A stretch of DNA of 64,000 nt from NCBI RefSeq assembly GCF_009696275.1, contig NZ_VUMI01000002.1, forward strand, positions 1 to 64,000, read 5' to 3'. This stretch comes from Eisenbergiella porci (GTDB lineage: Bacteria > Bacillota > Clostridia > Lachnospirales > Lachnospiraceae). The translations under genes and the position numbers were made by a program. The notes under the pieces are model-generated. The model did not search any database and was not told the origin of the DNA. It worked only from the letters and a program-made list of their open reading frames with translations. Below, one piece after another: positions 1-64,000 of this stretch; the stretch's first letter is position 1, and every line of letters begins with the position of its first letter.

Positions 1-173
1 AAGGGAGTGATAAAAGGGAAGAGAAAAGAGGAAAAAACATAAAAAAACATCGAAGAAGTTAGCGAAGGCTACGAATGCCTAAAGGGTGTGGATAAAAACA
101 TGAAAAGGGCGTAGCGATGTGGAAAATGAATATTTAAGTATAAAAGTATCGAGAGGATTATTTACAACCTGCC

Positions 174-189
174 AGCGCCTTTCGGCGCT
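174..189. other. Short GC-rich stem-loop
   Basis: Perfect 6-bp inverted repeat (AGCGCC/GGCGCT) with a TTTC loop. There is no T run after it, so it is not a convincing terminator. The stretch from base 1 to the first gene otherwise holds no recognisable coding sequence on either strand; the open frames there are short and come from the tandem repeat that follows. Confidence 0.4.
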
Positions 190-275
190 GAAACAGGAGG
201 AACCGGGTGGACAGGAGAGAAGGAAGGTGATAGATTAAAGATAAAATCAGCCGGTGCCAGTTATTATAAAAGCGC

Positions 276-425
276 AGGAGGAAGGGGTCGGAGGACAGCA
301 CCAGGGAAAGTTTCAGGGAACAGCGCCAGGGAAAGTTTCAGAGGACATTTCCAGGGAAAGTTTCAGAGGAGAGCGCCAGGAAAAGTTCCAGAGGGCAGTT
401 CCAGGGAAGATGCTTTCGGGGAAAA
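276..425. repeat. 25-bp tandem repeat (minisatellite)
   Basis: The word CCAGGGAAAGTTTCAG, with small changes, begins at 301, 326, 351, 376 and 401, so the period is exactly 25 bp; a more decayed unit lies just before. Because 25 is not a multiple of three, each unit reads in a different frame, which argues against the open frames across it being genes. The units abut without spacers, so it is not CRISPR. Confidence 0.8.
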
Positions 426-697
426 TGGAGCGGGCATTGGCCCGGGAGAATATATCGGGCTGGATTTCTGCTTTAACCCGGGAGAGCCTGTTGTTCATTC
501 AGATGAAAACAGGCTTGTGATGCGTGATCGTTTTTTCAGGCAGATTGCGTGGTAGGATAATAATTTATATCGCCGGATAAAATACGGGAGCTGCTCAAAG
601 GAACGGCTCCCGTAAATATTGATTATTTTAATGTAAATTTAATCCGCAGTGTTAAATTTCAGTGTCATCCTCAGTATTGTTATCATTTTCCGCTGCT

Positions 698-1498
698 TCA
701 CGGGCGGTACTGCTGTGCGGCATCCTTAACGCTGTCTGTAATGTCATCCGCCGCTTCTTTGACAGTGTCATCCGCCTGTGCCGGTTCCTGGGAAGGAGCT
801 GCTGATTCATCGGTAGTATTTTCGCCGTCTTCGAAAGTGGAGCTGTCGGCCTTTCCGGCCATATCTTCCGCAGCGCCCATGGTTGCATTTATTTTCTGGC
901 CGACCTTGCTGACTGCCCTTTCCGTGGCTTCCTTAACCTTATTGAGGGCGGATTCCATCTGTTCGTCAACATTGGCGTATTCATTGCTGTTAATAATTCG
1001 CTCTACCGCGTCATTTATTTTGTGGGTGACCGATTCAAACTCTTCGGAATTCTTCAGCTTGGTAACCGCTTCGTCCACTTTGCTTGTCACCGTCTCATAT
1101 TCTTCGGAGGCTTTGATTTTCTGAACGGTGTCTTCCACCTTTTCAGAAACATTATTGAGGAGGGCGTCCGCCTTTTCCTTCGCTTTCTTCAAATCAAGAG
1201 AAACATAGGAACGGTTTCCTTCCGTATGAGCCTCGGAGGAGTGTGTCTGGTGTTCCTTGCCGGCATCCGCATTCTCCTGTGTCTCTCCGGCAGCGGAGGA
1301 GGCTACGTCCGTATCGTCATCGTTGAGTTCGTCATCATCAAACTCATCGAAGTCATCAAATTCATCACCGCTGTCGTCACTGTCATTATTGACGCGGGAA
1401 TCCCTGTTTTTCAGGTAGTAATAGGTGCCGGCCGCTGCTGCGCCGACTACAGCTGCTGCAGCGAGTAATCTTCCAAATCCATTTGACTTTCTGGCCAT
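698..1498 (-). CDS. Membrane-anchored acidic helical-repeat protein, function unknown
   Basis: A 266-residue protein. The start is set at the ATG at 1498, preceded by AAAGGGG at good spacing; an upstream in-frame start has no such site. Residues about 8-28 form one alanine-rich hydrophobic segment, giving an N-terminal anchor. A strongly acidic Asp/Glu linker follows (about 33-60). The C-terminal two thirds consist of amphipathic helical repeats of about 20-23 residues: segments beginning KVEDTV, KVDEAV and KINDAV, each ending near an SEEY/SEEF/SNEY motif. The layout resembles YtxH-like or apolipoprotein-like stress proteins, but no family is assigned. It is transcribed alone. A role at the inner face of the membrane or cell wall is inference from the architecture only. 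Confidence 0.75.
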   Translation of the reverse strand: MARKSNGFGRLLAAAAVVGAAAAGTYYYLKNRDSRVNNDSDDSGDEFDDFDEFDDDELNDDDTDVASSAAGETQENADAGKEHQTHSSEAHTEGNRSYVSLDLKKAKEKADALLNNVSEKVEDTVQKIKASEEYETVTSKVDEAVTKLKNSEEFESVTHKINDAVERIINSNEYANVDEQMESALNKVKEATERAVSKVGQKINATMGAAEDMAGKADSSTFEDGENTTDESAAPSQEPAQADDTVKEAADDITDSVKDAAQQYRP

Positions 1499-1779
1499 CG
1501 TAAAATACCCCTTTCTTAAGGCTGTGATTAAGCTGAGCAGCACCCTGCGGACAGGTTCAGACGAAAAGTAATCCCTGAACGGCAGGGCGCTATACTGCTA
1601 TAAAACGGACCGGATGCACCGGACCTGAAATCCCTTCGCGGCGAAATCCGCTTAGTGTTATTTTAATACTATTTTGCGGAATTGAAAAGAAAATATGTAT
1701 TAAAATTGTATTAATTTCCCAATATTTTTATGACAGGGTTTCCGTATATTTGTTAAAATGCGTGGAGGAATGTTTCCTT

Positions 1780-1808
1780 TTGACATAACGGACGGTTTAA
1801 TTTATAAT
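1780..1808 (+). promoter_or_regulatory. Consensus sigma-A promoter for a short RNA
   Basis: TTGACA (1780-1785), a 17-bp spacer and TATAAT (1803-1808), a perfect match to both boxes. No open reading frame with a ribosome site follows. The transcript would start near 1815 and run into the hairpin at 1871-1922, so it most likely drives a non-coding RNA of about 110 nt. Confidence 0.85.
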
Positions 1809-1814
1809 ATACTT

Positions 1815-1928
1815 AGCAAGACAGCCGACGAGTAGATGCACACTACCCGTTCCGGCAATATTATTCAGCTATAAGAAATAGCCGCCTATCTTTTACCAGA
1901 GACCAGGGCGGCTATTTCTTATTTGTAT
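1815..1928 (+). ncRNA. Putative antitoxin RNA of a type I toxin-antitoxin pair
   Basis: The RNA is predicted from the consensus promoter just upstream and the 16-bp perfect inverted repeat followed by a T-rich stretch downstream. Its 3' part is antisense to the end of the small hydrophobic peptide gene on the minus strand (last codons and 3' untranslated region). Convergent overlap of a peptide mRNA with a short, strongly promoted RNA is the arrangement of TxpA/RatA-type modules. The RNA and its antitoxin role are inferred; 5' and 3' ends are approximate. Confidence 0.65.
1871..1922 (+). terminator. 16-bp perfect hairpin, terminator of the antisense RNA
   Basis: Arms 1871-1886 and 1907-1922 are fully complementary around a 20-nt loop, followed on the plus strand by a T-rich tract. 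The right arm also encodes the last codons and stop of the minus-strand peptide gene, so both transcripts share this structure. Confidence 0.8.
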
Positions 1929-1995
1929 ATTTGAGAATTGCTACGATTAAGCTGGCTGTTGTCAAAATAATCATTAGTGTCTCATATGTACTCAT
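1912..1995 (-). CDS. Holin-like small hydrophobic toxin peptide
   Basis: A 27-residue peptide too short for ordinary gene calling. It begins MSTYETLM, continues with one hydrophobic helix (about residues 7-21) and ends in a basic tail, KYTNKK. This is the pattern of the Firmicute holin-like toxin peptides (Hol_Tox/TxpA-type), which insert into the membrane. The start at 1995 is chosen because AAAGGGG lies about 8 nt upstream; an ATG two codons earlier is too close to that site. The stop sits in the hairpin shared with the antisense RNA, so the two genes are convergent and overlapping. No convincing promoter for the peptide could be picked by eye. Family membership is by pattern recognition. 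Confidence 0.75.
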   Translation of the reverse strand: MSTYETLMIILTTASLIVAILKYTNKK

Positions 1996-1998
1996 AAG

Positions 1999-2454
1999 CA
2001 TTTCCCCTTTCTGCAAGACTCAGAATGGGTAATGAACCGCCACTGTCGGCTGCCCGGGTAAATATATTAAAAATCATTGAAAAACCTTAGCTGCCGCCGG
2101 TATTCTTACAGCGAATTAATTCCTTTTCTAATACCATATCCACCATATCTTTACCGTATTTATCGAGAAGGCGGTGCTTCCCTATATGCTTCATTTACTG
2201 TATACTGCGGGATGCTGTGGGATATAAGTGTATGAGGTATGAGTCATATATAAATGCCTGCAATATTATAGGTAGGATAACCGAAAGAACAGGGATTTCC
2301 TGGTTTAAAATGTTTATTTTTCAGGGATTTCAGGGGTGTGGATACGGAGAACCTATTAAGATATCCCAAAAAAGAAAAAATATGTTTTTTCAGGGTGTAT
2401 TGATGTAAGATGACGTGTATACTAAATGACCTTTTTGTGATTGGAGGAAATAAA
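1999..2454. other. Non-coding stretch between toxin locus and next gene
   Basis: No supported gene. A 35-codon minus-strand frame (2087-2194) encodes a plausible charged peptide but has no ribosome site and may be a remnant. A plus-strand frame at 2217-2408 has neither a ribosome site nor recognisable content. The stretch must hold the leader of the toxin mRNA. Confidence 0.4.
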
Positions 2455-2964
2455 ATGGAATACAGGAAACGTGTGGAAAAGCTGCTGTTGTCTTTGGGAA
2501 GAGAGGGGATGGAAAAGCTTCTGGAATGGATGGCGGAAAACGGCTATTATGATGAGCCGGACTGTGACAGCCAAAGCTCTCCGGCGGGCGGAAGCCTGGC
2601 AGCGCAGAGCTTGTATGTTCTGGGAATCATGGAGGACATGGCCTATCTTCTTCTGCATGATAATGAGGATACATTGGAAGCAAAGCGTAATTCACTGGCT
2701 GTCTGCGCCCTGCTGCACAGGATTGGCATTTTGGGGACAGGACTTGAGGAAACAAAGGAGGGCGAAGCGGAAAAAAAGGCTGTCGATATCGTATCTGCAT
2801 TTATTACGCTGCACAAGGAAGAGGAGCGGGCGCTGTTATGTAATGAGGTGGTAGGTCGTGACTTCGCGGCCAATAAGGGGGCTGCCGGGATGGATTATGC
2901 CCTGCTGTTATTCTTTGCTGAAAAATGGGTGGCAAACGAAGGAAAAAACGGGGTAAAAGGGTGA
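2455..2964 (+). CDS. Hypothetical helical protein with a degenerate HD-like motif
   Basis: 169 residues, mostly predicted helix. The start at 2455 follows GGAGG with 7-nt spacing and drops 15 residues of the longest frame. The central segment CALLHRIGILG resembles the metal-binding signature of HD phosphohydrolases (ALLHDIG), but the aspartate is arginine here, so phosphohydrolase activity is unlikely even if the fold is related. It is followed within about 90 bp by a second gene of unknown function and then a TetR regulator on the same strand, so they may be co-transcribed. No specific family is recognised. Confidence 0.6.
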   Translation: MEYRKRVEKLLLSLGREGMEKLLEWMAENGYYDEPDCDSQSSPAGGSLAAQSLYVLGIMEDMAYLLLHDNEDTLEAKRNSLAVCALLHRIGILGTGLEETKEGEAEKKAVDIVSAFITLHKEEERALLCNEVVGRDFAANKGAAGMDYALLLFFAEKWVANEGKNGVKG

Positions 2965-3055
2965 ATGATATGGTATAATGGCGTTATGTGATTGGCGGCA
3001 GAATCATAGATGGCATAAATCTGCAGGTAGAAAAATATGATTGGAGAATCGTGAT

Positions 3056-3820
3056 ATGAAGATGTTGCTTGTGCTGTTTGATAAGCAGGGGCAGATTCTG
3101 CTGTGCAGGAACCCATCGGGATATTCTGTTCCGACGAATGGGGCCGAGGTTGATGAGGGCTTTGGCTTTGGTTCACCACAGGAAGAAAACAGGTGGTTTT
3201 GGGAAAACTGCGGTCTGCTTGTATACCGGCGTTATATTTGCTTTTATATGGATTATTGTGCCGCTGTATTTGAGCTGTATGGCGAAGGTAATGTGGGAAA
3301 AGAGTTTATCTGGATGGACAGCGGCAGTTTAGATAAATTTATTGTGGGGAACAGCTTAACAGTCCTGCTGAAAGCTGTGGTGACAGAGAAACAGGATGCA
3401 TTTTCCTCCAAAATACCATTATTACATAATTACACTGCTGAAGGGATTATGAAGAGAATTGATAACTTCCCGTCAGAGGTATCCGGCATTTTTGCATTTT
3501 TGAACGAACAGTCCAATGCGGTAGATGTGCATGTGACGCGCAGACAGCTTCCGCAGGAAATGCAGGAAAAAATAAAGAATACATATCTAAAGCAGTGGGA
3601 AACGTATGGAACGGGAAAAGATATACTGCGGATCTATGAGACAGTAGAGAGGCTTAAGGACTTTTTTATGGTTTTGGCGGATGCGGACTGGCTGATGGAG
3701 ACGATAGAAGCTGTTGGAGGCAAGGTGCCGGAGGGCTCTATGGATAGTTGGTTGCTAATGCGTCGTATTTACTATTTCAGGAGAGTATTGGGCCGGTTCC
3801 TGGCGGGAGATAACAATTAG
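3056..3820 (+). CDS. Hypothetical protein with a Nudix-like N-terminal half lacking the Nudix box
   Basis: 254 residues. The ATG at 3056 is preceded by GGAG at 9 nt; a TTG five codons upstream has a weaker site. The first 100 residues alternate short strands (LLVLFDKQGQILLCRN, SYSVPTNG-like turn) in a way that recalls Nudix hydrolase folds, but no GX5EX7REUXEEXGU box is present, so catalysis of that type is not expected. The C-terminal half is helical and rich in aromatic residues. It sits between the degenerate HD-like gene and a TetR gene, 31 bp from the latter. Function unknown; the fold suggestion is inference. Confidence 0.55.
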   Translation: MKMLLVLFDKQGQILLCRNPSGYSVPTNGAEVDEGFGFGSPQEENRWFWENCGLLVYRRYICFYMDYCAAVFELYGEGNVGKEFIWMDSGSLDKFIVGNSLTVLLKAVVTEKQDAFSSKIPLLHNYTAEGIMKRIDNFPSEVSGIFAFLNEQSNAVDVHVTRRQLPQEMQEKIKNTYLKQWETYGTGKDILRIYETVERLKDFFMVLADADWLMETIEAVGGKVPEGSMDSWLLMRRIYYFRRVLGRFLAGDNN

Positions 3821-3851
3821 TATTGCAGGGGTATACCAAAGAGGAGGCAGG

Positions 3852-4454
3852 ATGATGAACGATAAGTTCTTTGATGTGAAAAAAGAGAAACAGGACAGGA
3901 TAATTAATGCTTCCTTGAAGATGTTTGCGTTAAATGGCTACAGGCATGCCAGTACGGATGATATGGTGAGGGAGGCGGCTATCAGCAAAGGGCTGCTGTT
4001 CCATTATTTTGGAAGTAAGCTGGGGCTGTATGTGTTTTTGTATGATTACAGCACTAGATTTATGCTGTTGGAGTTTTCCAGGGAAATTAAGGCTGTGGAT
4101 ACGGATTTCTTTGTGCTGGTGGGGAAAATGGAGACTGCGCGGATGCGGGTGATGAAAATGTATCCCTACATGAGGCGTTTCCTGGATACGGTGCAGAAGG
4201 AAGACTGTGCGGAGGCGGCGGAGGCCGTACGGGAAATCCGGGAAAAATATCAGGAAAGCCTGAATAAATACATAGGACAGGCCGATTTTGACAGGTTTGT
4301 ACCGAAGGCAAAACCGGAAATGGTGATGAAATGTGTGGAATATACGCTGAACGGCCTGACGGAGGAGTTCAGCGGCAGGGGCGGTTTGGAAACAGAGGCT
4401 CTGAAGAAAGAAATAGAGGATTATCTGCGGATGTTTGCCGCAGTGTTTCAATAA
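3852..4454 (+). CDS. TetR/AcrR family transcriptional regulator
   Basis: 200 residues. An N-terminal helix-turn-helix of TetR type spans about residues 14-60 (RIINASLKMFALNGY, then the recognition helix region ISKGLLFHYFGSK, with the family's typical HYFGSK ending). The C-terminal 140 residues form the helical ligand and dimer domain and have no close match I recognise. A GAGGAGG site lies upstream; an ATG one codon later (3855) has slightly better spacing and may be the true start. It is followed almost immediately by an AraC gene. TetR proteins usually repress their own or neighbouring genes; the target and inducer cannot be told. Confidence 0.88.
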   Translation: MMNDKFFDVKKEKQDRIINASLKMFALNGYRHASTDDMVREAAISKGLLFHYFGSKLGLYVFLYDYSTRFMLLEFSREIKAVDTDFFVLVGKMETARMRVMKMYPYMRRFLDTVQKEDCAEAAEAVREIREKYQESLNKYIGQADFDRFVPKAKPEMVMKCVEYTLNGLTEEFSGRGGLETEALKKEIEDYLRMFAAVFQ

Positions 4455-4464
4455 AGGAAAAACG

Positions 4465-5550
4465 ATGGACAGAGAGGCCTTTTTAAAGATATTGACGCCA
4501 TTGGATGTGCATGATACATATCGGGAGCTGTACTTTCAGAATCCGGCGGCTTTTGCGGTGCCGGTCAGGAGCTGGGAAGAGTTCTGCGGGCGTTATAACG
4601 AGCTGGAGGGGGAGGGAAAGACAAAGCTCCCTCCGGTGCCGCCCACGCCGATTGCGCCTGTTTTTTCGGAGGAGGAGTATTTTCCGCAGGAGGACTGGGG
4701 AGAGGTGAGCGTGATTGTAAACGCCCGCTACTGCCCGGCTTTTCTGCATGAGCTGGAGTTTATCAAAATTATTTATGTATTCCGCGGGAGCTGCTTTTTT
4801 TATATTGACGGCAGGTGGATATCCATGACGGAGGGAAATGCCTGTATTGTGGCGCCGGGGGTGGAGCAGACCGTTTTTTCCTGTGCGGATGAGGATATTG
4901 TGCTGAATCTGCTGATTCGCAGGAGTACCTTTGCGGAGTCCTTCTGGGAGCTGCTGGAATCCAATGACGGCGGCGTGATTGCGGATTTTTTCTGGAAGAT
5001 GCTTTATCATAAGCCGGGCGGGGAGGTGCTGCTTTTTAACAGCAGGCCGGATATGCTGCTGGAGGAGAGCGTGATGGATCTCTATGAAGAAGCGCTGCTG
5101 CAGCCGGTGAAAAGCGGCCTGGTCATGAAGAGTATGATGATGGCCATATTTGCCTATATTCTCAGATGGAAGGAAAAGGACGTGGTATGGCTCAGAAAAA
5201 AGGAAAAGCACAGGGAGTATCCCCTGGCACAGTATCTGCTGTACATGAAGGAGCATATTGACGAGGTGTCTCTTGCTTCCCTGGCGGGGAATTTTTATGT
5301 GAGCGAGGGGTATCTGAGCCGGTATTTCCGCAGGGAAACGGGATTTACCTTCAGCCAACTCCTGCAGGAAATGAAGATGAAAAGGGCGGCGGAGCTGCTG
5401 ATAAAGACGGAATGCAATATAGAGAAGATTGTTGCGCTGATCGGGTATACGGATCAGAGTATTTTTTTCAGGAATTTTAAAGCAGCCTATGGGATGACGC
5501 CTCTTGTTTACAGGAAGAAAAAACGGCAGGCGGAATTCATGTATACATAA
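4465..5550 (+). CDS. AraC family transcriptional regulator (first of a pair)
   Basis: 361 residues. An N-terminal cupin-type sensing domain (about 80-170, including IDGRWISMTEGNACIVAPG) precedes a C-terminal double helix-turn-helix (about 255-355) with the AraC signature around LLIKTECNIEKIVALIGYTD and the ending FKAAYGMTPLVYR. The start at 4465 has AAGGAA upstream. It is 10 bp past the TetR stop and 16 bp before a second AraC gene of the same build, so the two are probably co-transcribed. Their position before an LplB/YtcP transporter and a rhamnosidase suggests that they activate that locus in response to a sugar; this is inference. Confidence 0.9.
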   Translation: MDREAFLKILTPLDVHDTYRELYFQNPAAFAVPVRSWEEFCGRYNELEGEGKTKLPPVPPTPIAPVFSEEEYFPQEDWGEVSVIVNARYCPAFLHELEFIKIIYVFRGSCFFYIDGRWISMTEGNACIVAPGVEQTVFSCADEDIVLNLLIRRSTFAESFWELLESNDGGVIADFFWKMLYHKPGGEVLLFNSRPDMLLEESVMDLYEEALLQPVKSGLVMKSMMMAIFAYILRWKEKDVVWLRKKEKHREYPLAQYLLYMKEHIDEVSLASLAGNFYVSEGYLSRYFRRETGFTFSQLLQEMKMKRAAELLIKTECNIEKIVALIGYTDQSIFFRNFKAAYGMTPLVYRKKKRQAEFMYT

Positions 5551-5566
5551 AACAGGGGGGAACGGT

Positions 5567-6607
5567 TTGCGGCTGAGTGAAGGTCTGGGAGAAGAGGAGC
5601 AGTTATATAAAAGCCTGTATGCAAGGTGCCCTGAGGTCTGGGAGGAGCCGGTGGAGGACTGGGCCGGGCTGGTGAGGCGGTGTCATAAGGCCGGAATAAA
5701 CGATATTCCGAATGAAGCGCCTTCCATGATGGGCAGCGTATTGACGGAGGATGATTTTTTCACAGAGAATTTCAAGGAGGTTGTCTGCTTTAATAACCTC
5801 AGGTATTGTCCGCCGTTTCTTCATAAGCTGGAGTTCATCAAGATTATTTATGTGTGGAGCGGAAGCGTGACCGTGTATCTGGATAATGTGAAATATGAGC
5901 TTTTATCGGGGAATTTCTGCATAATTACGCCAGGAATCCGGCATACGGTGTTTTCCAGGCACGATGAGGATGTGATCATCAATATCCTCATGCGCATCAG
6001 TTCCTTTGCCAATGCGTTTTCGGGGATCTTGATGGAACAGAATATCCTGGCTGATTTTTTCTGGAAAATCCTTTATACGAAGCACAGCAACCGGGTATTG
6101 ATGTTTGGCTGCAATAATGATCCGAAGCTGGACCGGTGGGTGGAGAGGATGTTTGATGAGTCAGCGCGGCAGCAGGCGGCAAGCAACCTTCTGATGAAAA
6201 GCTATGCCATGATTTTCCTGGGTATCGTTATGAGGGAGCATCTGCCGCAGCTGCAGCTGAAGGAAGAGCTGACGGACGAGGTTTATGTGCTTCCCGCCAT
6301 CATCCAGGCGATCAGGCAGAACCTGAAGAGTATTACGCTGGAGGAGCTGACAAGGCAGTTCGGTATGAGTGAGAGTGAATTAAAACGGTATATCGTCAGG
6401 GAAAGCGGCTATACCTACCGGTATCTGCTGCGGGATCTGCGGCTGAGAAGGGCGGTGGAGCTGCTGCGGAATACCAACCTGAGTATGGAGAGAATTATGG
6501 AGGAAACCGGGTACAGCAATATGAATAATTTTTACCGCAGCTTTAAGGAGCATTTCGGGCAGACGCCTCTGGAGTTCAGGAAAAACGGGGAAGAGATTTT
6601 GATTTGA
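5567..6607 (+). CDS. AraC family transcriptional regulator (second of a pair)
   Basis: 346 residues from a TTG start at 5567, chosen because a run of six G lies just upstream and because longer in-frame starts fall inside the preceding gene. It shares architecture and many motifs with its neighbour: LEFIKIIYVWSG and CIITPGIRHTVFS in the cupin half, ADFFWKILY in the middle, and a C-terminal AraC domain ending SFKEHFGQTPLEFR. The two look like diverged duplicates. A strong terminator follows at 6667. It probably regulates the rhamnoside transporter and GH78 enzyme downstream (inference from context). Confidence 0.88.
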   Translation: MRLSEGLGEEEQLYKSLYARCPEVWEEPVEDWAGLVRRCHKAGINDIPNEAPSMMGSVLTEDDFFTENFKEVVCFNNLRYCPPFLHKLEFIKIIYVWSGSVTVYLDNVKYELLSGNFCIITPGIRHTVFSRHDEDVIINILMRISSFANAFSGILMEQNILADFFWKILYTKHSNRVLMFGCNNDPKLDRWVERMFDESARQQAASNLLMKSYAMIFLGIVMREHLPQLQLKEELTDEVYVLPAIIQAIRQNLKSITLEELTRQFGMSESELKRYIVRESGYTYRYLLRDLRLRRAVELLRNTNLSMERIMEETGYSNMNNFYRSFKEHFGQTPLEFRKNGEEILI

Positions 6608-6666
6608 GGGAAAAGACGGCTGGCAGGAGAAAAAATATCATAAACTGTAATAAATTCAGACAAAGG

Positions 6667-6702
6667 AGCCAGTACGATCATTGGATTGTACCGGCTTTTT
6701 TC
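6667..6702 (+). terminator. Rho-independent terminator after the AraC pair
   Basis: A 13-bp stem (6667-6679 with 6684-6696, one mismatch and one G-U pair), ATTG loop, then a T run. It separates the regulators from the transporter genes. Confidence 0.85.
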
Positions 6703-6888
6703 TGTACTGACGGGGCTTGGCTAATAGAGGATGCCTGAAAGAGAATGGCCAAAAAAGGTCATATAAAACAAGTTTTGTGTAGAGTGATAAAGTAAGATGC
6801 TAAATATATAATAAAACCACACAAAACATACAAAACGGATCCAAATAAAAGGGGATTGTATTGTAAAATTATCAAGGAGGGAATGGAA

Positions 6889-7033
6889 ATGGCTAAAAAA
6901 TTGTCAGCAATAGTTTTGGCGGCAGCATTATCATTGTCATTATTGACAGGCTGCGGAAGCGGAAGTACGGATACCGCGGCTTCGGCGCCGGCCGAAACAA
7001 AGGGGACGGAGGGAAGCGCAGCAGCGGCGGCTC
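6889..7033 (+). pseudogene. N-terminal fragment of a sugar-binding lipoprotein
   Basis: Starts at 6889 with AAGGAGG 8 nt upstream. It encodes a clear lipoprotein signal (MAKKLSAIVLAAALSLSLL, lipobox LTGC, Cys22) and an Ala/Thr/Glu-rich linker, as in extracellular solute-binding proteins of LplA type. After about 47 codons the sequence becomes the inside of a permease gene in another frame, and the reading frame ends out of phase at 7161. Everything that binds sugar (about 450 residues) is missing. The join lies near 7030-7036 with no insertion element. The promoter and ribosome site look functional, so a useless exported peptide may still be made. Confidence 0.8.
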
Positions 7034-7858
7034 AGCTATACGCCAATGGCGGGGCTAGTCATTGCATTCCAGAAATTCATACCCAGCAAGGGGATGTTCG
7101 GGGATCAGCAGTGGGTGGGGCTGGGAAATTTCAGCTATGTGTTCAGCCTTCCCGGTTTTAACCAGGCTTTGAAAAATACGATCGTTATCGCCTTCTGGAA
7201 AATCATACTGGGCCTGGCGGTGCCGATTGTTTTTGCCCTGATGTTAAATGAAGTTAACAGAAATGGCTTCAAAAGAACTGTGCAGACTGTGGTGTATCTA
7301 CCCTACTTTTTATCATGGGTGGTACTGGGCGGTATTTTCCTGGATATGCTTTCCCCCAGCAGCGGAATCATCAATCAGATCATTACGGCGCTGGGAGGAA
7401 AGAGTATTTTCTTCCTGGGGGATAACCGTTATTTCAAGCCTACGCTGATCGTGACGGATATCTGGAAAAATTTCGGCTATGGAGCAATTGTTTATCTGGC
7501 AGCCATATTGGGAATCGACACGGATCTGTATGAGGCGGCGCAGATCGACGGGGCCAACCGCTGGAAACAGGTGTGGCATGTGACGCTTCCGGGAATGCGT
7601 ATGATCATTGTGCTGATGATGGTGCTCAGCCTGGGGAATGTGCTGAATGCGGGCTTCGACCAGATTTTTAACCTGTACAGCAAGGCCGTGTATGAATCAG
7701 GAGATATCCTGGATACCTTTGTATACCGTCTGGGCCTGATAGACGCGCAGTACGGGCCGGCGACCGCCGTGGGGCTGTTTAAATCGATCATTTCCACGAT
7801 GTTTATTTCGGTTTCGTACTGGCTGGCCTACAGGTTTGCGGATTACCGGATTTTTTAG
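7034..7858 (+). pseudogene. LplB-type sugar ABC permease lacking its N-terminus
   Basis: Reading in the 7046 frame gives about 270 residues of a binding-protein-dependent permease, starting inside the conserved YTPMAGLVIAF region that normally follows the first transmembrane helix. The EAA loop (YEAAQIDGANRWKQVWHVTLPG) and remaining membrane segments are present. The first helix and own start are gone, replaced by the lipoprotein fragment in another frame. An internal ATG at 7046 has no ribosome site. It would pair with the intact YtcP-type permease 14 bp downstream. Either a real deletion disabled the transporter or the assembly is collapsed here. Confidence 0.78.
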
Positions 7859-7872
7859 GGGAGGGAATCACA

Positions 7873-8754
7873 GTGAAAAAAATGACAAAGGGACGTATTG
7901 TCTTTCAAATTATCAATTATACGGTTCTGATTCTGTTGTCCGTCCTGTGCCTGTTTCCGCTGCTGAATATACTGGCCATGTCCTTTTCCAGCGCAACGGC
8001 GGTATCTGCGGGAAGGGTTTCCCTCTGGCCGGTGGAGTTTAATACCTATGCCTACAGCTATGTTATCGGAAAGCGGGATTTCTGGAATTCTCTGCTGAAA
8101 TCCGTGGAAAGGGTATGTATCGGCGTACCTTTTTCCATGCTGATTACCATTCTGGTAGCCTATCCGCTGTCCAAGGAACGCACGCAGCTGAGGCTGAGAA
8201 GCTTTTATTCCTGGATTTTCTTTTTCACCATGCTGTTTTCCGGCGGGCTGATCCCGGGTTATCTGCTGATACAGAACCTGCACCTGATGGATACCATCTG
8301 GGCGCTAATCCTGCCTATGGCGGTGCCGGTTTACAACATCGTGCTCATGCTGAATTTTTTCCGGGGTATTCCCCATGAGCTGGAGGAGGCTGCCCTGATT
8401 GACGGTGCAAACCAGTTCCAGACCTGTTTCCGGATTTATGTGCCCTGTGCCAAGCCGTCCATTGCGACGCTGACCCTGTTCTGTTTTATTACTCATTGGA
8501 ACAGCTACTTTGATGGATTGATTTTTTCCAATTTCCCGGAAAGCTATCCGCTGGCTTCCTTCCTGTATACGGTGGTGGTGCAGCGGGATATGAGCCTTTT
8601 GAGCATGGAGCAGATCAGGGAGCTTTCGCTGGTGGATGACAGGACCATCCGCTGCGCGCAGATTTTTATTGCGCTGATTCCCATTATGCTGATTTATCCG
8701 TTTGCCCAGAAGTATTTTGTAAAGGGCATGACGGTGGGATCCGTGAAGGGCTGA
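7873..8754 (+). CDS. YtcP-type carbohydrate ABC transporter permease
   Basis: 293 residues with a GTG start 7 nt after GGGAGGG. Six hydrophobic segments are visible, with the cytoplasmic EAA loop (EEAALIDGANQFQTCFRIYVP) that contacts the ATPase. The ending KYFVKGMTVGSVKG is typical of the family. It is the second permease of an LplB/YtcP pair that usually imports oligosaccharides or glycosides with a shared MsmX-like ATPase, which is not encoded here. Its partner upstream and the binding protein are truncated, so it may be orphaned. The rhamnosidase downstream suggests rhamnose-containing glycosides as cargo (inference). Confidence 0.9.
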   Translation: MKKMTKGRIVFQIINYTVLILLSVLCLFPLLNILAMSFSSATAVSAGRVSLWPVEFNTYAYSYVIGKRDFWNSLLKSVERVCIGVPFSMLITILVAYPLSKERTQLRLRSFYSWIFFFTMLFSGGLIPGYLLIQNLHLMDTIWALILPMAVPVYNIVLMLNFFRGIPHELEEAALIDGANQFQTCFRIYVPCAKPSIATLTLFCFITHWNSYFDGLIFSNFPESYPLASFLYTVVVQRDMSLLSMEQIRELSLVDDRTIRCAQIFIALIPIMLIYPFAQKYFVKGMTVGSVKG

Positions 8755-8893
8755 GTGCTGCCGCCCGCAGCCATTGTTTCGTGGGAAAGCGCCGGGAACG
8801 GAGGAAAAAAGTAACTGTGAAGGTACGAAGCAGTTACGGAAACGGCGCAAAGGCAGCTGAAATGAGATTACATACCGGGAGAAGGATTTTATA

Positions 8894-11710
8894 ATGAAGC
8901 TTACCAGACTTTTAACACAGAATTTAGATAATCCCATTGGCCTGGGATGTACAAAACCCTGCTTTTGCTATACCCTGCAGTCGGAGGAAAGGGGCAGCAG
9001 GCAGACTGCCTGTCAGATACTTGCCGCATCCTCGCCGGAGCTTCTGGAGGAAGGACGGGCCGATCTGTGGGACAGCGGAAAAATGCAGGAAGAAAGAAAT
9101 TATGCCATTCCCTATGAAGGCGCGCCGCTTGCGTCCAGGCAGGAGGTTTTCTGGAAGGCAAGGGTGTGGGATGAAAAAGGGAACGTTTCGCCGTGGAGCG
9201 GACCCGCCTCTTTTGAAATGGGGCTGCTTGAGGAGAAGGACTGGAAAGCGGCCTGGATCGGCCAGGGGGATGATTTTACCGGAGATAAGTCGGCGGCGCC
9301 GGCCATTGTGGGCCGTTTTACGGTAAAGGCCCGGGACAGGGTAAAAAGGGCGAGGCTATATATCAGCGGCCTGGGGCTTTTTACGGCGGGCGTCAATGGA
9401 AAGCCGCTTTCCGAAAACCTGTTTGAGCCGGGGGAGAGTGAGTTTAACCGCAGGGTATATTATGTTACTTATGATATCCTCCCTTTTCTGCAAGAGGGGG
9501 AGAATGCGGTGGGTGTGGTTCTGGGAAATGGGCAGTATGTGAATTTTGCCGTGGATCCTGTGATGAAAAAAGGGGATGGAACCCTGTCGGAAAAGCATCG
9601 TTACCAGAAGGATGACACGATTTTTCTCAAGGACGGCATCTGCGGGAACAAGAAGCTGCTTGCCCAGGTGGAGCTGACCATGGAGGACGGAGCTGTGGTA
9701 ATAGCGGCGGCCAGCAGTGAAGCCTGGAAAACAGGGGAAAGTCCTGTGACCTTTCAGAACTGGTACGGCGGAGAGGATTATGATGGGGTGAAGGCGCTTC
9801 AGATGAAGGGCTGGGATACGCCGGAGGCAGAACTTAAGGGCTGGGGGAATGCGGCAGTCATGGAACCGCCCAAGGGAAAGCTGGCGGCAAGGGAATTCCT
9901 GCCCATACGTATCTGGGAAAGATGGACTGCCGCGAGTGTTGTCAGGCTTCCAGACGGTAACTGGCTGGTGGATATGGGGAAAAACAGCGCGGGTTTTGTC
10001 TGCCTGAGGCTGGAGAATACCCAGCCATATGCGGGGCAGAAAATTGAGCTGTATCCGGGCGAGGTGCTGAAGGCGGACGGCAGCGGTGTGGATCAGGCCT
10101 CCTGTACCCAGAGCTGCGATACGTTGTATCAGTGCAGGGTGATGGACAGCTATGTTGTGGCCGGAACCGGAAGCGAGAAGTGGCATCCGCATTTTTGCTA
10201 TCATGGTTTTCAGTATGTGGAGGTGGCGGGCTTCCCGGGCATTCCCACCGTGGAAAATTTTGAGGGCTGTGCGGTCAGGCTGATGAATGAAAAGCATTCG
10301 GATTTTGAAACGGATCAGGAGATACTGAATGCGGTGAACCGGATGACAGACCGTTCCATTGAGAGTAACATGATGTGCAGCTTTACGGATTGTCCGCAGA
10401 TCGAAAAACTGGGGTGGCTGGAAACAACGCAGCTGATGTTTTCTTCCATGGCGGCAGGATATGATATCCGCAGCTGGATTCCGAAAATCATGGATGATAT
10501 GCAGGATGCGCAGGTAACGGAGGAGCTGCTTGGGGAAGCGCCCATGAAAAACGATCCGAAAAGCTATCCGGGCTTTGCGTATGACCGTTTTGACAACAGG
10601 GAGACGGAGGAGGCGGGCTTTGTGCCGGGGATAGCGCCTGAATATTTCAGGATTGGACGTCTTTTTAAGGATCCCAACTGGGGCGGGTCCTGCGTGATGA
10701 CACCCTGGTATTACTATATGGAATATGGCGACGAGGGAATCCTGCGGAAGAATTTCGGCATGATGAGGGGATATGTGGATCATCTGGAACGGCAGTCCGT
10801 GAACGGCGTGCTGAAGGGGTATGCCCATATGGGAGAGTGGGGACAGCTGAATGAGGAGACACCCACTACGCTGGTGGCAACCTGCGCTTTTTATCTGCAG
10901 GCGGTGACGCTTTCCCGGATAGCCGGGATTCTGGAGGAGACGAAACTGCAGGAGCGTTACCGGAACCTGGCGGAGCGGATACGGAGCGGATTTTATGAGG
11001 ATGGGGAGTGCTGGCGGCCGGAGGAGGAAAGCTATGGAAACGGCAGCCAGGCAAGCTTTGGCTGTGCATTGTTTTCCGGTATTGTGCCGCAGGAGAAGGA
11101 GGAGGCCGCGCTGCGCGGGCTTATGGCTGCGGTAGCGGCGCGGGGCGATCATTTATCCTCCGGCGAGGTGGGATTAAAGCAGGTGTTTCATGCACTGGCC
11201 TCCCGCGGGGAAAATGATACGGTGTACCGTATGGTTATGAACCCTACAGCCCCCAGCTACAGGCACCATGTGGATCAGGGCCTGACCACACTGCCGGAGT
11301 TCTGGAATTATACGGAGCTGTGGAACGGGCTGGGACGCTCCCGGAACCATGCGATGATGGGGCATGTGAAGGAATGGCTGTGCCGATTTGTGCTGGGAAT
11401 TACGCCTGTTGAGCCAGGGTATGGCAGAGTGAGGATCCGGCCGTGGCTGAATGAGGAAATCAGCCGGGTGAAGGGTTCGGTATTCACCGTGCGCGGAAAG
11501 GTTAAAGTGGAATGCAGCAGACGGGACGGACAGATTTTGATGGTAACTGTGATTCCTGTGGGAGCAAAAGCGGAGGTCTTTGTGCCCTTTGAAGAGGGAA
11601 AACGGTGTTTCCTGGACGAAGAGGAATTCCATGATTTTGTAAAAACGGGGGATGGGTATATCAGAATTGATGGGGTGCCTTCCGGGCGGTATGAATGGAG
11701 TGTCAGGTGA
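8894..11710 (+). CDS. Alpha-L-rhamnosidase, glycoside hydrolase family 78
   Basis: 938 residues with no signal peptide, so it is likely intracellular. N-terminal beta-sandwich domains (DLWDSGKM, then KAAWIG near the second domain, and the ISGLGLFTAGVNG motif) lead into the alpha/alpha-barrel catalytic domain. The conserved block around residues 499-508 (D499, CPQ, E504, LGW) corresponds to the region that carries the general acid in GH78. A C-terminal beta-domain ends the protein (ITPVEPGYGRVRIRPW). GH78 enzymes release terminal L-rhamnose by inversion. The gene follows the sugar permeases and ends at a terminator. No rhamnose isomerase or kinase is nearby, so rhamnose catabolism must be elsewhere. 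Confidence 0.92.
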   Translation: MKLTRLLTQNLDNPIGLGCTKPCFCYTLQSEERGSRQTACQILAASSPELLEEGRADLWDSGKMQEERNYAIPYEGAPLASRQEVFWKARVWDEKGNVSPWSGPASFEMGLLEEKDWKAAWIGQGDDFTGDKSAAPAIVGRFTVKARDRVKRARLYISGLGLFTAGVNGKPLSENLFEPGESEFNRRVYYVTYDILPFLQEGENAVGVVLGNGQYVNFAVDPVMKKGDGTLSEKHRYQKDDTIFLKDGICGNKKLLAQVELTMEDGAVVIAAASSEAWKTGESPVTFQNWYGGEDYDGVKALQMKGWDTPEAELKGWGNAAVMEPPKGKLAAREFLPIRIWERWTAASVVRLPDGNWLVDMGKNSAGFVCLRLENTQPYAGQKIELYPGEVLKADGSGVDQASCTQSCDTLYQCRVMDSYVVAGTGSEKWHPHFCYHGFQYVEVAGFPGIPTVENFEGCAVRLMNEKHSDFETDQEILNAVNRMTDRSIESNMMCSFTDCPQIEKLGWLETTQLMFSSMAAGYDIRSWIPKIMDDMQDAQVTEELLGEAPMKNDPKSYPGFAYDRFDNRETEEAGFVPGIAPEYFRIGRLFKDPNWGGSCVMTPWYYYMEYGDEGILRKNFGMMRGYVDHLERQSVNGVLKGYAHMGEWGQLNEETPTTLVATCAFYLQAVTLSRIAGILEETKLQERYRNLAERIRSGFYEDGECWRPEEESYGNGSQASFGCALFSGIVPQEKEEAALRGLMAAVAARGDHLSSGEVGLKQVFHALASRGENDTVYRMVMNPTAPSYRHHVDQGLTTLPEFWNYTELWNGLGRSRNHAMMGHVKEWLCRFVLGITPVEPGYGRVRIRPWLNEEISRVKGSVFTVRGKVKVECSRRDGQILMVTVIPVGAKAEVFVPFEEGKRCFLDEEEFHDFVKTGDGYIRIDGVPSGRYEWSVR

Positions 11711-11808
11711 CAGCAGGGGAATGATGGATGCTGATTAATCCGGATAGCGGATACAGAGAGCGAAATTTGTTTGTAAGCCGGACTGTAGAACCTTGGCCTG
11801 TAATTTAT

Positions 11809-11861
11809 AAAAAGAGCTGGGAGAAAGGAGGAGTTATGACCTTTCACGCCGGCTCTTTTTT
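11809..11861 (+). terminator. Rho-independent terminator after the rhamnosidase
   Basis: An 11-bp stem (11810-11820 with 11849-11859, one G-U pair) and a T run. The loop is long (28 nt). Confidence 0.65.
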
Positions 11862-11981
11862 GCTGTTACATTGGGAAGCTATATGTTTAACAGTTTCCCG
11901 CATGCCCCGGTCTATGTTTGTACGGGTATTCTAATCGGTTGAATAAAATGTAATTGCCACCTCCAATACACTTTTGGTACA

Positions 11982-12020
11982 AAAAAGGATACATCAGCTT
12001 TCACGGCTTTTGTATCCTAT
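11982..12020 (-). terminator. Probable terminator for the minus-strand nuclease/ATPase operon
   Basis: On the minus strand an AGGATACA/TGTATCCT stem is followed by TTTTTT. It lies about 125 bp past the nuclease stop. The rest of 11711-12145 shows no gene; a plus-strand frame at 11954-12229 has no ribosome site and runs over the end of the nuclease. Confidence 0.6.
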
Positions 12021-12145
12021 CATTTGAGTTTCTAGCAATTCCGGCCGTCCTTGCCATCCAGTTGGTATTAATACGCTTCCGTTTATTACCGGATGAACAT
12101 ATCTGTGCATATGTTGCTTTTAATTCCGTAATGGACTTGATCATA

Positions 12146-12688
12146 TTAATCTTTAGAAAGCTCAATATCTTTTTCAGAAAATTGCTGCTTAGAGATTTTA
12201 ACGTTCCCGTGATAAGTATTACGGATTAATTTTACCAGATTTACATATTCCGGGCTGGCCTTTAAATCAGGAGTTGAAGAAGTAACGATTGCCCGGCCAT
12301 ACACATGGGAAAACTTTTTGAAAAAGTCTTTAAATAAGAAAAGTGTATCGCTTATCTGTTTTAAAGCCTTGGATACATTAACTCCTTTAAGTTCAGTTAA
12401 TATGGCAATGGATTCTGAATTATTGATAACATAAAGATAATCACATTTATTCGTACCCTCCGGAACGTACTTGTCAACAGCAATAATGCCGCCATCCATT
12501 TTATAGGAAATAATGTGATTCTTCATAGTATTTTCAAGAATATATTTTTTCTTTTTCTCTACACATTTTACAGAAGGCCTTTTGTCGGAGGATTCAATAC
12601 AAAAACTTTTGTTGTGATTTGTACATTCAGGTGGAGTTTTTACGAAGAGCTGGCTGTTTACGCATAATTGAAGTTTGTTACATATCAT
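12146..12688 (-). CDS. Putative PD-(D/E)xK nuclease-like partner of an AAA ATPase
   Basis: 180 residues. The start at 12688 overlaps the end of the ATPase gene by 11 bp, with GGAG 7 nt upstream, so the two are translationally coupled. Residues 82-102 read C-D83-YLY, a short loop, then I-L-T-E99-L-K101-G: the spacing and context D-(15)-ExK fit the PD-(D/E)xK nuclease core, with a glycine after the lysine as in many restriction-type enzymes. The N-terminal 45 residues are Cys- and Lys-rich and unassigned. Small proteins of this form next to ABC-type ATPases occur in defence operons; nuclease activity is inferred from the motif alone. It is AT-richer than the gene upstream of the ATPase. Confidence 0.65.
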   Translation of the reverse strand: MICNKLQLCVNSQLFVKTPPECTNHNKSFCIESSDKRPSVKCVEKKKKYILENTMKNHIISYKMDGGIIAVDKYVPEGTNKCDYLYVINNSESIAILTELKGVNVSKALKQISDTLFLFKDFFKKFSHVYGRAIVTSSTPDLKASPEYVNLVKLIRNTYHGNVKISKQQFSEKDIELSKD

Positions 12689-13988
12689 CGTTTATCTCCA
12701 TATCAAGCAAGTGTTCCAGTTCGTTATTGGTGATTTCGGAAACTTTATCAATATAATTAGTACTTATCATATGGCTGTTTTCATCCATGAGAGATGTTAA
12801 AGAATCTGCTGCATTTTCTACTTTATATGCAGCAAATTTATGATAGGATAATCGTATGCTTCGGGGAATTACCGGTTTTTCTTCTCCTCTATAGTTATTT
12901 TCCACCTTTTCTGAATATAATAAAATATTTGAGGAAGTAAGAATGTAAGGACTGTGTGTGGTGATTATTACCCGGCTGTCGGTGGCATTTACCATTAAAG
13001 CAATAAGGCTTATCATATCTTTTTGGGCTATGGGAAATAAGTGGGCTTCCGGTTCTTCAATAACAACAAAGGCCCGTCTGTTTTCTAAAATAATGATTAG
13101 GGTCAGCATTAAAATCCACAGGGCTTCCTGTTGTCCGGAGGATCCATACATCAGCTTTACCCAATGATGTTCATCAAAATAAATTTTTTCACCGTCGCTG
13201 TCATTTACATAATCGGCTTTCAATATTTTTTTAATCAGTTCATATGCATGGGTGACTGCTGAATTATTAATTTGTCCTTTCACTGTTTTTGTATAGTTCT
13301 GAACCATTTCTGGTATCTTTGTACCAAATTGGCTTTTTGTAGCTCTGATTAACTTTACAAATTCCTGCATGGTCAAATCCATTTCACTAACAGAGATATC
13401 ATGTAGCTGCTCTGACATAGTAGCCAGCAGGCTTCTTCCTGCCGGAATATAAATGATTTCAGCTTCATTTTTGAATATGGAGAATAGAACTTCGGTTAAA
13501 TGGCGCTTCATAACTCCGATTGCAGTTATATTATCCATAATAGAAGCAACCTCATTGTTGAGCCGGTTCAGGAACATATCTGAAGCTTCTTCAATCAGAG
13601 AATAAATCTCCATTTTTAAAATGTCGTTGAAAGAGAAACGGACATAACCATCATTATTTAGACAGATCTCTATTTTCTTTTCATCAAACAAATAAGTGAT
13701 ACGGAACCTTTTCATATGCTTTGTAGTTCCAAAACACCCAATGAACTGTTTCGTCATATATTTTAAATAATTGTTGAAGTACTCATTTTTATGATTTTTT
13801 GTAAATTGCTCTGAGTTCATCAGAAAATCCAGGGTATAATCCCTTATTTTTTGGCAAAAGTATACGATTTTACATAAAGTACTTTTTCCGGAGGCCTGGG
13901 AGCCGATCAGGATTTGGAAATTATTATTCAGATGAATCTCAGCATCTTTGATTGGGCCGAAATTTCGTATTAAAATTTTATTATTCAT
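12678..13988 (-). CDS. AAA_15/AAA_21 (OLD/RecF-like) ATPase
   Basis: 436 residues from the ATG at 13988; a GTG six codons earlier lacks a ribosome site. Motifs run in ABC-type order: ILIGSQASGKST (Walker A, G29-T37), a helical insertion, the signature SSGQQEA near residue 282, Walker B VVIEEPEAHLFP near 306-318, and the switch TTHSPYIL near 341. The tight spacing with an EEPEAHLFP box is typical of OLD-family and related defence ATPases (as in PtuA, GajA or AriA), though there is no TOPRIM domain. It lies between a DUF6062-like gene (28 bp upstream) and a nuclease-like gene that overlaps its end. Likely role: ATP-dependent sensor controlling the partner. That role is inference. Confidence 0.85.
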   Translation of the reverse strand: MNNKILIRNFGPIKDAEIHLNNNFQILIGSQASGKSTLCKIVYFCQKIRDYTLDFLMNSEQFTKNHKNEYFNNYLKYMTKQFIGCFGTTKHMKRFRITYLFDEKKIEICLNNDGYVRFSFNDILKMEIYSLIEEASDMFLNRLNNEVASIMDNITAIGVMKRHLTEVLFSIFKNEAEIIYIPAGRSLLATMSEQLHDISVSEMDLTMQEFVKLIRATKSQFGTKIPEMVQNYTKTVKGQINNSAVTHAYELIKKILKADYVNDSDGEKIYFDEHHWVKLMYGSSGQQEALWILMLTLIIILENRRAFVVIEEPEAHLFPIAQKDMISLIALMVNATDSRVIITTHSPYILTSSNILLYSEKVENNYRGEEKPVIPRSIRLSYHKFAAYKVENAADSLTSLMDENSHMISTNYIDKVSEITNNELEHLLDMEINDDM

Positions 13989-14016
13989 AATCTGCTCTTT
14001 CTGCACCTGTATTTGA

Positions 14017-14778
14017 TTATTTATTCATTTTATACACCGGATCCGCCGGATACCCGCCCTTGAGCTTCTGCATTCCGCGCTGCACCGCGTCTTTGGAGGT
14101 CTTCCAGTCCGCGTCCTTGTTCCGGTAGTCGAATTTTTCAATAAGCCAGTCCACATCACCGGAAACGCGTTCCATATTTTCCTCCATCAGGCGGAATACC
14201 AGAGGATAGAAGTCCTTTTTCTCAGCATCACCCAGATGGGCGTCCGCATTTGCGCACAGATCTCCGAAATGATGGAGGCAAAAGCCCTTGCTGTTTTTCA
14301 GCTTTTCACGGAAGGCTTCGTCATTTTTATACAGGTAGAAAAAGGTATCCATGTAGCGTGCGTATTCCTTGGTGAAATAATCACAGATATAGCAGGTTTT
14401 TTCCTTTTCCACAACCCAGGAGGCGATGGCGTTGGCATCCGCGGGCCTGCCCTTCAGCTTATTCATCAGGGAGGTTTTGCCGGGAGTAAAGTGGGAGAAC
14501 TGATCCTTCATTTCCGCAATGAGCTTCTTATAATGGGTCTTCAGAATCCAGCCATTTCCCAGCGTGTTGCCATAATCGAACATTTTCTTGTAGTGCATGC
14601 GGCAGAAGCCGGCTTTGTCGGTGGCCTCCCTGGTATCGCTTTCCATATAGGATGCGCAGGAGCCGAGAACATAGTCCATGATATCCTGCTCCACATTTCT
14701 TTCGATAAAGCAGAAGGGACATTCGTCCTCCGCATTCATGGCATCGTTGAGCGGGATGGTGTATAGTTTTTCTTTCAT
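14017..14778 (-). CDS. DUF6062-like protein with two Cys/His zinc modules
   Basis: 253 residues. The start at 14778 follows GGAGG at about 8 nt; the longer frame adds 45 residues without support. Two similar modules are visible: C20-PF-C23 with C59-RM-H62, and C129-YI-C132 with C167-LH-H170, each a CxxC plus CxxH set that could hold one metal ion. The rest is helical and rich in aromatic residues. I recall this as the DUF6062 family of clostridial proteins, function unknown. It is the first gene of a minus-strand run that continues into the ATPase and nuclease. Whether it belongs functionally to that pair is uncertain because its base composition is GC-richer. Confidence 0.75.
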   Translation of the reverse strand: MKEKLYTIPLNDAMNAEDECPFCFIERNVEQDIMDYVLGSCASYMESDTREATDKAGFCRMHYKKMFDYGNTLGNGWILKTHYKKLIAEMKDQFSHFTPGKTSLMNKLKGRPADANAIASWVVEKEKTCYICDYFTKEYARYMDTFFYLYKNDEAFREKLKNSKGFCLHHFGDLCANADAHLGDAEKKDFYPLVFRLMEENMERVSGDVDWLIEKFDYRNKDADWKTSKDAVQRGMQKLKGGYPADPVYKMNK

Positions 14779-15176
14779 TAATCTTTCCTCCGGGTATAGG
14801 TGTATGTTTGTTGCCTGTTGCAGTTTGGCCGCAGGCCAGGCTGCAGCGTCCGTCTGCGTCCGGTATTTCGGACGCTCTGTTTCTATTGTATCGGATTGGG
14901 GGACAGAATACAATCACATATAAGCTTTAAATACCCTTTAAATTTTAAAAGCAGCATAGTTCCGGTATACAGTGCAAAGGGCAGTGAATGGTTTGGGAAC
15001 GAAACAGTCTTTAATAGAAGATTCCCGCGGTGTGAAGAGCAGTCCACCGGACGGTTCTTTCCTACAAAAAATTAACTCCTCTTTCATCAAAATTTACCGT
15101 TGTGCACGCCCGCCGGATATGGTAGTATCTTAGGAAGAGTATTTTGGAGGAAAACAACAGGAGAGGAGACAAGATT

Positions 15177-15650
15177 TTGAGCACGAAAGAACAGAAAGTA
15201 AAAGTGGATGCGGATTATTCGCTGATGCCCGTTCCCAGACATGCCCGCCGGAACATCGTGACAATGTTCATGATCATGTTGGGGTTCACTTTTTTCTCAG
15301 CCAGTATGTGGACCGGACAGGAGCTGGGAATCGGACTTGATTTGAAAGGTTTCGTCGAAGCATTATTGCTGGGCGGCGCAATTCTTGGTATTTATACGGC
15401 ACTACTGGCCTATGTTGGCTGTAAAACCGGTTTATCCATGGATTTGCTGGCCCAGCATTCTTTTGGTAAAAAAGGCTCTTATCTGCCTTCCGCCATCATC
15501 AGCTTCACACAGATAGGCTGGTTCGGCGTGGGCGTGGCCATGTTTGCCATTCCGGTTGCCAAACTGATTGCGCCGGACAAGCCGTGGGTGGTGCCGCTGC
15601 TGGTGGCCCTTGCGGGTATCTGTATGACTGGCTCGGCCTTCTTCGGCATC
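15177..15650 (+). pseudogene. codB: N-terminal part of cytosine permease CodB
   Basis: Translation from the TTG at 15177 (GAGGAG 8 nt upstream) gives about 158 residues of an NCS1-family cytosine permease: the soluble start ends SLMPVPRHARRN and the first four membrane segments follow (MFMIMLGFTFFSASMW, QIGWFGVGVAMFA and so on). The similarity stops after ICMTGSAFFGI, and the frame continues directly into the C-terminal end of cytosine deaminase. About 60 percent of the permease is missing, so it cannot transport. The exact join is somewhere in 15640-15660. Confidence 0.82.
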
Positions 15651-15846
15651 CGACACCTAAACGCCGCCAAAACCCTCCATCTGGGAGAAAACTACGGCAT
15701 CCGGGAAAAGAATCCCGCGGATTTCATCATCCTGAACGCGGATAATTTTTACGATGCCCTGAACCAAAAGCGAGGTGCTCTATTCCTTCCGGGGCGGGAA
15801 AATGCTTGCCCAAACCGTACCGGCGCAGACGGAGATCTGTTTCTAG
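15651..15846 (+). pseudogene. codA: C-terminal remnant of cytosine deaminase CodA, with a frameshift
   Basis: The sequence NAAKTLHLGENYGI, NPADFIILNA, then FYDAL matches the C-terminal end of CodA. At a run of four A (15766-15769) the frame slips: shifting by one base restores EVLYSFRGGKMLAQTVPAQT and a stop at 15844-15846, the expected end of the protein. So this remnant has lost its N-terminal 350 or so residues to a deletion and also carries a single-base indel. Without correction the fused frame runs on to 15896. A cytosine uptake-deamination operon once lay here, fitting the uracil permease that follows. Confidence 0.8.
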
Positions 15847-15872
15847 CCGTCGTCTGTCATCTCAATTTGTCA

Positions 15873-15890
15873 AAAAGCCGAAAGGCTTTT
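15873..15890 (+). terminator. Small hairpin between codA remnant and uraA
   Basis: Perfect 7-bp stem (AAAAGCC/GGCTTTT) with a GAAA loop, ending in four T. It is either the terminator of the cod operon or an attenuator of the downstream permease. Confidence 0.55.
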
Positions 15891-15934
15891 AAATAACCTG
15901 TTTAATACTATACTTATGAGGAGGATTAAAAAAA

Positions 15935-17203
15935 ATGGGTGAAAGAACCAAGAAGCAAAAGCTGATTCTCGGCATTCAGCATACCCTTGCCATGTTCGGC
16001 GCCACGGTGCTGGTTCCGGCATTGACAGGGCTGAATACGTCAATCACACTGTTTTGTGCCGGACTCGGCACGCTGCTGTTCCACTGGGTAACGAAGAAAA
16101 AGGTGCCCGTATTCCTGGGCTCCAGTTTTGCCTTTATGGCAGGAATCATGGCAATTATCGGGGACTCACGCATGGGGGATCCGGATTTTATGGAGAAGCT
16201 GGCCTCGGTCAAGGGCGCGCTTATCATTGCCGGCCTGGTATATGTGCTGTTTGCCGGCCTGATCAAGATTTTCGGCTATGAAAAGGTGAACAAGCTGCTG
16301 CCTCCTATCGTGACCGGCCCGATTATCATTGTTATCGGCCTGCGTCTGAGCGGCACCGCCATCAACAGCGCTTTTTATTACAACGGAGAATTCAGCCTGA
16401 AATCCGTGCTGGTTACGGTGGTGATTCTGACGGTGGTCATCTGTGTATCCATTTTTGCAAAAGGAATTTTCAACCTGATGCCGATTCTGTTTGCCATTAT
16501 CGCAGGCTACCTTGTCTGCCTGCCGCTTGGCTTCTGCGATTTTACCGCAGTGAGAGAGGCGCACTTCCTTTCCTTTATGGATAAGGACATTGTGACGCAG
16601 CTGCTGTGCATACCTCAGTTCAAGCTGGACGCCATCCTCGCCATTGCCCCGATTGCACTGGTTACGATGATTGAGCATGTGGGCGACATCACCACCAACG
16701 GCGCCGTGGTAGGCAAGAACTTCATGGTGGATCCGGGCGTTCACAGAACGATTCTGGGCGACGGTCTTGCAACCGCGCTGGCAGGCCTTCTGGGCGGCCC
16801 TGCCAACACAACCTATGGAGAAAATACGGGCGTTCTGGCCGTAACCAAGGTATACGACCCTTCCGTTATCCGTATCGCGGCTGTGTTTGCTATGATTCTG
16901 GGCATCTTCGGAAAATTCGGCGGATTTATCACAAGCATCCCGTCACCCGTTACCGGCGGCATCAGCATCGTGCTTTACGGTATGATTTCCGCAGTGGGCG
17001 TGCGTATCCTGATTAATTCCAGGCTGAACTTCGGCAACAGCCGCAACCTGCTGGTGGCCGCTATCATCCTGGTTCTGGGAATTGGCTGCGACAGCATTCC
17101 CGTATACGGCGCGGTTACCATTTCCGGCCTGGCGCTGGCAGCGGTTGTTGGCATCATTCTGGCATTCATCCTTCCTGAAGGGGACGACAGTGTGCTGAAC
17201 TGA
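15935..17203 (+). CDS. uraA: Uracil permease, NCS2 family
   Basis: 422 residues, intact, with AGGAGG well placed before the ATG at 15935. The opening LILGIQHTLAMFGATVLVP and the motif TTYGENTGVLAVTKVYDP are hallmarks of UraA-type uracil:proton symporters; the latter carries residues that bind the base in helix 10. About 14 hydrophobic segments are visible. It follows the remains of codB and codA: cytosine taken up and deaminated would give uracil, so this was a pyrimidine-salvage cluster in which only the uracil importer survives. A strong terminator follows at 17293. Confidence 0.92.
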   Translation: MGERTKKQKLILGIQHTLAMFGATVLVPALTGLNTSITLFCAGLGTLLFHWVTKKKVPVFLGSSFAFMAGIMAIIGDSRMGDPDFMEKLASVKGALIIAGLVYVLFAGLIKIFGYEKVNKLLPPIVTGPIIIVIGLRLSGTAINSAFYYNGEFSLKSVLVTVVILTVVICVSIFAKGIFNLMPILFAIIAGYLVCLPLGFCDFTAVREAHFLSFMDKDIVTQLLCIPQFKLDAILAIAPIALVTMIEHVGDITTNGAVVGKNFMVDPGVHRTILGDGLATALAGLLGGPANTTYGENTGVLAVTKVYDPSVIRIAAVFAMILGIFGKFGGFITSIPSPVTGGISIVLYGMISAVGVRILINSRLNFGNSRNLLVAAIILVLGIGCDSIPVYGAVTISGLALAAVVGIILAFILPEGDDSVLN

Positions 17204-17292
17204 CCTGCATAATTTACAGGTTATAGGTAACAGCTCAGAACGGCAGAGCCATGAAAGAAGATGTCCGGCCTGGACTGTTACATTTCCAAAAT

Positions 17293-17345
17293 AAAAAGAC
17301 GTCTGAGTACTTCCGCATAGCGGCAGCATCCAGACGTCTTTTTTC
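17293..17345 (+). terminator. Rho-independent terminator after uraA
   Basis: A 13-bp perfect stem (17293-17305 with 17331-17343) and a run of T. Confidence 0.85.
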
Positions 17346-17358
17346 CCTTACAGGCGGC

Positions 17359-17455
17359 GGAACAGGCGGAGAGCGGTGAAACCGGTGTATAAAGCAAAAC
17401 CGGTGGATAAGGCGGAATCGGCGGATACGGGCGGAACCGGTGAATAGCGGCGGGA
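17359..17455. repeat. Imperfect 18-bp tandem repeat
   Basis: Units based on AAACCGGTGGATAAGGCG begin near 17379, 17397, 17415 and 17434; the flanks decay into GGCGGA-rich sequence. On the minus strand an 18-bp period encodes a six-residue repeat in a proline-rich frame, but that frame crosses the uraA terminator and has no ribosome site. The rest of 17460-17690 holds no recognisable gene. Confidence 0.6.
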
Positions 17456-17690
17456 GCGGCAAATAAATAAACGACCGCGAACGGGGCTGTTTCCTCTATA
17501 AAAAGATCATGGACACCCATCCCCATGCTTACAAACTCACCGACGGCTGATTTTTCCTTTACCCGGCAGACATATTCCTGTCCTGTATTTCATAAGGTTT
17601 ATTAGAGCATGTCTGAAAAATCACCGCACCCTCCAACCGGATGCGCGGACGCTTCAGACAGGCATCAGGACAAGATAAAGGAGTGGGAAC

Positions 17691-20504
17691 GTGTTTGAGT
17701 CAAAAAGCATTCAGGAAACATGCATACAGCTAGACAGCGATATAGACAAAGGACTGACGGAAAAGGAAGCGGCGAGGCGATACCAGGAATATGGAAAAAA
17801 TGAGCTGAAGGAACCGCGGAAGAAAACTGTGATTGAATCCTTCCTGGAGCAGCTTAACGATCCGCTGATTTATGTGCTGCTTGCAGCGGCCATCATTTCC
17901 CTCCTGCTTCATGAGGTGAGCGATGCGGTGATCATAGCCATTGTGGTATTCATGAATGCCATAGTGGGGATGATTCAGGAGGGAAAGGCACAGAAGGCCC
18001 TGGATTCCCTGAAAAAGCTGACAAGTCCCAGGGCCTACGTGATAAGGGAAGGGAAGGAGCGGGAGATTCCGGCGTCACAGCTGGTGGTGGGCGATATTGT
18101 CTGCCTTGACGCAGGCTGCCAGGTGCCCGCGGATCTGCGCCTGACCAGAACAAGCAGCCTGAAGGTGGAGGAATCAGCGCTTACCGGGGAGTCCCTGCCT
18201 ATTGAAAAGGACGCCGCTTTCATCGCCAGGGGTGCAGCCGCCTTCGGACGCAGCTCACAGTCCGGGAAAATGTCCGATCTGGCGGCAGCGGATTCCGGCC
18301 TGACGGCTGCGGGCAAACGGGAAGCAAAAGTACAGAAGGAGATGCACATTCCCCTGGGAGACCGGTATAACATGGCCTACATGTCCACCATTGTGACTTA
18401 TGGAAGAGGAGAGGGGATCGTTACCGCCACGGGCATGGACACGGAAATTGGGAAAATCGCCTCCCTCATCAACGAAAGCCATGAGGATATCACTCCCCTG
18501 CAGAAGCGTCTTGGGGAACTGGGAAAGATTTTGAGCCTGCTTTCCCTGCTTTTATGCGCGGCGCTGTTCCTGATAGCGCTGATTCAGAAGAGAAATATGA
18601 TTGAAATGCTCATCACCGCCATATCCCTGGCGGTTGCGGCGGTGCCGGAGGGGCTTCCCGCGGTGGTCACCATCTGCCTGGCCCTGAGCGTTACAAAAAT
18701 GGTGAAGGTACATACCATAGTCAGAAAGCTCCCCTCAGTGGAAACCCTGGGCGCGGTCAGCGTTGTGTGCACGGATAAAACAGGCACGCTGACCCAGAAT
18801 AAAATGACGGTGGAAACCTGCTTTACCAACCAGAAAATGGTGGGGAAAAAGGAACTGGCCCGGGAAGAATACCGGGAATTTTTAAAGGGCATGACCCTGT
18901 GCAACGACGCCGTACTGGAAGGCGGGGAACGAATCGGGGATCCCACGGAGCTGGCGCTTCTGGATTTGTCCGCGCGCTACGGCCTGCACCGGCAGGCGCT
19001 GGAAAAGGAATATCCTAGAACCAGGGAGCTTGCCTTTGACTCCACACGCAAGATGATGTCCACCTTCCATCAGCGGGGAAACCAGACGGTTACCTATACG
19101 AAGGGCGCGCCGGATGAAATCCTGAAAAAATGCACCGGCGTCCTGCTGTACGGAAAGCCTGTGCCCATATCGGACCAGCAGAGAAGACAGATAAAAAAAG
19201 CGGTGGAGGAAATGTCCTCCCAGGCGCTGCGGACCCTTGCCGTAGCCATGCGCACCGGCGGCAGCGGCCCGGTGGAGGCGGAGCTTACCTTTGTGGGGAT
19301 GGTGGGAATGAAGGATCCGGCCCGTCCGGAAGCGGCGAATGCCGTGGAACGGTTCCGGGATGCCGGCGTTACAACGGTGATGATAACCGGGGATCATGTG
19401 GATACGGCCTTTGCCATCGGAAAGCAGCTGGGGATAGTGAGCCGCCCGGAGCAGTGCATGACAGGGGAGGAGGTATCGCATCTGCCGGAGGAACGTTTCC
19501 TGAAGAAGCTGGATCAGGTGCGGGTGTTTGCCAGGGTGTCGCCGGAGCATAAGGTGAGGATTGTAAAGGGCTTTAAGGAAAAAGGAAATATCGTGGCCAT
19601 GACCGGAGACGGCGTAAACGACGCTCCCTCCCTGAAGGCGGCGGATATCGGGATTGCCATGGGAATGACAGGAACCGATGTGGCAAAGCAGGCCTCTGAC
19701 ATCATCCTTACGGACGATAATTTTGCCACGATAGAAAAGGCGATTGTGGAGGGCAGAGGGGTGTATGAGAACATCAAAAAATCCGTGATATTCCTCCTTT
19801 CCTCCAATCTGGGCGAAATCATGACCATGTTCCTGGCGGTGCTGTGCGGCCTGGCCTCCCCGTTGAAATCCAGCCACATCCTGTGGATTAACCTGATTAC
19901 AGATTCCCTTCCGGCGCTGGCGTTGGGGGTGGACGACAATGATGAGGAAAGCCTGATGCGCCGGCCGCCCCGGGATCCGAAGGAAAGTCTTTTCGCAGGC
20001 GGCGGCCTGGCCTGCACCTGTTTTTACGGACTGCTGATTGCGGGAATCAGCCTGACGGCATTTTTTACCATTCCCTATGCTGTAATTCTCGAAAAACAGA
20101 TTCCGCTGACCATCAATAATTTTGCCACGGTGCTTTCCCATGAAGCTATCCTGAACCGGGCGCAGACCTATGCCTTCACGGTTCTTGGCATGTCGCAGCT
20201 GTTCCATGCGGTGGGAATGCGGGATATGCGCAAATCCATATTCCGGATGAACCACTTTAACAACAAGCTGATGATAGCGGCCTGTGTGATCGGATTCCTG
20301 CTGCAGTTTGCCGTGACGGAAATACCGTTCCTGACGGCGGCGTTCGGAACCGCGCATCTGTCCCTGCGGGAATGGCTGCGTCTTGGCATCCTGGCGGCCT
20401 TCCCGCTGCTGGCCCATGAGCTGATGATCCTTTTTTCCTTTGACTTTGTAAAAAAAGGGAACCGGAAGCACAAGCTGCAGGCCAATACCGTTTCGGAATC
20501 ATAA
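17691..20504 (+). CDS. Calcium-translocating P-type ATPase (PMCA/PacL type)
   Basis: 937 residues; GTG start with AAGGAG 8 nt upstream. The order of parts is complete: N-terminal cation-ATPase domain, helices M1-M2, actuator domain with the TGES loop (EESALTGESLP), M4 with AAVPEGLPAVV, phosphorylation site DKTGTLTQ (Asp362), nucleotide domain (KGAPDEIL), hinge TGDGVNDAPSLKAADIG, and C-terminal M5-M10. The PEGLP motif marks calcium-type pumps. An Ala/Ser/Gly-rich insertion of about 40 residues lies between the TGES region and GDRYNMAY, longer than in its paralogue 2 kb downstream. It probably exports Ca2+ (or Mn2+). It stands alone and ends at a bidirectional terminator. Confidence 0.93.
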   Translation: MFESKSIQETCIQLDSDIDKGLTEKEAARRYQEYGKNELKEPRKKTVIESFLEQLNDPLIYVLLAAAIISLLLHEVSDAVIIAIVVFMNAIVGMIQEGKAQKALDSLKKLTSPRAYVIREGKEREIPASQLVVGDIVCLDAGCQVPADLRLTRTSSLKVEESALTGESLPIEKDAAFIARGAAAFGRSSQSGKMSDLAAADSGLTAAGKREAKVQKEMHIPLGDRYNMAYMSTIVTYGRGEGIVTATGMDTEIGKIASLINESHEDITPLQKRLGELGKILSLLSLLLCAALFLIALIQKRNMIEMLITAISLAVAAVPEGLPAVVTICLALSVTKMVKVHTIVRKLPSVETLGAVSVVCTDKTGTLTQNKMTVETCFTNQKMVGKKELAREEYREFLKGMTLCNDAVLEGGERIGDPTELALLDLSARYGLHRQALEKEYPRTRELAFDSTRKMMSTFHQRGNQTVTYTKGAPDEILKKCTGVLLYGKPVPISDQQRRQIKKAVEEMSSQALRTLAVAMRTGGSGPVEAELTFVGMVGMKDPARPEAANAVERFRDAGVTTVMITGDHVDTAFAIGKQLGIVSRPEQCMTGEEVSHLPEERFLKKLDQVRVFARVSPEHKVRIVKGFKEKGNIVAMTGDGVNDAPSLKAADIGIAMGMTGTDVAKQASDIILTDDNFATIEKAIVEGRGVYENIKKSVIFLLSSNLGEIMTMFLAVLCGLASPLKSSHILWINLITDSLPALALGVDDNDEESLMRRPPRDPKESLFAGGGLACTCFYGLLIAGISLTAFFTIPYAVILEKQIPLTINNFATVLSHEAILNRAQTYAFTVLGMSQLFHAVGMRDMRKSIFRMNHFNNKLMIAACVIGFLLQFAVTEIPFLTAAFGTAHLSLREWLRLGILAAFPLLAHELMILFSFDFVKKGNRKHKLQANTVSES

Positions 20505-20534
20505 CAAGCAGCTGTCCAGGACGGCGGAAATAAG

Positions 20535-20587
20535 AACAGACTGAATAAACCGGCCGGAATCCGGCCAGGCTTTATCAGTCTGTTTTT
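20535..20587. terminator. Bidirectional terminator
   Basis: A 10-bp outer stem (20535-20544 with 20575-20584) encloses an inner CCGG-rich hairpin and is followed by seven T on the plus strand. It lies between the convergent ATPase and XRE genes and can serve both. Confidence 0.8.
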
Positions 20588-20595
20588 TTAAATCT

Positions 20596-20910
20596 TTATT
20601 CTGGCCTGTACAGCCTTTCCAACATATCTGCGATCAGCTTGGTATCGTAATCATTTAACAGGCGGATATACTGAATGGCCCTTTGCTGCTGGGCCGAAGT
20701 ATGTTCCGTATCGTTAAAAAATTCCATGGGCGTAATGTTGAAATAATCGCATATGTAAAGAAATTCTGTCATGGAAGGCAGAGCCCGGCCGGAGGCAATG
20801 CTGTGAATATAGCTTGTACTGTGTCCGAGTTCAATGCTCATTTTTCTCTCTGTAACGTCTTTTTGGAGCCGAAGCTCGGTTATCCGATCCCGAATAAATT
20901 GTTCATCCAT
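20596..20910 (-). CDS. XRE-family HTH regulator
   Basis: 104 residues from the ATG at 20910, which has GGAGG 7-8 nt upstream; an in-frame ATG six codons earlier has none. An HTH_3 domain covers about residues 6-62: RDRITELRLQKDVTERKMS, the recognition helix STSYIHSIASGRALPS, then FLYICDYFNITPMEFF, the usual end of the Cro/CI fold. The C-terminal 35 residues are helical. Proteins of this size are stand-alone regulators, often in clostridial stress or developmental circuits. It is divergent from a small gene 155 bp away; no target is evident. Confidence 0.85.
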   Translation of the reverse strand: MDEQFIRDRITELRLQKDVTERKMSIELGHSTSYIHSIASGRALPSMTEFLYICDYFNITPMEFFNDTEHTSAQQQRAIQYIRLLNDYDTKLIADMLERLYRPE

Positions 20911-20985
20911 GAAATCGCCTCCCTCCATGTGATAATCATAATATACAATTGTTATAATTACGAATATTTATAGCGTCTGATATTG

Positions 20986-21014
20986 TTGAAACGTACGCTG
21001 GAATCGTCTATAAT
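20986..21014 (+). promoter_or_regulatory. Sigma-A promoter for the small gene at 21065
   Basis: TTGAAA (20986-20991), 17-bp spacer, TATAAT (21009-21014). The start of transcription would be about 45 bp before the ATG. Confidence 0.75.
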
Positions 21015-21064
21015 GAAGTAGCAGATGCACATAACAGACGTCTGCCGACAGGAGAAAATAATAA

Positions 21065-21298
21065 ATGAATAAAAAAAGTATTTATCGGAAGGTGGCAAAG
21101 GAGTATGGGGTAAGCGTCCAGGAAGTAAAGCAGGAAATGCAGGCAGCGTTGGAGCATACATACAAAAATACGCCAAATGACGGAATTACCGGAGCATGGC
21201 AGAGCAAGGTGCCGAAAAAAGGAAAAATTCCCACCCCGGATGAGCTGCTTCGGTATGCGCAGAGGGAACTTTTATGGAAGGAAAACGGAAAGGGTTAA
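21065..21298 (+). CDS. Small protein resembling the Spo0A C-terminal domain
   Basis: 77 residues with AGGAG 9 nt before the ATG and a good promoter. The first half (IYRKVAKEYGVSVQEVKQEMQAALEHTY) has the helix pattern of the last helices of the Spo0A DNA-binding domain, where an IAKKY..T..RVERAIRHAIE motif occurs. The second half is short, basic and proline-containing (SKVPKKGKIPTPDELL). Similar tiny proteins in Lachnospiraceae are often labelled as Spo0A C-terminal-domain-containing, but this one lacks the rest of that domain. DNA binding is possible, not shown. It lies between XRE and TetR regulators. Confidence 0.65.
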   Translation: MNKKSIYRKVAKEYGVSVQEVKQEMQAALEHTYKNTPNDGITGAWQSKVPKKGKIPTPDELLRYAQRELLWKENGKG

Positions 21299-21341
21299 AC
21301 CGGCTTGCCTGCAGTTTTTAAAATGAACATAGTACACGGCA

Positions 21342-21381
21342 AATAAGAAGCCCCCACAAAAAATGTGGAGGCTTCTTATTC
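21342..21381 (+). terminator. Terminator after the small Spo0A-like gene
   Basis: A 17-bp stem with one mismatch (21342-21358 with 21364-21380) and a 5-nt A loop. A T-rich stretch follows. The remainder up to the next promoter (21383-21570) is AT-rich with no gene seen. Confidence 0.75.
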
Positions 21382-21570
21382 TTATGAGGGGGGAGATAGT
21401 TTAACAAAACTTGTGAGTTATTGTTTGTCTATCTGTTTTTTATGATACAGGAAAAGTGTGTCCTAAGTGTGACGCAAATCAAAAAATCTTATAAAAAGTA
21501 TGAAGGATTTCTTTCCAAAATATAAAAAGAAAGCTTTTGGGGAGACTGTTTAATAAAAATAAAATAAATA

Positions 21571-21611
21571 ACTGACTTACTATTTACAAAAAGTCAGTCA
21601 GTTGCTATAAT
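21571..21611 (+). promoter_or_regulatory. TetR promoter with overlapping operator-like inverted repeat
   Basis: TTTACA (21583-21588), 17-bp spacer, TATAAT (21606-21611). The inverted repeat CTGACTT (21572-21578) and AAGTCAG (21591-21597) spans the -35 box and spacer, and a partial second copy (TCAGTT) follows. This is where an autorepressing TetR protein would bind. Confidence 0.7.
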
Positions 21612-21651
21612 ACACAAAAAGACGGCAGAACAGACAATGGCAGGTGACAGA

Positions 21652-22278
21652 ATGCGGGTAACGAAGGAACCGGAAATACGCCGGGCGGAGCTGATAGAAG
21701 CGGCCCGGCAGCTGTTTGACAAAAACGGAATCAAAAACACACAGGTCAGCCAGATTGTGGAAAAGGTAGGCGTTGCCAAGGGACTTTTTTACTATTATTT
21801 TAAATCCAAGGATGAAATAGTTAATGAGGTTGTGGATTTGGTAATGTCGGAGCTTAAGGAAGCCTCCCTGAAAATCCTGGCGGATACGCAGCTTACTTTT
21901 TATCAGAAAACGTCGGAATTCGTTGCGCTTTATATGCACATGATTGACCAGTTTTCAGGAGATGAGGAAGAGAATCTGGACAGCATGCTGGAAATCATTT
22001 CCCATAACCCCATCGCCCAGGATGCCAATGAGCTTCTGCAGGCACAGCTGGAACGGCTGATCCGGCAGGGGGTCAGGGAAGGGCATCTGACCATTGAGTA
22101 TCCGGAGGAAACCGTAAGAGTCCTGATTTTCGGACTGCTGGCGCAGTCCAGGAAGCGGCTCCTTTCCATGGAACAGGTGATTACGATCGTAGAGCAGACC
22201 ATGCATCTGCCGACCGGGTCACTGAAAGACGAAATGGTTTGGCAAAAGGAGCACAGGGCTTTGAACGGACCGCAGTAA
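21652..22278 (+). CDS. TetR/AcrR family regulator, likely autoregulated
   Basis: 208 residues from the ATG at 21652 (AGGTGA upstream); an ATG five codons earlier is possible. The N-terminal helix-turn-helix is clear (ELIEAARQLFDKNGIKNTQVSQI, then VAKGLFYYYFKSKDEI). The ligand domain contains ISHNPIAQDANELL and is otherwise unassigned. A TetR-type inverted repeat overlaps its own promoter, which suggests autorepression. It is 132 bp upstream of a second calcium-pump gene on the same strand with only a tandem repeat between them and no obvious terminator, so the two are probably co-transcribed and the regulator may control the pump. Confidence 0.88.
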   Translation: MRVTKEPEIRRAELIEAARQLFDKNGIKNTQVSQIVEKVGVAKGLFYYYFKSKDEIVNEVVDLVMSELKEASLKILADTQLTFYQKTSEFVALYMHMIDQFSGDEEENLDSMLEIISHNPIAQDANELLQAQLERLIRQGVREGHLTIEYPEETVRVLIFGLLAQSRKRLLSMEQVITIVEQTMHLPTGSLKDEMVWQKEHRALNGPQ

Positions 22279-22296
22279 AAAGAGAACGGATAATTC

Positions 22297-22404
22297 GGAG
22301 GAAAATCTTCGCTCGCCAGAGGGCTCGCATTTTCCTTCGGAAAACAAGGAGGAAAATCCTCTGCTCGCATAGAGCTCGCATTTTCCTTCGGAAAACAAGG
22401 AGGA
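22297..22404 (+). repeat. 51-bp tandem repeat that carries the ribosome site
   Basis: Units begin with GGAGGA at 22297, 22348 and 22399 (period 51 bp); the first two are complete and about 90 percent alike, the third is cut short by the start codon. Each complete unit contains ATTTTCCTTC pairing with its own GGAGGAAAAT start and an inner TTTTCC/GGAAAA hairpin. The ribosome site AAGGAGG of the downstream pump is the start of the third unit, so the repeat has duplicated the ribosome site and its upstream hairpin. Confidence 0.8.
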
Positions 22405-22410
22405 TTGAAA

Positions 22411-25029
22411 ATGGCTCAGTATAGTAAACCATTGGATGAAGTAATAAGTGAACTGCATAGCAGCCGGTCGGAAGGGCTGTCGGGGGCACAGGCTGAGGAG
22501 AGGCTTGCGCAGTACGGACCTAACCGGCTGCGGGCTAAGAAGAAGAAAAGCAATCTTCAGAGATTTCTGGAGCAGTTCAAGGATGTGATGATACTCATAT
22601 TGATTGCTGCGGCAGTCGTTTCTTTTATCGTTGCCTGCAACGGCCATGATACATCGGAATTTTTTGAACCGCTGCTGATTCTGGTAATCGTGATTCTGAA
22701 CGCCGTTATGGGCATGGTGCAGGAAAGCAAGGCGGAAAAAGCCATGGAAGCGCTGCAGAGTATGTCGGCGCCCCATGCCAGGGTTATCCGTGACGGGAAA
22801 GAGCTGCTCATTGACGCCGATAAGGTGGTTCCCGGCGACATTATATTGGTGGAAGCAGGCGACAATATCCCTGCGGATGCCAGGCTGATTGAATCGGCCA
22901 GCCTGAAATCGGAGGAATCGGCGCTCACCGGAGAATCCGTGCCCAGTGAAAAGGATGCATCTCTTCAAATAGAAGAAAAAGCGCCTTTGGGAGATCGGGC
23001 CAACATGATTTATTCCGGCTGCAGCGTTGCCTACGGACGGGGCAGAGCTATCGTTACGGCCACTGGGATGCAGACGGAAATGGGACATATCGCAGGGCTT
23101 CTGGAGGGCGAGTCGGATACACAGACTCCCCTGCAGCAGAAGCTGGCGCAGCTGGGCAAATACCTAGGCTTTCTGGCGATTGCCGTATGTGCGGTCATTT
23201 TTGTCATTGGGCTGATTGACGGCATGGCCGTGATGGAGATTTTCATGACAGCCGTATCCCTTGCCGTATCCGCGATTCCGGAAGGGCTTCCGGCGATTGT
23301 TACCATCGTGCTTTCCATCGGCGTGCAGCGTATGGTGAAGCAGAATGCCATCATCCGCAGGCTTCCCGCCGTGGAAACGCTGGGCAGCGCCTCTGTTATC
23401 TGCTCGGATAAGACCGGTACGCTGACCCAGAACCGCATGACCCTGGTGAAGGCCTATGATGCGGCAGAGGATCTGATGGAGGACATTTCCGATGAGGATA
23501 CGCCTGCCATCCGCAGGCTGCTGCAGTATGCTTCCCTTTGCTGCGACGGTTCAGTGATTGTCAAGGACGGAGAAGTACAGCATATCGGGGATCCCACGGA
23601 AACCTCCATTGTATATGCCGCCATGAGAAACGGCAGCCCCAAGGAAACCCTGGCCAGGGAATATCCCAGATTGACGGAGCTGCCCTTTGATTCCGACCGT
23701 AAGCTGATGACCGTTGTCTGCAGAATCGATGGGAAAAATGTGGTCATCACCAAGGGCGCCTTTGATTCCATGCTGCCCATCTGCACCACAGGCGATATGA
23801 AAAAGGCGCAGGAGCTGGTTGACTCCATGAGCTCCAACGCCCTCCGCGTCCTGGCAGTGGGCTATAAGGAAATCGACAGCGTGCCTGAAAATCCCACCAT
23901 TGAAGAATTGGAAAGCAATCTTACCTTTATGGGGCTTGTGGGCATGATCGATCCGCCCCGCCCGGAGGTACGCGATGCTGTGGCTGTCTGCCGGAAGGCC
24001 GGCATTAAGCCTGTTATGATAACCGGCGACCATGTGGTGACGGCTTCCGCCATTGCAAAGGATCTGGGAATTATGGAGGAAGGCGACGAAGCCATTACCG
24101 GCGCACAGCTGGCGCAGATGAGCGAGGAAGAATTGAACCGGAAGGTACGCCATATATCCGTATACGCCAGAGTTTCTCCGGAGGATAAGATCCGCATCGT
24201 CAAGGCCTGGCAGGCACAGGGCGAAATTGTTTCCATGACGGGAGACGGCGTAAACGATGCGCCCGCGCTGAAGGCGGCGGATATCGGCTGCGCCATGGGC
24301 ATTACAGGTACGGATGTGGCAAAGGGCGCGGCGGATATGACGCTGACAGATGATAATTTTACCACCATCGTTTCCGCAGTGAAGGAAGGCCGGGGGATCT
24401 ACGGCAATATCAAGCACGCGGTGGCGTTCCTGCTGGGAACGAACATCGGCGAGGTGCTGACGGTATTTTTATCCATGCTGTTCTGGAAGCAGAGCCCGCT
24501 GCTTTCCATGCAGCTTCTGTGGATCAACCTGGTAACAGACAGCCTGCCCGCCATTGCGCTGGGTATGGAGGCTGTGCCTGATGATGTGATGGAGAAGAAG
24601 CCTAAGCCGAAGAATGAAGGCATTTTTGCCCATGGGCTGGGCGTGCGGATCGTTCTGCAGGGCGCCATGTTCGCTGCCCTGACGCTGTTTGGCTTCTGGC
24701 TGGGATGGAATGAAACGGGCACGGTGGAAGCGGGCCGTACCATGGCTTTCATGGTGCTGGCATCCACGCAGGTGTTCCATGCCTTTAATATGCGATCCAG
24801 CCATTCGCTGTTTAAGACCGGATTTTTTACCAATAAGTATTTAAACGGCGCGGCTGCCCTGTCGCTGGTGCTGATTGCACTGATTACCTTTGTGCCCCCG
24901 CTGGCGTTGGTTTTTGGCCTGACTGCACTGCCCGGGCATCTGTATCTGACGGCCCTCGGCCTGGCGCTGGTGCCGGTGGTGGTGCTGGAAATCGCCAAGG
25001 CGGCGGGGATGATTACGCATCATCAATAA
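22411..25029 (+). CDS. Calcium-translocating P-type ATPase (PMCA/PacL type), second copy
   Basis: 872 residues from the ATG at 22411, with AGGAGG 7 nt upstream. All hallmarks of a type IIA/IIB calcium pump are visible: EESALTGESVP in the actuator domain, AIPEGLPAIV in M4, DKTGTLTQ (Asp333), KGAFDSML in the nucleotide domain, TGDGVNDAPALKAADIG in the hinge, and DPPRPEV before it. It is clearly a paralogue of the 17691-20504 pump but lacks that protein's insertion after the actuator loop. It is preceded by a TetR gene and ends in a terminator. It probably exports Ca2+; two pumps under separate control may serve different conditions. Confidence 0.93.
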   Translation: MAQYSKPLDEVISELHSSRSEGLSGAQAEERLAQYGPNRLRAKKKKSNLQRFLEQFKDVMILILIAAAVVSFIVACNGHDTSEFFEPLLILVIVILNAVMGMVQESKAEKAMEALQSMSAPHARVIRDGKELLIDADKVVPGDIILVEAGDNIPADARLIESASLKSEESALTGESVPSEKDASLQIEEKAPLGDRANMIYSGCSVAYGRGRAIVTATGMQTEMGHIAGLLEGESDTQTPLQQKLAQLGKYLGFLAIAVCAVIFVIGLIDGMAVMEIFMTAVSLAVSAIPEGLPAIVTIVLSIGVQRMVKQNAIIRRLPAVETLGSASVICSDKTGTLTQNRMTLVKAYDAAEDLMEDISDEDTPAIRRLLQYASLCCDGSVIVKDGEVQHIGDPTETSIVYAAMRNGSPKETLAREYPRLTELPFDSDRKLMTVVCRIDGKNVVITKGAFDSMLPICTTGDMKKAQELVDSMSSNALRVLAVGYKEIDSVPENPTIEELESNLTFMGLVGMIDPPRPEVRDAVAVCRKAGIKPVMITGDHVVTASAIAKDLGIMEEGDEAITGAQLAQMSEEELNRKVRHISVYARVSPEDKIRIVKAWQAQGEIVSMTGDGVNDAPALKAADIGCAMGITGTDVAKGAADMTLTDDNFTTIVSAVKEGRGIYGNIKHAVAFLLGTNIGEVLTVFLSMLFWKQSPLLSMQLLWINLVTDSLPAIALGMEAVPDDVMEKKPKPKNEGIFAHGLGVRIVLQGAMFAALTLFGFWLGWNETGTVEAGRTMAFMVLASTQVFHAFNMRSSHSLFKTGFFTNKYLNGAAALSLVLIALITFVPPLALVFGLTALPGHLYLTALGLALVPVVVLEIAKAAGMITHHQ

Positions 25030-25057
25030 GCTAGAGATGGAAATTTTTGCAAAATAT

Positions 25058-25107
25058 ATGGAGAAAACAGCCCTGTCACGGATGTGGACTGTTTTCTCCA
25101 TTTTTTT
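25058..25107 (+). terminator. Rho-independent terminator after the second calcium pump
   Basis: A 13-bp perfect stem (25058-25070 with 25089-25101) followed by seven T. Confidence 0.88.
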
Positions 25108-25190
25108 ATGCCCGGAAGTAACACAATATCCATGTTAAAAAAGCGATCCTCCATGCTAGAATCAGTTAACAAATTGCAGGAGGGAAAAAT

Positions 25191-26063
25191 ATGAACTGGA
25201 AAAAAAGCAAATCCATTCAGACGGGTCAGAAAAAGCAATTCGCTTATAAGCCCATGTATGGCATTATCATTGCCTTTAAGGATTACAGCATGAGAAAGGG
25301 GATCACGGGAAGCCCATGGAGCGGCTTTGACAATTTTCAACGACTGTTCAGCTCCTATTGGTTCCCCATCATATTAAAAAATACGTTAACCCTCAGCGGG
25401 TTGTCCCTGGTGTTGGGGTTCCCGATTCCGATCATCCTGGCGCTGACCCTTAATGAGGTATCAAACAAACGTTTCCGAAAAGGCTTTCAGACATTGTCTT
25501 ATGCGCCGCATTTCATATCAACGGTTGTCTTATGCGGTATGCTTACCTTGTTTCTGAATCCGACCTCCGGCGTAATTAACAGGTTTCTTTCCATGCTGGG
25601 CAGCGATACGGTCAATTTCCTTCAGGAACCGGCCATGTACAAATGGATTTACGTGCTCAGCGGCATCTGGCAGGAGATGGGCTGGGGAAGCATTATATAC
25701 TTTGCCACATTATCCGGAGTGGACAGGGCGCTGCTGGAGGCGGCCGATATTGACGGCGCTTCAAGGCTGCAGGAGATCTGGTATATCAATCTTCCGGTGC
25801 TGGTGGCGACGATTCTGATACTGCTGATACTTAACTGCGGCTCCCTGTTAAGCGTAGGGTATGAAAAGGTATACCTTTTGCAGAATCCTACGAATCTGAG
25901 CGCTTCGGAAGTGATTTCAACCTTTGTATATAAATCCGGTCTGGAAAAGGCGGACTTTTCCTTCGGAGCGGCGGCAGATTTGTTTAATTCAGTTGTGAAC
26001 ACGATTGTGCTGGTGCTTGCCAATACGATTTCCAGGCGTACTACGCAAACAAGCCTGTTCTGA
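25191..26063 (+). CDS. LplB-type sugar ABC permease missing its first membrane helix
   Basis: 290 residues with GGAGGG before the ATG. A basic start (MNWKKSKSIQTGQKKQ) joins directly to FAYKPMYGIIIAFKDY, which in this family follows transmembrane helix 1; the hydrophobic stretch of roughly 20-25 residues normally in between is absent. The remaining five helices and the EAA loop (LEAADIDGASRLQEIWYINLP) are intact. The reading frame is open, so a protein may be made, but membrane insertion would be affected. No binding-protein gene is near. The permease at 7034 lacks its N-terminus up to the same conserved motif. Confidence 0.8.
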   Translation: MNWKKSKSIQTGQKKQFAYKPMYGIIIAFKDYSMRKGITGSPWSGFDNFQRLFSSYWFPIILKNTLTLSGLSLVLGFPIPIILALTLNEVSNKRFRKGFQTLSYAPHFISTVVLCGMLTLFLNPTSGVINRFLSMLGSDTVNFLQEPAMYKWIYVLSGIWQEMGWGSIIYFATLSGVDRALLEAADIDGASRLQEIWYINLPVLVATILILLILNCGSLLSVGYEKVYLLQNPTNLSASEVISTFVYKSGLEKADFSFGAAADLFNSVVNTIVLVLANTISRRTTQTSLF

Positions 26064-26081
26064 TGGGAGGGGAAAGAAGAG

Positions 26082-26466
26082 ATGAAAATAAAAAGGCTGA
26101 GTAAGACGAAAATAAATAACGGGATTTTTAATTTTATCGTATACGCCCTGTTGATTTTTCTCGCAGTGCTGATGCTGTACCCGCTGGTTTTTGTATTAAG
26201 CGCCTCCTTCAGCGATCCCAAGGCCGTCTCCGGCGGGGAGATGCTGCTCCTTCCGATACGGCCTACCCTGGAAGGATATAAATACCTGCTGCAGTATGAA
26301 GAAATCTGGGCCGGTTATATGAATACCATTTTTTATGTGTTCGTGGGTACGGTACTGAATCTGGCGGCGACCCTCCCCTGTGCCTATGCCATGTCCAGAA
26401 ATGACCTGAAGGGCCGGAAGTATCTGATGATTTTCTTTATGATTACCATGTACTTCAGCGGAGCAT
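26082..26466 (+). pseudogene. N-terminal part of a YtcP-type sugar ABC permease
   Basis: 128 codons, with a GGAGGGG site upstream. The first helix (FNFIVYALLIFLAVLMLYP), the motif SASFSDPKAV and the helices up to FFMITMYFSGA match the start of YtcP-type permeases. The family then continues with a GGLIP motif and about 160 more residues including the EAA loop; here the frame ends within two codons, and the DNA becomes AT-rich and belongs to an HD-domain gene. The partner upstream is also damaged, so this transporter is non-functional as assembled. Confidence 0.8.
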
Positions 26467-28408
26467 GATGCGTCTCATTCGATTAATATATTGAATGCAA
26501 TCGAACTGGTTTTGGGACGCAAGAGAGTAAAGGAGCTGTCAGCAAGCGATTTATGGCTTCTATTGGAGTGCGCTTATTTTCATGATACAGGAATGGCATT
26601 AAGCAACGAAGAAATCAGGGAACTTTGGACCGGAAATAACGAATTTAAATCTTTCTTGTATACAGCCATGGAGACTAATGATTTTGATAAGAAACAGGCT
26701 GCTTTGTATTATAAGCAGATGAATGATCTTTTGGCGGGAAGGAAACTGAGTGGGCCTAAGATAGAGTTTCCTTTGGATTGGCCAGTCGAAATGGAAAAGA
26801 ATATCACTCTTTTGACAGGGGAATTTATCCGTAAAAATCATCCCCAAAAAGCCCGTGAAAACATGGAGTCAATGTCCGTGCAATAGAACATTTCGGTAAA
26901 CTGCCCGTCTTAAGCGAAACTCATTATAAAAAGCATAAGGCGCTTACGAATTTCTGCATTGAGGAACAGCAGATAATGGCAGAATCTTTTTCAGACACGG
27001 AAGAAGTTTGCCGCGTAACAGGAGAATGGTTTCAATGGCTTGATTCGGAAGTGAATAATATAATATGTGGTCGGAATGGAAGAGGAATGCATCAACAATC
27101 TGTCAGTAATTGGAAGGAGCTGGAAAAACCGTAGCCTATATCAAAAAGCAGCAGTTGAAATGCCGGCATGGCTGAAACCTACAGGTGGTTTTGGGATTGG
27201 TTTACAATCCGCATTTATGTTGACAGATCAGGTAAAGATAATGACTAGATCCGTACAGGAAATAAAAAGTCATAAGTTGATATTGGATTCACCTGCCAGG
27301 AAGGGAACCGTAACCAGATCGGAGGAAGGAGATGTTCCGGTAGGGACAGAAATTACCTTTGAGGTATTGCTGGATAAGATGTCAGGCCTGATCAAAGAAG
27401 CAGCTGAACTGAAATTGGATAGGCATACCGAATTAAATCTTACGTTTGATAAGGATTGTGAAGACGGCTTTCGTAAAGAAAACATAACAGATTATATGAT
27501 ACGATTTTTGAAATATTATGTTGCAAGAGCTTTTCCGGATACATTATTTCCCATACAGCTTTATGAAGGAGACGGAAAGGTATATACCCACAAAAGCTTA
27601 TTTGCAGATGAAAAAAGAGGAGGGTTTGGTCCTTGCAAATTAAAAAAATAAAAAGGGGTGATGAGGAATATCGATATCATATATCGGAAAATATGTCTGT
27701 TAGGATATGGGATGTAAAGGATAATTCTTTCGTCTGTATAAAAAGCTGGCCCAGTCAAATTTCCGGGGCGGGAACGATGGCTACCACATTGCTGAATACA
27801 TTTTGTTATAAAGGGGCAAGAGTGGAAAAGCTGAGGGAAGAAGACAGGAATATAAATTTGATATGTCTTTCTTCCGATTAACAGAAGATGAAGAGTGTAT
27901 TTACGCTATGATTGTTGGATTTAACGGTGATTGGGAATATTGCGATCAGATAATAGTTGAAAAAGAAGCGTTTTTAAAAAAGGCATTTCGATGGAACCGG
28001 GTACGATATATCGGAAAAAATATCAGTTGCCCTGAATATGATAATCTGCGGGTGGATGCACTGCCCATGCAGAATGCTTCAAAATGGTTCGGGAAACGTA
28101 AGGAGCGATATCTTATATCTCCTATAAGCAATGCTGTTTATTTGGAAATTTTGAAAGAGGCAGATATTCAACAGGATGAACTGAAGGAAACTGAGAAAAT
28201 CATAATGAAGCGATTTATCAGTCAGGACAGATTTGTGGAAATTGTTACCGGGGCGGAGGAATATAATTTTCTTATTTCCTGGGTGAGGGAACATCAGGCA
28301 GAAAGCGAAAAACTGGACATGGATGAGATCCGAAATTTATACCAAATAATGGTCAGAGATATTTATGACCTAAATTTACAGGAAAAGCCGATGGAAAGCG
28401 AGGCATAA
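26467..28408 (+). pseudogene. Broken HD-domain / GHKL (HSP90-like) ATPase protein
   Basis: At least four pieces in different frames seem to derive from one large protein. Piece A (26470-26886): HSINILNAIELVLG and LLLECAYFHDTGMAL, an HD phosphohydrolase-type core without its N-terminus. A second stretch (about 26865-27060, with EHFGKLPVLSETHYKKHK) continues in another frame. Piece B (27067-27651): GMEEECIN, IGRSW and LKPTGGFGIGLQSAFM, the G-boxes of a GHKL/HSP90-type ATPase; the upstream N-box is missing. Piece C (27633-27881) and piece D (27863-28408, possibly still translatable) complete the C-terminal part after further frameshifts. HD plus GHKL proteins of about 900 residues occur sporadically in bacteria, function unknown. 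The DNA is much AT-richer than its left flank, suggesting transfer. Confidence 0.6.
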
Positions 28409-28409
28409 T

Positions 28410-29113
28410 ATGGGCGAGAACAAGTTGAACCATGTGGGCGTTATTATGGATGGTAATCGGCGCTGGGCCAAGAAGCAAGGGCTAAAATCAGTACTGATGG
28501 GGCATGAGAAGGGTGTTAATAAATTAATGGAATTATGTACCTGGTGTCTTGATAAGTCTGTTCCATATTTATCGGTATATGCATTTTCAACAGAAAATTG
28601 GAATAGATCGCAGCCAGAGATTGAAGGCTTGTTTGCTATCATGGAGAAGTTTTTTCGTGAGGAATTAGGGACTGCATTGAGAAAGGAATCAGAATAAAGG
28701 CAGTTGGAGATATTGGCAGGTTGGGAAAAAAGCAACAGGCTTTGATAAGCGATGCACAGCATCAGACTGCTGAATACAAAAATCTGGTAGTTCAGATTGC
28801 AATCAGTTATGGGGGAAAGGATGAAATCACCAAATCGGTTAGGAAAATAGCGGAAAAACTGAAGCTGGGGGAAATCAGCTCGGATGATATTACAGAAAAA
28901 ACGATAGAGAGTTGTCTTGATACAGCTGATATACCTTCCATAGATGTTGTAATTCGCACGGGTGGTAATCACAGACTCAGTAATTTTTTTACATGGCAGA
29001 CCGCATATTCGGAAATTTATTTTACGGATACGTTGTGGCCTGATTTTTCTAGGGAAGAATTTTATCAAATTGTAGCTGATTATGAAGGTGTTAGTATAAA
29101 TATGGGAAGATAG
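28410..29113 (+). pseudogene. Cis-prenyltransferase (UppS-like) with one frameshift
   Basis: The first frame gives HVGVIMDGNRRWAKKQG, the substrate loop of undecaprenyl-diphosphate synthase-type enzymes with catalytic Asp14, followed by YLSVYAFSTENWNRS. It stops at 28697. The continuation in another frame (IRIKAVGDIGRLG, AISYGGKDEI, then VIRTGGNHRLSNF and DTLWPDF) completes the enzyme to 29113. Adding one A in the short run at 28682-28684 joins the two. The RTGG..RLSNF motif differs from the usual RTSGE, so it may be a paralogue with another acceptor rather than the housekeeping uppS. It is 1 bp after the HD/GHKL remnant and 7 bp before the kinase gene. Confidence 0.75.
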
Positions 29114-29120
29114 GATAGTT

Positions 29121-29933
29121 ATGAAAAAGTTAACTCTGATAAAAATGGGTGGAGCGATTTTGACTGATAAGTCAAAGCCATGTGTCATACGATATGATTT
29201 GATAAAAGAACTTACAGGGCAGATACGGGAGTGTCTGCCTTTTTTGAAAGGTTCTGTAGTCATTGGAAATGGAGGAGGTTCTTTCGGACATTATTTTGCG
29301 GAAAAGTATTCTCTGATGGATGGAATAACCAATGAAGATGGATGGATGGGATTTTGCAAAGGGAAAAATGGGAATGCTTTCCTTCATACAAAATTAATAG
29401 AGGAATTTATAAATCAGGGAATTTTAGCATGTCCTTATCCAATTGACAATATTATGAACGATAATATTAACAAGGGAGAAGGTATCAATCGGTGGAACCA
29501 GTTGTTTACTTATCTTGAACATGGCATTTTACCAGCTGTCTATGGAGATATAATATATGATTCGGTAAAAGGATGTAAAATTGTTTCTACAGAAACTGTT
29601 TTTTCCTTGTTAAACAGGGCCGTTATATTGAATCCGGACTGGGGGTATTCCATAGATAAAATTATCTTTTGCACAAATAAAGATGGAATAGAAAATTTAA
29701 AAGGAGAGTTGCTTCCTTTTATTGATAAAACACGATTTAACCAATGGGAAATATTCAGAAAGAGTGGAGACGGATATGATGTGACCGGCGGTATGTACGG
29801 AAAAGTTATGATGGCTATGAATACAGAAATATCTTGCCCTGTCTATATTGTAAATGGAAATCATCCAGAACGTTTGTCGGGATTGCTCAGAGGGGAGGAA
29901 ATAATTGGGACCTGTATCTATTCCAATGTTTAA
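29121..29933 (+). CDS. Isopentenyl-phosphate-kinase-like amino acid kinase family protein
   Basis: 270 residues, intact. The order of motifs fits isopentenyl phosphate kinase: IKMGGAILTDKSKP at the N-terminus (Lys8), GNGGGSFGH (Gly-rich loop ending in His57, a position where a histidine is characteristic of IPK), PAVYGDIIYD in the middle, DVTGGMYGK near residue 220 and YIVNGNHPERL near the end. IPK phosphorylates isopentenyl phosphate to IPP with ATP and is best known from archaea and plants. Lying next to a prenyltransferase gene supports an isoprenoid role. An alternative is a related kinase for another phosphomonoester. The gene is AT-rich. Confidence 0.78.
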   Translation: MKKLTLIKMGGAILTDKSKPCVIRYDLIKELTGQIRECLPFLKGSVVIGNGGGSFGHYFAEKYSLMDGITNEDGWMGFCKGKNGNAFLHTKLIEEFINQGILACPYPIDNIMNDNINKGEGINRWNQLFTYLEHGILPAVYGDIIYDSVKGCKIVSTETVFSLLNRAVILNPDWGYSIDKIIFCTNKDGIENLKGELLPFIDKTRFNQWEIFRKSGDGYDVTGGMYGKVMMAMNTEISCPVYIVNGNHPERLSGLLRGEEIIGTCIYSNV

Positions 29934-30143
29934 ATGGGCATGGATAGTAACGCCGGGTATCCGTTCAGTTCTCGAACAGTTACAACACCGGAAATCTACA
30001 AGCATGTGCAAACTATAATCCTGGAACTAAAGGTGGCGCATACCTATGCTCTGCTTGAAGAAAATGCAGAGGAAGCCTTACAGAAGGTGGAAGAAAATGG
30101 TATGATGCACAATTACGGCTGGAAAGATACCAAACATTTGTGA
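29934..30143 (+). CDS. Short hypothetical ORF at the end of the AT-rich island
   Basis: 69 codons directly after the kinase stop, with no ribosome site. The C-terminal half (ILELKVAHTYALLEENAEEALQKVEE) is a well-formed helix and looks protein-like, whereas the first 20 residues do not. It may be the truncated end of a lost gene. Function unknown. Confidence 0.3.
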   Translation: MGMDSNAGYPFSSRTVTTPEIYKHVQTIILELKVAHTYALLEENAEEALQKVEENGMMHNYGWKDTKHL

Positions 30144-30197
30144 AATATGGGATTGCTTTTTATAAGAAGCTGTGTAAGGTGATTAGTAAATAGCAGG

Positions 30198-30236
30198 AAG
30201 GAATTGAGCAGATTTTGTTCGCTCAATTCCTTTTTT
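30198..30236 (+). terminator. Rho-independent terminator closing the AT-rich island
   Basis: A 12-bp perfect stem (30198-30209 with 30221-30232), 11-nt loop and a T run. From here to 30451 no gene is seen. Confidence 0.85.
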
Positions 30237-30451
30237 GATATGTGCCTTTGTACGGATTGATTATTAGTTAAAGCGGATTACTTTATTGACAAGATGTCTG
30301 ATGCAACATATGATAGGAAGAATATAATTCGTATATCCGTATGCTGCAAATGGAACATTTGGAGGCTGGGATTTTTGAAATCCGGGAAGAATAAGAAAGA
30401 AGTTTTGGAGCATGCGCAAAGATTAAGCTATAGTGTAGGAGGTACTGCTGT

Positions 30452-30877
30452 TTGACACTTTCATTGATTAAGCCTTTTTATATCCATCTGCTGTTTACCA
30501 TTCTATGGTTTCTCTTCATGACCTGGTTGTCCCACCAGGACGGCGAACACACCAGCAAAACAAGTCTGGAGCTTGCAAATCATATGAAGTATTGGTTCCC
30601 GGTAAAGGATATCGGTAAACTTAACAAACAGTTGAGAAGGTCGGCCCATGTGATTCTTTTTGCAGTCCTTACAATTTTACTCACAGGTACCCTGAGTATG
30701 GCTAAGGTATCCGCCGCCGGTATGGCGGTGGGATTAATCCTGTCAGCCTTCTGGGCATGGGCGGATGAGGCAACCAAACCGTTGATTCAGGGACGTCATT
30801 TTTCCTGGTTTGATGTGCGTTTGAACTGGATTGGAATCGGGATTGGTATACTGGGGGGAAGCCTTATTTATAAATAA
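30452..30877 (+). CDS. VanZ-like family membrane protein
   Basis: 141 residues from a TTG start 9 nt after AGGAGG. Four hydrophobic segments are visible. The motifs FMTWLSHQDGEHTSKTS, LRRSAHVILFAVLT and FWAWADEATKPLIQGRHFSWFDVRLNW fit the VanZ-like family (the F-S-H/D and DE..Q...GR motifs). The founding member contributes to teicoplanin resistance, but most relatives have no known role and are common in Lachnospiraceae chromosomes. It is a single gene. Confidence 0.85.
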   Translation: MTLSLIKPFYIHLLFTILWFLFMTWLSHQDGEHTSKTSLELANHMKYWFPVKDIGKLNKQLRRSAHVILFAVLTILLTGTLSMAKVSAAGMAVGLILSAFWAWADEATKPLIQGRHFSWFDVRLNWIGIGIGILGGSLIYK

Positions 30878-30910
30878 TATGTAGCTGTCCGGTGCCATTA
30901 CGGTTATTAT

Positions 30911-31105
30911 TCATATCCATCTGAATCCATACAAAACGAACATGTCTGCCTGTGCGACATTAACATAAATGAAAGTTGATTGCTCCGTACCGTGCATTCC
31001 TGTAATTTGCAGACGGCATTCACAGTTCGGTATGCCGGCTTTCTTGTGTTCCAACCGGCTTGCTCTGTCAAATGTCGATGTGAAGCTGCAAGCAAGCTTG
31101 CCCAT
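30911..31105 (-). pseudogene. Possible remnant of a small protein gene
   Basis: The C-terminal two thirds of this 64-codon frame (AGIPNCECRLQITGMHG, then YVNVAQADMFVLYGFRWI) read like real protein. The N-terminal part runs over a nested inverted repeat and there is no ribosome site. It may be the end of a lost gene; family not recognised with confidence. Confidence 0.3.
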
Positions 31106-31113
31106 TCACATCG
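31076..31113. other. Nested inverted repeat
   Basis: CGATGTGAA (31076-31084) pairs with TTCACATCG (31105-31113), and the enclosed sequence contains a second GCAAGC/GCTTGC hairpin. A weak 5-bp hairpin with a T run (31139-31161) may be a terminator on the plus strand. Nothing else is seen in 30878-31200 apart from the possible remnant gene. Confidence 0.5.
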
Positions 31114-31200
31114 CCGCTTGCAGGAACTTTCACAGCAGATCCCCTTCAGGGATGTTTTTTTAGCACTCGTGAATCATTTGTTTACGGTCAGCGCGAAGCA

Positions 31201-31230
31201 CAGGCCAGCGCAGTTACTTGCGCTGGCCTG
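31201..31230 (-). terminator. Strong hairpin downstream of the GH2 gene
   Basis: A perfect 12-bp GC-rich stem (31201-31212 with 31219-31230) and 6-nt loop lie 56 bp after the GH2 stop. It lacks a T run on the minus strand, so it may stabilise the 3' end of the mRNA rather than terminate. Confidence 0.5.
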
Positions 31231-31285
31231 CCGGATAGTTACAATAATATCTTCATAAAACTCCTGCGAATGCTGATTATCGGTG

Positions 31286-33664
31286 TTATTTCTTCTTGAC
31301 CTTATTCAACTCCGCATTCACCACCTGCAGGGCATTTTCCGGTACATTATCACCCATGCCCATTCCGGTCATCATTTCCATCAGCCCTTCCACGCTTTTT
31401 TCGCCCATCATCCCCATCATACTCTTCTTCAGCTTCATTCCCGTCATGGCATAGAGCGCACCGGCCAGCACAGCTGCGGCGTCCTCCTGGTCCAGAACCT
31501 CCTTCACCGTGTCCTTTATGGAAAAGAACCCCTCCGGAAATTCCATAGCCGCATTGGCATCCACAACCGCAGCCTCGTCAAACCAGTTAGCGGCGCCCTC
31601 CATATCGTCCTCATCCTCTTCCACAGGAAGCGTATAGATTTCAGGCTTTGTCTCCACCTTTTCCAGCGTCATAGTATCGGAACACTCGCCCGCATAGGCG
31701 GTCAGGCAGGTAAAACCGTCAAAAAGAGGGACCTGCTCAAACAAAAATACCTTATCACCCTTCAAGGTCTGATATAACTCCCCGTTTACATACAGGCTCA
31801 CTTCCGGCTGATTGGAATACACCTTTACACGGGTACTTCCGCCGCCGGCCATGGAAGCTTCCGGGACGCTGTTTCCGTTGCCTTTTTTATTCTCAGCGGG
31901 GTTTGTACCATCCAGGCGGTCCGTATCCCCGGGTCGCTGCGCATACCGCCGTCCGCACATATGCACAAAGGGCTCCCTGCTCCAATACGCTTTATAAAGA
32001 TAAAAAGCATCCTTTTTAATTTTCCGATCCAGCGTCACCAGCCCCTTATTATTCCGGCCTGCAGTGCCGCCTTCGTTGCGCGCCGCGCAGCCGAAATCAA
32101 ACATATTCCACACATGGGTGCTCCATAAATAGGGGCGGGCCATAAGGATTTCGGCCATGTGCTCGTGATACTCCGCCTGATAGCTTTCCGAGTAATCCCG
32201 GCATTTCGGCTCATCGGGCTGATAGGTTATGATACCCTCCGCGCCGTATTCCGACAGTCCAAGGCAGATTTCAGGATGCTTTTCGTGAAAATTATCCAGC
32301 CATTTTTCATTATCTGTGTATTTTCCGCCGTACCAGCCAAAATAATGATTATAGCTTTCCAGATCCGTGATGCCGTGAAGACGGCTGTCCAGGGGAACCA
32401 TGCTCACATGGGCCATGGTAGTCAGGCGGGTGGGATCGATCTCTTTTACCAGCGCGTTCAAATCCTTATGGTTTTCCACAAGGCCTGGTTTTTCGCCGGC
32501 GATGGTGATTTCATTGGAAATTCCCCAGAAACAGATGGATGGGTGATTATAATTCTGATACACCAGCTCCTGCATCTGTGTCCGGCAGTTTTCATGCGCC
32601 TTTGGGTCGTCGCTCTGGCTGCTGATATAGGGAATTTCCGCCCATACTATAAAACCATATTCGTCACAGGCATCATAAAAATCCCTGCTGTGCTGGTAAT
32701 GGGCAAGACGCACGGTATTCGCTCCCAGCTCGTGGATGAGGGCGGCGTCCTTATAGTGCTCCTGCCTGGTGAGTGCATTTCCTTTATAAAGGCGATCCTG
32801 ATGGCGGGAAACACCGCGCAGCATCATAGGTTTACCGTTAAGGAAAAATCCCTTTTCAGGATCCACGGCAAAGGAACGGATGCCGAAACGGCAGCTGATT
32901 TCGTCCACGGTTTCGTTCCGGTAAACAAGGGCTGCGGTGCAGGTATACAGATAAGGATCTTCCACACCCTGCCACAGATGGGCTTTGGGCAGAAAGACGC
33001 TTGTCCCCGGATTTTCGGCAGGCCGCCAGCATTCGGCCGTCTTTTTGCCCTGTGCGTCCGTAATGGTATAGCATACCGTATAATCGGCATCCGCATTTTT
33101 TACCCAGCTTTGCAGCTTCAGGAAGGCGCTTTCCCCATCCGGCTGGGAGGTGACGGAAAGGCCGGGCGCGCCCCAGTATTCCAGGTCAAAGTGTACCCGG
33201 GGAACGATAATGAGGTTAACGCCGCGGTACAGTCCGCCATAGAAGGTGAAATCCGCCATACGCGGGTAAATATGAGGGCGGTCGGAATTGTCCGCTGCGA
33301 TGGCGATCAGGTTGGCTTTCCCTGAGCCTTCCGGGTGGAGATAGTCCGTGATATCAGCGGTAAAGGAGGAAAAACCTCCTTCATGATAAGCGGCTTCTTT
33401 GCCATTGACGAACACCCTTCCGGAAAGGGAAGCGGCCAGGACCTCCACATACAAGCGGCTGTCACATAAGCCGGAGGGCGTGGGGAATTCCTTTGCATAC
33501 CAGCAGGCGCCTCTGTAGTAGCTGCCTTTGCCGTCCTGTCCGTCCACCGCATTCCAGGTGTGGGGCAGCGTCACGGTTTCCCAGTCAGCAGGAAGCGTCA
33601 GGGGAAGTCCCGTATCTTCTTTTCGGAAGGACCAGTTTTCGTTGAAGGGAATCACTTTTCTCAT
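31286..33664 (-). CDS. Glycoside hydrolase family 2 (beta-galactosidase type)
   Basis: 792 residues with AAGGAG before the ATG and no signal peptide. An N-terminal jelly-roll sugar-binding domain (LPHTWNAVDGQDG, YYRGACWYAKEF), an immunoglobulin-like domain and the TIM barrel (LRGVSRHQDR, NTVRLAHYQHS) are in order. The acid/base glutamate is Glu385 in FWGISNE and the nucleophile Glu472 in LGLSEYGAEG. A C-terminal extension of about 100 residues, acidic and then rich in Met and Gly (KSMMGMMGEK), is unusual and unassigned. The protein most likely cleaves beta-galactosides inside the cell; beta-glucuronides cannot be ruled out from sequence alone. No transporter adjoins it. Confidence 0.9.
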   Translation of the reverse strand: MRKVIPFNENWSFRKEDTGLPLTLPADWETVTLPHTWNAVDGQDGKGSYYRGACWYAKEFPTPSGLCDSRLYVEVLAASLSGRVFVNGKEAAYHEGGFSSFTADITDYLHPEGSGKANLIAIAADNSDRPHIYPRMADFTFYGGLYRGVNLIIVPRVHFDLEYWGAPGLSVTSQPDGESAFLKLQSWVKNADADYTVCYTITDAQGKKTAECWRPAENPGTSVFLPKAHLWQGVEDPYLYTCTAALVYRNETVDEISCRFGIRSFAVDPEKGFFLNGKPMMLRGVSRHQDRLYKGNALTRQEHYKDAALIHELGANTVRLAHYQHSRDFYDACDEYGFIVWAEIPYISSQSDDPKAHENCRTQMQELVYQNYNHPSICFWGISNEITIAGEKPGLVENHKDLNALVKEIDPTRLTTMAHVSMVPLDSRLHGITDLESYNHYFGWYGGKYTDNEKWLDNFHEKHPEICLGLSEYGAEGIITYQPDEPKCRDYSESYQAEYHEHMAEILMARPYLWSTHVWNMFDFGCAARNEGGTAGRNNKGLVTLDRKIKKDAFYLYKAYWSREPFVHMCGRRYAQRPGDTDRLDGTNPAENKKGNGNSVPEASMAGGGSTRVKVYSNQPEVSLYVNGELYQTLKGDKVFLFEQVPLFDGFTCLTAYAGECSDTMTLEKVETKPEIYTLPVEEDEDDMEGAANWFDEAAVVDANAAMEFPEGFFSIKDTVKEVLDQEDAAAVLAGALYAMTGMKLKKSMMGMMGEKSVEGLMEMMTGMGMGDNVPENALQVVNAELNKVKKK

Positions 33665-33852
33665 AGTTGTCTCCTTTTTTTTATTTGTAAAATTCCGGGA
33701 AGCCGGGGAAAACAGCGCGGCCGGTCATAATTAGTAACGGCCCGGAATTGTCCAGCACGTTTCCAGTTACGATAGTATTACCTATATTTTACTTTTTATC
33801 ATGGAAGAAAACAAGGCAGGGATAGAATTTGGAAGCTGTCAGGCCCTGGGAA

Positions 33853-34196
33853 ATATGGTATAATGTCGACGTAGCCGACATTATACCTGCGCATACTGTT
33901 TTCTGCGTTCACCGCAGAAAATCAGGCGCTGAATTCTGCCGGAGGCCCGTATCCGCGAAGCGGATATGGTATAATGTCGACGTAGCCGACATTATACCTG
34001 CGCATACTGTTTTCTGCGTTCACCGCAGAAAATCAGGCGCTGAATTCCGCCGGAGGCCCATATCCGCGAAGCGGATATGGTATAATGTCGACGTAGCCGA
34101 CATTATACCTGCGCATACTGTTTTCTGCGTTCACCGCAGAAAATCAGGCGCTGAATTCCGCCGGAGGCCCATATCCGCGAAGCGGATATGGTATAG
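33853..34196. repeat. 111-bp tandem repeat, three copies, each with three hairpins
   Basis: ATATGGTATAATG starts at 33853, 33964 and 34075, and a truncated copy starts at 34186, so the period is exactly 111 bp and the units are nearly identical. Each unit holds three perfect inverted repeats: TATAATGTCG/CGACATTATA with a 7-nt loop, TTTTCTGCG/CGCAGAAAA with a 5-nt loop, and TATCCGC/GCGGATA with a 3-nt loop. Because 111 is divisible by three, a 124-codon frame runs through, but it has no ribosome site or protein-like content. The array ends about 55 bp before addB. The rest of 33665-33850 holds only the GH2 promoter region. Confidence 0.88.
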
Positions 34197-34249
34197 TAAT
34201 TAGGGAGTAATTATTCAGTCAGGCCATATCACCACAGGAGGAAAAAAGC

Positions 34250-37200
34250 GTGTCATTACGTTTTTATACAGGAGCATCCGGCGCGGGAAAAAGCACCGGA
34301 TTATATAAGGAAATCATTGCGCGGTCGCAGCAGGAGCCGGATCGGAATTTCCTGATCATCGTGCCGGATCAGTTTACGATGCAGACGCAGAAGGATTTGG
34401 TGATGATGCATCCGCGGCAGGGGATCATGAACATTGACGTACTCAGCTTCGGACGGCTTTCCCACCGTATTTTTGAAGAGGTGGGGGCGGATGAGCGGCC
34501 GGTGCTTGATGATACCGGCAAGAGCCTGGTGCTGCGCCGGATTGCGGGGCAGCTGAAGGGGGAGACGGCGGTCATCGGCGGCAACCTGAATAAGACAGGC
34601 TACATCCATGAAGTAAAATCGGCTATTTCCGAGTTCATGCAGTACGGGATCGGTGTGGAGGAGCTGGAAAAGCTCACCGATTTTTCAAAAAAGAGAGGCC
34701 AGCTGTACCATAAGCTGAAGGATCTGGGCGTGCTTTACCGGGGCTTTCAGGAGTTTATCCATGAAAAATATATCACTACGGAGGAAACGCTGGATCTGCT
34801 TGCCAGGCTCCTGCCGAAATCCCGCCTGGTGAAGGGAAGCGTCATCGCCTTCGACGGCTTCACCGGCTTTACGCCGGTGCAGAACCGGGTTCTGCGGCAG
34901 CTGATGGAGCTGGCGCAGGAGGTAATCGTAACAGCAGTGCTGGACGGCAGCGAGGATATGTATGATGAAAAGGAGGAGCAGAACCTGTTCCATCTGAGTA
35001 AAAAAACGGCGGCCTCCCTGACCCGGCTGGCCGCGGAGGCGGGCGTGGCCAGGGGGAAGGATGTGATCCTGCGGGATAATCCGGTGCCCAGGTTCCGGGA
35101 CAACCCCTCCATGGCGCATCTGGAAAAACATCTGTTCCGTTACCCCCTAAGGCCTTATGAGGGAGAGACGCAGATTCGGATCATGGAGGCCTCCAGCCAG
35201 CGTGAGGAGGTGCGCCAGGTCTGTATTGCGATCCGGGAATATCTGCGCCGTACGGGAAACTGCTACCGGGATGTGGCGGTAATTGCAGGGGATTTGTCGG
35301 CCTATGCCAGCTTCCTGGAAACAGAAGGCGGGCTTTACGGAATTCCCTTCTATCTGGATCAGACGCGGGGAATTGTGCTGAATCCGTTTATCGAATATCT
35401 GAAGAGCGCGCTTCAGATCGTGACCCAGGGCTTCACCTACGAATCGGTATTTCACTATATCAGAAGCGGCCTTGCCGATTTTACCCCGGAGGAAGCGGAC
35501 CGGCTGGAAAATTATGTGCTTGCCACCGGCGTGCGGGGGAAAAAGAGATGGAATACACTCTTCGTGCGTAAACGTCCGGATATGGAAAATGAACTGGAGG
35601 AGCTGGAGGGGCTGAACGAAAGCCGGCGTAAGCTCCTTGACCAGCTGGAGCCTTTGATGGGGCGCTTTGCGGACACGAAGGCGCTGGTGATGGGGCTGTA
35701 TGCTTTTATCGAACAAAACCAGGTACAGCTGAAGCTGAAGGTCTATGAAGAACAGTTTGAAAAAGAAGGGGATGCGGTAAAGCAGAGGGAATATGCACAG
35801 ATTTACAGGCTGGTGATGGACCTGCTTGACAGCATCGTGGAGCTGATTGGCAGCGAACCGGTAAAAATGGATGAGTTTTCCAGGATTATGGAGGCGGGCT
35901 TCCAGGAAATCCAGGTGGGAACCATCCCTCAGAACGTAGATCGCGTCGTGGCCGGAGATATGGAAAGAACCCGTTTAAAACAGGTAAAGGCGCTCTTTTT
36001 CCTGGGTGTGAACGACGGCTATATCCCGAAACAGGCGGGAAGCGGCGGCATTATTTCGGATATGGACAGGGAATTCCTGGCGGAAAGCGGGATGGAGCTT
36101 GCGCCTACCCCCAGGCAGCAGATGTATATACAGAAGCTGTATCTTTACATGAATATGACCAAGCCTTCGGACTGCCTGTACCTGTCCTATTCACGGATGA
36201 GCGGGGAAGGCCGTTCCATGAGGCCGGCCTACCTGATCGATACGGTACAGAAGCTCTTCCCTTCCATAAGAATAGAAAAGCCGGAGGAGCTGCCAAAGCT
36301 TGCACAGGTGCAGACGCTGGAGGACGGCAGATCGGGACTGGTGCAGGGGCTTAGGCAGTTCGCAGATGCGAGAATGAAGGAAAACAGCAGGGAGGAGCAG
36401 GATTTCCGTCATTTATACCAGATCTATGTTACCGAGGAAAAAACGCAGGACTGGACGAAGCAGATGCGGGAAAAAGCCTTCTACAGCTACCGGGACAGGC
36501 CTTTGGCCAAGGAGGCGGCGCTGGCACTGTTTGGCCGTACCCTGCTTGGAAGCGTCAGCCGGCTGGAGCAGTATGCCTCCTGCGCCTATGCCCACTTCCT
36601 GCAGTATGGGCTGATGCTTAAGGAAAGGGAGGGCTACAGCTTTGAGGCGGTGGACATGGGCAACCTGTTCCACGGCGTGCTGGAGATTTTCGGGGAAAAA
36701 CTGAAGGAAAAGGGCTGGAGCTGGTTCGATTTTCCCAAGGAAGAGGGGGATAGCCTGATAGAGGAGGCGGTGGAGGCCTATGCGGTCACCTACGGAGAAT
36801 CGGTGCTTTTTGACAATGCGCGCAACCAGTATATTATCACCCGCCTGAAGCGGATTTTGAAGCGGACCGTGTCCACCCTGCAGTACCAGCTGAAAAAAGG
36901 AGCCTTCCGGCCGGAGCAGTTTGAGGTGTCTTTTTCCGTGCTGGAGGAGCTGGAGTCGGTGAACATTTCCCTTACCGGAGAGGAAAAGCTGCGTCTGCGC
37001 GGGCGGATCGACCGGGTGGATGTATGCGAGGAGGAAGACAAGGTTTACGTGAAGGTCATAGACTACAAATCCGGGAACCGGGATTTCAGCCTGGCGGCGC
37101 TGTATTACGGGCTGCAGCTGCAGCTGGTGGTCTACATGAACGCGGCGGTTGAAATGGAGGAAAAAGACTATCCTGACCGGAAGGTGGTACCGGCGGCCAT

Positions 37201-37732
37201 GCTGTATTACCGGGTGCACGATCCACTGGTGGAAGGCGAGGAAACGGATACGCCGGAGCAGATCCAGGAAAAAATCCTGGCTGGCCTGCGGATGACGGGC
37301 GTGGTAAATGCGGACGAGAAAATCGTGGAAAGCCTGGATCGGGAGTTTGGCACGAAATCCGACGTCATCCCTGTGGAGAGGAAAAAGGACGGTTCTTTCA
37401 GCGCCCGTTCCAGTATTCTTGAAGAGAATGATTTCCGGGTCATATCGGATTATGTCAACCTGAAAATCAGGGAAATCGGCAGCGGCATCCTGAACGGAAA
37501 CATTGCCCTCAACCCCTATGTCCAGTCTGGCGGCCAGACGGCGAAGGATGCCTGTACCTACTGTCCTTACAGCAAGGTATGCGGCTTTGATAAGAAAATT
37601 CCCGGCTACCGGAAGCGGGAGCTGGAAAAGCTGGAAGAACAGGAAGCCCTGGAACGGATGAAAGAGGCTTTGGAGACGGAAGGAGAAGACGATGGCAGTG
37701 ACATTTACACCGGATCAGCAGGCGACAATTGA
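34250..37732 (+). CDS. addB: ATP-dependent helicase/nuclease subunit B (AddB)
   Basis: 1160 residues; GTG start with ACAGGAGG upstream. The N-terminal Walker A-like GASGAGKST is present, as in AddB, where the helicase domain is degenerate and reads Chi. The C-terminal RecB-type nuclease has VIDYKSG with its catalytic Asp and Lys. The four cysteines that hold the 4Fe-4S cluster are visible as Cys778 (SCAYAHF) and Cys1102, Cys1105, Cys1111 (CTYCPYSKVC). With AddA it processes double-strand breaks for RecA-dependent repair. The stop overlaps the addA start by 41 bp, so the subunits are co-translated. A tandem repeat array lies just upstream. Confidence 0.95.
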   Translation: MSLRFYTGASGAGKSTGLYKEIIARSQQEPDRNFLIIVPDQFTMQTQKDLVMMHPRQGIMNIDVLSFGRLSHRIFEEVGADERPVLDDTGKSLVLRRIAGQLKGETAVIGGNLNKTGYIHEVKSAISEFMQYGIGVEELEKLTDFSKKRGQLYHKLKDLGVLYRGFQEFIHEKYITTEETLDLLARLLPKSRLVKGSVIAFDGFTGFTPVQNRVLRQLMELAQEVIVTAVLDGSEDMYDEKEEQNLFHLSKKTAASLTRLAAEAGVARGKDVILRDNPVPRFRDNPSMAHLEKHLFRYPLRPYEGETQIRIMEASSQREEVRQVCIAIREYLRRTGNCYRDVAVIAGDLSAYASFLETEGGLYGIPFYLDQTRGIVLNPFIEYLKSALQIVTQGFTYESVFHYIRSGLADFTPEEADRLENYVLATGVRGKKRWNTLFVRKRPDMENELEELEGLNESRRKLLDQLEPLMGRFADTKALVMGLYAFIEQNQVQLKLKVYEEQFEKEGDAVKQREYAQIYRLVMDLLDSIVELIGSEPVKMDEFSRIMEAGFQEIQVGTIPQNVDRVVAGDMERTRLKQVKALFFLGVNDGYIPKQAGSGGIISDMDREFLAESGMELAPTPRQQMYIQKLYLYMNMTKPSDCLYLSYSRMSGEGRSMRPAYLIDTVQKLFPSIRIEKPEELPKLAQVQTLEDGRSGLVQGLRQFADARMKENSREEQDFRHLYQIYVTEEKTQDWTKQMREKAFYSYRDRPLAKEAALALFGRTLLGSVSRLEQYASCAYAHFLQYGLMLKEREGYSFEAVDMGNLFHGVLEIFGEKLKEKGWSWFDFPKEEGDSLIEEAVEAYAVTYGESVLFDNARNQYIITRLKRILKRTVSTLQYQLKKGAFRPEQFEVSFSVLEELESVNISLTGEEKLRLRGRIDRVDVCEEEDKVYVKVIDYKSGNRDFSLAALYYGLQLQLVVYMNAAVEMEEKDYPDRKVVPAAMLYYRVHDPLVEGEETDTPEQIQEKILAGLRMTGVVNADEKIVESLDREFGTKSDVIPVERKKDGSFSARSSILEENDFRVISDYVNLKIREIGSGILNGNIALNPYVQSGGQTAKDACTYCPYSKVCGFDKKIPGYRKRELEKLEEQEALERMKEALETEGEDDGSDIYTGSAGDN

Positions 37733-40700
37733 TGCCAGGGACAGCAGCATTCTGGTGTCTGCTGCGGCCGGCAGCGGAAAGACGGCGGTATTGGTGGAGC
37801 GGATCATCCAGATGGTGAGCGACGCAGAGCATCCCGTGGATATCGACAGGCTGCTGGTGGTGACCTTTACCAATGCGGCGGCCGCCCAGATGCGCGAGCG
37901 AATCACCCAGGCGCTTTCCGGCAGGGTGGATGCGAATCCGGGGAACGCCCACCTGCTTAAGCAGCTTACGCTGATACACAACGCGCAGATTACCACCATT
38001 GACAGCTTCTGCCTTTATATTATAAGGAATCATTTTGATGAGATTGACCTGGACCCGGATTTCAGGGTGGCGGACGACGGGGAAATCAAGCTGCTCCAGC
38101 AGGACGTGCTGGCGGATATGCTGGAGGAATATTTTGCTGCGGGAGATGAGGAATTCCTTTCCTGTGTGGAATATTTTGCCCCGGCGGGGAAGGAAAAAAG
38201 GCTGGAGGAGCAGATTCTCGGCCTGTATGAGTTTGCAATGAGCTATCCCTGGCCGGGAGAGTGGCTCACCGGGCATCAGGATGACTATGCGGTTACGGAG
38301 GACAGCCTGGATGAATGCAGCTGGATCCTTTTGCTCAAAAGCTATATCCGTTCCATGCTGGAGGAGGCGCAGGAGCTTCTTGCCATGACAAAGCGGCTGT
38401 GTGAGGAACCGGGCGGCCCCTATATGTACCTGGATACCCTGGAGGCGGACGGGCTGCTGATAGACAGGCTGCTGGCGGCGGATACGCTGGAGGAGATGTA
38501 TGAGGCATTTTCAGCTCTTGTTTTCGGCAGAATCAGTTCCAAAAAGGACGAAAGCGTATCCCCTGAAAAAAGGGAGCAGGCAAAACAGATGCGCAATGGC
38601 ATCAAGGATCTTTTAAACGGACTTGCAAAAAAATATTTTTCCGCCTCTCCCCGTGTACAGGCGGAACGCATGGCGGAATGCGCGCCCTATGTTTCCAGGC
38701 TGCTCGCCCTGACCGAGGACTTCCGTATCCGTCTGGACGGGAAAAAGCGGGAAAAGAACCTGATGGACTTCCACGATATGGAGCATATGGCCCTTCAGAT
38801 ACTGACCAAAAAGACGCCGGAGGGGGTGCAGCCTACCGCCACAGCGCTGGAAATGCGGGAATTTTATGCGGAAATCATGATCGACGAATACCAGGACAGC
38901 AACCTGGTGCAGGAATATCTTCTGCGCAGCATTTCCGGGGAAGAGGAAGGAAAATACAACCGTTTTATGGTGGGGGATGTGAAGCAGAGCATCTATAAAT
39001 TCCGTTTGGCCCGGCCCGAGCTTTTTATGGAAAAATTCGATCGATACGGCAAAACAGAGGGAAAAGAACGCAGAATAGACCTGAAACAGAATTTCCGCAG
39101 CCGCCGCCAGGTGACGGACAGTGTCAATGCCTGCTTTGCCTGCATGATGGGCCGGGATCTGGGCGGCGTGGAATATGACAGGGACGCGGCGCTGTATCCC
39201 GGAGCATCGTTCCCGGAGCCTGAAGGGCAGGAGGAAGGGGACGTTTATGAAACCGAGGTCCTGCTGACGGCAGCCGGGGAGGACGGCCTTGATGACCGGG
39301 AGAGGGAAGCGCTGGCCATTGCAGGTAAAATCCGCCAGCTGACGGGAACGCTTCCTGTCACCGATAAAGAAACAGGGCAGCTGCGCCCCGCGCGCTACTC
39401 AGATATCGTAATCCTGCTTCGCACTACGGCGAACTGGGATGAAACCTTTAAGAAGGTGCTGGAGGAATGCGGAATTCCTGTCTATATCACCTCCAAAACC
39501 GGGTATTTTGCGGCAACGGAGGTGCAGACGATCCTGAATTTCCTGAAGGTGCTGAACAATCCCCTGCAGGATATCCCGCTGTTTGGCGTCCTGAAATCGG
39601 AGGCGGCCGGTTTTTCCGATGAGGACATCGCCCGCATGAAAGCGGAAACCGGGGCGGAGGGCAGGCGGCTTTACACCTGCCTGACGGTTTATGCCACAGA
39701 GGGCACGCAGGAGGAGCTGAAGGAAAAATCGCTGCTTTTTTTACAGCTGCTGGACCGCTTCCGCCGATATGTGGCCTACATGCCCATACACCAGCTGATT
39801 GAAGAATTCCTGAAGGAAACCGGCTATTTGTATACCGTATCCGCCCTTCCCGGCGGCGAACAGCGCCGGGCCAATGTGGAGATGCTTTTAACCCGTGCGG
39901 AAAATTTTGAAAAAACAAGCTATTTCGGCCTGTTTCACTTTATCCGCTACATGGAACAGGTGGAGAAATACGATATCGATTACGGCGAAGCCAACGTGCA
40001 GGATGAAAATGCGGATACCGTCCGCATCATGAGCATCCATAAGTCCAAGGGCCTGGAGTTCCCGATCTGTTTTGTGGCCGGCCTTTCCAAGAAATTCAAC
40101 ATGCAGGATACGATGAAGCCTGTCATCATGGATATGGATTACGGCATTGCCCTGGATTACGTGGACATTGACTCCCGCGTCAGGGGAAGCACCCTGAAAA
40201 AAGCCGTGCTTTCCGGCAAGCTGCGCAGGGACAGCCTGGGGGAAGAGCTGCGTGTCCTCTATGTGGCCATGACCAGGCCGCAGGAAAAACTGATTCTCAC
40301 CGGCAGCTGCAAGGACGCCGAAAAGGTGCAGCGCATTCTGGACGAGGGCGGCGCCGGTTTGGTGGCGGCATCAGATACCCCGTACGGCCCGGGGCGTCTT
40401 ACCTTTACCCTGCGTTCCGAGGCATCGGGCTATCTGGACTGGCTGCTTCCCGCCTGGGCCGTGTGCGGACAGCAGGTACAGATTCTCACCGCATCGGAGC
40501 TTCTCCAGGAACAGATGGGAGAGGAGCAGGGCCGCGAGCAGCTGAAGGCCCGTCTGCTTTCCTTTGAAAAAGAGGCCGCAAGGCGTTCCGCCGGGGAGGA
40601 AAACGAGGAAATACGCCTGCTCAGAGAACGCATGGAAAGCGTCTACCCTCACGAAAACCTGAAAAACCTGTATACCAAGACCACAGTTTCCGAACTGAAA

Positions 40701-41354
40701 AAAGCAGGCATGGAGGAAGCGGCCGAGGAAGCCTATCACCTTTTTGAGGAAAAAGAGCTGGTGCCCTACCTTCCCCGCTTTATCCGGGAGGAAGAAAAGG
40801 TCAGCGGGACCGCCCGCGGAAGCGCTTACCATAAAGCGCTGGAGCTGTTTCCTTTTGCCGAATACGCAGGAAGGCTGGGGAGGAAGGCTGCCGGCGGAGC
40901 GCCTGACCCGGCAGAGGTAAAAGCAATCCTGGACCGCATGACGGAGGAGGGAACTCTTCTGAAGGAATTCCGCGAAGCCGTAAATCCCGGGAAGATAGCG
41001 CAGTTCCTCGAAAGCTCCCTGGCGGCCAGAATGGCGCAGGCGGCGGCCCGCGGCAGACTGTACAAGGAACAGCCCTTTGTCCTGGGCCTGCCCGCTAAAA
41101 CACTGGATGACAGCTTCCCGGAGGAGGAAACCGTGCTCATCCAGGGAATCATCGACGTCTACCTGGAGGAAGAGGACGGCCTGGTGGTGGCCGACTACAA
41201 AACGGATTCCGTCACACGTTCCCAGGAGCTGATAAACCGCTACCAGGTCCAGCTGGATTACTACGCCCGCGCCTTGGAACAGCTCACCGGAAAAAAGGTG
41301 AAAGAAAAGATCATATACTCCTTTGCACTGGCCGCAGAAGTGCCTCTTGCATAA
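37692..41354 (+). CDS. addA: ATP-dependent helicase/nuclease subunit A (AddA)
   Basis: 1220 residues. UvrD/Rep-type superfamily 1 helicase: Walker A AAAGSGKT (to Thr31), motif Ia VVTFTNAAAAQM, Walker B IDEYQDSN, QSIYKFRLARPELF, VRIMSIHKSKGLEFP and LYVAMTRPQEKL all appear in order. A C-terminal RecB-like nuclease domain carries VADYKTD. Its length is normal for the family. It starts inside the end of addB. Together they form the AddAB heterodimer with two nuclease sites and one active 3'-5' motor. Confidence 0.95.
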   Translation: MAVTFTPDQQATIDARDSSILVSAAAGSGKTAVLVERIIQMVSDAEHPVDIDRLLVVTFTNAAAAQMRERITQALSGRVDANPGNAHLLKQLTLIHNAQITTIDSFCLYIIRNHFDEIDLDPDFRVADDGEIKLLQQDVLADMLEEYFAAGDEEFLSCVEYFAPAGKEKRLEEQILGLYEFAMSYPWPGEWLTGHQDDYAVTEDSLDECSWILLLKSYIRSMLEEAQELLAMTKRLCEEPGGPYMYLDTLEADGLLIDRLLAADTLEEMYEAFSALVFGRISSKKDESVSPEKREQAKQMRNGIKDLLNGLAKKYFSASPRVQAERMAECAPYVSRLLALTEDFRIRLDGKKREKNLMDFHDMEHMALQILTKKTPEGVQPTATALEMREFYAEIMIDEYQDSNLVQEYLLRSISGEEEGKYNRFMVGDVKQSIYKFRLARPELFMEKFDRYGKTEGKERRIDLKQNFRSRRQVTDSVNACFACMMGRDLGGVEYDRDAALYPGASFPEPEGQEEGDVYETEVLLTAAGEDGLDDREREALAIAGKIRQLTGTLPVTDKETGQLRPARYSDIVILLRTTANWDETFKKVLEECGIPVYITSKTGYFAATEVQTILNFLKVLNNPLQDIPLFGVLKSEAAGFSDEDIARMKAETGAEGRRLYTCLTVYATEGTQEELKEKSLLFLQLLDRFRRYVAYMPIHQLIEEFLKETGYLYTVSALPGGEQRRANVEMLLTRAENFEKTSYFGLFHFIRYMEQVEKYDIDYGEANVQDENADTVRIMSIHKSKGLEFPICFVAGLSKKFNMQDTMKPVIMDMDYGIALDYVDIDSRVRGSTLKKAVLSGKLRRDSLGEELRVLYVAMTRPQEKLILTGSCKDAEKVQRILDEGGAGLVAASDTPYGPGRLTFTLRSEASGYLDWLLPAWAVCGQQVQILTASELLQEQMGEEQGREQLKARLLSFEKEAARRSAGEENEEIRLLRERMESVYPHENLKNLYTKTTVSELKKAGMEEAAEEAYHLFEEKELVPYLPRFIREEEKVSGTARGSAYHKALELFPFAEYAGRLGRKAAGGAPDPAEVKAILDRMTEEGTLLKEFREAVNPGKIAQFLESSLAARMAQAAARGRLYKEQPFVLGLPAKTLDDSFPEEETVLIQGIIDVYLEEEDGLVVADYKTDSVTRSQELINRYQVQLDYYARALEQLTGKKVKEKIIYSFALAAEVPLA

Positions 41355-41402
41355 AAAGAACCATTGCAAAAGAGGTGGAAATCCGATATAGTTAGGAGGT
41401 AA

Positions 41403-41495
41403 GCGGAAGCGGGTAAAATACTTCCGCAGGTTACAGAAGAACGGCATCTTTGCACCGCCATTCATGCAAAAAAGAATACGGTCATACAGATGCCG
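41403..41495 (+). promoter_or_regulatory. Structured leader upstream of the ECF S component, candidate riboswitch
   Basis: A 7-bp perfect hairpin (41403-41409 with 41421-41427) is followed by an 8-bp helix (41442-41449 with 41488-41495) enclosing 38 nt. It ends about 20 bp before the AGGAGG of the S-component gene. It does not match the TPP or other riboswitch consensus that I know. Vitamin transporter genes of this type often have such elements; ligand unknown. Confidence 0.4.
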
Positions 41496-41526
41496 AAAAC
41501 ACTTTACTCTATGAGGAGGAGATAAA

Positions 41527-42081
41527 ATGAAACTCAAATTTGGTGTAAAAGAAGTTGTTGCTACCGGTATCGGAACCGCTCTTTTTATCGTGCTTACCAA
41601 TGCACAGGTTCCCTTCGGCATCATTCCCAACACCGCCCTGCAGTCCAGAGTCGCTGTCCTGACCTTTTTCTCAGCAGTGTTCGGACCCATCGTAGGCGGC
41701 GCAATCGGCTTAATCGGCCATGCGTTAGGTGATGCTATTTTCTACGGAAGCATTTACTGGAGCTGGGTATTCCCGGATGCCCTGTTCGGTATTCTCATGG
41801 GCGTATTCGCTGCCAAGTTCGCCATCAAAGACGGCGGCTTCGACGGCAAAGCTATCGCCCTGTTCAATGTAGTCCAGGTCATTGCCAATGCACTCGCCTG
41901 GATCCTGCTTGCGCCCGTCCTTGACATCCTGATCTATGCGGAACCTGCCAAAAAAGTATTTACCCAGGGCATTCTTGCATTCATCGGAAACATTATCGTG
42001 GCAGCTGTGCTCGGAACCCTGCTCGCCTTTGCCTATTCCAAGATCGGAGCAAAGTCCTCCAGCCTGTCCAAGGAAGACTAA
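41527..42081 (+). CDS. ECF transporter S component, UPF0397 family
   Basis: 184 residues with a strong AGGAGG. Five to six hydrophobic segments with the UPF0397 pattern: KEVVATGIGTALFIVL at the start, FGPIVGGAIGLIGHALGDAI, and SIYWSWVFPDALFGILMG. These integral membrane proteins capture a vitamin or other small molecule for energy-coupling factor transporters; databases often call this family a riboflavin-type S component, but the ligand has not been established for most members. The fused ECF ATPase and EcfT follow on the same strand, 222 bp downstream, making this a dedicated or shared transporter. The leader contains conserved-looking RNA helices. Confidence 0.85.
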   Translation: MKLKFGVKEVVATGIGTALFIVLTNAQVPFGIIPNTALQSRVAVLTFFSAVFGPIVGGAIGLIGHALGDAIFYGSIYWSWVFPDALFGILMGVFAAKFAIKDGGFDGKAIALFNVVQVIANALAWILLAPVLDILIYAEPAKKVFTQGILAFIGNIIVAAVLGTLLAFAYSKIGAKSSSLSKED

Positions 42082-42087
42082 TACTTA

Positions 42088-42191
42088 GTAACAGTTCATG
42101 ACGATGGCCGTCCTGAACCGTTACCATATTTGATAAAATACCGGATGATGCGGATACTGACATATATAATATGCTTTTATCTGCATCATCC
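42088..42191 (+). other. Two hairpins between the S component and the ECF ATPase
   Basis: The first (42088-42103 with 42109-42124) is a 16-bp stem with two mismatches, placed 7 bp after the S-component stop. The second pairs GGATGATGC (42143-42151) with GCATCATCC (42183-42191). The first may attenuate read-through so that more S component than ATPase is made. The remaining sequence up to 42303 is unassigned. Confidence 0.55.
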
Positions 42192-42303
42192 AGCGTTCTC
42201 AGAAGGCCTCAGAGCGCTGATTTGACCCTCGCGGCAGCCGCCAAATATCCATGCAGGCATGGCTGTCTGGCCGGTTGCCCGCGGAAATAAAGAGAGGTAA
42301 AGG

Positions 42304-44013
42304 ATGAAACCGATTATTGAATTCAAGGATTATACATTTAAGTACCGCTCACAGGTAGACCCCACCCTGTATAATATAAACCTTGCGGTTTATCCCGGGG
42401 AAAAGGTTCTGATTGTGGGACCGTCCGGCTCTGGAAAATCAACTCTGGCGCACTGTATCAACGGACTGGTTCCTTTTTCGTTTCCCGGGGAAAGCACGGG
42501 AGAACTGCAGGTAGGGGGAGAAGACCCTTCCAGGGCGGGGATTTTCGGAATGTCCAAGCTGGTGGGCACCGTACTGCAGGATACGGACGGACAGTTTATC
42601 GGTCTGACGGTGGCGGAGGATATCGCTTTTGCCCTGGAAAATGACTGCGTGCCCCAGGATGAAATTTTTTCAAAGGTTGATGAAGTAGCAGAAATCGTAG
42701 ATGTGAAGAAGCTTCTGAAGCATGCGCCCACGGAGCTGTCCGGCGGCCAGAAGCAGAGGGTGTCCATGGCAGGTGTCATGATAGACGATGTGGACATTCT
42801 GTTATTTGATGAACCTTTGGCCAACCTGGATCCGGCCACCGGGAAAAAGGCTATCGATTTGATAGACAAAATCAGCAGGACCACGGGAAAAACCGTACTC
42901 ATCATCGAACACCGCTTGGAGGATGCCCTATACCGGGATGTGGATCGGATTGTGGTGGTGGGAGAGGGACGCATTGTGGCCGATATGACGCCGGATGAAC
43001 TGCTCTGTACGGATGTTCTGCAAAAGGAAGGTATCAGAGAACCTCTTTATATCACGGCCCTGAAGCATGCGGGCTGTAAGGTAACCGTGGATGCCCGTCC
43101 CCAGCATATAGAGACCATGGATCTTGCACCCTACCGGGAAAAAGTGCAGGCATGGTACAAGGAAGCTCAGCTTCCCCCGCCCCGCCCCGGCAAGCAGGCG
43201 GCGCTGGAGGTGCTGGATCTGGATTTTTCTTATATTACGGGGAATCCGGTCCTCAGGAATATTGATTTTAAAATTGAAAAAGGCGAGATGCTCAGCATAG
43301 TCGGCAAAAACGGGGCCGGAAAGAGCACCCTGTCCAACCTGATTTGCGGCTTTATCAATCCTGACCGGGGAAACATCCTTTTGAACGGGGCCGATATTGC
43401 TGACAAATCCATTAAAGAGCGTGGAGAAGTCATCGGACTTGTGATGCAGAACCCCAACCAGATGATCAGCAAGCCCATGATATTTGACGAGGTTGCGCTG
43501 GGCCTTGCGGTGAGAGGCGTGCCGGAGGACGAGATTAAGGAGAGAGTCCACGAAACGCTGAAAATCTGCGGCCTGTACCCATTCCGTAACTGGCCCATCT
43601 CGGCCCTGAGCTTCGGACAGAAGAAAAGAGTGACCATCGCGTCCATCCTTGTGATGAACCCTGAGGTCCTGATTCTGGATGAACCCACGGCGGGACAGGA
43701 CTTCCGGCATTACACGGAAATTATGGAATTCCTCAAGGAACTGAATGACCGTCTGGGAATTACGATTATCATGATCACCCATGATATGCACCTGATGCTG
43801 GAATACACGGACCGCGCCATTGTCATAGCGGACGGTGAAATGATAGCGGATGATATTCCCGCCAGGGTCCTTACCAGCGAGGCCATTGCGGACAAGGCTT
43901 ATCTGAAGAAAACCTCTTTATACGATTTGGCGGTAAAATGCGGTATTTCCGACCCGTCGGGCTTCGTGGAAAGATTCATATTTTTTGAAAGGGAGGAGCG
44001 GGCCAATGGCTAG
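42304..44013 (+). CDS. Fused double ATPase of the ECF transporter (EcfA-EcfA)
   Basis: 569 residues comprising two ABC ATPase domains in one chain. Domain 1: GPSGSGKST, LSGGQKQRVS, LLFDEPLANLDP. Domain 2 (from about residue 300): GKNGAGKST, LSFGQKKRVT, LILDEPTAGQD. Most Firmicutes have separate EcfA1 and EcfA2; the fused form resembles YkoD/CbiO-type tandem proteins. It powers substrate uptake together with EcfT, whose gene overlaps its end by 8 bp. Group II modules can be shared by several S components, so ThiT 2 kb away could also use it. Confidence 0.92.
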   Translation: MKPIIEFKDYTFKYRSQVDPTLYNINLAVYPGEKVLIVGPSGSGKSTLAHCINGLVPFSFPGESTGELQVGGEDPSRAGIFGMSKLVGTVLQDTDGQFIGLTVAEDIAFALENDCVPQDEIFSKVDEVAEIVDVKKLLKHAPTELSGGQKQRVSMAGVMIDDVDILLFDEPLANLDPATGKKAIDLIDKISRTTGKTVLIIEHRLEDALYRDVDRIVVVGEGRIVADMTPDELLCTDVLQKEGIREPLYITALKHAGCKVTVDARPQHIETMDLAPYREKVQAWYKEAQLPPPRPGKQAALEVLDLDFSYITGNPVLRNIDFKIEKGEMLSIVGKNGAGKSTLSNLICGFINPDRGNILLNGADIADKSIKERGEVIGLVMQNPNQMISKPMIFDEVALGLAVRGVPEDEIKERVHETLKICGLYPFRNWPISALSFGQKKRVTIASILVMNPEVLILDEPTAGQDFRHYTEIMEFLKELNDRLGITIIMITHDMHLMLEYTDRAIVIADGEMIADDIPARVLTSEAIADKAYLKKTSLYDLAVKCGISDPSGFVERFIFFEREERANG

Positions 44014-44833
44014 AGTGCTTACCTATGCGCCGAAGGATACCTGGATTCACCGGCTGAGCGGCGTGACAAAAATGATTTTCTTCCTTCTGTGGTCAATTGC
44101 CGGCATGCTGACCTATGACACAAGGGTTCTGGCCGTTATGCTGGCCTTCAGCCTTGTCATTTTCAAAGTGTCCAAAACCGAGTGGAAGCAGGTGGGAACG
44201 GTTTTCAAGTTCATCCTGTTTTTCCTGTTCCTGAACCTGCTTACCATTTTCCTGTTTTCCCCCTTCCAGGGGACTGAAATTTACGGGACCAAAACGGTGC
44301 TTTTCCACATTGCAGGCCATTACAGCATGACCACGGAGCAGCTTTTTTATGAGTTTAATATCATGCTCAAATACTTTACGGTGGTGCCCGTGGTTCTGAT
44401 GTTTATGGTGACCACCAATCCCAGCGAGCTTGCGGCCAGCATGAACCGCCTTGGGATCAGCTACAATATCGGCTATTCCATTGCCATCGCGCTGCGCTAT
44501 GTGCCTGACGTACAGGCGGATTTTTCCAAAATCAAGCATGCCCAGGAAGCCAGGGGAATCGAAATGTCCAGTAAGACATCCTTTTTCAAACGGCTGAAGA
44601 GAATGGCAAACATCATTTTCCCGTTGATTTTTTCCAGCATGGACAGAATTGACGTAGTGAGCAATGCCATGGAGCTGCGCGGATTTGGAAAGAACAAAAA
44701 GAGAACCTGGTATATGGGGAAAAAACTGCAGCGCAATGATTATCTTACGCTTGTTTTTGTTATCTGTTTTGTAATTGCAGCTATGGTTTTCACATTTTAT
44801 GACGGGAGCAGATTTTATAATCCGTTTCAGTGA
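44006..44833 (+). CDS. ecfT: ECF transporter transmembrane component EcfT
   Basis: 275 residues. The ATG at 44006 follows GGGAGGAG; an upstream in-frame ATG inside the ATPase gene is not needed. Hydrophobic segments lie at the N- and C-terminal ends, with a long cytoplasmic coupling region between them. The two short Ala-Arg-Gly-type coupling motifs are recognisable (HAQEARGIEM and NAMELRGFG), which insert into the grooves of the ATPases. It overlaps the ATPase gene by 8 bp and completes the energy module. Confidence 0.92.
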   Translation: MARVLTYAPKDTWIHRLSGVTKMIFFLLWSIAGMLTYDTRVLAVMLAFSLVIFKVSKTEWKQVGTVFKFILFFLFLNLLTIFLFSPFQGTEIYGTKTVLFHIAGHYSMTTEQLFYEFNIMLKYFTVVPVVLMFMVTTNPSELAASMNRLGISYNIGYSIAIALRYVPDVQADFSKIKHAQEARGIEMSSKTSFFKRLKRMANIIFPLIFSSMDRIDVVSNAMELRGFGKNKKRTWYMGKKLQRNDYLTLVFVICFVIAAMVFTFYDGSRFYNPFQ

Positions 44834-44904
44834 TGGACGGATAACTGTGCATCGGCATCGGTGGATGCTGGCGAAAAGAATAAGAACCAGGAAGGGGAAG
44901 GATC

Positions 44905-45786
44905 ATGAATTATACGATTGCAAACGACAGACTTACAGTACAGATAAGCAGCAGGGGCGGGGAGCTCCAGTCAATTATCAGAGACGGGAGGGAGTATCTG
45001 TGGCAGGCGGATCCGGCATTCTGGGACGAGAAAGCGCCTAATCTTTTTCCATATATCGCCCGTATGACAGAAGGAAAGTATACGCTGGATGGCGTGACCT
45101 ATCATATGCCAATCCATGGTTTTATCCATGTGACGGAGCTGGCGATGGAGGAACAGAGCGGGGAGCGCATTGTTTTCCGGCTGGATGCCAATGAAGAGAC
45201 AAGAGCCTGTTATCCTTATGAGTTTACATACCGCGTGATTTATGAGTTGGACGGGGATGTGCTCAACATCACCTACCAGGTAGAGAATCATGATGGAAAA
45301 ACCATGTATTTCGGTATCGGCGGGCACCCCGGATTCCTGGTACCAATGGAGGATGGGCTGAATTTTGAAGATTACTATCTGGAATTCGGCGGACAGAAGG
45401 AATACGATACCCCTGTTAAAATTGGAATTTCACCCAACTGCTTTGTAGACGGCAAGGATACGCCTTATCCCCTTACCGATGGGAATAAAATTCCTCTGAA
45501 GCACAGTCTTTTTGATGATGACGCGATTGTACTGACCCATATGCCCAAAACGGTTTCCATTAAATCCGATAAGGGAGAGCGGCGCGTGACGGTGAGCTAC
45601 CCGGATATGGATTATGTGGGCTTCTGGCATGCCACCCGTTCGGAGGCTCCTTATGTCTGCATTGAACCCTGGTCCTCCCTGCCTTCCAGACAGGATATTG
45701 TGGAAGACCTTTCCACACAGCCGGGATTGAAGAGCGTGCAGAGCGGCGGGGTGTACAGGAACGGTTGGAGTGTTGAGATTCGATAG
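44905..45786 (+). CDS. Aldose 1-epimerase family protein (LacX-like)
   Basis: 293 residues with a GGGGAAGGA site upstream. It has a galactose mutarotase-like beta-sandwich with GGELQSI near the start, MPIHGFIH (conserved His), YFGIGGHPGF and the Glu-containing end FGHAT-like block YVCIEPWSSLP. Such LacX-type relatives of GalM interconvert anomers of hexoses or sugar phosphates. It lies 71 bp after ecfT but is followed by its own terminators; a link with vitamin uptake is not apparent. Confidence 0.85.
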   Translation: MNYTIANDRLTVQISSRGGELQSIIRDGREYLWQADPAFWDEKAPNLFPYIARMTEGKYTLDGVTYHMPIHGFIHVTELAMEEQSGERIVFRLDANEETRACYPYEFTYRVIYELDGDVLNITYQVENHDGKTMYFGIGGHPGFLVPMEDGLNFEDYYLEFGGQKEYDTPVKIGISPNCFVDGKDTPYPLTDGNKIPLKHSLFDDDAIVLTHMPKTVSIKSDKGERRVTVSYPDMDYVGFWHATRSEAPYVCIEPWSSLPSRQDIVEDLSTQPGLKSVQSGGVYRNGWSVEIR

Positions 45787-45859
45787 ATGGATTTTGATGG
45801 ATGGAGCAGTGACTGTGCTTGTTTTGCAATAGAACGAAATATATAAGGTGTGAAGTGTG

Positions 45860-45894
45860 ACGGTCCTGTTGGGTTTTGGCAGGGCCGTTTTTTT
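45860..45894 (+). terminator. Rho-independent terminator after the epimerase-like gene
   Basis: A 9-bp stem (45860-45868 with 45880-45888, one G-U pair) followed by seven T. Confidence 0.8.
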
Positions 45895-45914
45895 GTGGTA
45901 TAAGTATCATGGAT

Positions 45915-45955
45915 AAAGAAAAGCAGCAGGCGGATTTTGCCTGCTGTTTTTCTTT
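45915..45955. terminator. Bidirectional terminator between convergent genes
   Basis: AGCAGGC (45925-45931) pairs with GCCTGCT (45939-45945), extended by A-rich and T-rich flanks on both sides, so it can end transcripts of thiT (minus) and of the epimerase-like gene (plus). Confidence 0.75.
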
Positions 45956-46023
45956 AGTACAGCTGTTCAGTACTCTTGCGGTTACTTTTTATCATATAAA
46001 ATCAGGCTATATAATGATGTGGT

Positions 46024-46584
46024 TTAGTTGCTGCTGGTAGCCATAACCTTCAGCCTGCCCATCACCTTCTCAACCGGCGGCAGTGCAATCAGAATTACCG
46101 TAAGGATTGCTTCCGGAAGGATATAGCTCAGGTTATAGAGGGTAGAAGCCCAGATTGCAGCCATGTTTCCTCCAAAATCTCCCACGTATGTAGTGTAGAA
46201 AATAAATCCGGAAATTTCATGGAACAGGAAACGTCCTGCCACGCCTACAAGATAACCCTTCAGAAGCCCATGCTTGGATTTGCTGAAGAAGCCGGAAAGG
46301 CCGAGCGCGCCGAAGGCAAGCGGGTAGTCCAGGAGCACCTGGGCGGGATGAACCACGTAAGGCCCGGTAATAAACTGCAGAACGCCGTAAGCCAGCGCAG
46401 CGATAATACCTACCTTGGGGCCGTACCAATAGCCCACCAGGCATACGATTAACATGGAAAACAAAGTGATGGAACCGCCGTTGGGAAGGCTGGGCAGCTT
46501 GATAACGGTGGCGATGACAGTTGCCAGTGCAATGGCAACGCCAGAATAAACGACCTGCTTTACAGTGATAGAACTTTTACTCAT
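46024..46584 (-). CDS. thiT: Thiamine ECF transporter S component ThiT
   Basis: 186 residues with AAGGAGG before the ATG. Six membrane segments and the thiamine-binding features of ThiT are visible: LPNGGSITLFSML in helix 2/loop, GYWYGPKVGIIAALAYGVLQ, GPYVVHPAQVLLDYPLAFG, and the C-terminal IFYTTYVG and YNLSYILPEA. The 5' leader contains a TPP riboswitch, which independently supports thiamine as substrate. It needs an EcfAA'T module; one is encoded 2 kb away on the other strand. Confidence 0.93.
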   Translation of the reverse strand: MSKSSITVKQVVYSGVAIALATVIATVIKLPSLPNGGSITLFSMLIVCLVGYWYGPKVGIIAALAYGVLQFITGPYVVHPAQVLLDYPLAFGALGLSGFFSKSKHGLLKGYLVGVAGRFLFHEISGFIFYTTYVGDFGGNMAAIWASTLYNLSYILPEAILTVILIALPPVEKVMGRLKVMATSSN

Positions 46585-46690
46585 AAAAAAACCTCCTTGG
46601 TATTAGTACGCAAAGAGGGGAAACAATGAAAGTAGGCGGCGATAATGACCATTACAGTTATATCGCGGACAATTACAATCATATGACGTT

Positions 46691-46747
46691 CCTTTGTAAA
46701 GGCAAATGTAGAAGGTATAAGCAGTTTTTTATTTGCTTTTACAAAGG
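46691..46747 (-). promoter_or_regulatory. Long hairpin next to the TPP riboswitch, likely expression platform
   Basis: Arms 46691-46707 and 46731-46747 form a 17-bp stem with one mismatch; the upper arm overlaps the 3' end of the aptamer. Competition between this stem and aptamer helix P1 would couple TPP binding to expression. No T run follows on the minus strand, so the switch may act by another means than simple termination. Confidence 0.6.
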
Positions 46748-46838
46748 TGCTTCCTTACGCCGGTATTACCCGGGTCAAGTGGTAAGGGTCAGAAACCATC
46801 GGTTTCAGTCTCAGCAATCGGCTCCCCTAGCGTGCATC
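46745..46838 (-). promoter_or_regulatory. TPP (THI element) riboswitch
   Basis: Read on the minus strand the conserved blocks come in order: CTAGGGGAGCC, GCTGAGA, then ACCCTTACCACTTGACCCGG and GTAATACCGGCGTAAGGAAGC. These match the TPP aptamer core. It precedes thiT by about 160 nt and would shut off thiamine uptake when TPP is plentiful. Confidence 0.95.
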
Positions 46839-46994
46839 TGTATTAAATTCTTATTTACTATAAACTGGCAGCGCAGAAAAGTCAAGAGTGTATCTGGAAA
46901 AGTACAAGTTTATGAAAATAGATTGGAGAATGTAAAATTATCACTAGCCAGATTGACATAAAGTAATTATACTATAAAAAAGTAGTAAAAAGGA

Positions 46995-48140
46995 ATGGCA
47001 GGGATATTAGAGATGATTGACAGATTGTTTGCAGAACGGCTAATAGATAAATTATCACAGTTTACAGAATATAATATTAATATTATGGATGAAGATGGGA
47101 TTATTATTGCAAGCAGGATGAAAGAACGTGTCGGTTCATTCCATGAGGTGGCATTTCAACTGATGAAGGGAGACGAGGACAGCAGGGTTGTTACGAAAGA
47201 AGATTCGGATAAAGGCGTAAAATGCGGCGTTAATATGGTGGTTCATGTAAACAAAAGAAAAGAGGGGGTGGTTGGTCTTTCCGGAGATCCACGTGAGATT
47301 ATGCCAGTTGCAAAGATTGTAAAAATGTCTGTTGAATTGATGCTTGAGTACGAGTCCTACAAGTTTGAAAGTCTGCGAAAATACAATTTAAAGGAACAGC
47401 TGGTACATCTTATCCTGTATAGTGATGATTTTGTTAGAGAGGATTTGACAAAATATATCGTTGCACTGAATCTGGAAGAAGAGATGGTACGTGTTCCCAT
47501 CTTGATAGAATGTAAGGATAGTGCGGTAAGTGGCGAAAAACTGAGGATGCTGTTGGAGGATAACAAATTCTTTTCAAGACAGGATTTTGTAGATATTACA
47601 AGAGAAGGTTTTCTGGTAATTTTTAAATCTATTGACTGCCCAATCGGATATATTATGCAGGATTATAAGTATATGATTGCAGAGTATTTGGCGTCATTCC
47701 TGCAATATATAAGAAATGCAGATATTAAGTCCAGCATATATATAGGGCCGCTGCAAAATGATATCATGTATTACCGACAGGCTTATCTGTATTGTCTGTG
47801 GATGCAGAAGAATATAAGAAAATCAGGAAGTTTTTATTTTTATGATTATATTGTAAAATATTTGGAGTCAATGGCATCAATGACTGAATTTCATACGATT
47901 TTTCTGATGCTGCGACAGAAACTGGGGCAGAAGTTTATTGATAACTATTTGGAGACAATAGGCGCTTTGATTGAGAATGAGTATAATTTAAATAAAGCCA
48001 GTGACTGGCTGCATGTGCATAAGAATACATTGGTGTACAGGCTGGATAAAATCAGGGAAATCCTGAATATGAATCCTCTTTCAAAAAATTCAGACAGAGA
48101 ATTTATGGAATGTTTTTATTATTATCTGCTAAGAAAATAA
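46995..48140 (+). CDS. CdaR/PucR-type sugar diacid regulator
   Basis: 381 residues. The N-terminal 130 residues are the putative sugar-diacid recognition domain (LIDKLSQFTEYNINIMDEDGIIIASRMKERVG begins it), and the C-terminal 60 residues carry the PucR-type helix-turn-helix (ASDWLHVHKNTLVYRLDKI). In E. coli CdaR responds to glycerate, galactarate or glucarate and activates their catabolic genes. Here a glycerate kinase gene follows immediately after a terminator, then the rest of the catabolic locus, so this is the likely pathway regulator. Alternative start at 47013. Base composition drops here compared with the ECF region. Confidence 0.88.
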   Translation: MAGILEMIDRLFAERLIDKLSQFTEYNINIMDEDGIIIASRMKERVGSFHEVAFQLMKGDEDSRVVTKEDSDKGVKCGVNMVVHVNKRKEGVVGLSGDPREIMPVAKIVKMSVELMLEYESYKFESLRKYNLKEQLVHLILYSDDFVREDLTKYIVALNLEEEMVRVPILIECKDSAVSGEKLRMLLEDNKFFSRQDFVDITREGFLVIFKSIDCPIGYIMQDYKYMIAEYLASFLQYIRNADIKSSIYIGPLQNDIMYYRQAYLYCLWMQKNIRKSGSFYFYDYIVKYLESMASMTEFHTIFLMLRQKLGQKFIDNYLETIGALIENEYNLNKASDWLHVHKNTLVYRLDKIREILNMNPLSKNSDREFMECFYYYLLRK

Positions 48141-48145
48141 TGAGA

Positions 48146-48186
48146 ATGGAGTAAAGAATGAAAGAATTCTTTGCTCCATTTTTTTG
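48146..48186 (+). terminator. Terminator between the regulator and glycerate kinase
   Basis: A 14-bp stem with one G-U pair (48146-48159 with 48166-48179) and a T run. It separates regulator expression from the catabolic operon. Confidence 0.82.
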
Positions 48187-48234
48187 TGTTGCTAACACAA
48201 AAAACAGATGAAATCTTTGGTGAAGGGGGACGAG

Positions 48235-49584
48235 ATGAAAAAAAGACAGATGGCTATAATTAGTTTATACAAAACAGAAGAGCAAATCAATATCTTGCTT
48301 AGTTCGGGAAAGCGAAAGGTGCAAGAGAAAAACATGAGAACAGACTACAGGGACGCTGAAACAATCATCCGGAAAGCCATAAATGAAGTATTGCCGGACA
48401 AAGCGGTCCGCACTGTATTAAGCCATGTGGAAACAATGGAAAATGTATATGTTGTGGCAGTGGGGAAAGCAGCATGGAAAATGGCTCATACTTGTCAGGA
48501 AATTTTGGGCAGTCATATAAGAAAAGGTATCATTTTAACAAAGTATGGCCACGCAGAGCAGGGATTGCCCGGTTTTGAAATTGTTGAAGCAGGGCATCCA
48601 ATTCCGGACAGTAATTCAATTATGGGGACTCAGAAAATTATTGATATGGTAAAAAGTTTGACGGAGAAAGATAATATTATTTTTCTATTGTCAGGAGGAG
48701 GGTCTTCTTTATTTGAAAAACCAGTACCCGGAATTACATTGGCGGATATACAGGAAGTAACACAGCAGTGTTTAAAATGTGGAGCCAGTATTACTGAAAT
48801 TAATACCATAAGAAAAAGACTGTCGGATGTTAAGGGGGGAAAGTTTGCTGCGTATTGTGCGCCTGCAAGAATATGCGCAATTGTTTTGTCTGATATTCTG
48901 GGCGACAAGCTGGATATGATAGCATCGGGACCTGCATTTGCAGATACCTCTACATGCGAGGAAGCATTCAGCATTATTGAAAAGTATAATTTAAAACTAA
49001 AACAGCATATTCTTTCTGCATTAGGGCAGGAGACTCCAAGAATTGTAGATAATGTTGAAACATATCTTACAGGCAGCGTAAGCGAGTTTTGCAGGGCAGC
49101 AGCTAAATATGCAGAAGAACTGGGATACAAGTCTTATATTTTATCGAACACGTTAGATTGTGAGGCAAAGGAAGCGGGTAAGTTTATCGCTTCGATAGCT
49201 CGTACGGTAATGGAAAAGAAAGACTACAGCCTCAGACCGCCTTGTGCAATTATTGTAGGAGGAGAAACGATAGTAAGAGTTTCAGGCGAAGGAAAGGGAG
49301 GCAGAAATCAGGAAATTGTAATAAGTGCTGCACAGGGAATCAGAGATTTGGAAAATGTAGTAATATTTTCAATCAGTTCCGATGGGACAGATGGTCCTAC
49401 TGATGCTGCTGGGGGAATTGTGGATGGGAAGACCTGCGCAGCTCTGGAAGCATTGGGGATAAGTTGTGAGGAAGCACTGAAAAATAATGATACTTATCAT
49501 GCTTTGGAGAAGACGGGAGGTTTGGTCAGAACCGGAGCAACGGGGACAAATGTGAATGACATAGCAGTCATTCTTTGTAAATAA
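48235..49584 (+). CDS. Glycerate 2-kinase (GckA/MOFRL family)
   Basis: The class is recognised by VVAVGKAAWKMAH, HPIPDSNSIMGT, IIFLLSGGGSSLFEKP (active-site loop) and the C-terminal MOFRL domain with GGRNQEIVISAA and SSDGTDGPTDAAGG. It phosphorylates D-glycerate to 2-phosphoglycerate with ATP. The start at 48235 has AAGGGGG 7 nt upstream and gives 449 residues; the conserved part begins near an ATG at 48334, so the first 33 residues are an unusual extension or the later start is true. It is followed 17 bp later by an isomerase-like gene, then a hydroxyacid dehydrogenase. Confidence 0.9.
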   Translation: MKKRQMAIISLYKTEEQINILLSSGKRKVQEKNMRTDYRDAETIIRKAINEVLPDKAVRTVLSHVETMENVYVVAVGKAAWKMAHTCQEILGSHIRKGIILTKYGHAEQGLPGFEIVEAGHPIPDSNSIMGTQKIIDMVKSLTEKDNIIFLLSGGGSSLFEKPVPGITLADIQEVTQQCLKCGASITEINTIRKRLSDVKGGKFAAYCAPARICAIVLSDILGDKLDMIASGPAFADTSTCEEAFSIIEKYNLKLKQHILSALGQETPRIVDNVETYLTGSVSEFCRAAAKYAEELGYKSYILSNTLDCEAKEAGKFIASIARTVMEKKDYSLRPPCAIIVGGETIVRVSGEGKGGRNQEIVISAAQGIRDLENVVIFSISSDGTDGPTDAAGGIVDGKTCAALEALGISCEEALKNNDTYHALEKTGGLVRTGATGTNVNDIAVILCK

Positions 49585-49601
49585 AATGGGAGGTATGGTT
49601 A

Positions 49602-50504
49602 ATGAAAGATTCAATTCATAAGTATTTTCAAATTGGGACGATTCAATGGATGAGCCATCCACCGGCGGATTATGAAGTCTTGGATTCCATAAAGACCATC
49701 TGCTGTGATGAATTTTTCGATGCATTGGAAGTAACACAGATAAAGGAGGATTCCGTACGCGAAGCGGCAGGCAGAATGCTTGAACAGGCCCACATGAAAG
49801 TCTGTTATGGAGCGCAGCCCAGGTTGCTTGGCCCCGGATTGAATCCCAATAATGTGGATGAAGAAGGCAGGCTGCAGGCAGAGAGAACTCTTTTGGAAGC
49901 TGTAGATGAGGCTGAAATGCTGGGGGCAAAGGGGATTGCCTTTCTGGCGGGAAAATGGGAAGAAAAAACAAAAGATCAGGCTTACCGGCAACTGCTGAAA
50001 ACGACTAAAAATGTATGCGATTACGCCGCCGGTAAAGGAATGTTTGTAGAATTGGAAGTATTTGATTACGATATGGATAAAGCAGCGCTAATCGGGCCTG
50101 CACCATATGCGGCAAAATTTGCGGCGGATATGAGGAGTATGTGCAGTAACTTTGGGTTGATTGTGGATTTATCTCATTTTCCTACAACATACGAAACATC
50201 CAAATTCGTAGTTCAGACGTTGAGACCTTATATTACACATTTCCATATTGGAAACGCGGTGGTGAAGAAGGGTTGTGAAGCATATGGGGACCAGCATCCC
50301 AGATTCGGATTTCCTGAAAGCGCTAATGATATCGCACAATTGTTGGATTTCTTCCGGGTTCTTAAGGAAGAAGGATTTTTAAATGCTGAAGCTCCTTATG
50401 TATTATCCTTTGAAGTAAAGCCTTGGAAAGGAGAAGATGGAGATTTAATACTTGCAGGAACAAAAAGGGTAATCAATAGAGCATGGGCACTTTTGGAAGA
50501 TTAG
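49602..50504 (+). CDS. Sugar phosphate isomerase/epimerase-like TIM barrel
   Basis: 300 residues with GGGAGG upstream. AP_endonuc_2/xylose-isomerase-like TIM barrel: LEVTQI, KGIAFLAGKW, GMFVELEVFDYDMDKAALIG and LIVDLSHFP carry the usual metal-binding Glu, Asp and His positions, and THFHIGNAV and SFEVKPW complete the site. Family members include hydroxypyruvate isomerase, keto-sugar epimerases and inosose dehydratases. Sitting between glycerate kinase and a hydroxyacid dehydrogenase, a hydroxypyruvate-related role or the processing of a keto-sugar is plausible. The exact substrate cannot be told from sequence. Confidence 0.8.
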   Translation: MKDSIHKYFQIGTIQWMSHPPADYEVLDSIKTICCDEFFDALEVTQIKEDSVREAAGRMLEQAHMKVCYGAQPRLLGPGLNPNNVDEEGRLQAERTLLEAVDEAEMLGAKGIAFLAGKWEEKTKDQAYRQLLKTTKNVCDYAAGKGMFVELEVFDYDMDKAALIGPAPYAAKFAADMRSMCSNFGLIVDLSHFPTTYETSKFVVQTLRPYITHFHIGNAVVKKGCEAYGDQHPRFGFPESANDIAQLLDFFRVLKEEGFLNAEAPYVLSFEVKPWKGEDGDLILAGTKRVINRAWALLED

Positions 50505-50516
50505 AAAGGGGCAGTT

Positions 50517-51470
50517 ATGAAAATAGTAATTTTAGATGGGTATACGGAAAATCCTGGTGATTTAAGCTGGGAGGGGTTTGAAGAACTGGGGGAATTAACG
50601 GTATATGACAGGACTCCCAAAGAAGAAGTAATCGAAAGAATTGGCGATGCCGATGCAGTAATTGTTAATAAAACTCCATTAGACAGAGGTGTGTTTGAGG
50701 CCTGTCCCCAAATTAAATATGTTGGGGTGCTGGCTACAGGTTATAACGTAATTGATATAAAAGCAGCAAGAGAACGGGGAATTCCAGTATGCAATATTCC
50801 GACCTATGGAACTACAGCTGTTGCACAAATGACCTTTGCCCTGCTTCTGGAAATCTGCCATCATATTGCAGAGCATTCAGACGCCGTTAAAAAAGGGGAG
50901 TGGTCCAATAATCCTGATTGGTGCTTCTGGAAGTATCCGCTGATTGAACTGGCGGATAAGAAAATGGGAATTATAGGATTTGGCCGAATCGGACAGGCTG
51001 TAGGTAAACTGGCAAAAGCATTTGGAATGCAGGTATTGGCCTATGATGCCAATCAGAATAAAAGCGGGAAAGAAATCGGAGAATATGTTGCTTTAGATGA
51101 ACTTCTTGCACAGTCTGATGTGATTTCATTGCATTGTCCGCTGTTCCCTGAAACAGAAGGAATAATCAATAAGAAAAACATCAGTAAGATGAAGGATGGG
51201 GTTATTATCATCAATACGAGTCGCGGACCATTAATTAAGGAAGAAGATTTGGCGGATGCACTGAGGAAGAAAAAGGTTTACGCAGCGGCCTGTGACGTGG
51301 TATCCACAGAGCCGATTCTGCCGGACAATCCGCTGCTTGGCTGCTATAACAGTATCATAACGCCCCATATTGCATGGGCACCTAAGGAAAGCCGACAAAG
51401 GCTGATGGATGTCGCGGTTTCTAATTTGAAGGCATTTGCAGACGGTAAGTGGACGAATGTAGTTAATTAA
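50517..51470 (+). CDS. D-2-hydroxyacid dehydrogenase (hydroxypyruvate reductase type)
   Basis: 317 residues with AAAGGGG before the ATG. Rossmann motif GFGRIG (154-159) for NAD(P)H, and the catalytic set Arg236 (NTSRG), Glu265 (STEP) and His284 (TPHIAW) of the D-isomer 2-hydroxyacid dehydrogenase family. The LATGYNVIDI block resembles glycerate dehydrogenases (HprA). It would reduce hydroxypyruvate to D-glycerate, the substrate of the kinase encoded two genes upstream. Spacing of 12 bp from the TIM-barrel gene indicates an operon. Confidence 0.88.
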   Translation: MKIVILDGYTENPGDLSWEGFEELGELTVYDRTPKEEVIERIGDADAVIVNKTPLDRGVFEACPQIKYVGVLATGYNVIDIKAARERGIPVCNIPTYGTTAVAQMTFALLLEICHHIAEHSDAVKKGEWSNNPDWCFWKYPLIELADKKMGIIGFGRIGQAVGKLAKAFGMQVLAYDANQNKSGKEIGEYVALDELLAQSDVISLHCPLFPETEGIINKKNISKMKDGVIIINTSRGPLIKEEDLADALRKKKVYAAACDVVSTEPILPDNPLLGCYNSIITPHIAWAPKESRQRLMDVAVSNLKAFADGKWTNVVN

Positions 51471-51510
51471 GTAACTATTATAAAAACTATTTAAGAAAAG
51501 GGGAAAACTT

Positions 51511-52923
51511 ATGAAGAAGAAAGTACTGGCAACTATTTTGGCGGTAGCAATGACGTTGGGGCTGACTGCCTGCGGATCCGGGGGGAACGGTGGGACAGCT
51601 GAGAGCAGTGCACCCGCAGCGGCAGAAGTATCGAGTGAGGCTCCGGCAGCCGACACACAGGAAGCTTCGGCGGAGACAGGAAGTGAACAGGAGCCTTTTG
51701 AAGGGACAATTACTATTGCCTGCGGTGCGATGGAATCCGAGGCTTTGCAGCAGATTCTGAAGCTTTACCAGGAAAAAAATCCAAATGTAAATCTTGATAT
51801 TATTGTGACTCAGACAGTTACAGATTTTGAAACGATGATGACAGGCTGGATTGCAGCTGATACGCTGCCGGATATGTATATTGCACAGGTTGGTTCAGTG
51901 GAGCAGGGATATGCTGCGAATGGTTATCTTGAACCTTTAACGGATTCAGGTCTTCTGGACAGACTGGTCGAGGGTGACAGAGAACTTATTTCCTATAACG
52001 GTGATGTATATGCGTTCCCTATGAATCTTTCAGTATCAGCTATTATTGTAAATAATGGTGTTCTGAAGGAAGCCGGTATTGAACTGAATCATGATAATTA
52101 TCCTAAATGCTGGCAGGATCTTCTGGATTTATTTCAGAAATGTGTGGATGCCGGTATTGAGAAGCCGGTAAGCCTTGCTGGCCAGGATGCTTCAGCGGTA
52201 ACTGCGTGGACTTTCCAGTATATTTACCAGGCAATTTACGGACAGAATCCCAACTGGTATGCAGATATTCTCAGAGGAAACGCCGCTTGGAATGATGATC
52301 TTTATATGGAAATGTTCAATAAATATTCTGAAATGCTTCCCTACATCGGTGATGACGCCCTTGGAACCGGCGCTGATGGTATGAGAAAGAAATTTATTAC
52401 TGGTGAGTCTCCTATTTACTTCCAGGTTGCCGGTGAAGTTGGAACTCTGAAGGAACTGGATCCTGAATTGGATATTCTGCTGCTTCCTTCCGCATTTACG
52501 GATGATCCGGCGGATCAGACGATTATTTCCGGATTTGACTCAGGAATCAGTATTACCAAGAGTGCAAAAAACAAAGAGCTGTGTTTTGATTTTCTTGATT
52601 TTATTACATCCGCTGAAGGGGCAACAATTCTTACGAGTACGGCGGCTTACCTTCCTACTACAAAGGATAACCAGATGGAACTGGATCCTGCGTTTGACCT
52701 TATTTACAGTATTTTAAAGAACGATGAGCTGCCTAACAGCCCCATTTTATCCCGTCAGTGGATTCCCGGTGTGAAAGAAATTATGAAGACAGGCCAGCAG
52801 AACTGGTTTGCCGGTGAAGATGCCAAATCTGTAGCCGATAAGATTCAGGAAGAGCATACAAGATTAATGGAAGCTGATCCAGCATGGGTTGAGAATTTCC
52901 TGGCTAACTACAAAGATAAGTAA
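51511..52923 (+). CDS. Extracellular sugar-binding lipoprotein (CUT1 type)
   Basis: 470 residues. Lipoprotein signal peptide with lipobox LTAC (Cys21), a Ser/Ala/Glu linker of about 45 residues, and then the bilobal binding domain (ITIACGAMESEALQQILKLYQEKNP, later GFDSGISITKSAKNKE). It captures a sugar or glycoside outside the membrane and hands it to the two permeases that follow. Intact, in contrast to the binding protein at 6889. A stem-loop follows at 52946 before the permeases, which commonly keeps binding protein in excess. No ATPase gene is linked, so a shared MsmX-type ATPase is likely. Confidence 0.9.
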   Translation: MKKKVLATILAVAMTLGLTACGSGGNGGTAESSAPAAAEVSSEAPAADTQEASAETGSEQEPFEGTITIACGAMESEALQQILKLYQEKNPNVNLDIIVTQTVTDFETMMTGWIAADTLPDMYIAQVGSVEQGYAANGYLEPLTDSGLLDRLVEGDRELISYNGDVYAFPMNLSVSAIIVNNGVLKEAGIELNHDNYPKCWQDLLDLFQKCVDAGIEKPVSLAGQDASAVTAWTFQYIYQAIYGQNPNWYADILRGNAAWNDDLYMEMFNKYSEMLPYIGDDALGTGADGMRKKFITGESPIYFQVAGEVGTLKELDPELDILLLPSAFTDDPADQTIISGFDSGISITKSAKNKELCFDFLDFITSAEGATILTSTAAYLPTTKDNQMELDPAFDLIYSILKNDELPNSPILSRQWIPGVKEIMKTGQQNWFAGEDAKSVADKIQEEHTRLMEADPAWVENFLANYKDK

Positions 52924-52945
52924 TACTGATTAGCTGTACATGTTT

Positions 52946-52975
52946 CGGGCTGTTGGAACATATTCTGACAGCCCG
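52946..52975 (+). other. Intercistronic stem-loop after the binding protein
   Basis: An 8-bp perfect stem (CGGGCTGT/ACAGCCCG) with a 14-nt loop, followed by TACTTTTT. It is a partial terminator or mRNA stabiliser between the binding-protein gene and the permeases. Confidence 0.7.
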
Positions 52976-52995
52976 TACTTTTTGGGAGGTGCGCA

Positions 52996-53877
52996 ATGAA
53001 ACCAAAGTTAAAGACGACAATAGTAGAATTTATGCTGGTGTTACCGGCGCTGGCCCTGTTCTGTCTGTTTGTTGTATATCCGCTTATAGGCGGGATTTAC
53101 TATAGCTTTACGAACTGGAACGGAATAGATCTGAATATGAGTTTTATAGGTTTTGAGAATTATTTCAGTATATTCAAAGATAAGTATGTGCTTGAGCCAT
53201 TAGCCAATACATTCATATATGCATTTTTTTCTATGATTTTACTGAATGTCCTTGGACTTATTTTTGCTGTGGGCCTGGAAAGGCTGACAAGAGGAAAAAA
53301 TTTGATGCGCGCCCTGCTTTTCGTACCTGCTGTCCTGAGTTCCCTGGTAGTAGGATACATATTTAAGTTTGTATTTGGCGAACCGGTTGCAGCATTGGGA
53401 AAAATTCTGGGAATTAATGTTATGGCCAATAATCTTCTGGGAAGCAAGGATTTCGTCTTGGCAATGGGGATTTTAGTAGCCACCTGGAAGATGGCGGGCT
53501 GGTATATGGTTATTTATATTGCAGGCCTGCAGAATATTGATCAGTCTCTTTATGAAGCGGCAGATATAGACGGAGCTACCGGCTGGAAAAAATTCCGCTA
53601 TGTTACGTTTCCGTTGATTGCCCCTGCTTTTACTATTAATATGGTACTTTCCGTAGAAAGAGCTTTTAAGGAATATGACCTGCTCTTTGCTTTAACAGGT
53701 GGCGGTCCCGGACGGGCAAGCGAATTGATCTCAATGACTATATATAATGAATCTTTTACAAACAAAAGAGCCGGATATGGATCTGCCCTGGGTGTAATTC
53801 TTTTCCTGATTATTGTAGCAATTACGTTATTCCAGATGCTTGTATTAAGGAGGCGGGAAAATGACATCAATTACTAA
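52996..53877 (+). CDS. CUT1 sugar ABC transporter permease (UgpA/MalF type)
   Basis: 293 residues with GGGAGG upstream. Six hydrophobic segments. The opening (FMLVLPALALFCLFVVYP) and the EAA loop (LYEAADIDGATGWKKFRYVTFP) fit the first permease of CUT1 systems, as does the FALTGGGPGRASE motif near the C-terminus. It overlaps the second permease by 17 bp. Works with the binding protein and second permease of this locus. Confidence 0.93.
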   Translation: MKPKLKTTIVEFMLVLPALALFCLFVVYPLIGGIYYSFTNWNGIDLNMSFIGFENYFSIFKDKYVLEPLANTFIYAFFSMILLNVLGLIFAVGLERLTRGKNLMRALLFVPAVLSSLVVGYIFKFVFGEPVAALGKILGINVMANNLLGSKDFVLAMGILVATWKMAGWYMVIYIAGLQNIDQSLYEAADIDGATGWKKFRYVTFPLIAPAFTINMVLSVERAFKEYDLLFALTGGGPGRASELISMTIYNESFTNKRAGYGSALGVILFLIIVAITLFQMLVLRRRENDINY

Positions 53878-54730
53878 AGCCGAAACAGATAAAAAGAAGC
53901 TGAGCAGCAAGAAAATAAAGACAATGATTATTGAAGTGATTATGATCCTTGTAACGGCTGTTACCCTTTATCCTTTTCTTATTATGATCTTTGTCTCACT
54001 GAAATCTACAAAAGAAGCATTGATAAGCCCGAATACCTTCCCCTCAGAGCTCCATTTTGAGAACTTTGCAAAGGCCTGGGAAATTATGGGCTATGAAAGG
54101 GTGTTCCTAAATACATTAATTATTACAGCAGTCAGTCTTCTTGGAATCGTAGTATGCTCCGGCATGGCGTCTTATATCATCGCCTGGTCAAAGAATACCA
54201 AATTCTACAGCTTCCTTTATATCTTTTTCCTGTGTGGCATTATGATTCCTTTTTATACAGCGCTGGTGCCGCTTGTTAAGCTGATGACCGATATCCATAT
54301 GACAAATTCACTGCTTGGAATGATTATTTATTATTGTGGACGTAATATGCCTATGGCTGTATTTCTGTATGTAGGTTTTATCAGGGGGATTTCAGGAGAG
54401 ATACTTGAAGCAGGAAAGATTGATGGTGCCAGTGTATGGACATTATACTGGAGAGTGTTATTTCCGATACTAAAACCTATTACAACCACAATTATTGTTC
54501 TGGATGCATTAAGTTTGTGGAATGATTTCCTTTTCCCTAGAATGATGCTTACTAAGTCAAATCTGCGGACAATTGCATTATCACAGTTTTATTTTACGGG
54601 AGAATATGGAAATAAGTGGGAGCTCGCATTTGCTGCCTATCTGCTTACAATAATACCGATTTTGATTTTATATTTCTTATTACAGAAAAATATAATTAAA
54701 GGAGTTGCAGCCGGAGCGGTTAAGGGCTGA
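53861..54730 (+). CDS. CUT1 sugar ABC transporter permease (UgpE/MalG type)
   Basis: 289 residues. AGGAGG lies in the end of the preceding gene at good spacing. Six hydrophobic segments, the EAA loop (LEAGKIDGASVWTLYWRVLFP) and the typical ending NIIKGVAAGAVKG of MalG-like permeases. It forms the channel with its overlapping partner. A glycosidase-like gene starts 14 bp after its stop, indicating one operon for import and breakdown. Confidence 0.93.
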   Translation: MTSITKAETDKKKLSSKKIKTMIIEVIMILVTAVTLYPFLIMIFVSLKSTKEALISPNTFPSELHFENFAKAWEIMGYERVFLNTLIITAVSLLGIVVCSGMASYIIAWSKNTKFYSFLYIFFLCGIMIPFYTALVPLVKLMTDIHMTNSLLGMIIYYCGRNMPMAVFLYVGFIRGISGEILEAGKIDGASVWTLYWRVLFPILKPITTTIIVLDALSLWNDFLFPRMMLTKSNLRTIALSQFYFTGEYGNKWELAFAAYLLTIIPILILYFLLQKNIIKGVAAGAVKG

Positions 54731-54744
54731 TGGAGGATAAAACT

Positions 54745-56793
54745 ATGGGGAATGTATGGTGGAAAGAACCTATGAGAGTTTTGCAGTATAATTTGCAGGT
54801 TCGTGATACGCCCGGAATGGATGCAGAAAAAATAGCCAGGGAAACGGAAGAAATGGCTGCCAATGTGGTAGTAATGAATGTAGGCGGAATCTATGCCTGG
54901 TACCGGAGTAAGGTTAAATATCATCATGTCAATGAGTTTCTTCCGGAAGGACGGGATTTGCTTCAGGAATGGATTGATGCGTTTCATAAAAGGAATATTA
55001 AATTCGTGGCCAGGTTTGACTTCAGTATTACGGATGATACCACATATCAGCAAAAGCCCCAGTGGTTTGCAAGGCATAAGGATAAAAGCCCCTACTATAG
55101 GGGAGAAAAAAGGATGGGAAACTGGAGTCTGTTTTTGAATACCTGTGCAACTGGGGGATACAGGAATGAGGAAGTAGGAGTTCCTGTCATCAAAGAGGTT
55201 CTGGAAAACTATGATATAGATGGGATATTCTTTAACGCACCTTTTGCTTCCGCTTGTTTTTGTGAAAGGTGCCAGGAAAAATATCTTCAGAAATATGGAA
55301 AAGAAATGCCGGACAATCCGGATGATTTTGAATCGGATTGGCTTTCCTATTGTACCAAGGAAAATATCGGTGTTATCTATAAAGCCATAAAAGATGTAAG
55401 GCCGGAAGTTCCTATGATTTTATATTATTGTCCGTTTACTTCCAAAACAAAGGCATTTGGAAGGTTTGACAGAGATAACATTTATGACAGATATGCTACG
55501 GCGGATTTGATATGTACGGAATCACAGAATGTTTTAAGCAATGGCATCAATGAGATTCCGGAAACAATTCATCCGGTGCTGTCCATGAAAGCCGGGCAGA
55601 CCGAGGATGGTGAACTGTTGCCTTTTGGAATTATTCATTCCTGTCCGGGAATGGACTGGAGACATGTGGGGCTTCCGGAAAACGAATATCTCCCCTGGAT
55701 GTGTCAGGTGCCTGCGGCAAATGGAACTATCTGGCATTCGGTAACCGGCTATAATGATACGATTACTGATAAGCGAATCATACATACAATAACGGCTGTT
55801 GATAAAATGATCGTGAAATGTGAACAGGATATGCATGGCGCTAAAAGCAAGGCGGACGTCCTGCTTTTATGGAACGGTTCAAAAGCTGGGAAAAACTGGG
55901 CCGATATTTTGATGAAGGAACATATTCAGTTTGATTTGATGCATGATTATCGCATTAATAAGGAACGGCTGATGACATATAAAGCGGTAATTATACCAGA
56001 GGGCTTTCCTGTGAAGGATGGCCTGGATAAGGTTCTCGCAGCTTATGTATCCGCCGGCGGAAGTTTGCTTGCGGAACGATGCGAACCGGATGAAATAACG
56101 CAGCTGGCCGACTTTTTCGGTGTGGAAAAAAATGTCCAGAAGGGAGAATATCTGTATGCCAGCTATATGCGTTTTGAAGGGAAAGGCGCACCAATAAAGG
56201 AAGGAATGGATACAGATAAAGCCGCATTCAGGGGAGAGGTAAATTACTGTATTCCGTTCCGGGAGACAGAAGTTTTGATGACTCTTGTACCTCCGTTTGC
56301 CCCTATGGAAGTAGTCGGTGCGCCGCCTGAAAGAGCATCCATACCTACACCTGTTACAGATATACCGCTGGCAATGCTGCATAGTTATGGAAGCGGAAAA
56401 GTGCTGCTGATTCCTTTCAATTATCATATGCTGGCTGCATCATTTCATCTGAAGGATCACTACCGGATGGCTTACAATATGATAAAGCTGCTGTCCGGAG
56501 AGGATATGCTGCTGAAAACAAATATGCCCTCAGGAATACAGACAACCTTATATGAAAAGGATAATCAGATCCTGGTTCATCTTGTTAATGAAACAGGACA
56601 AAGACCGTTGATGGATACAATTCCGGTATATTCGCTAAGCTGCAGTATTGCAATACCTGAGAAAAAACATGTTATGGCTGTAAGATCTGTAATTGGAGAA
56701 GAAAATGTTTCATACAAAGAATCTGCAGGCAGAGTGGAAATATTATTAGATAAGCTGGAAGTATGGGATATGTTGTCCATTGACTTAAAATAG
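54745..56793 (+). CDS. Putative glycoside hydrolase (GHL6-like barrel with GATase-like domain)
   Basis: 682 residues from the ATG at 54745 (GGAGG 8 nt upstream). No signal peptide, so cytoplasmic. The first 330 residues look like the hypothetical glycosyl hydrolase 6 barrel: VVVMNVGGIYAWY, IKFVARFDFS, YDIDGIFFNAPF, and a CxxC pair in CFCERC as in several such proteins. The middle (about 380-560) resembles the glutamine-amidotransferase-like trimerisation domain of GH42 (VIIPEGFPVKDGLDKVLAAYVSAGGSL), and the end forms a beta domain. GHL6 proteins lack a proven activity in most cases; related enzymes act on alpha-fucosides or galactosides. Substrate unknown. Confidence 0.75.
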   Translation: MGNVWWKEPMRVLQYNLQVRDTPGMDAEKIARETEEMAANVVVMNVGGIYAWYRSKVKYHHVNEFLPEGRDLLQEWIDAFHKRNIKFVARFDFSITDDTTYQQKPQWFARHKDKSPYYRGEKRMGNWSLFLNTCATGGYRNEEVGVPVIKEVLENYDIDGIFFNAPFASACFCERCQEKYLQKYGKEMPDNPDDFESDWLSYCTKENIGVIYKAIKDVRPEVPMILYYCPFTSKTKAFGRFDRDNIYDRYATADLICTESQNVLSNGINEIPETIHPVLSMKAGQTEDGELLPFGIIHSCPGMDWRHVGLPENEYLPWMCQVPAANGTIWHSVTGYNDTITDKRIIHTITAVDKMIVKCEQDMHGAKSKADVLLLWNGSKAGKNWADILMKEHIQFDLMHDYRINKERLMTYKAVIIPEGFPVKDGLDKVLAAYVSAGGSLLAERCEPDEITQLADFFGVEKNVQKGEYLYASYMRFEGKGAPIKEGMDTDKAAFRGEVNYCIPFRETEVLMTLVPPFAPMEVVGAPPERASIPTPVTDIPLAMLHSYGSGKVLLIPFNYHMLAASFHLKDHYRMAYNMIKLLSGEDMLLKTNMPSGIQTTLYEKDNQILVHLVNETGQRPLMDTIPVYSLSCSIAIPEKKHVMAVRSVIGEENVSYKESAGRVEILLDKLEVWDMLSIDLK

Positions 56794-56805
56794 GGGGATA
56801 AAAAT

Positions 56806-58845
56806 ATGCTTAGCTTAATTAGGAATGATTATTGTGTAACGGATGCAGTCAAATTTGCTTTAGGGGAATTGGAAAAGGTCCTCTCTGACGATAAGGTGTT
56901 GCAGCTGGAGGTAAAACAGGACGATACTATAGAAGAACAGGGATATCATCTGACAGTTGAAGGAGACAGATTTCAAATTATTGGCGGCGACGAAGCCGGA
57001 GTTATGTATGGAGTTCTTGATCTCGCTAAAAAGGTGGAGCATAACGGCGGCATCAAAGGGATCCAGCCGGCTTCTGTGACACCTTATATTAAAAGCAGGG
57101 GAATCAAATTCAATATTCCGCTGGATGCCAGAACTCCCAGCTACTCTGACGCATCAGATTCCGCATCACATAATATAGAAAATATGTGGGATCCTAATTT
57201 CTGGACGGAATTTTTGGACAGGATGGCGCTGAATAAATATAATACGCTGTCTTTATGGACGTTATCACCATTTCCTTCCCTGGTAAGAATTCCGGAATAT
57301 CCACTGGTATCACTGGATGATGTGAAACGAACTACAAGGCCGTTTAAAGCTTCCCTGGAAGGAAGAAATATGTATTCCCCGGATTTTGAAAACAGTCTGG
57401 TAACTGTTAAAAAAATAGGTATTGACGAGAAAATAAGCTTTTGGCAATGGGTGATGGAATATGCGAAGGCGCGTTGTATTCAGGTGATGATCTTTACCTG
57501 GAACCTGTTTTCTTTTGGGACGGAGCATAATCCGTATGGAATCACGGACAGACAGGACAATCCTGTAACAAAGGATTATATATATTGCGGAACCAAGGCA
57601 TTGATGCATACCTATCCTTTGCTGGCGGGAATAGGCGTGACTGCTGGAGAAGATATGTTCCGGGATGAAACGGATGTGCCTTTTATTGCAGATTCCTATG
57701 GAAGAGGCATCCGGGACGTTCTGGCGGAGACACCGGAGCGGCCGTTCCGCTTTATTCACAGAATGCAGATGACCAGATATGACAGCATAATGAAAGAATT
57801 TGAAGAATTTCCGTGTCCTTTTGAAATTAGCTTTAAATATTCACAGGCACATATGTATTCCAATACCAGACCAACATTTATTGATGATTTCTTAGAAGAA
57901 AAGAATCCGGACGTTAAAATATGGCTGACTGTAAGAAATGATGATTTCTATATGTATCGCTGGGGTGATCCCGAATTTGCCTATGAGTATTTGAAACAGA
58001 TGCCGGTTTCCTGTATGCAGGGCTTTTATATGGGACCTGATGGATATACCTGGGGACGGGATTATATGGATAAGCATGATATGTCTCATCCATTATTCAT
58101 AGCCAAAATGTGGTATATGTTTATGATCTGGGGGCAGCTTTCCTATAACCTACAGCTGCCCAGAGAATATTTTGAGCACGAGATAAAGAACTATTTCGGA
58201 ATTAATCAAGAACAGCTTCTGTATGATACGTGGAAAGTGGCGTCCGATATTGTACCGGAGGTTAATTGTACACACTGGCATGATTTTGACTTCCAGTGGT
58301 ATCCGGAAGGCTGCTGTATGTATGAACCTCAGACCGATAAGCTGGTATTCGCAGACATTAATGAATTCATTTCCTGCCGTAGTGTGCCGGGAGATAACTA
58401 TTTATCTGTGGAGGAATATTGCAGAGAAAAGGCGGCAGATGAAAACAGCGACAAGATAACGCCCCTGGAGCAGGCTGAGTCTATTTGGAATCACGCGGAA
58501 ACAGCTTTGGAAGGTGTGGGAAAGCTGCTTGAAGAGGGCACGGCAGGAAAAGAACTTATGAATACGCTGAACGATATCCAGGCATTAGGCTACCTTGGGT
58601 ATTATTACTCCCTGAAAATTCGTGCAGCAGTTTCACTTTGTATGTACAGGATGACCGGAGAAGCATCACAGCAGGAAGAAGCAGTAGCATTGCTTAAGCA
58701 GGCGGAAGGCTATTGGAAGATGTATTCCCGTAAGTCAAAGGAAATGTATAAACCGCAGGTTCTGACAAGATTATGCGGCTGTGTGGATGTAGAACGGTTT
58801 AATGAGCAGGTAAAACTGGATGTGTTGTTAGCTATGGAAAAGTAG
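56806..58845 (+). CDS. Alpha-glucuronidase-like / GH20b-domain glycosidase, substrate unknown
   Basis: 679 residues with GGGGG upstream and no signal peptide. The N-terminal 90 residues have the GH20/GH67-type accessory fold (YHLTVEGDRFQIIGGDEAGVMYGVLDLAK). A TIM barrel follows from SRGIKFNIPLDARTPSY onwards: MALNKYNTLSLWTL, GIGVTAGEDMF and KIWLTVRNDDFYMYRWG contain the acidic residues expected of a catalytic centre. The C-terminal 150 residues are helical. The layout is that of GH67 alpha-glucuronidases and GH20-like relatives, but it is too diverged to name the substrate. It is the last gene of the glycerate-linked operon. Confidence 0.75.
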   Translation: MLSLIRNDYCVTDAVKFALGELEKVLSDDKVLQLEVKQDDTIEEQGYHLTVEGDRFQIIGGDEAGVMYGVLDLAKKVEHNGGIKGIQPASVTPYIKSRGIKFNIPLDARTPSYSDASDSASHNIENMWDPNFWTEFLDRMALNKYNTLSLWTLSPFPSLVRIPEYPLVSLDDVKRTTRPFKASLEGRNMYSPDFENSLVTVKKIGIDEKISFWQWVMEYAKARCIQVMIFTWNLFSFGTEHNPYGITDRQDNPVTKDYIYCGTKALMHTYPLLAGIGVTAGEDMFRDETDVPFIADSYGRGIRDVLAETPERPFRFIHRMQMTRYDSIMKEFEEFPCPFEISFKYSQAHMYSNTRPTFIDDFLEEKNPDVKIWLTVRNDDFYMYRWGDPEFAYEYLKQMPVSCMQGFYMGPDGYTWGRDYMDKHDMSHPLFIAKMWYMFMIWGQLSYNLQLPREYFEHEIKNYFGINQEQLLYDTWKVASDIVPEVNCTHWHDFDFQWYPEGCCMYEPQTDKLVFADINEFISCRSVPGDNYLSVEEYCREKAADENSDKITPLEQAESIWNHAETALEGVGKLLEEGTAGKELMNTLNDIQALGYLGYYYSLKIRAAVSLCMYRMTGEASQQEEAVALLKQAEGYWKMYSRKSKEMYKPQVLTRLCGCVDVERFNEQVKLDVLLAMEK

Positions 58846-58870
58846 ATTTATATATTAATGGAATATTTGT

Positions 58871-58913
58871 CAGAGAAAGGGGCTATCAGTAAAGGGATAG
58901 CCCCTTTTCTCTG
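58871..58913 (+). terminator. Terminator at the end of the catabolic operon
   Basis: A 17-bp stem with a single bulge (58871-58887 with 58896-58913), GC-rich core and T-rich 3' arm. Confidence 0.85.
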
Positions 58914-58963
58914 AATAGCTCTCTTATTAGTAATGATTTATACCAGGATTAGATGTAATAATA

Positions 58964-59389
58964 ATGTTATTTACAGTTTTCATATTAGGTCAGACAGTAT
59001 GTTGGTTTTTTCCTTTGCGTAATGGAGTTATGAGCGGGCTTTCCCTGGCTACAGTAATTATGGAAGCTGGGGAGACTTCAGGAGCGTTAAAGCAGGCAGA
59101 TTTTGCATTTAAACAAGGGCGTCAGATTATCATTCCGGAAAATGTGCTAAGTATTCCGAAGATTACATGGGCTCAGAAATATGTCAAGAATGGGGCTGCC
59201 GTTGTGAAAAGTCCTATGGATGTGTTAAAGGTTTTGGCAGATAATAATATCTTTAAGATGAAGAAAAAAACAGAAACAGTGCAGCAGACATTGGCAGATT
59301 ATTTAGAAGAAACTCAGAAAATTATGAAGAAAAAATTGCCGGACGATGAAGGAACAGACTGGAAGCAGCCAATGGTAATTGAGGGGTGA
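58964..59389 (+). pseudogene. C-terminal fragment of a DprA/Smf-like DNA-processing protein
   Basis: From residue 16 on, the frame reads FPLRNGVMSGLSLATVIMEA, then SGALKQADFAFKQGRQIIIP, matching the second half of the DprA Rossmann domain (FPxRNRIIAGLS and SGAL..AD.A...GR). The first half with the substrate-binding motifs is missing. A C-terminal region after ITWAQKYVKNGAAVVKSPMDVL follows the family pattern. DprA loads RecA on incoming single-stranded DNA; this truncated copy is unlikely to work, and mobile elements often carry such DprA paralogues. Confidence 0.65.
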
Positions 59390-59394
59390 TAGCT

Positions 59395-59535
59395 ATGTTT
59401 CGATGTATTACTGAATTAAAGGGGCTTGTGGTGGATGTTGACAGTATTGATACGGAATTAAATGAATGGGCTTGGATATTTGAAAAATATCAATGTGTTT
59501 TTATTACATCAAAAGAGGATAACGCTAGACATCCA
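59395..59535 (+). pseudogene. Unrecognised gene fragment after the DprA remnant
   Basis: Begins MFRCITELKGLVVDVDSIDTEL, overlapping closely the DprA stop. After about 47 codons the protein-like character is lost and base composition changes, so it is cut off by the next segment. Family not recognised; DVDSIDTEL has a vague HAD-like look but lacks the DxD motif. Confidence 0.35.
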
Positions 59536-60352
59536 TGCAAGAAGAAGCGATATAAATCAAAAGAAAGGAACGTATTGGTCTTCTACAGTACCACAGGTGA
59601 GTTGCCAGGAATGTCGGCAAGCTGGGCGGATATATGCCGGCAGATTACGCGGCTCCCATTTCCTATATTGTAAGCATCAGCCCGCTGGAATTCAGCTCTT
59701 CTGCTAACAACTGCTATGACAGCAGCAACTTCGGCACCCTCGCCAATGACCTGACAATCGTATTGAATGAAATGTTCCAGCGCAACATGGATGCGGACGT
59801 TGCCCGATACCGTAAGCTGCGGAAATGTACAGCCGAAGGCGGTCCTTGGCTTCGGTGAGGATAAATTCATAGGCTTCCAGAGTTACGAGAAGATCATGCA
59901 TAACTCCTCCTAGTAAAATCCATAGGGAATAACTTCCTGCTCGCCCTTATGAGCCTGGTTTCCAACCCTGTCGGATTCATCCTGGCCGCCTCTAAACAGT
60001 GGTGGTACATTACTATCCCTCAGATGACCTCCTGCTGAAAATGACAGGATTCTTCAAAAAGAAAGAAGCCTAAAAGGAGCATCTATGAGAGCAAAGAAAA
60101 TTACTATGCTTCCAGAGTGAGAAACTGGAAGTATTTTAATCAGGTGACCTTGGACTGTGGCGGGGAGGACTGTAAATGGTTCGGAATGCAGGGTGCAGAC
60201 GGCCGGATTTCGGCTTGAAGGATGTGTTCGGCTGCTCCTTTACCGGAATTGTCAAAGACACCAGATGGGACAGCTATCAGATGGTGAGGATGGCGCACCC
60301 GGTTTTTGCAGGCATGGATATTGAACGAGCGGAAATGATAATGAATGAGTAG
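59536..60352 (+). other. Decayed mobile-element fragments
   Basis: Several short protein-like stretches in different plus-strand frames with no intact gene: YAAPISYIVSISPLEF and NCYDSSNFGTLANDLTIVL (59636-59820), LMSLVSNPVGFILAASKQWWY (59945-60010), VRNWKYFNQVTLDCGGEDCK (60117-60180) and FGCSFTGIVKDTRWDSYQMVR (60223-60290). GC content is higher than in both flanks. The style recalls accessory proteins of Tn916-like or other clostridial conjugative elements, but no transposase, relaxase or integrase is identifiable. Confidence 0.45.
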
Positions 60353-60782
60353 GAGACACTCCTTTGCACAAAACAGAAGGCGGATTATGTGCCGACAGAT
60401 AGAACTGCTGTTGGGGCGGCTAGTCAGTTTCCAGAATGTATATCAGGAAGCGAAGCATGTATATCATCTGTTTCCTGTTCTGGTTGAAGAACGTGAACGT
60501 TTTCAGTCTTATCTGAAAGAGATTTCATTTATTGATGCTGAAGATGCTGCCGAAGGTATTGTGTCTATGTTATTGAGCTCGCCTAAGTGGGAAAAAGTAT
60601 ACAATATGGGATGGGATCGGTGCAGATATACTTTAACAGAAATTGCGGACGTTGTAGCTGATGTTTCCGAGAAGTTTGGTTACGGAAGGCCGGAAGTTAT
60701 TCTGGAAAAACAGGATATCAGTCTTTGGTCTGGAATAGATTCTATGCGTTTTATGGAGCATACTGGTTGGAAAATTTCGTAA
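60345..60782 (+). pseudogene. C-terminal fragment of a sugar-nucleotide epimerase/dehydratase
   Basis: From about 60520 the frame reads FIDAEDAAEGIVSMLL, VYNMGW, ADVVADVSEKFGYGRPEVI and ends MEHTGWKIS, the C-terminal part of an extended short-chain NAD-dependent epimerase/dehydratase. The N-terminal Rossmann domain with GxxGxxG is absent and the first 50 residues of the open frame are not related. It belongs to a surface polysaccharide locus whose other remnants follow. Confidence 0.6.
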
Positions 60783-60804
60783 TTGTTATACATCCTATTT
60801 TTCA

Positions 60805-61080
60805 TGTACAAATAGAATTCCGTACATTAAAGCTTTTTTAATATCATCAATTGGATGTGTGGTTTTATCGTTTATTTTTATGGGATGGTTTCACTATGGT
60901 GTATGGGGATTAATTGTAGCTCAGATTATTAGCCAGGGGATTTACAATGCTTGGGCATGGATGGTAAAGGCACATAAAGAAATGGATTTGTCGGCTCAAG
61001 AGACTATTTTCTATGGTTGGCGGGAAACAAAGCAGATTATAGAAAGTTTCCTAAAGAAAAGGAGCAAAAGAAATGTCTAA
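60805..61080 (+). pseudogene. C-terminal fragment of a polysaccharide flippase (Wzx-like)
   Basis: Membrane segments VVLSFIFMGWFHYGVWGLIVAQIISQ and the basic tail match the last helices of MATE/Wzx-type polysaccharide exporters. At least 350 N-terminal residues are lacking. The stop overlaps the heptose-kinase start by 8 bp, so this adjacency is original while the left end is a broken join. Confidence 0.6.
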
Positions 61081-61477
61081 CAAAGTACTCATTATAGGCG
61101 ATGCAATGCTTGATACATACATATATGGCAAGGTAGGTAGAATCTCACCTGAAGCACCTGTACCGGTGATAGAATCATTTAAAATTATGCAATGTTTAGG
61201 TGGCGCTGGAAATGTTGCACGTAATGCAGTTGCACTTGGTTCCGAAGTTTCTGTGATATTTACGTTTGGAATGGACCAAGATGGGGATAGCTTACATGAA
61301 ATGCTAAAAGAGTGGGGAATTAATTGTCAATATCTGTTACGCAGTTATTCTTTAAAAACAATAAATAAGACAAGAGTTGTAGGTAACGATCAACAGATTG
61401 CCAGAATTGATTATAATGATTTATATTCTCTTACAACAGAAATGGAAGAGAATATTGTCCGATTTCTTGAAGTGTAG
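61073..61477 (+). pseudogene. N-terminal part of D-glycero-beta-D-manno-heptose-7-phosphate kinase
   Basis: 134 residues: VLIIGDAMLDTYIYGKVGRISPEAPVPV and CLGGAGNVARNA are the diagnostic start of RfaE/HldE-type (PfkB family) heptose kinases. The protein ends after EENIVRFLEV, before the ATP-binding and catalytic GAGD region, so about 60 percent of the kinase domain is missing, along with any nucleotidyltransferase domain. The gmhA gene starts 17 bp later with its own AAAGGAG. The deletion removed the enzyme needed for step two of heptose synthesis. Confidence 0.82.
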
Positions 61478-61494
61478 TGTAAAGGAGCAATAAA

Positions 61495-62091
61495 ATGAGT
61501 TGTATCCAGGAAAAAATTATAGGAGAAATCCAGGATTCTATCGAAGCGAAACAAAAAGTTCTTGACAACTTTGAAATATTAAAAACATTGGAATTAATGG
61601 CGGACCAGATTACTGAGACGTTAAAAAAAGGCGGTAAGATTTTGTTATGTGGTAATGGTGGTTCAGCAAGTGATGCATTACATTTTGCTGGTGAAATTGT
61701 TGGAAGGTTTCAAAAAGAGAGAAAAGCATATAATGCAATTGCGCTTAATGCTGATGTTGCAACGATGACAGCTATTGCTAATGACTATGGATATGACCAG
61801 GTTTTTTCGAGGCAAGTTGAAGGTTTGATGACAGATAAGGATGTACTTATTGGTATTTCAACAAGTGGAAATTCAAAGAACATAATTAAGGCGGTTGAAA
61901 AAGCACATGAAATTGGAGGAAAGGCATATTTATTTTCCGGCAAAGACGGTGGCAAATTAAAAGATATATGTGATTTATGTATTATTGCGCCTTCGGATGT
62001 AACAACACATATACAGGAGGTTCATGAATGTTTATACCATATTTTATGTGGACTTATCGAAAATGCGATGATTGAGGTTTATAGGAATTGA
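61495..62091 (+). CDS. gmhA: Phosphoheptose isomerase (sedoheptulose-7-phosphate isomerase)
   Basis: 198 residues with AAAGGAG upstream. SIS domain with the GmhA pattern: LLCGNGGSASDALHFAGEIVGRF, GISTSGNSKNIIKAVEKA and HIQEVHECLYHILCGLIE, including the His/Glu zinc-site residues. It converts sedoheptulose 7-phosphate to D-glycero-D-manno-heptose 7-phosphate, the first step to ADP- or GDP-heptose. Its stop overlaps the gmhB start (TTGA). AT-rich like its neighbours. Confidence 0.93.
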   Translation: MSCIQEKIIGEIQDSIEAKQKVLDNFEILKTLELMADQITETLKKGGKILLCGNGGSASDALHFAGEIVGRFQKERKAYNAIALNADVATMTAIANDYGYDQVFSRQVEGLMTDKDVLIGISTSGNSKNIIKAVEKAHEIGGKAYLFSGKDGGKLKDICDLCIIAPSDVTTHIQEVHECLYHILCGLIENAMIEVYRN

Positions 62092-62660
62092 ATAAAGCAA
62101 TTTTTTTGGATAGAGATGGTACTATAAATGTAGATAAGGGCTATCTGTATGAAATAGATGCATTTGAACTTTTACCAGGTGTAATCAGTGCACTTAATAT
62201 GTTTCGAAATTTGGGTTTCTTATTAATTATAATTACTAATCAATCAGGAATAGCCCGGGGATATTATTCTGAAAGGCAATACCATTTATTGAATGATTGG
62301 ATGATCAAAATGCTTATGTCTAAAAATGTTCCAATAGATGCATCCTACTATTGTCCACATCATCCAGATGCAAAAATAGACAAATATCGCATAGACTGTC
62401 AGTGTCGCAAACCTCAGATAGGTTTATTTGAAGAGGCAATTAAAACATTTGATATTGATTTAAAAGATAGTTTTTCTATTGGTGACAAGTTACGTGATTG
62501 TTCTATTTGTAAAGATACAGCATGTCATGGATTCTTAATTGGAAATAACGAAAATGAAAATATTATTAAATAAGTAAAATTGGAAAAATTCCATAATATT
62601 CAATATGCAGAAGATTTAAAGAAAGCTGCTTTTGAAATAGCAAAAAAATATAACTATTAG
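62088..62660 (+). pseudogene. gmhB: Heptose bisphosphate phosphatase with an in-frame stop near the end
   Basis: A TTG start overlaps the gmhA stop. HAD-family GmhB: FLDRDGTINVD (Asp8, Asp10), ITNQSGIARGYYS, the zinc loop with Cys89, His91, Cys104 and Cys106, and SIGDKLRDCSICKDT are all present. Translation stops at 62571-62573 (TAA) after 161 residues, but the same frame continues for 28 codons (KFHNIQYAEDLKKAAFEIAKK) to a TAG at 62658-62660, and that segment looks like the normal C-terminal end of the enzyme. The core domain is whole, so the shortened protein may still act on heptose 1,7-bisphosphate. Confidence 0.8.
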
Positions 62661-62744
62661 TGCTCAACTTTTCTTCTGGAAATAACTATAACAAGTATTT
62701 GAATGAATGGTATTAGCGTCCGGCCGACCGGATGTTAATATAAA

Positions 62745-63537
62745 GAAACCACACACAAAAACTAAGAAAGGGGGATGATTGACATGAAAAAGAAAGTGGC
62801 AATTGTTCTTTCAGTAATTCTCGCATGCTCTATGGGCATGACAGCGATGGCGGCGCCTAGTCCGTCCATCCAAAAAGAGCCCGTTGCGCAGGTGGTAGTT
62901 AACCCTACTGTCGGAACAGCAGGCAACAATGTTGCAGTACAGGCTACATCTGTCAGCAGTGAAAAGTCAGCAGTTCTTCCTGGTACAACCTTCAAAACCG
63001 TTGGCGGACAGGTGGTGGATCCTGCTGCAGTAGCAATGGTGGTAGCACCTGCTACTGCAAGTCAGGCTCAGGCCGCTGCAGCATCTCTGGCAGCAGCACT
63101 TGCTTCCAGAAAAACACAGGTAATTAATTTCACCGGCAGGAATGCCCTGTCTCTGACAGACAGATATGGCAACCTGAATGTTGTTAACAACGTTACTGTT
63201 GGTCTGACAACAGCTGCTGGTGAAGCAGTTGCTCACAGTGGATCTGTTTCCGCAGCATTTGCGCTTGCAGAAATCCTTGGCGGCACTACTCTGGCTGAAG
63301 GTGAAACCATTCAGGCATTATACCAGAGAGCTGACGGTACATGGGTAGCTGTACCTGTAGTTATTAAGAATGGTATGGTCGCAATCGCACTTCCTGCATT
63401 TGGTGGTGCTGTAAATGTAACCTTTATAGTAGCCAAGGGCGCTTCTCTTGAAGCAGTACCGGCTGCAACCTCACCCAGAACCTGATAGTTTTGGGCTGAA
63501 CATTATTTCCAAGTAATAAATTAAATTGTGTGGTTTC
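62745..63537. repeat. 10-bp inverted repeats flanking the secreted-protein gene
   Basis: GAAACCACAC at 62745-62754 and GTGTGGTTTC at 63528-63537 are exact complements on either side of the gene. They may be coincidence, or the ends of a small cassette. No flanking target duplication was noticed. Confidence 0.3.
62784..63485 (+). CDS. Secreted alanine/valine-rich protein, function unknown
   Basis: 233 residues from the ATG at 62784, 9 nt after AAAGGGGG; an ATG three codons earlier abuts that site. A Sec signal peptide is clear (MKKKVAIVLSVILACSMGMTAMA, cleavage after AMA). The mature part is low in charge and rich in Ala, Val and Thr (AQAAAASLAAALASRKTQV), followed by beta-rich sequence (ALSLTDRYGNLNVVNN, VPVVIKNGMVAIALPAFGGAVNVTFIVAKG). 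No anchor motif or cysteine follows the signal. Similar small secreted proteins occur in several copies in Lachnospiraceae genomes; role unknown. Confidence 0.78.
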   Translation: MKKKVAIVLSVILACSMGMTAMAAPSPSIQKEPVAQVVVNPTVGTAGNNVAVQATSVSSEKSAVLPGTTFKTVGGQVVDPAAVAMVVAPATASQAQAAAASLAAALASRKTQVINFTGRNALSLTDRYGNLNVVNNVTVGLTTAAGEAVAHSGSVSAAFALAEILGGTTLAEGETIQALYQRADGTWVAVPVVIKNGMVAIALPAFGGAVNVTFIVAKGASLEAVPAATSPRT

Positions 63538-63545
63538 AAAAAAAT

Positions 63546-63599
63546 AGGGTTGCGAAAAAGCCCTTTACAGAGAACTATCGGTAATAGCCGATGGTTCTT
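63546..63599 (+). terminator. Paired hairpins after the secreted-protein gene
   Basis: A small AGGG/CCCT hairpin (63546-63564) and an 11-bp stem with one G-U pair (63571-63581 with 63588-63598), followed by TTGTTGTATT. The second is the likelier terminator. Confidence 0.55.
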
Positions 63600-63666
63600 G
63601 TTGTATTACATATGTTCTGCTCAGGTGTGGAAGGTGCGGTGGAGTGACTAGCTTTGCGAGGACAGG

Positions 63667-64000
63667 CTACATCACACCTTTTCGCAGTTCTAAAGCCAAC
63701 CCAATCAATCGATCCGCCTGGTCTGCCAGGAACAATGGGATGTTCAACATATCATCATCCAGTTTTAGGTTATCCAGAGAGAACCGGACACGGAGCTTCA
63801 CCTGATCCGGGAACAGTTCTTTGAATTTCTTGAGACTCTTGCTGGTAGTATTGGTCTCAGACTTGACCTCCACGGGGATAATGTCATTTTCCCGCTGAAT
63901 AAGGAAGTCCACCTCATAAGGAGGATTGATCTGCGTCCAGTACCGGGGAACCACTTCAAACTGGGTTACCAGGGTCTGAAGCACAAAGTTCTCGGTTAAT
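63667..64000 (-). CDS. C-terminal part of an AAA ATPase with DUF4143 domain (runs off the window)
   Basis: The reading frame is open to the window edge; 111 codons are visible. TENFVLQTLVTQF, then YWTQINPPYEVDFLIQRENDIIPVEVKSE is the DUF4143 core, with the Asp and Glu-x-Lys of a PD-(D/E)xK-like fold. The tail DDMLNIPLFLADQAD is the usual end of the family. The missing N-terminal part should be an AAA_14 ATPase. These proteins are common, often multi-copy, and of unclear role (proposed links to DNA or protein quality control). Nothing upstream can be seen. Confidence 0.85.
   Translation of the reverse strand, partial: LTENFVLQTLVTQFEVVPRYWTQINPPYEVDFLIQRENDIIPVEVKSETNTTSKSLKKFKELFPDQVKLRVRFSLDNLKLDDDMLNIPLFLADQADRLIGLALELRKGVM

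Follow-up and report, generated by a model that had tools for sequence, protein, structure and literature searches.

A decayed gene array in Eisenbergiella porci containing a likely recurring pair of a UppS paralogue and an isopentenyl phosphate kinase-type enzyme

Isopentenyl phosphate kinases (IPKs) supply IPP, chiefly in archaea and plants, and a gene for an enzyme of this type is present in Eisenbergiella porci, a member of the Lachnospiraceae. The window analyzed here comprises 64,000 nucleotides (positions 1 to 64,000 of contig NZ_VUMI01000002.1), and an AT-rich block at 26467-29933 contains, in this order, a wrecked HD-CE/HSP90-like gene (gene 1), a frameshifted UppS paralogue (gene 2, uppS2), and an intact IPK gene (gene 3) (Table 1). 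Our best explanation, in which our confidence is evenly balanced, is that of a decayed array in which UppS2 and the IPK-type kinase are a recurring pair, the latter being a prenyl-monophosphate kinase that feeds a dedicated cis-prenyltransferase.

Layout, borders, and decay of the block

The three genes are as closely packed as the preliminary description had stated. The stop of gene 1 at 28408 and the start of uppS2 at 28410 leave a gap of 1 bp, and 7 bp separate the uppS2 stop at 29113 from the kinase start at 29121. Because of the 1-bp spacing, gene 1 is probably cotranscribed with uppS2 here. The low GC content that had been noted was also found, namely, 0.36-0.42 over 26400-30200 versus about 0.46-0.58 in most of the flanking DNA. 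A second low-GC stretch (0.40-0.43) occurs at 20400-21800.

The block is strain-variable, being missing from the orthologous site (locus L163) of the same-genus genome G401, where both flanks are present. G401 is the only genome in which both flanks are visible; G407 does not show both. The block is also a patchwork that includes a displaced piece of an ABC-transporter operon, a fragment at 29934-30143, and a VanZ-like gene. The ABC piece, with a PF00528 match inside 25191-26060, matches the G401/G407 operon up to position 26469, beyond which the G401 gene continues, and its former neighbours are now on another contig (C60) of the same genome. At about 26466-26469, the left edge of gene 1 is fused to the truncated permease gene. 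An AAA/PDDEXK_9 identity considered for one fragment was dropped, its score being under the cut-off.

Table 1. Features of the block, with positions in the window
Feature	Position	Strand	Evidence
Whole block without counterpart at the orthologous G401 site	25030..31301	.	Flanks 110 bp apart in L163
Displaced ABC-transporter operon piece; second permease gene (26082-26465) cut at the gene 1 junction	25037..26469	+	About 80% identity to the G401/G407 operon elsewhere
Gene 1, HD-CE piece, N terminus missing	26467..26883	+	PF24391, 50.5 bits (cut-off 27); A3 profile match from 26461
Gene 1, next piece, other frame	26880..27131	+	Frames read against alignment of relatives
Gene 1, HSP90-like ATPase piece without N-box	27067..27648	+	HtpG/HSP90 models, 28-30 bits; HSP90 chains, E 3.3e-6 (best 3h80); A3 profile
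Gene 1, piece in other frame	27636..27881	+	Frames and alignment of relatives
Gene 1, C-terminal piece	27863..28408	+	Resembles C-terminal part of intact relatives
Gene 2 (uppS2), N-terminal part	28410..28697	+	PF01255, 94.6 bits
Gene 2 (uppS2), C-terminal part, other frame	28721..29113	+	PF01255, 132.9 bits; TIGR00055, 129.8 bits (cut-off 109.55)
Gene 3, IPK-type kinase, 270 aa, intact	29121..29933	+	NF040647, 136 bits (cut-off 120)

The matches of gene 1 to PF24391 and to HSP90 chains correspond to an HSP90-like ATPase downstream of an HD-CE domain, in agreement with the initial reading as an HD plus HSP90-like ATPase protein. The model of an intact relative (P0121) also matched HSP90 chains (E 2.3e-13), the TM-score being only 0.27. 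When its frames are compared with the alignment of relatives, gene 1 is seen to have lost its N terminus, the segment that bears the last HD Asp, the N-box of the ATPase, and a further segment downstream, and the full set of HD and ATP-binding residues is not present in this copy. Genes 1 and 2 are thus both broken, as described earlier, with damage to gene 1 exceeding what had been reported. Both the absence of the block from G401 and the existence of near-identical full-length UppS proteins (P0157, 97% identity) are in favor of the earlier interpretation, which took this for a transferred and possibly dying copy of an intact system elsewhere.

The kinase, UppS2, and their pairing

The kinase exceeds the cut-off of the archaeal-type IPK model NF040647, carries GGGSFGH and DVTGGMYGK, and has IPKs as its closest solved structures. 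It belongs to a clade of 32 members (support of 1.0) in which His57 and Lys228 are conserved in 31 of 31 aligned rows and Lys8 in 27, the other four rows being truncated. Family score, catalytic residues, and fold therefore uphold its earlier identification from the two motifs as IPK-like. The clade differs from other IPKs near the substrate: Gly81-Lys82-Asn85 was found in 31 of its kinases and Gly-Arg-Asn in one, versus V/T-Q/A-A elsewhere. In the alignment with characterised IPKs, position 81 is pocket position R2, which is I, V, or T in those enzymes according to the accessible part of PMC8500459, so that the Gly of the window's clade departs from their alkyl pocket.

An ordinary IPK that converts isopentenyl phosphate to IPP, and so enlarges the IPP supply of UppS2 with its substrate unchanged, would account for the family score, the nearest structures, and the kept catalytic residues, but we consider it unlikely, since the pocket substitutions extend across the clade. 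Furthermore, the genome possesses Dxr of the MEP route (498.8 bits) and gave no match at E 0.01 to TIGR01240, the single model used for mevalonate-diphosphate decarboxylase, for which reason there is no obvious source of isopentenyl phosphate. Still less probable is a kinase whose substrate is a different phosphate or phosphonate, in the way that the fosfomycin kinase FomA (3d41) acts on fosfomycin, and whose link to UppS2 would lie in protecting cell-wall or isoprenoid synthesis: the window kinase scored 23.6 bits against the FomA model, with a family cut-off of 550, and IPK structures outscore FomA.

Both parts of UppS2 exceed the PF01255 cut-off of 27 bits, and the DGN...R, TEN, and RTxx.R.SNF motifs are those of a cis-prenyltransferase. 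We assign it to this class only, because DGNRR, RTGGN, and NXG replace the DGNGR, RTxxE, and C-terminal RXG of undecaprenyl diphosphate synthase proper. These replacements mark a subfamily with a terminal NXGK tail: among the relatives listed, DGNRR was present in 120/120, the Asn of NXG in 119/120, and RTGGN in 111/120, and 30 sampled housekeeping UppS carry G, R/K, and E at the corresponding positions. The altered RTGG..RLSNF motif pointed out earlier (RTGGNHRLSNF in the window's uppS2) was right in kind, with Glu in all 30 housekeeping enzymes, but DGNRR and the C-terminal NXG are the clearer differences. The idea that RTGGN is unusual by itself was dropped: the solved UppS 6szg has Asp at that position, and RTGGN is therefore a marker and not proof of altered chemistry. 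The genome's own housekeeping UppS shares 39% identity with P0158, an intact UppS2. Among the matches listed for 299 family genomes, the sole other high-scoring UppS2 is that of G209 (361 bits), the rest scoring 260 bits or less. Plasmids yielded 119 UppS records, every one below 60% identity, and viral contigs one distant UppS with 36% identity.

Links between the two enzymes emerge from a comparison of contig sizes, for which 120 kinase and 120 UppS relatives were listed and contigs of 3 kb or more were considered. Eight kinase relatives share the exact contig size in base pairs with a UppS relative (0.19 expected), from which we infer that each such pair lies on one shared contig. Kinase/UppS2 pairs of this kind are P0003/P0158 (33,898 bp, with P0003 an intact kinase), P0005/P0162 (20,845 bp), P0010/P0167 (22,552 bp), and P0028/P0210 (66,429 bp). 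All are in the window's kinase clade (8/24, versus 0/58 for other IPKs), and the remaining 16 of the 24 clade kinases had no UppS partner among the matches listed. The divergence of kinase and UppS runs in step (Mantel r of 0.94 for 9 pairs, a value reached by 0 of 10,000 permutations). As a control set, 80 more distant IPK loci taken from the genome scan showed no UppS in the flanks examined. Judging from these sequence comparisons, UppS2 and the IPK are likely to be a real pair that recurs together in other bacteria.

The kinase itself was very rare in the family, class, and phylum samples, as had been supposed for an IPK in this clostridial group. At E 1e-20, the samples of 391 class, 398 phylum, and 190 "relatives" genomes gave no match other than that of the window's genome itself, and at E 0.001, 36 others of 397 family genomes matched, each with 31 bits or less; these samples repeat genomes, and their counts are not additive. 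The matches listed from a genome scan with the kinase alignment were all distant IPKs (25-33% identity) of archaea, Chloroflexi, cyanobacteria, and other bacteria, Chloroflexi and Nostoc loci included. Phages and viral contigs gave no kinase match. Plasmids carried three distant IPKs, and the two on Nostoc plasmids had no UppS among their annotated neighbours.

Gene 1 and a possible role in defence

Relatives of gene 1 adjoin DRT UG24/RTas1808 (L151), RTas1808 with a weak SLATT match (L152), PDC-M31A/B (L162), a HEC-01A-like ATPase (L159), and a GajB-like gene (L135). In two P2-like contigs, the HD-CE/HSP90 gene is located between gene A and portal, a site that the accessible part of PMC9122126 describes as a hotspot. 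Four HD-CE/HSP90 loci were found on viral contigs and one match in phages. Some of these relatives suggest a defence-type ATPase switch. The three genes might accordingly be an anti-phage system, in which the HD-CE/HSP90 protein senses infection and switches on the prenyl-lipid pair, and a change in the lipid-carrier pool or membrane leaves the infected cell no longer able to support the phage. The 1-bp gap, these neighbourhoods, and the strain variability of the block are consistent with this reading, but none of the 19 HD-CE/HSP90 loci fetched had UppS or IPK nearby, and the kinase was found on none of the phage and viral contigs searched. In addition, neither the kinase, uppS2, and the gene 1 pieces nor the intact relatives P0144 and P0121 had a PADLOC match (for the window genes, below E 0.01), and 6 of 11 loci scanned were without a good match, so that we regard such a system as quite improbable. 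The same low probability is given to its mechanistic form, a sensor ATPase driving the kinase/cis-prenyltransferase pair to make an unusual polyprenyl lipid when phages attack.

Of a system of three genes, the joint recurrence of uppS2 and the kinase is likely, and that of the HD/GHKL gene with them has found no support so far in the loci and lists examined. That a two-gene module came to lie beside gene 1 by chance, amid gene scraps, is somewhat less doubtful than a defence system, although still a minority view, and is compatible with our best explanation. It agrees with the patchwork nature of the block and with HD-CE/HSP90 loci that have neither enzyme; against it are the 1-bp gap on one strand and the fact that the search with the gene 1 protein reached only relatives of up to 1107 aa, a limit that also applies to the result that the HD list and the enzyme lists have no contig size in common.

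Proposed route and comparison with known systems

In the paired route that we favor, the kinase would convert a prenyl monophosphate to the diphosphate, which UppS2 would take to build a dedicated cis-polyprenyl lipid, and intact copies of both enzymes are presumably active. Gly81 may alter the kinase pocket so as to admit a substrate that exceeds isopentenyl phosphate in length or polarity, and the NXGK tail and RTGGN of UppS2 would be matched to that chemistry. With both gene 1 and uppS2 broken, this genome is predicted to have lost the route. Three points speak against this explanation: 16 of the 24 clade kinases had no UppS partner among the matches listed, the pocket gains polarity from Lys82 and Asn85, with no obvious advantage for a prenyl chain, and the UppS2 of G209 has no IPK on its 9.9-kb contig and adjoins a polyprenyl synthetase within a metabolic gene cluster. 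A clade that has pocket residues of its own and is likely inherited together with a cis-prenyltransferase subfamily of its own suggests a bacterial route in which prenyl monophosphates are recharged to make a special lipid. Isoprenoid chemistry would be linked to phage defence should the HD-CE/HSP90 gene be part of the set, and the three-gene version, if true, would be the first anti-phage system acting via such chemistry. In the open-licence literature, we found no paper on a set of HD-CE/HSP90, UppS, and IPK, and nothing relevant on HD-CE or on IPK with HSP90, undecaprenyl, or conflict systems; in the accessible part of PMC13386471, IPK serves as a tool for synthesis, with "undecaprenyl" occurring in the references only.

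Among known systems, the HD-CE/HSP90 genes of DRT and P2-hotspot neighbourhoods share the protein family of gene 1 but differ in their neighbours, neither enzyme being nearby in the 19 loci fetched. Archaeal IPKs (3k4o, 3lkk/3ll5, and 7lnt) differ from the window's clade at R2, as far as the sources consulted extend, and by the clade's likely pairing with a UppS paralogue, which was seen in 0/80 more distant IPK loci within the flanks examined. UppS2 resembles UppS in PF01255 and in a TIGR00055 score that exceeds the cut-off from the C-terminal part alone, and differs by DGNRR for DGNGR, Asn for Glu, and NXG for RXG. DHDDS of the human cis-prenyltransferase (DHDDS/NgBR) scored 187 bits against the window's UppS family, below the 225 bits of bacterial UppS structures, and its R37/R38 are presumably the Arg pair of DGNRR. 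According to the accessible part of PMC7573591, NgBR ends in RLGK with its terminal carboxylate within the active site, and yeast Nus1 has Asn in place of the RXG Arg. MM_0014 of Methanosarcina mazei, as presented in the accessible part of PMC8131916, is a cis-prenyltransferase that resembles UppS2 in having no RXG, whereas its tail is TLGG instead of NXGK and it can O-prenylate alcohols.

Gene array and surrounding block

The HD-CE/HSP90-like gene (gene 1), the uppS paralogue (gene 2, product UppS2) and the isopentenyl phosphate kinase (IPK)-type gene (gene 3) are consecutive on the + strand, with intergenic gaps of 1 bp and then 7 bp. They lie in roughly 4 kb of AT-rich sequence around 26467-29933 (GC content 0.36-0.42 over 26400-30200); the GC content of the flanks is mostly about 0.46-0.58, and a second low-GC stretch is found at 20400-21800. 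Gene 1 is a wreck in this copy. Its HD-CE piece lacks the N-terminus and begins where a truncated ABC-permease gene ends, and further pieces in other frames give HSP90 matches and show similarity to the C-terminal portion of relatives that are intact; read against these relatives, the pieces lack the ATPase N-box as well as the stretch bearing the final HD aspartate. The break in uppS2 is not common to all copies, since near-identical full-length UppS proteins exist: P0157, represented by 17 member sequences in the protein collection, is full length and 97% identical to the window UppS2.

In G401, a genome of the same genus, the P-type ATPase gene (whose end corresponds to window position 25029) and the glycoside hydrolase gene (end near 31302) are 110 bp apart. 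Therefore, the block 25030-31301 is either extra in the window genome or was lost from G401. As assembled, this block is a patchwork. At another place in G401 the ABC operon runs on beyond the point equivalent to 26469, and the comparison genome G407 has this operon too; contig C60 of the window's own genome carries its former neighbours, the operon itself being absent there. The short ORF after the kinase gene gave only a sub-threshold match, to PF08011.

Features of the array, the block and the adjacent sequence (own genome, that of the window)
Feature	Position	Strand	Remarks
ABC operon piece	25037-26469		Left part of block, displaced
Gene 1, HD-CE piece	26467 onward	+	PF24391, 50.5 bits
Gene 2, cis-prenyltransferase	28410-28697, 28721-29113	+	Two frames
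Gene 3, kinase	ends 29933	+	Intact, 270 aa
Short ORF/fragment	29934-30143		Directly after kinase; 77% similar DNA at C62:208131 (own genome)
VanZ-family gene	30452-30877		In variable block, right of kinase; PF04892, 42.2 bits (cut-off 30.1)
Palindrome-bearing short element	31158-31257		Numerous similar copies in own genome, on other contigs
Repeat	33853-34195		121-nt unit x3, 111-nt spacing, 98-100% alike, open in one frame; similar DNA elsewhere in own genome and in G401

Relatives of gene 1

The search with the gene 1 piece, blind to proteins above 1107 aa, retrieved 36 proteins, all with HD-CE, of which two measure exactly 1107 aa, so that closer, longer relatives may be missed. A match at E 1e-25 was present in 12 of 299 family genomes, own genome counted. 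Nineteen gene 1-type loci were fetched (3 plasmid, 11 genome, 1 phage clone and 4 viral contigs), and BLASTP confirmed HD-CE/HSP90 in 18 of them, the exception being L161; L158 holds just a 136-aa piece. None of the 19 contained a UppS or IPK gene.

The gene 1 family is found repeatedly in defence settings, as evidenced by PADLOC-hit neighbours and P2-hotspot positions. The PADLOC scan covered 18 neighbours from 11 loci, the first 8 picked after viewing reading frames, and left out L153, L154, L155, L158 and L161. Good hits were obtained at five of the 11 loci: DRT UG24 (1207 bits) and RTas1808 (314 bits) at L151, RTas1808 (199 bits) with a weak SLATT match at L152, PDC-M31A (523 bits) and M31B (358 bits) at L162, a HEC-01A-like ATPase (113 bits) at L159, and a GajB-like protein (132 bits) at L135. 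L156 gave a single weak hit, and the scanned neighbours at L136, L157, L160 and L214 gave none; hits at L134, which stem from an ABC-F protein, were discounted as ATPase cross-matches. At L151:4151-12043, the HD-CE/HSP90 gene adjoins the UG24 reverse transcriptase, which itself has an HD-CE domain, and RTas1808 is there too. Two P2-like viral contigs, L215 and L216, carry the HD-CE/HSP90 gene in the interval from replication gene A to the portal gene, described as a P2 hotspot (PMC9122126), making these genes candidates for phage defence; at L214 it adjoins gene A. The intact relatives P0144 and P0121 matched no PADLOC or PHROG family, and the structure model of P0121 (mean pLDDT 73.5) matches HSP90. 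The one observation that may tie gene 1 to the kinase-UppS2 pair is the 1-bp spacing in the window. A defence role of the entire three-gene set is the boldest reading, and we consider it improbable.

Kinase clade and its probable pairing with UppS2

Among the best 120 of 490 kinase relatives found, 31 possess Gly81-Lys82-Asn85 and one, P0030, Gly-Arg-Asn; these 32 form a single clade (support 1.0). Position 81 is V in 65 of the remaining 88 and T in the other 23. Counting from H50, it aligns with V73 (pocket position R2) of the Thermoplasma acidophilum IPK. The characterised IPKs described in PMC8500459 have I, V or T at R2, and smaller R1/R2 residues are associated there with acceptance of longer alkyl chains. 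PMC4823809 counts V73 and M77, equivalent to Gly81 and Asn85 of the window kinase, in its set of 19 substrate-contact or channel residues. Because the catalytic residues are retained and position 81 is altered, the clade likely comprises active IPK-type kinases with a changed pocket, which may be larger, more polar or both.

The protein search reports the size of each protein's longest contig, not gene context. Comparison of the two lists of 120 revealed eight kinase/UppS pairs of identical longest-contig size of at least 3 kb (33898, 20845, 15188, 22552, 15228, 3233, 16158 and 66429 bp); the chance expectation, derived from pairs differing by 1-50 bp, was 0.19. The identical sizes suggest that the partners share a contig; for the 3233-bp pair, a shared contig would leave no more than about 1.8 kb between the two genes. 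All eight kinases belong to the window's clade, where they make up 8 of the 24 members with contigs of at least 3 kb; among other IPKs the figure was 0 of 58. The remaining 16 clade members had no size match among the 120 UppS relatives listed; if the pair is real, eight is a lower bound, because the UppS list covers the best 120 relatives and 90% clustering may leave two partners with unlike longest contigs. A ninth match (1816 bp), outside the clade, was taken as chance. No size was common to the HD-CE list (up to 1107 aa) and the kinase or UppS lists. Kinase and UppS distances correlated (r 0.94; 9 pairs, the window's relatives being the ninth), and none of 10000 permutations attained this value; since these related pairs are not independent, this indicates matched descent rather than a precise probability. 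As a control, 80 more distant IPK loci showed no UppS and no HD-CE/HSP90 gene in the flanks covered. Lone IPK genes, their products 27-29% identical to the window kinase, occur on two Nostoc plasmids (L132, L133); both stretches also encode a DNA cytosine methyltransferase and an ASCH-domain protein.

UppS2 subfamily and proposed function

The best 120 of 7910 passing UppS2 relatives (8000 candidates scored) were placed in a tree, together with the G209 sequence L181, against 30 housekeeping UppS from genome-search loci, and formed with L181 one clade (support 0.79). DGNRR occurs in all 120 listed relatives versus none of the 30 housekeeping enzymes, and RTGGN in 111 of 120, the housekeeping enzymes all having Glu there. 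The housekeeping UppS of the window's own genome (C2:35319) is 39% identical to the UppS relative P0158. All eight listed relatives with a taxon in the source name are designated Lachnospiraceae bacterium. At L211:5111-6953, a UppS2 (RTGGD, ending VNKGK) adjoins a polyprenyl synthetase gene; this contig has no IPK, providing a second setting for the subfamily.

In intact versions, the kinase would convert a prenyl monophosphate into the diphosphate, from which UppS2 would form a dedicated cis-polyprenyl lipid; in the window copy this chain would be broken. Judged from the sequences, a prenyl-monophosphate kinase feeding a dedicated UppS2 appears the most likely working mode, to which we give about an even chance; the choice of substrate is guesswork based on pocket positions and the partner enzyme. 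A mevalonate route in the own genome is unlikely, since Dxr is present and the one decarboxylase family searched had no match.

The C-terminus of UppS2 can be compared with known enzymes. It ends in NXG, followed mostly by a last Lys or Arg, with Asn in 119 of the 120 listed relatives and Arg (28 of 30) or Lys (2 of 30) there in housekeeping UppS. The RXG tail of the human cis-prenyltransferase is reported to contribute to the donor and acceptor sites (PMC7573591), and the absence of RXG in MM_0014 is reported to coincide with unusual acceptor use (PMC8131916).
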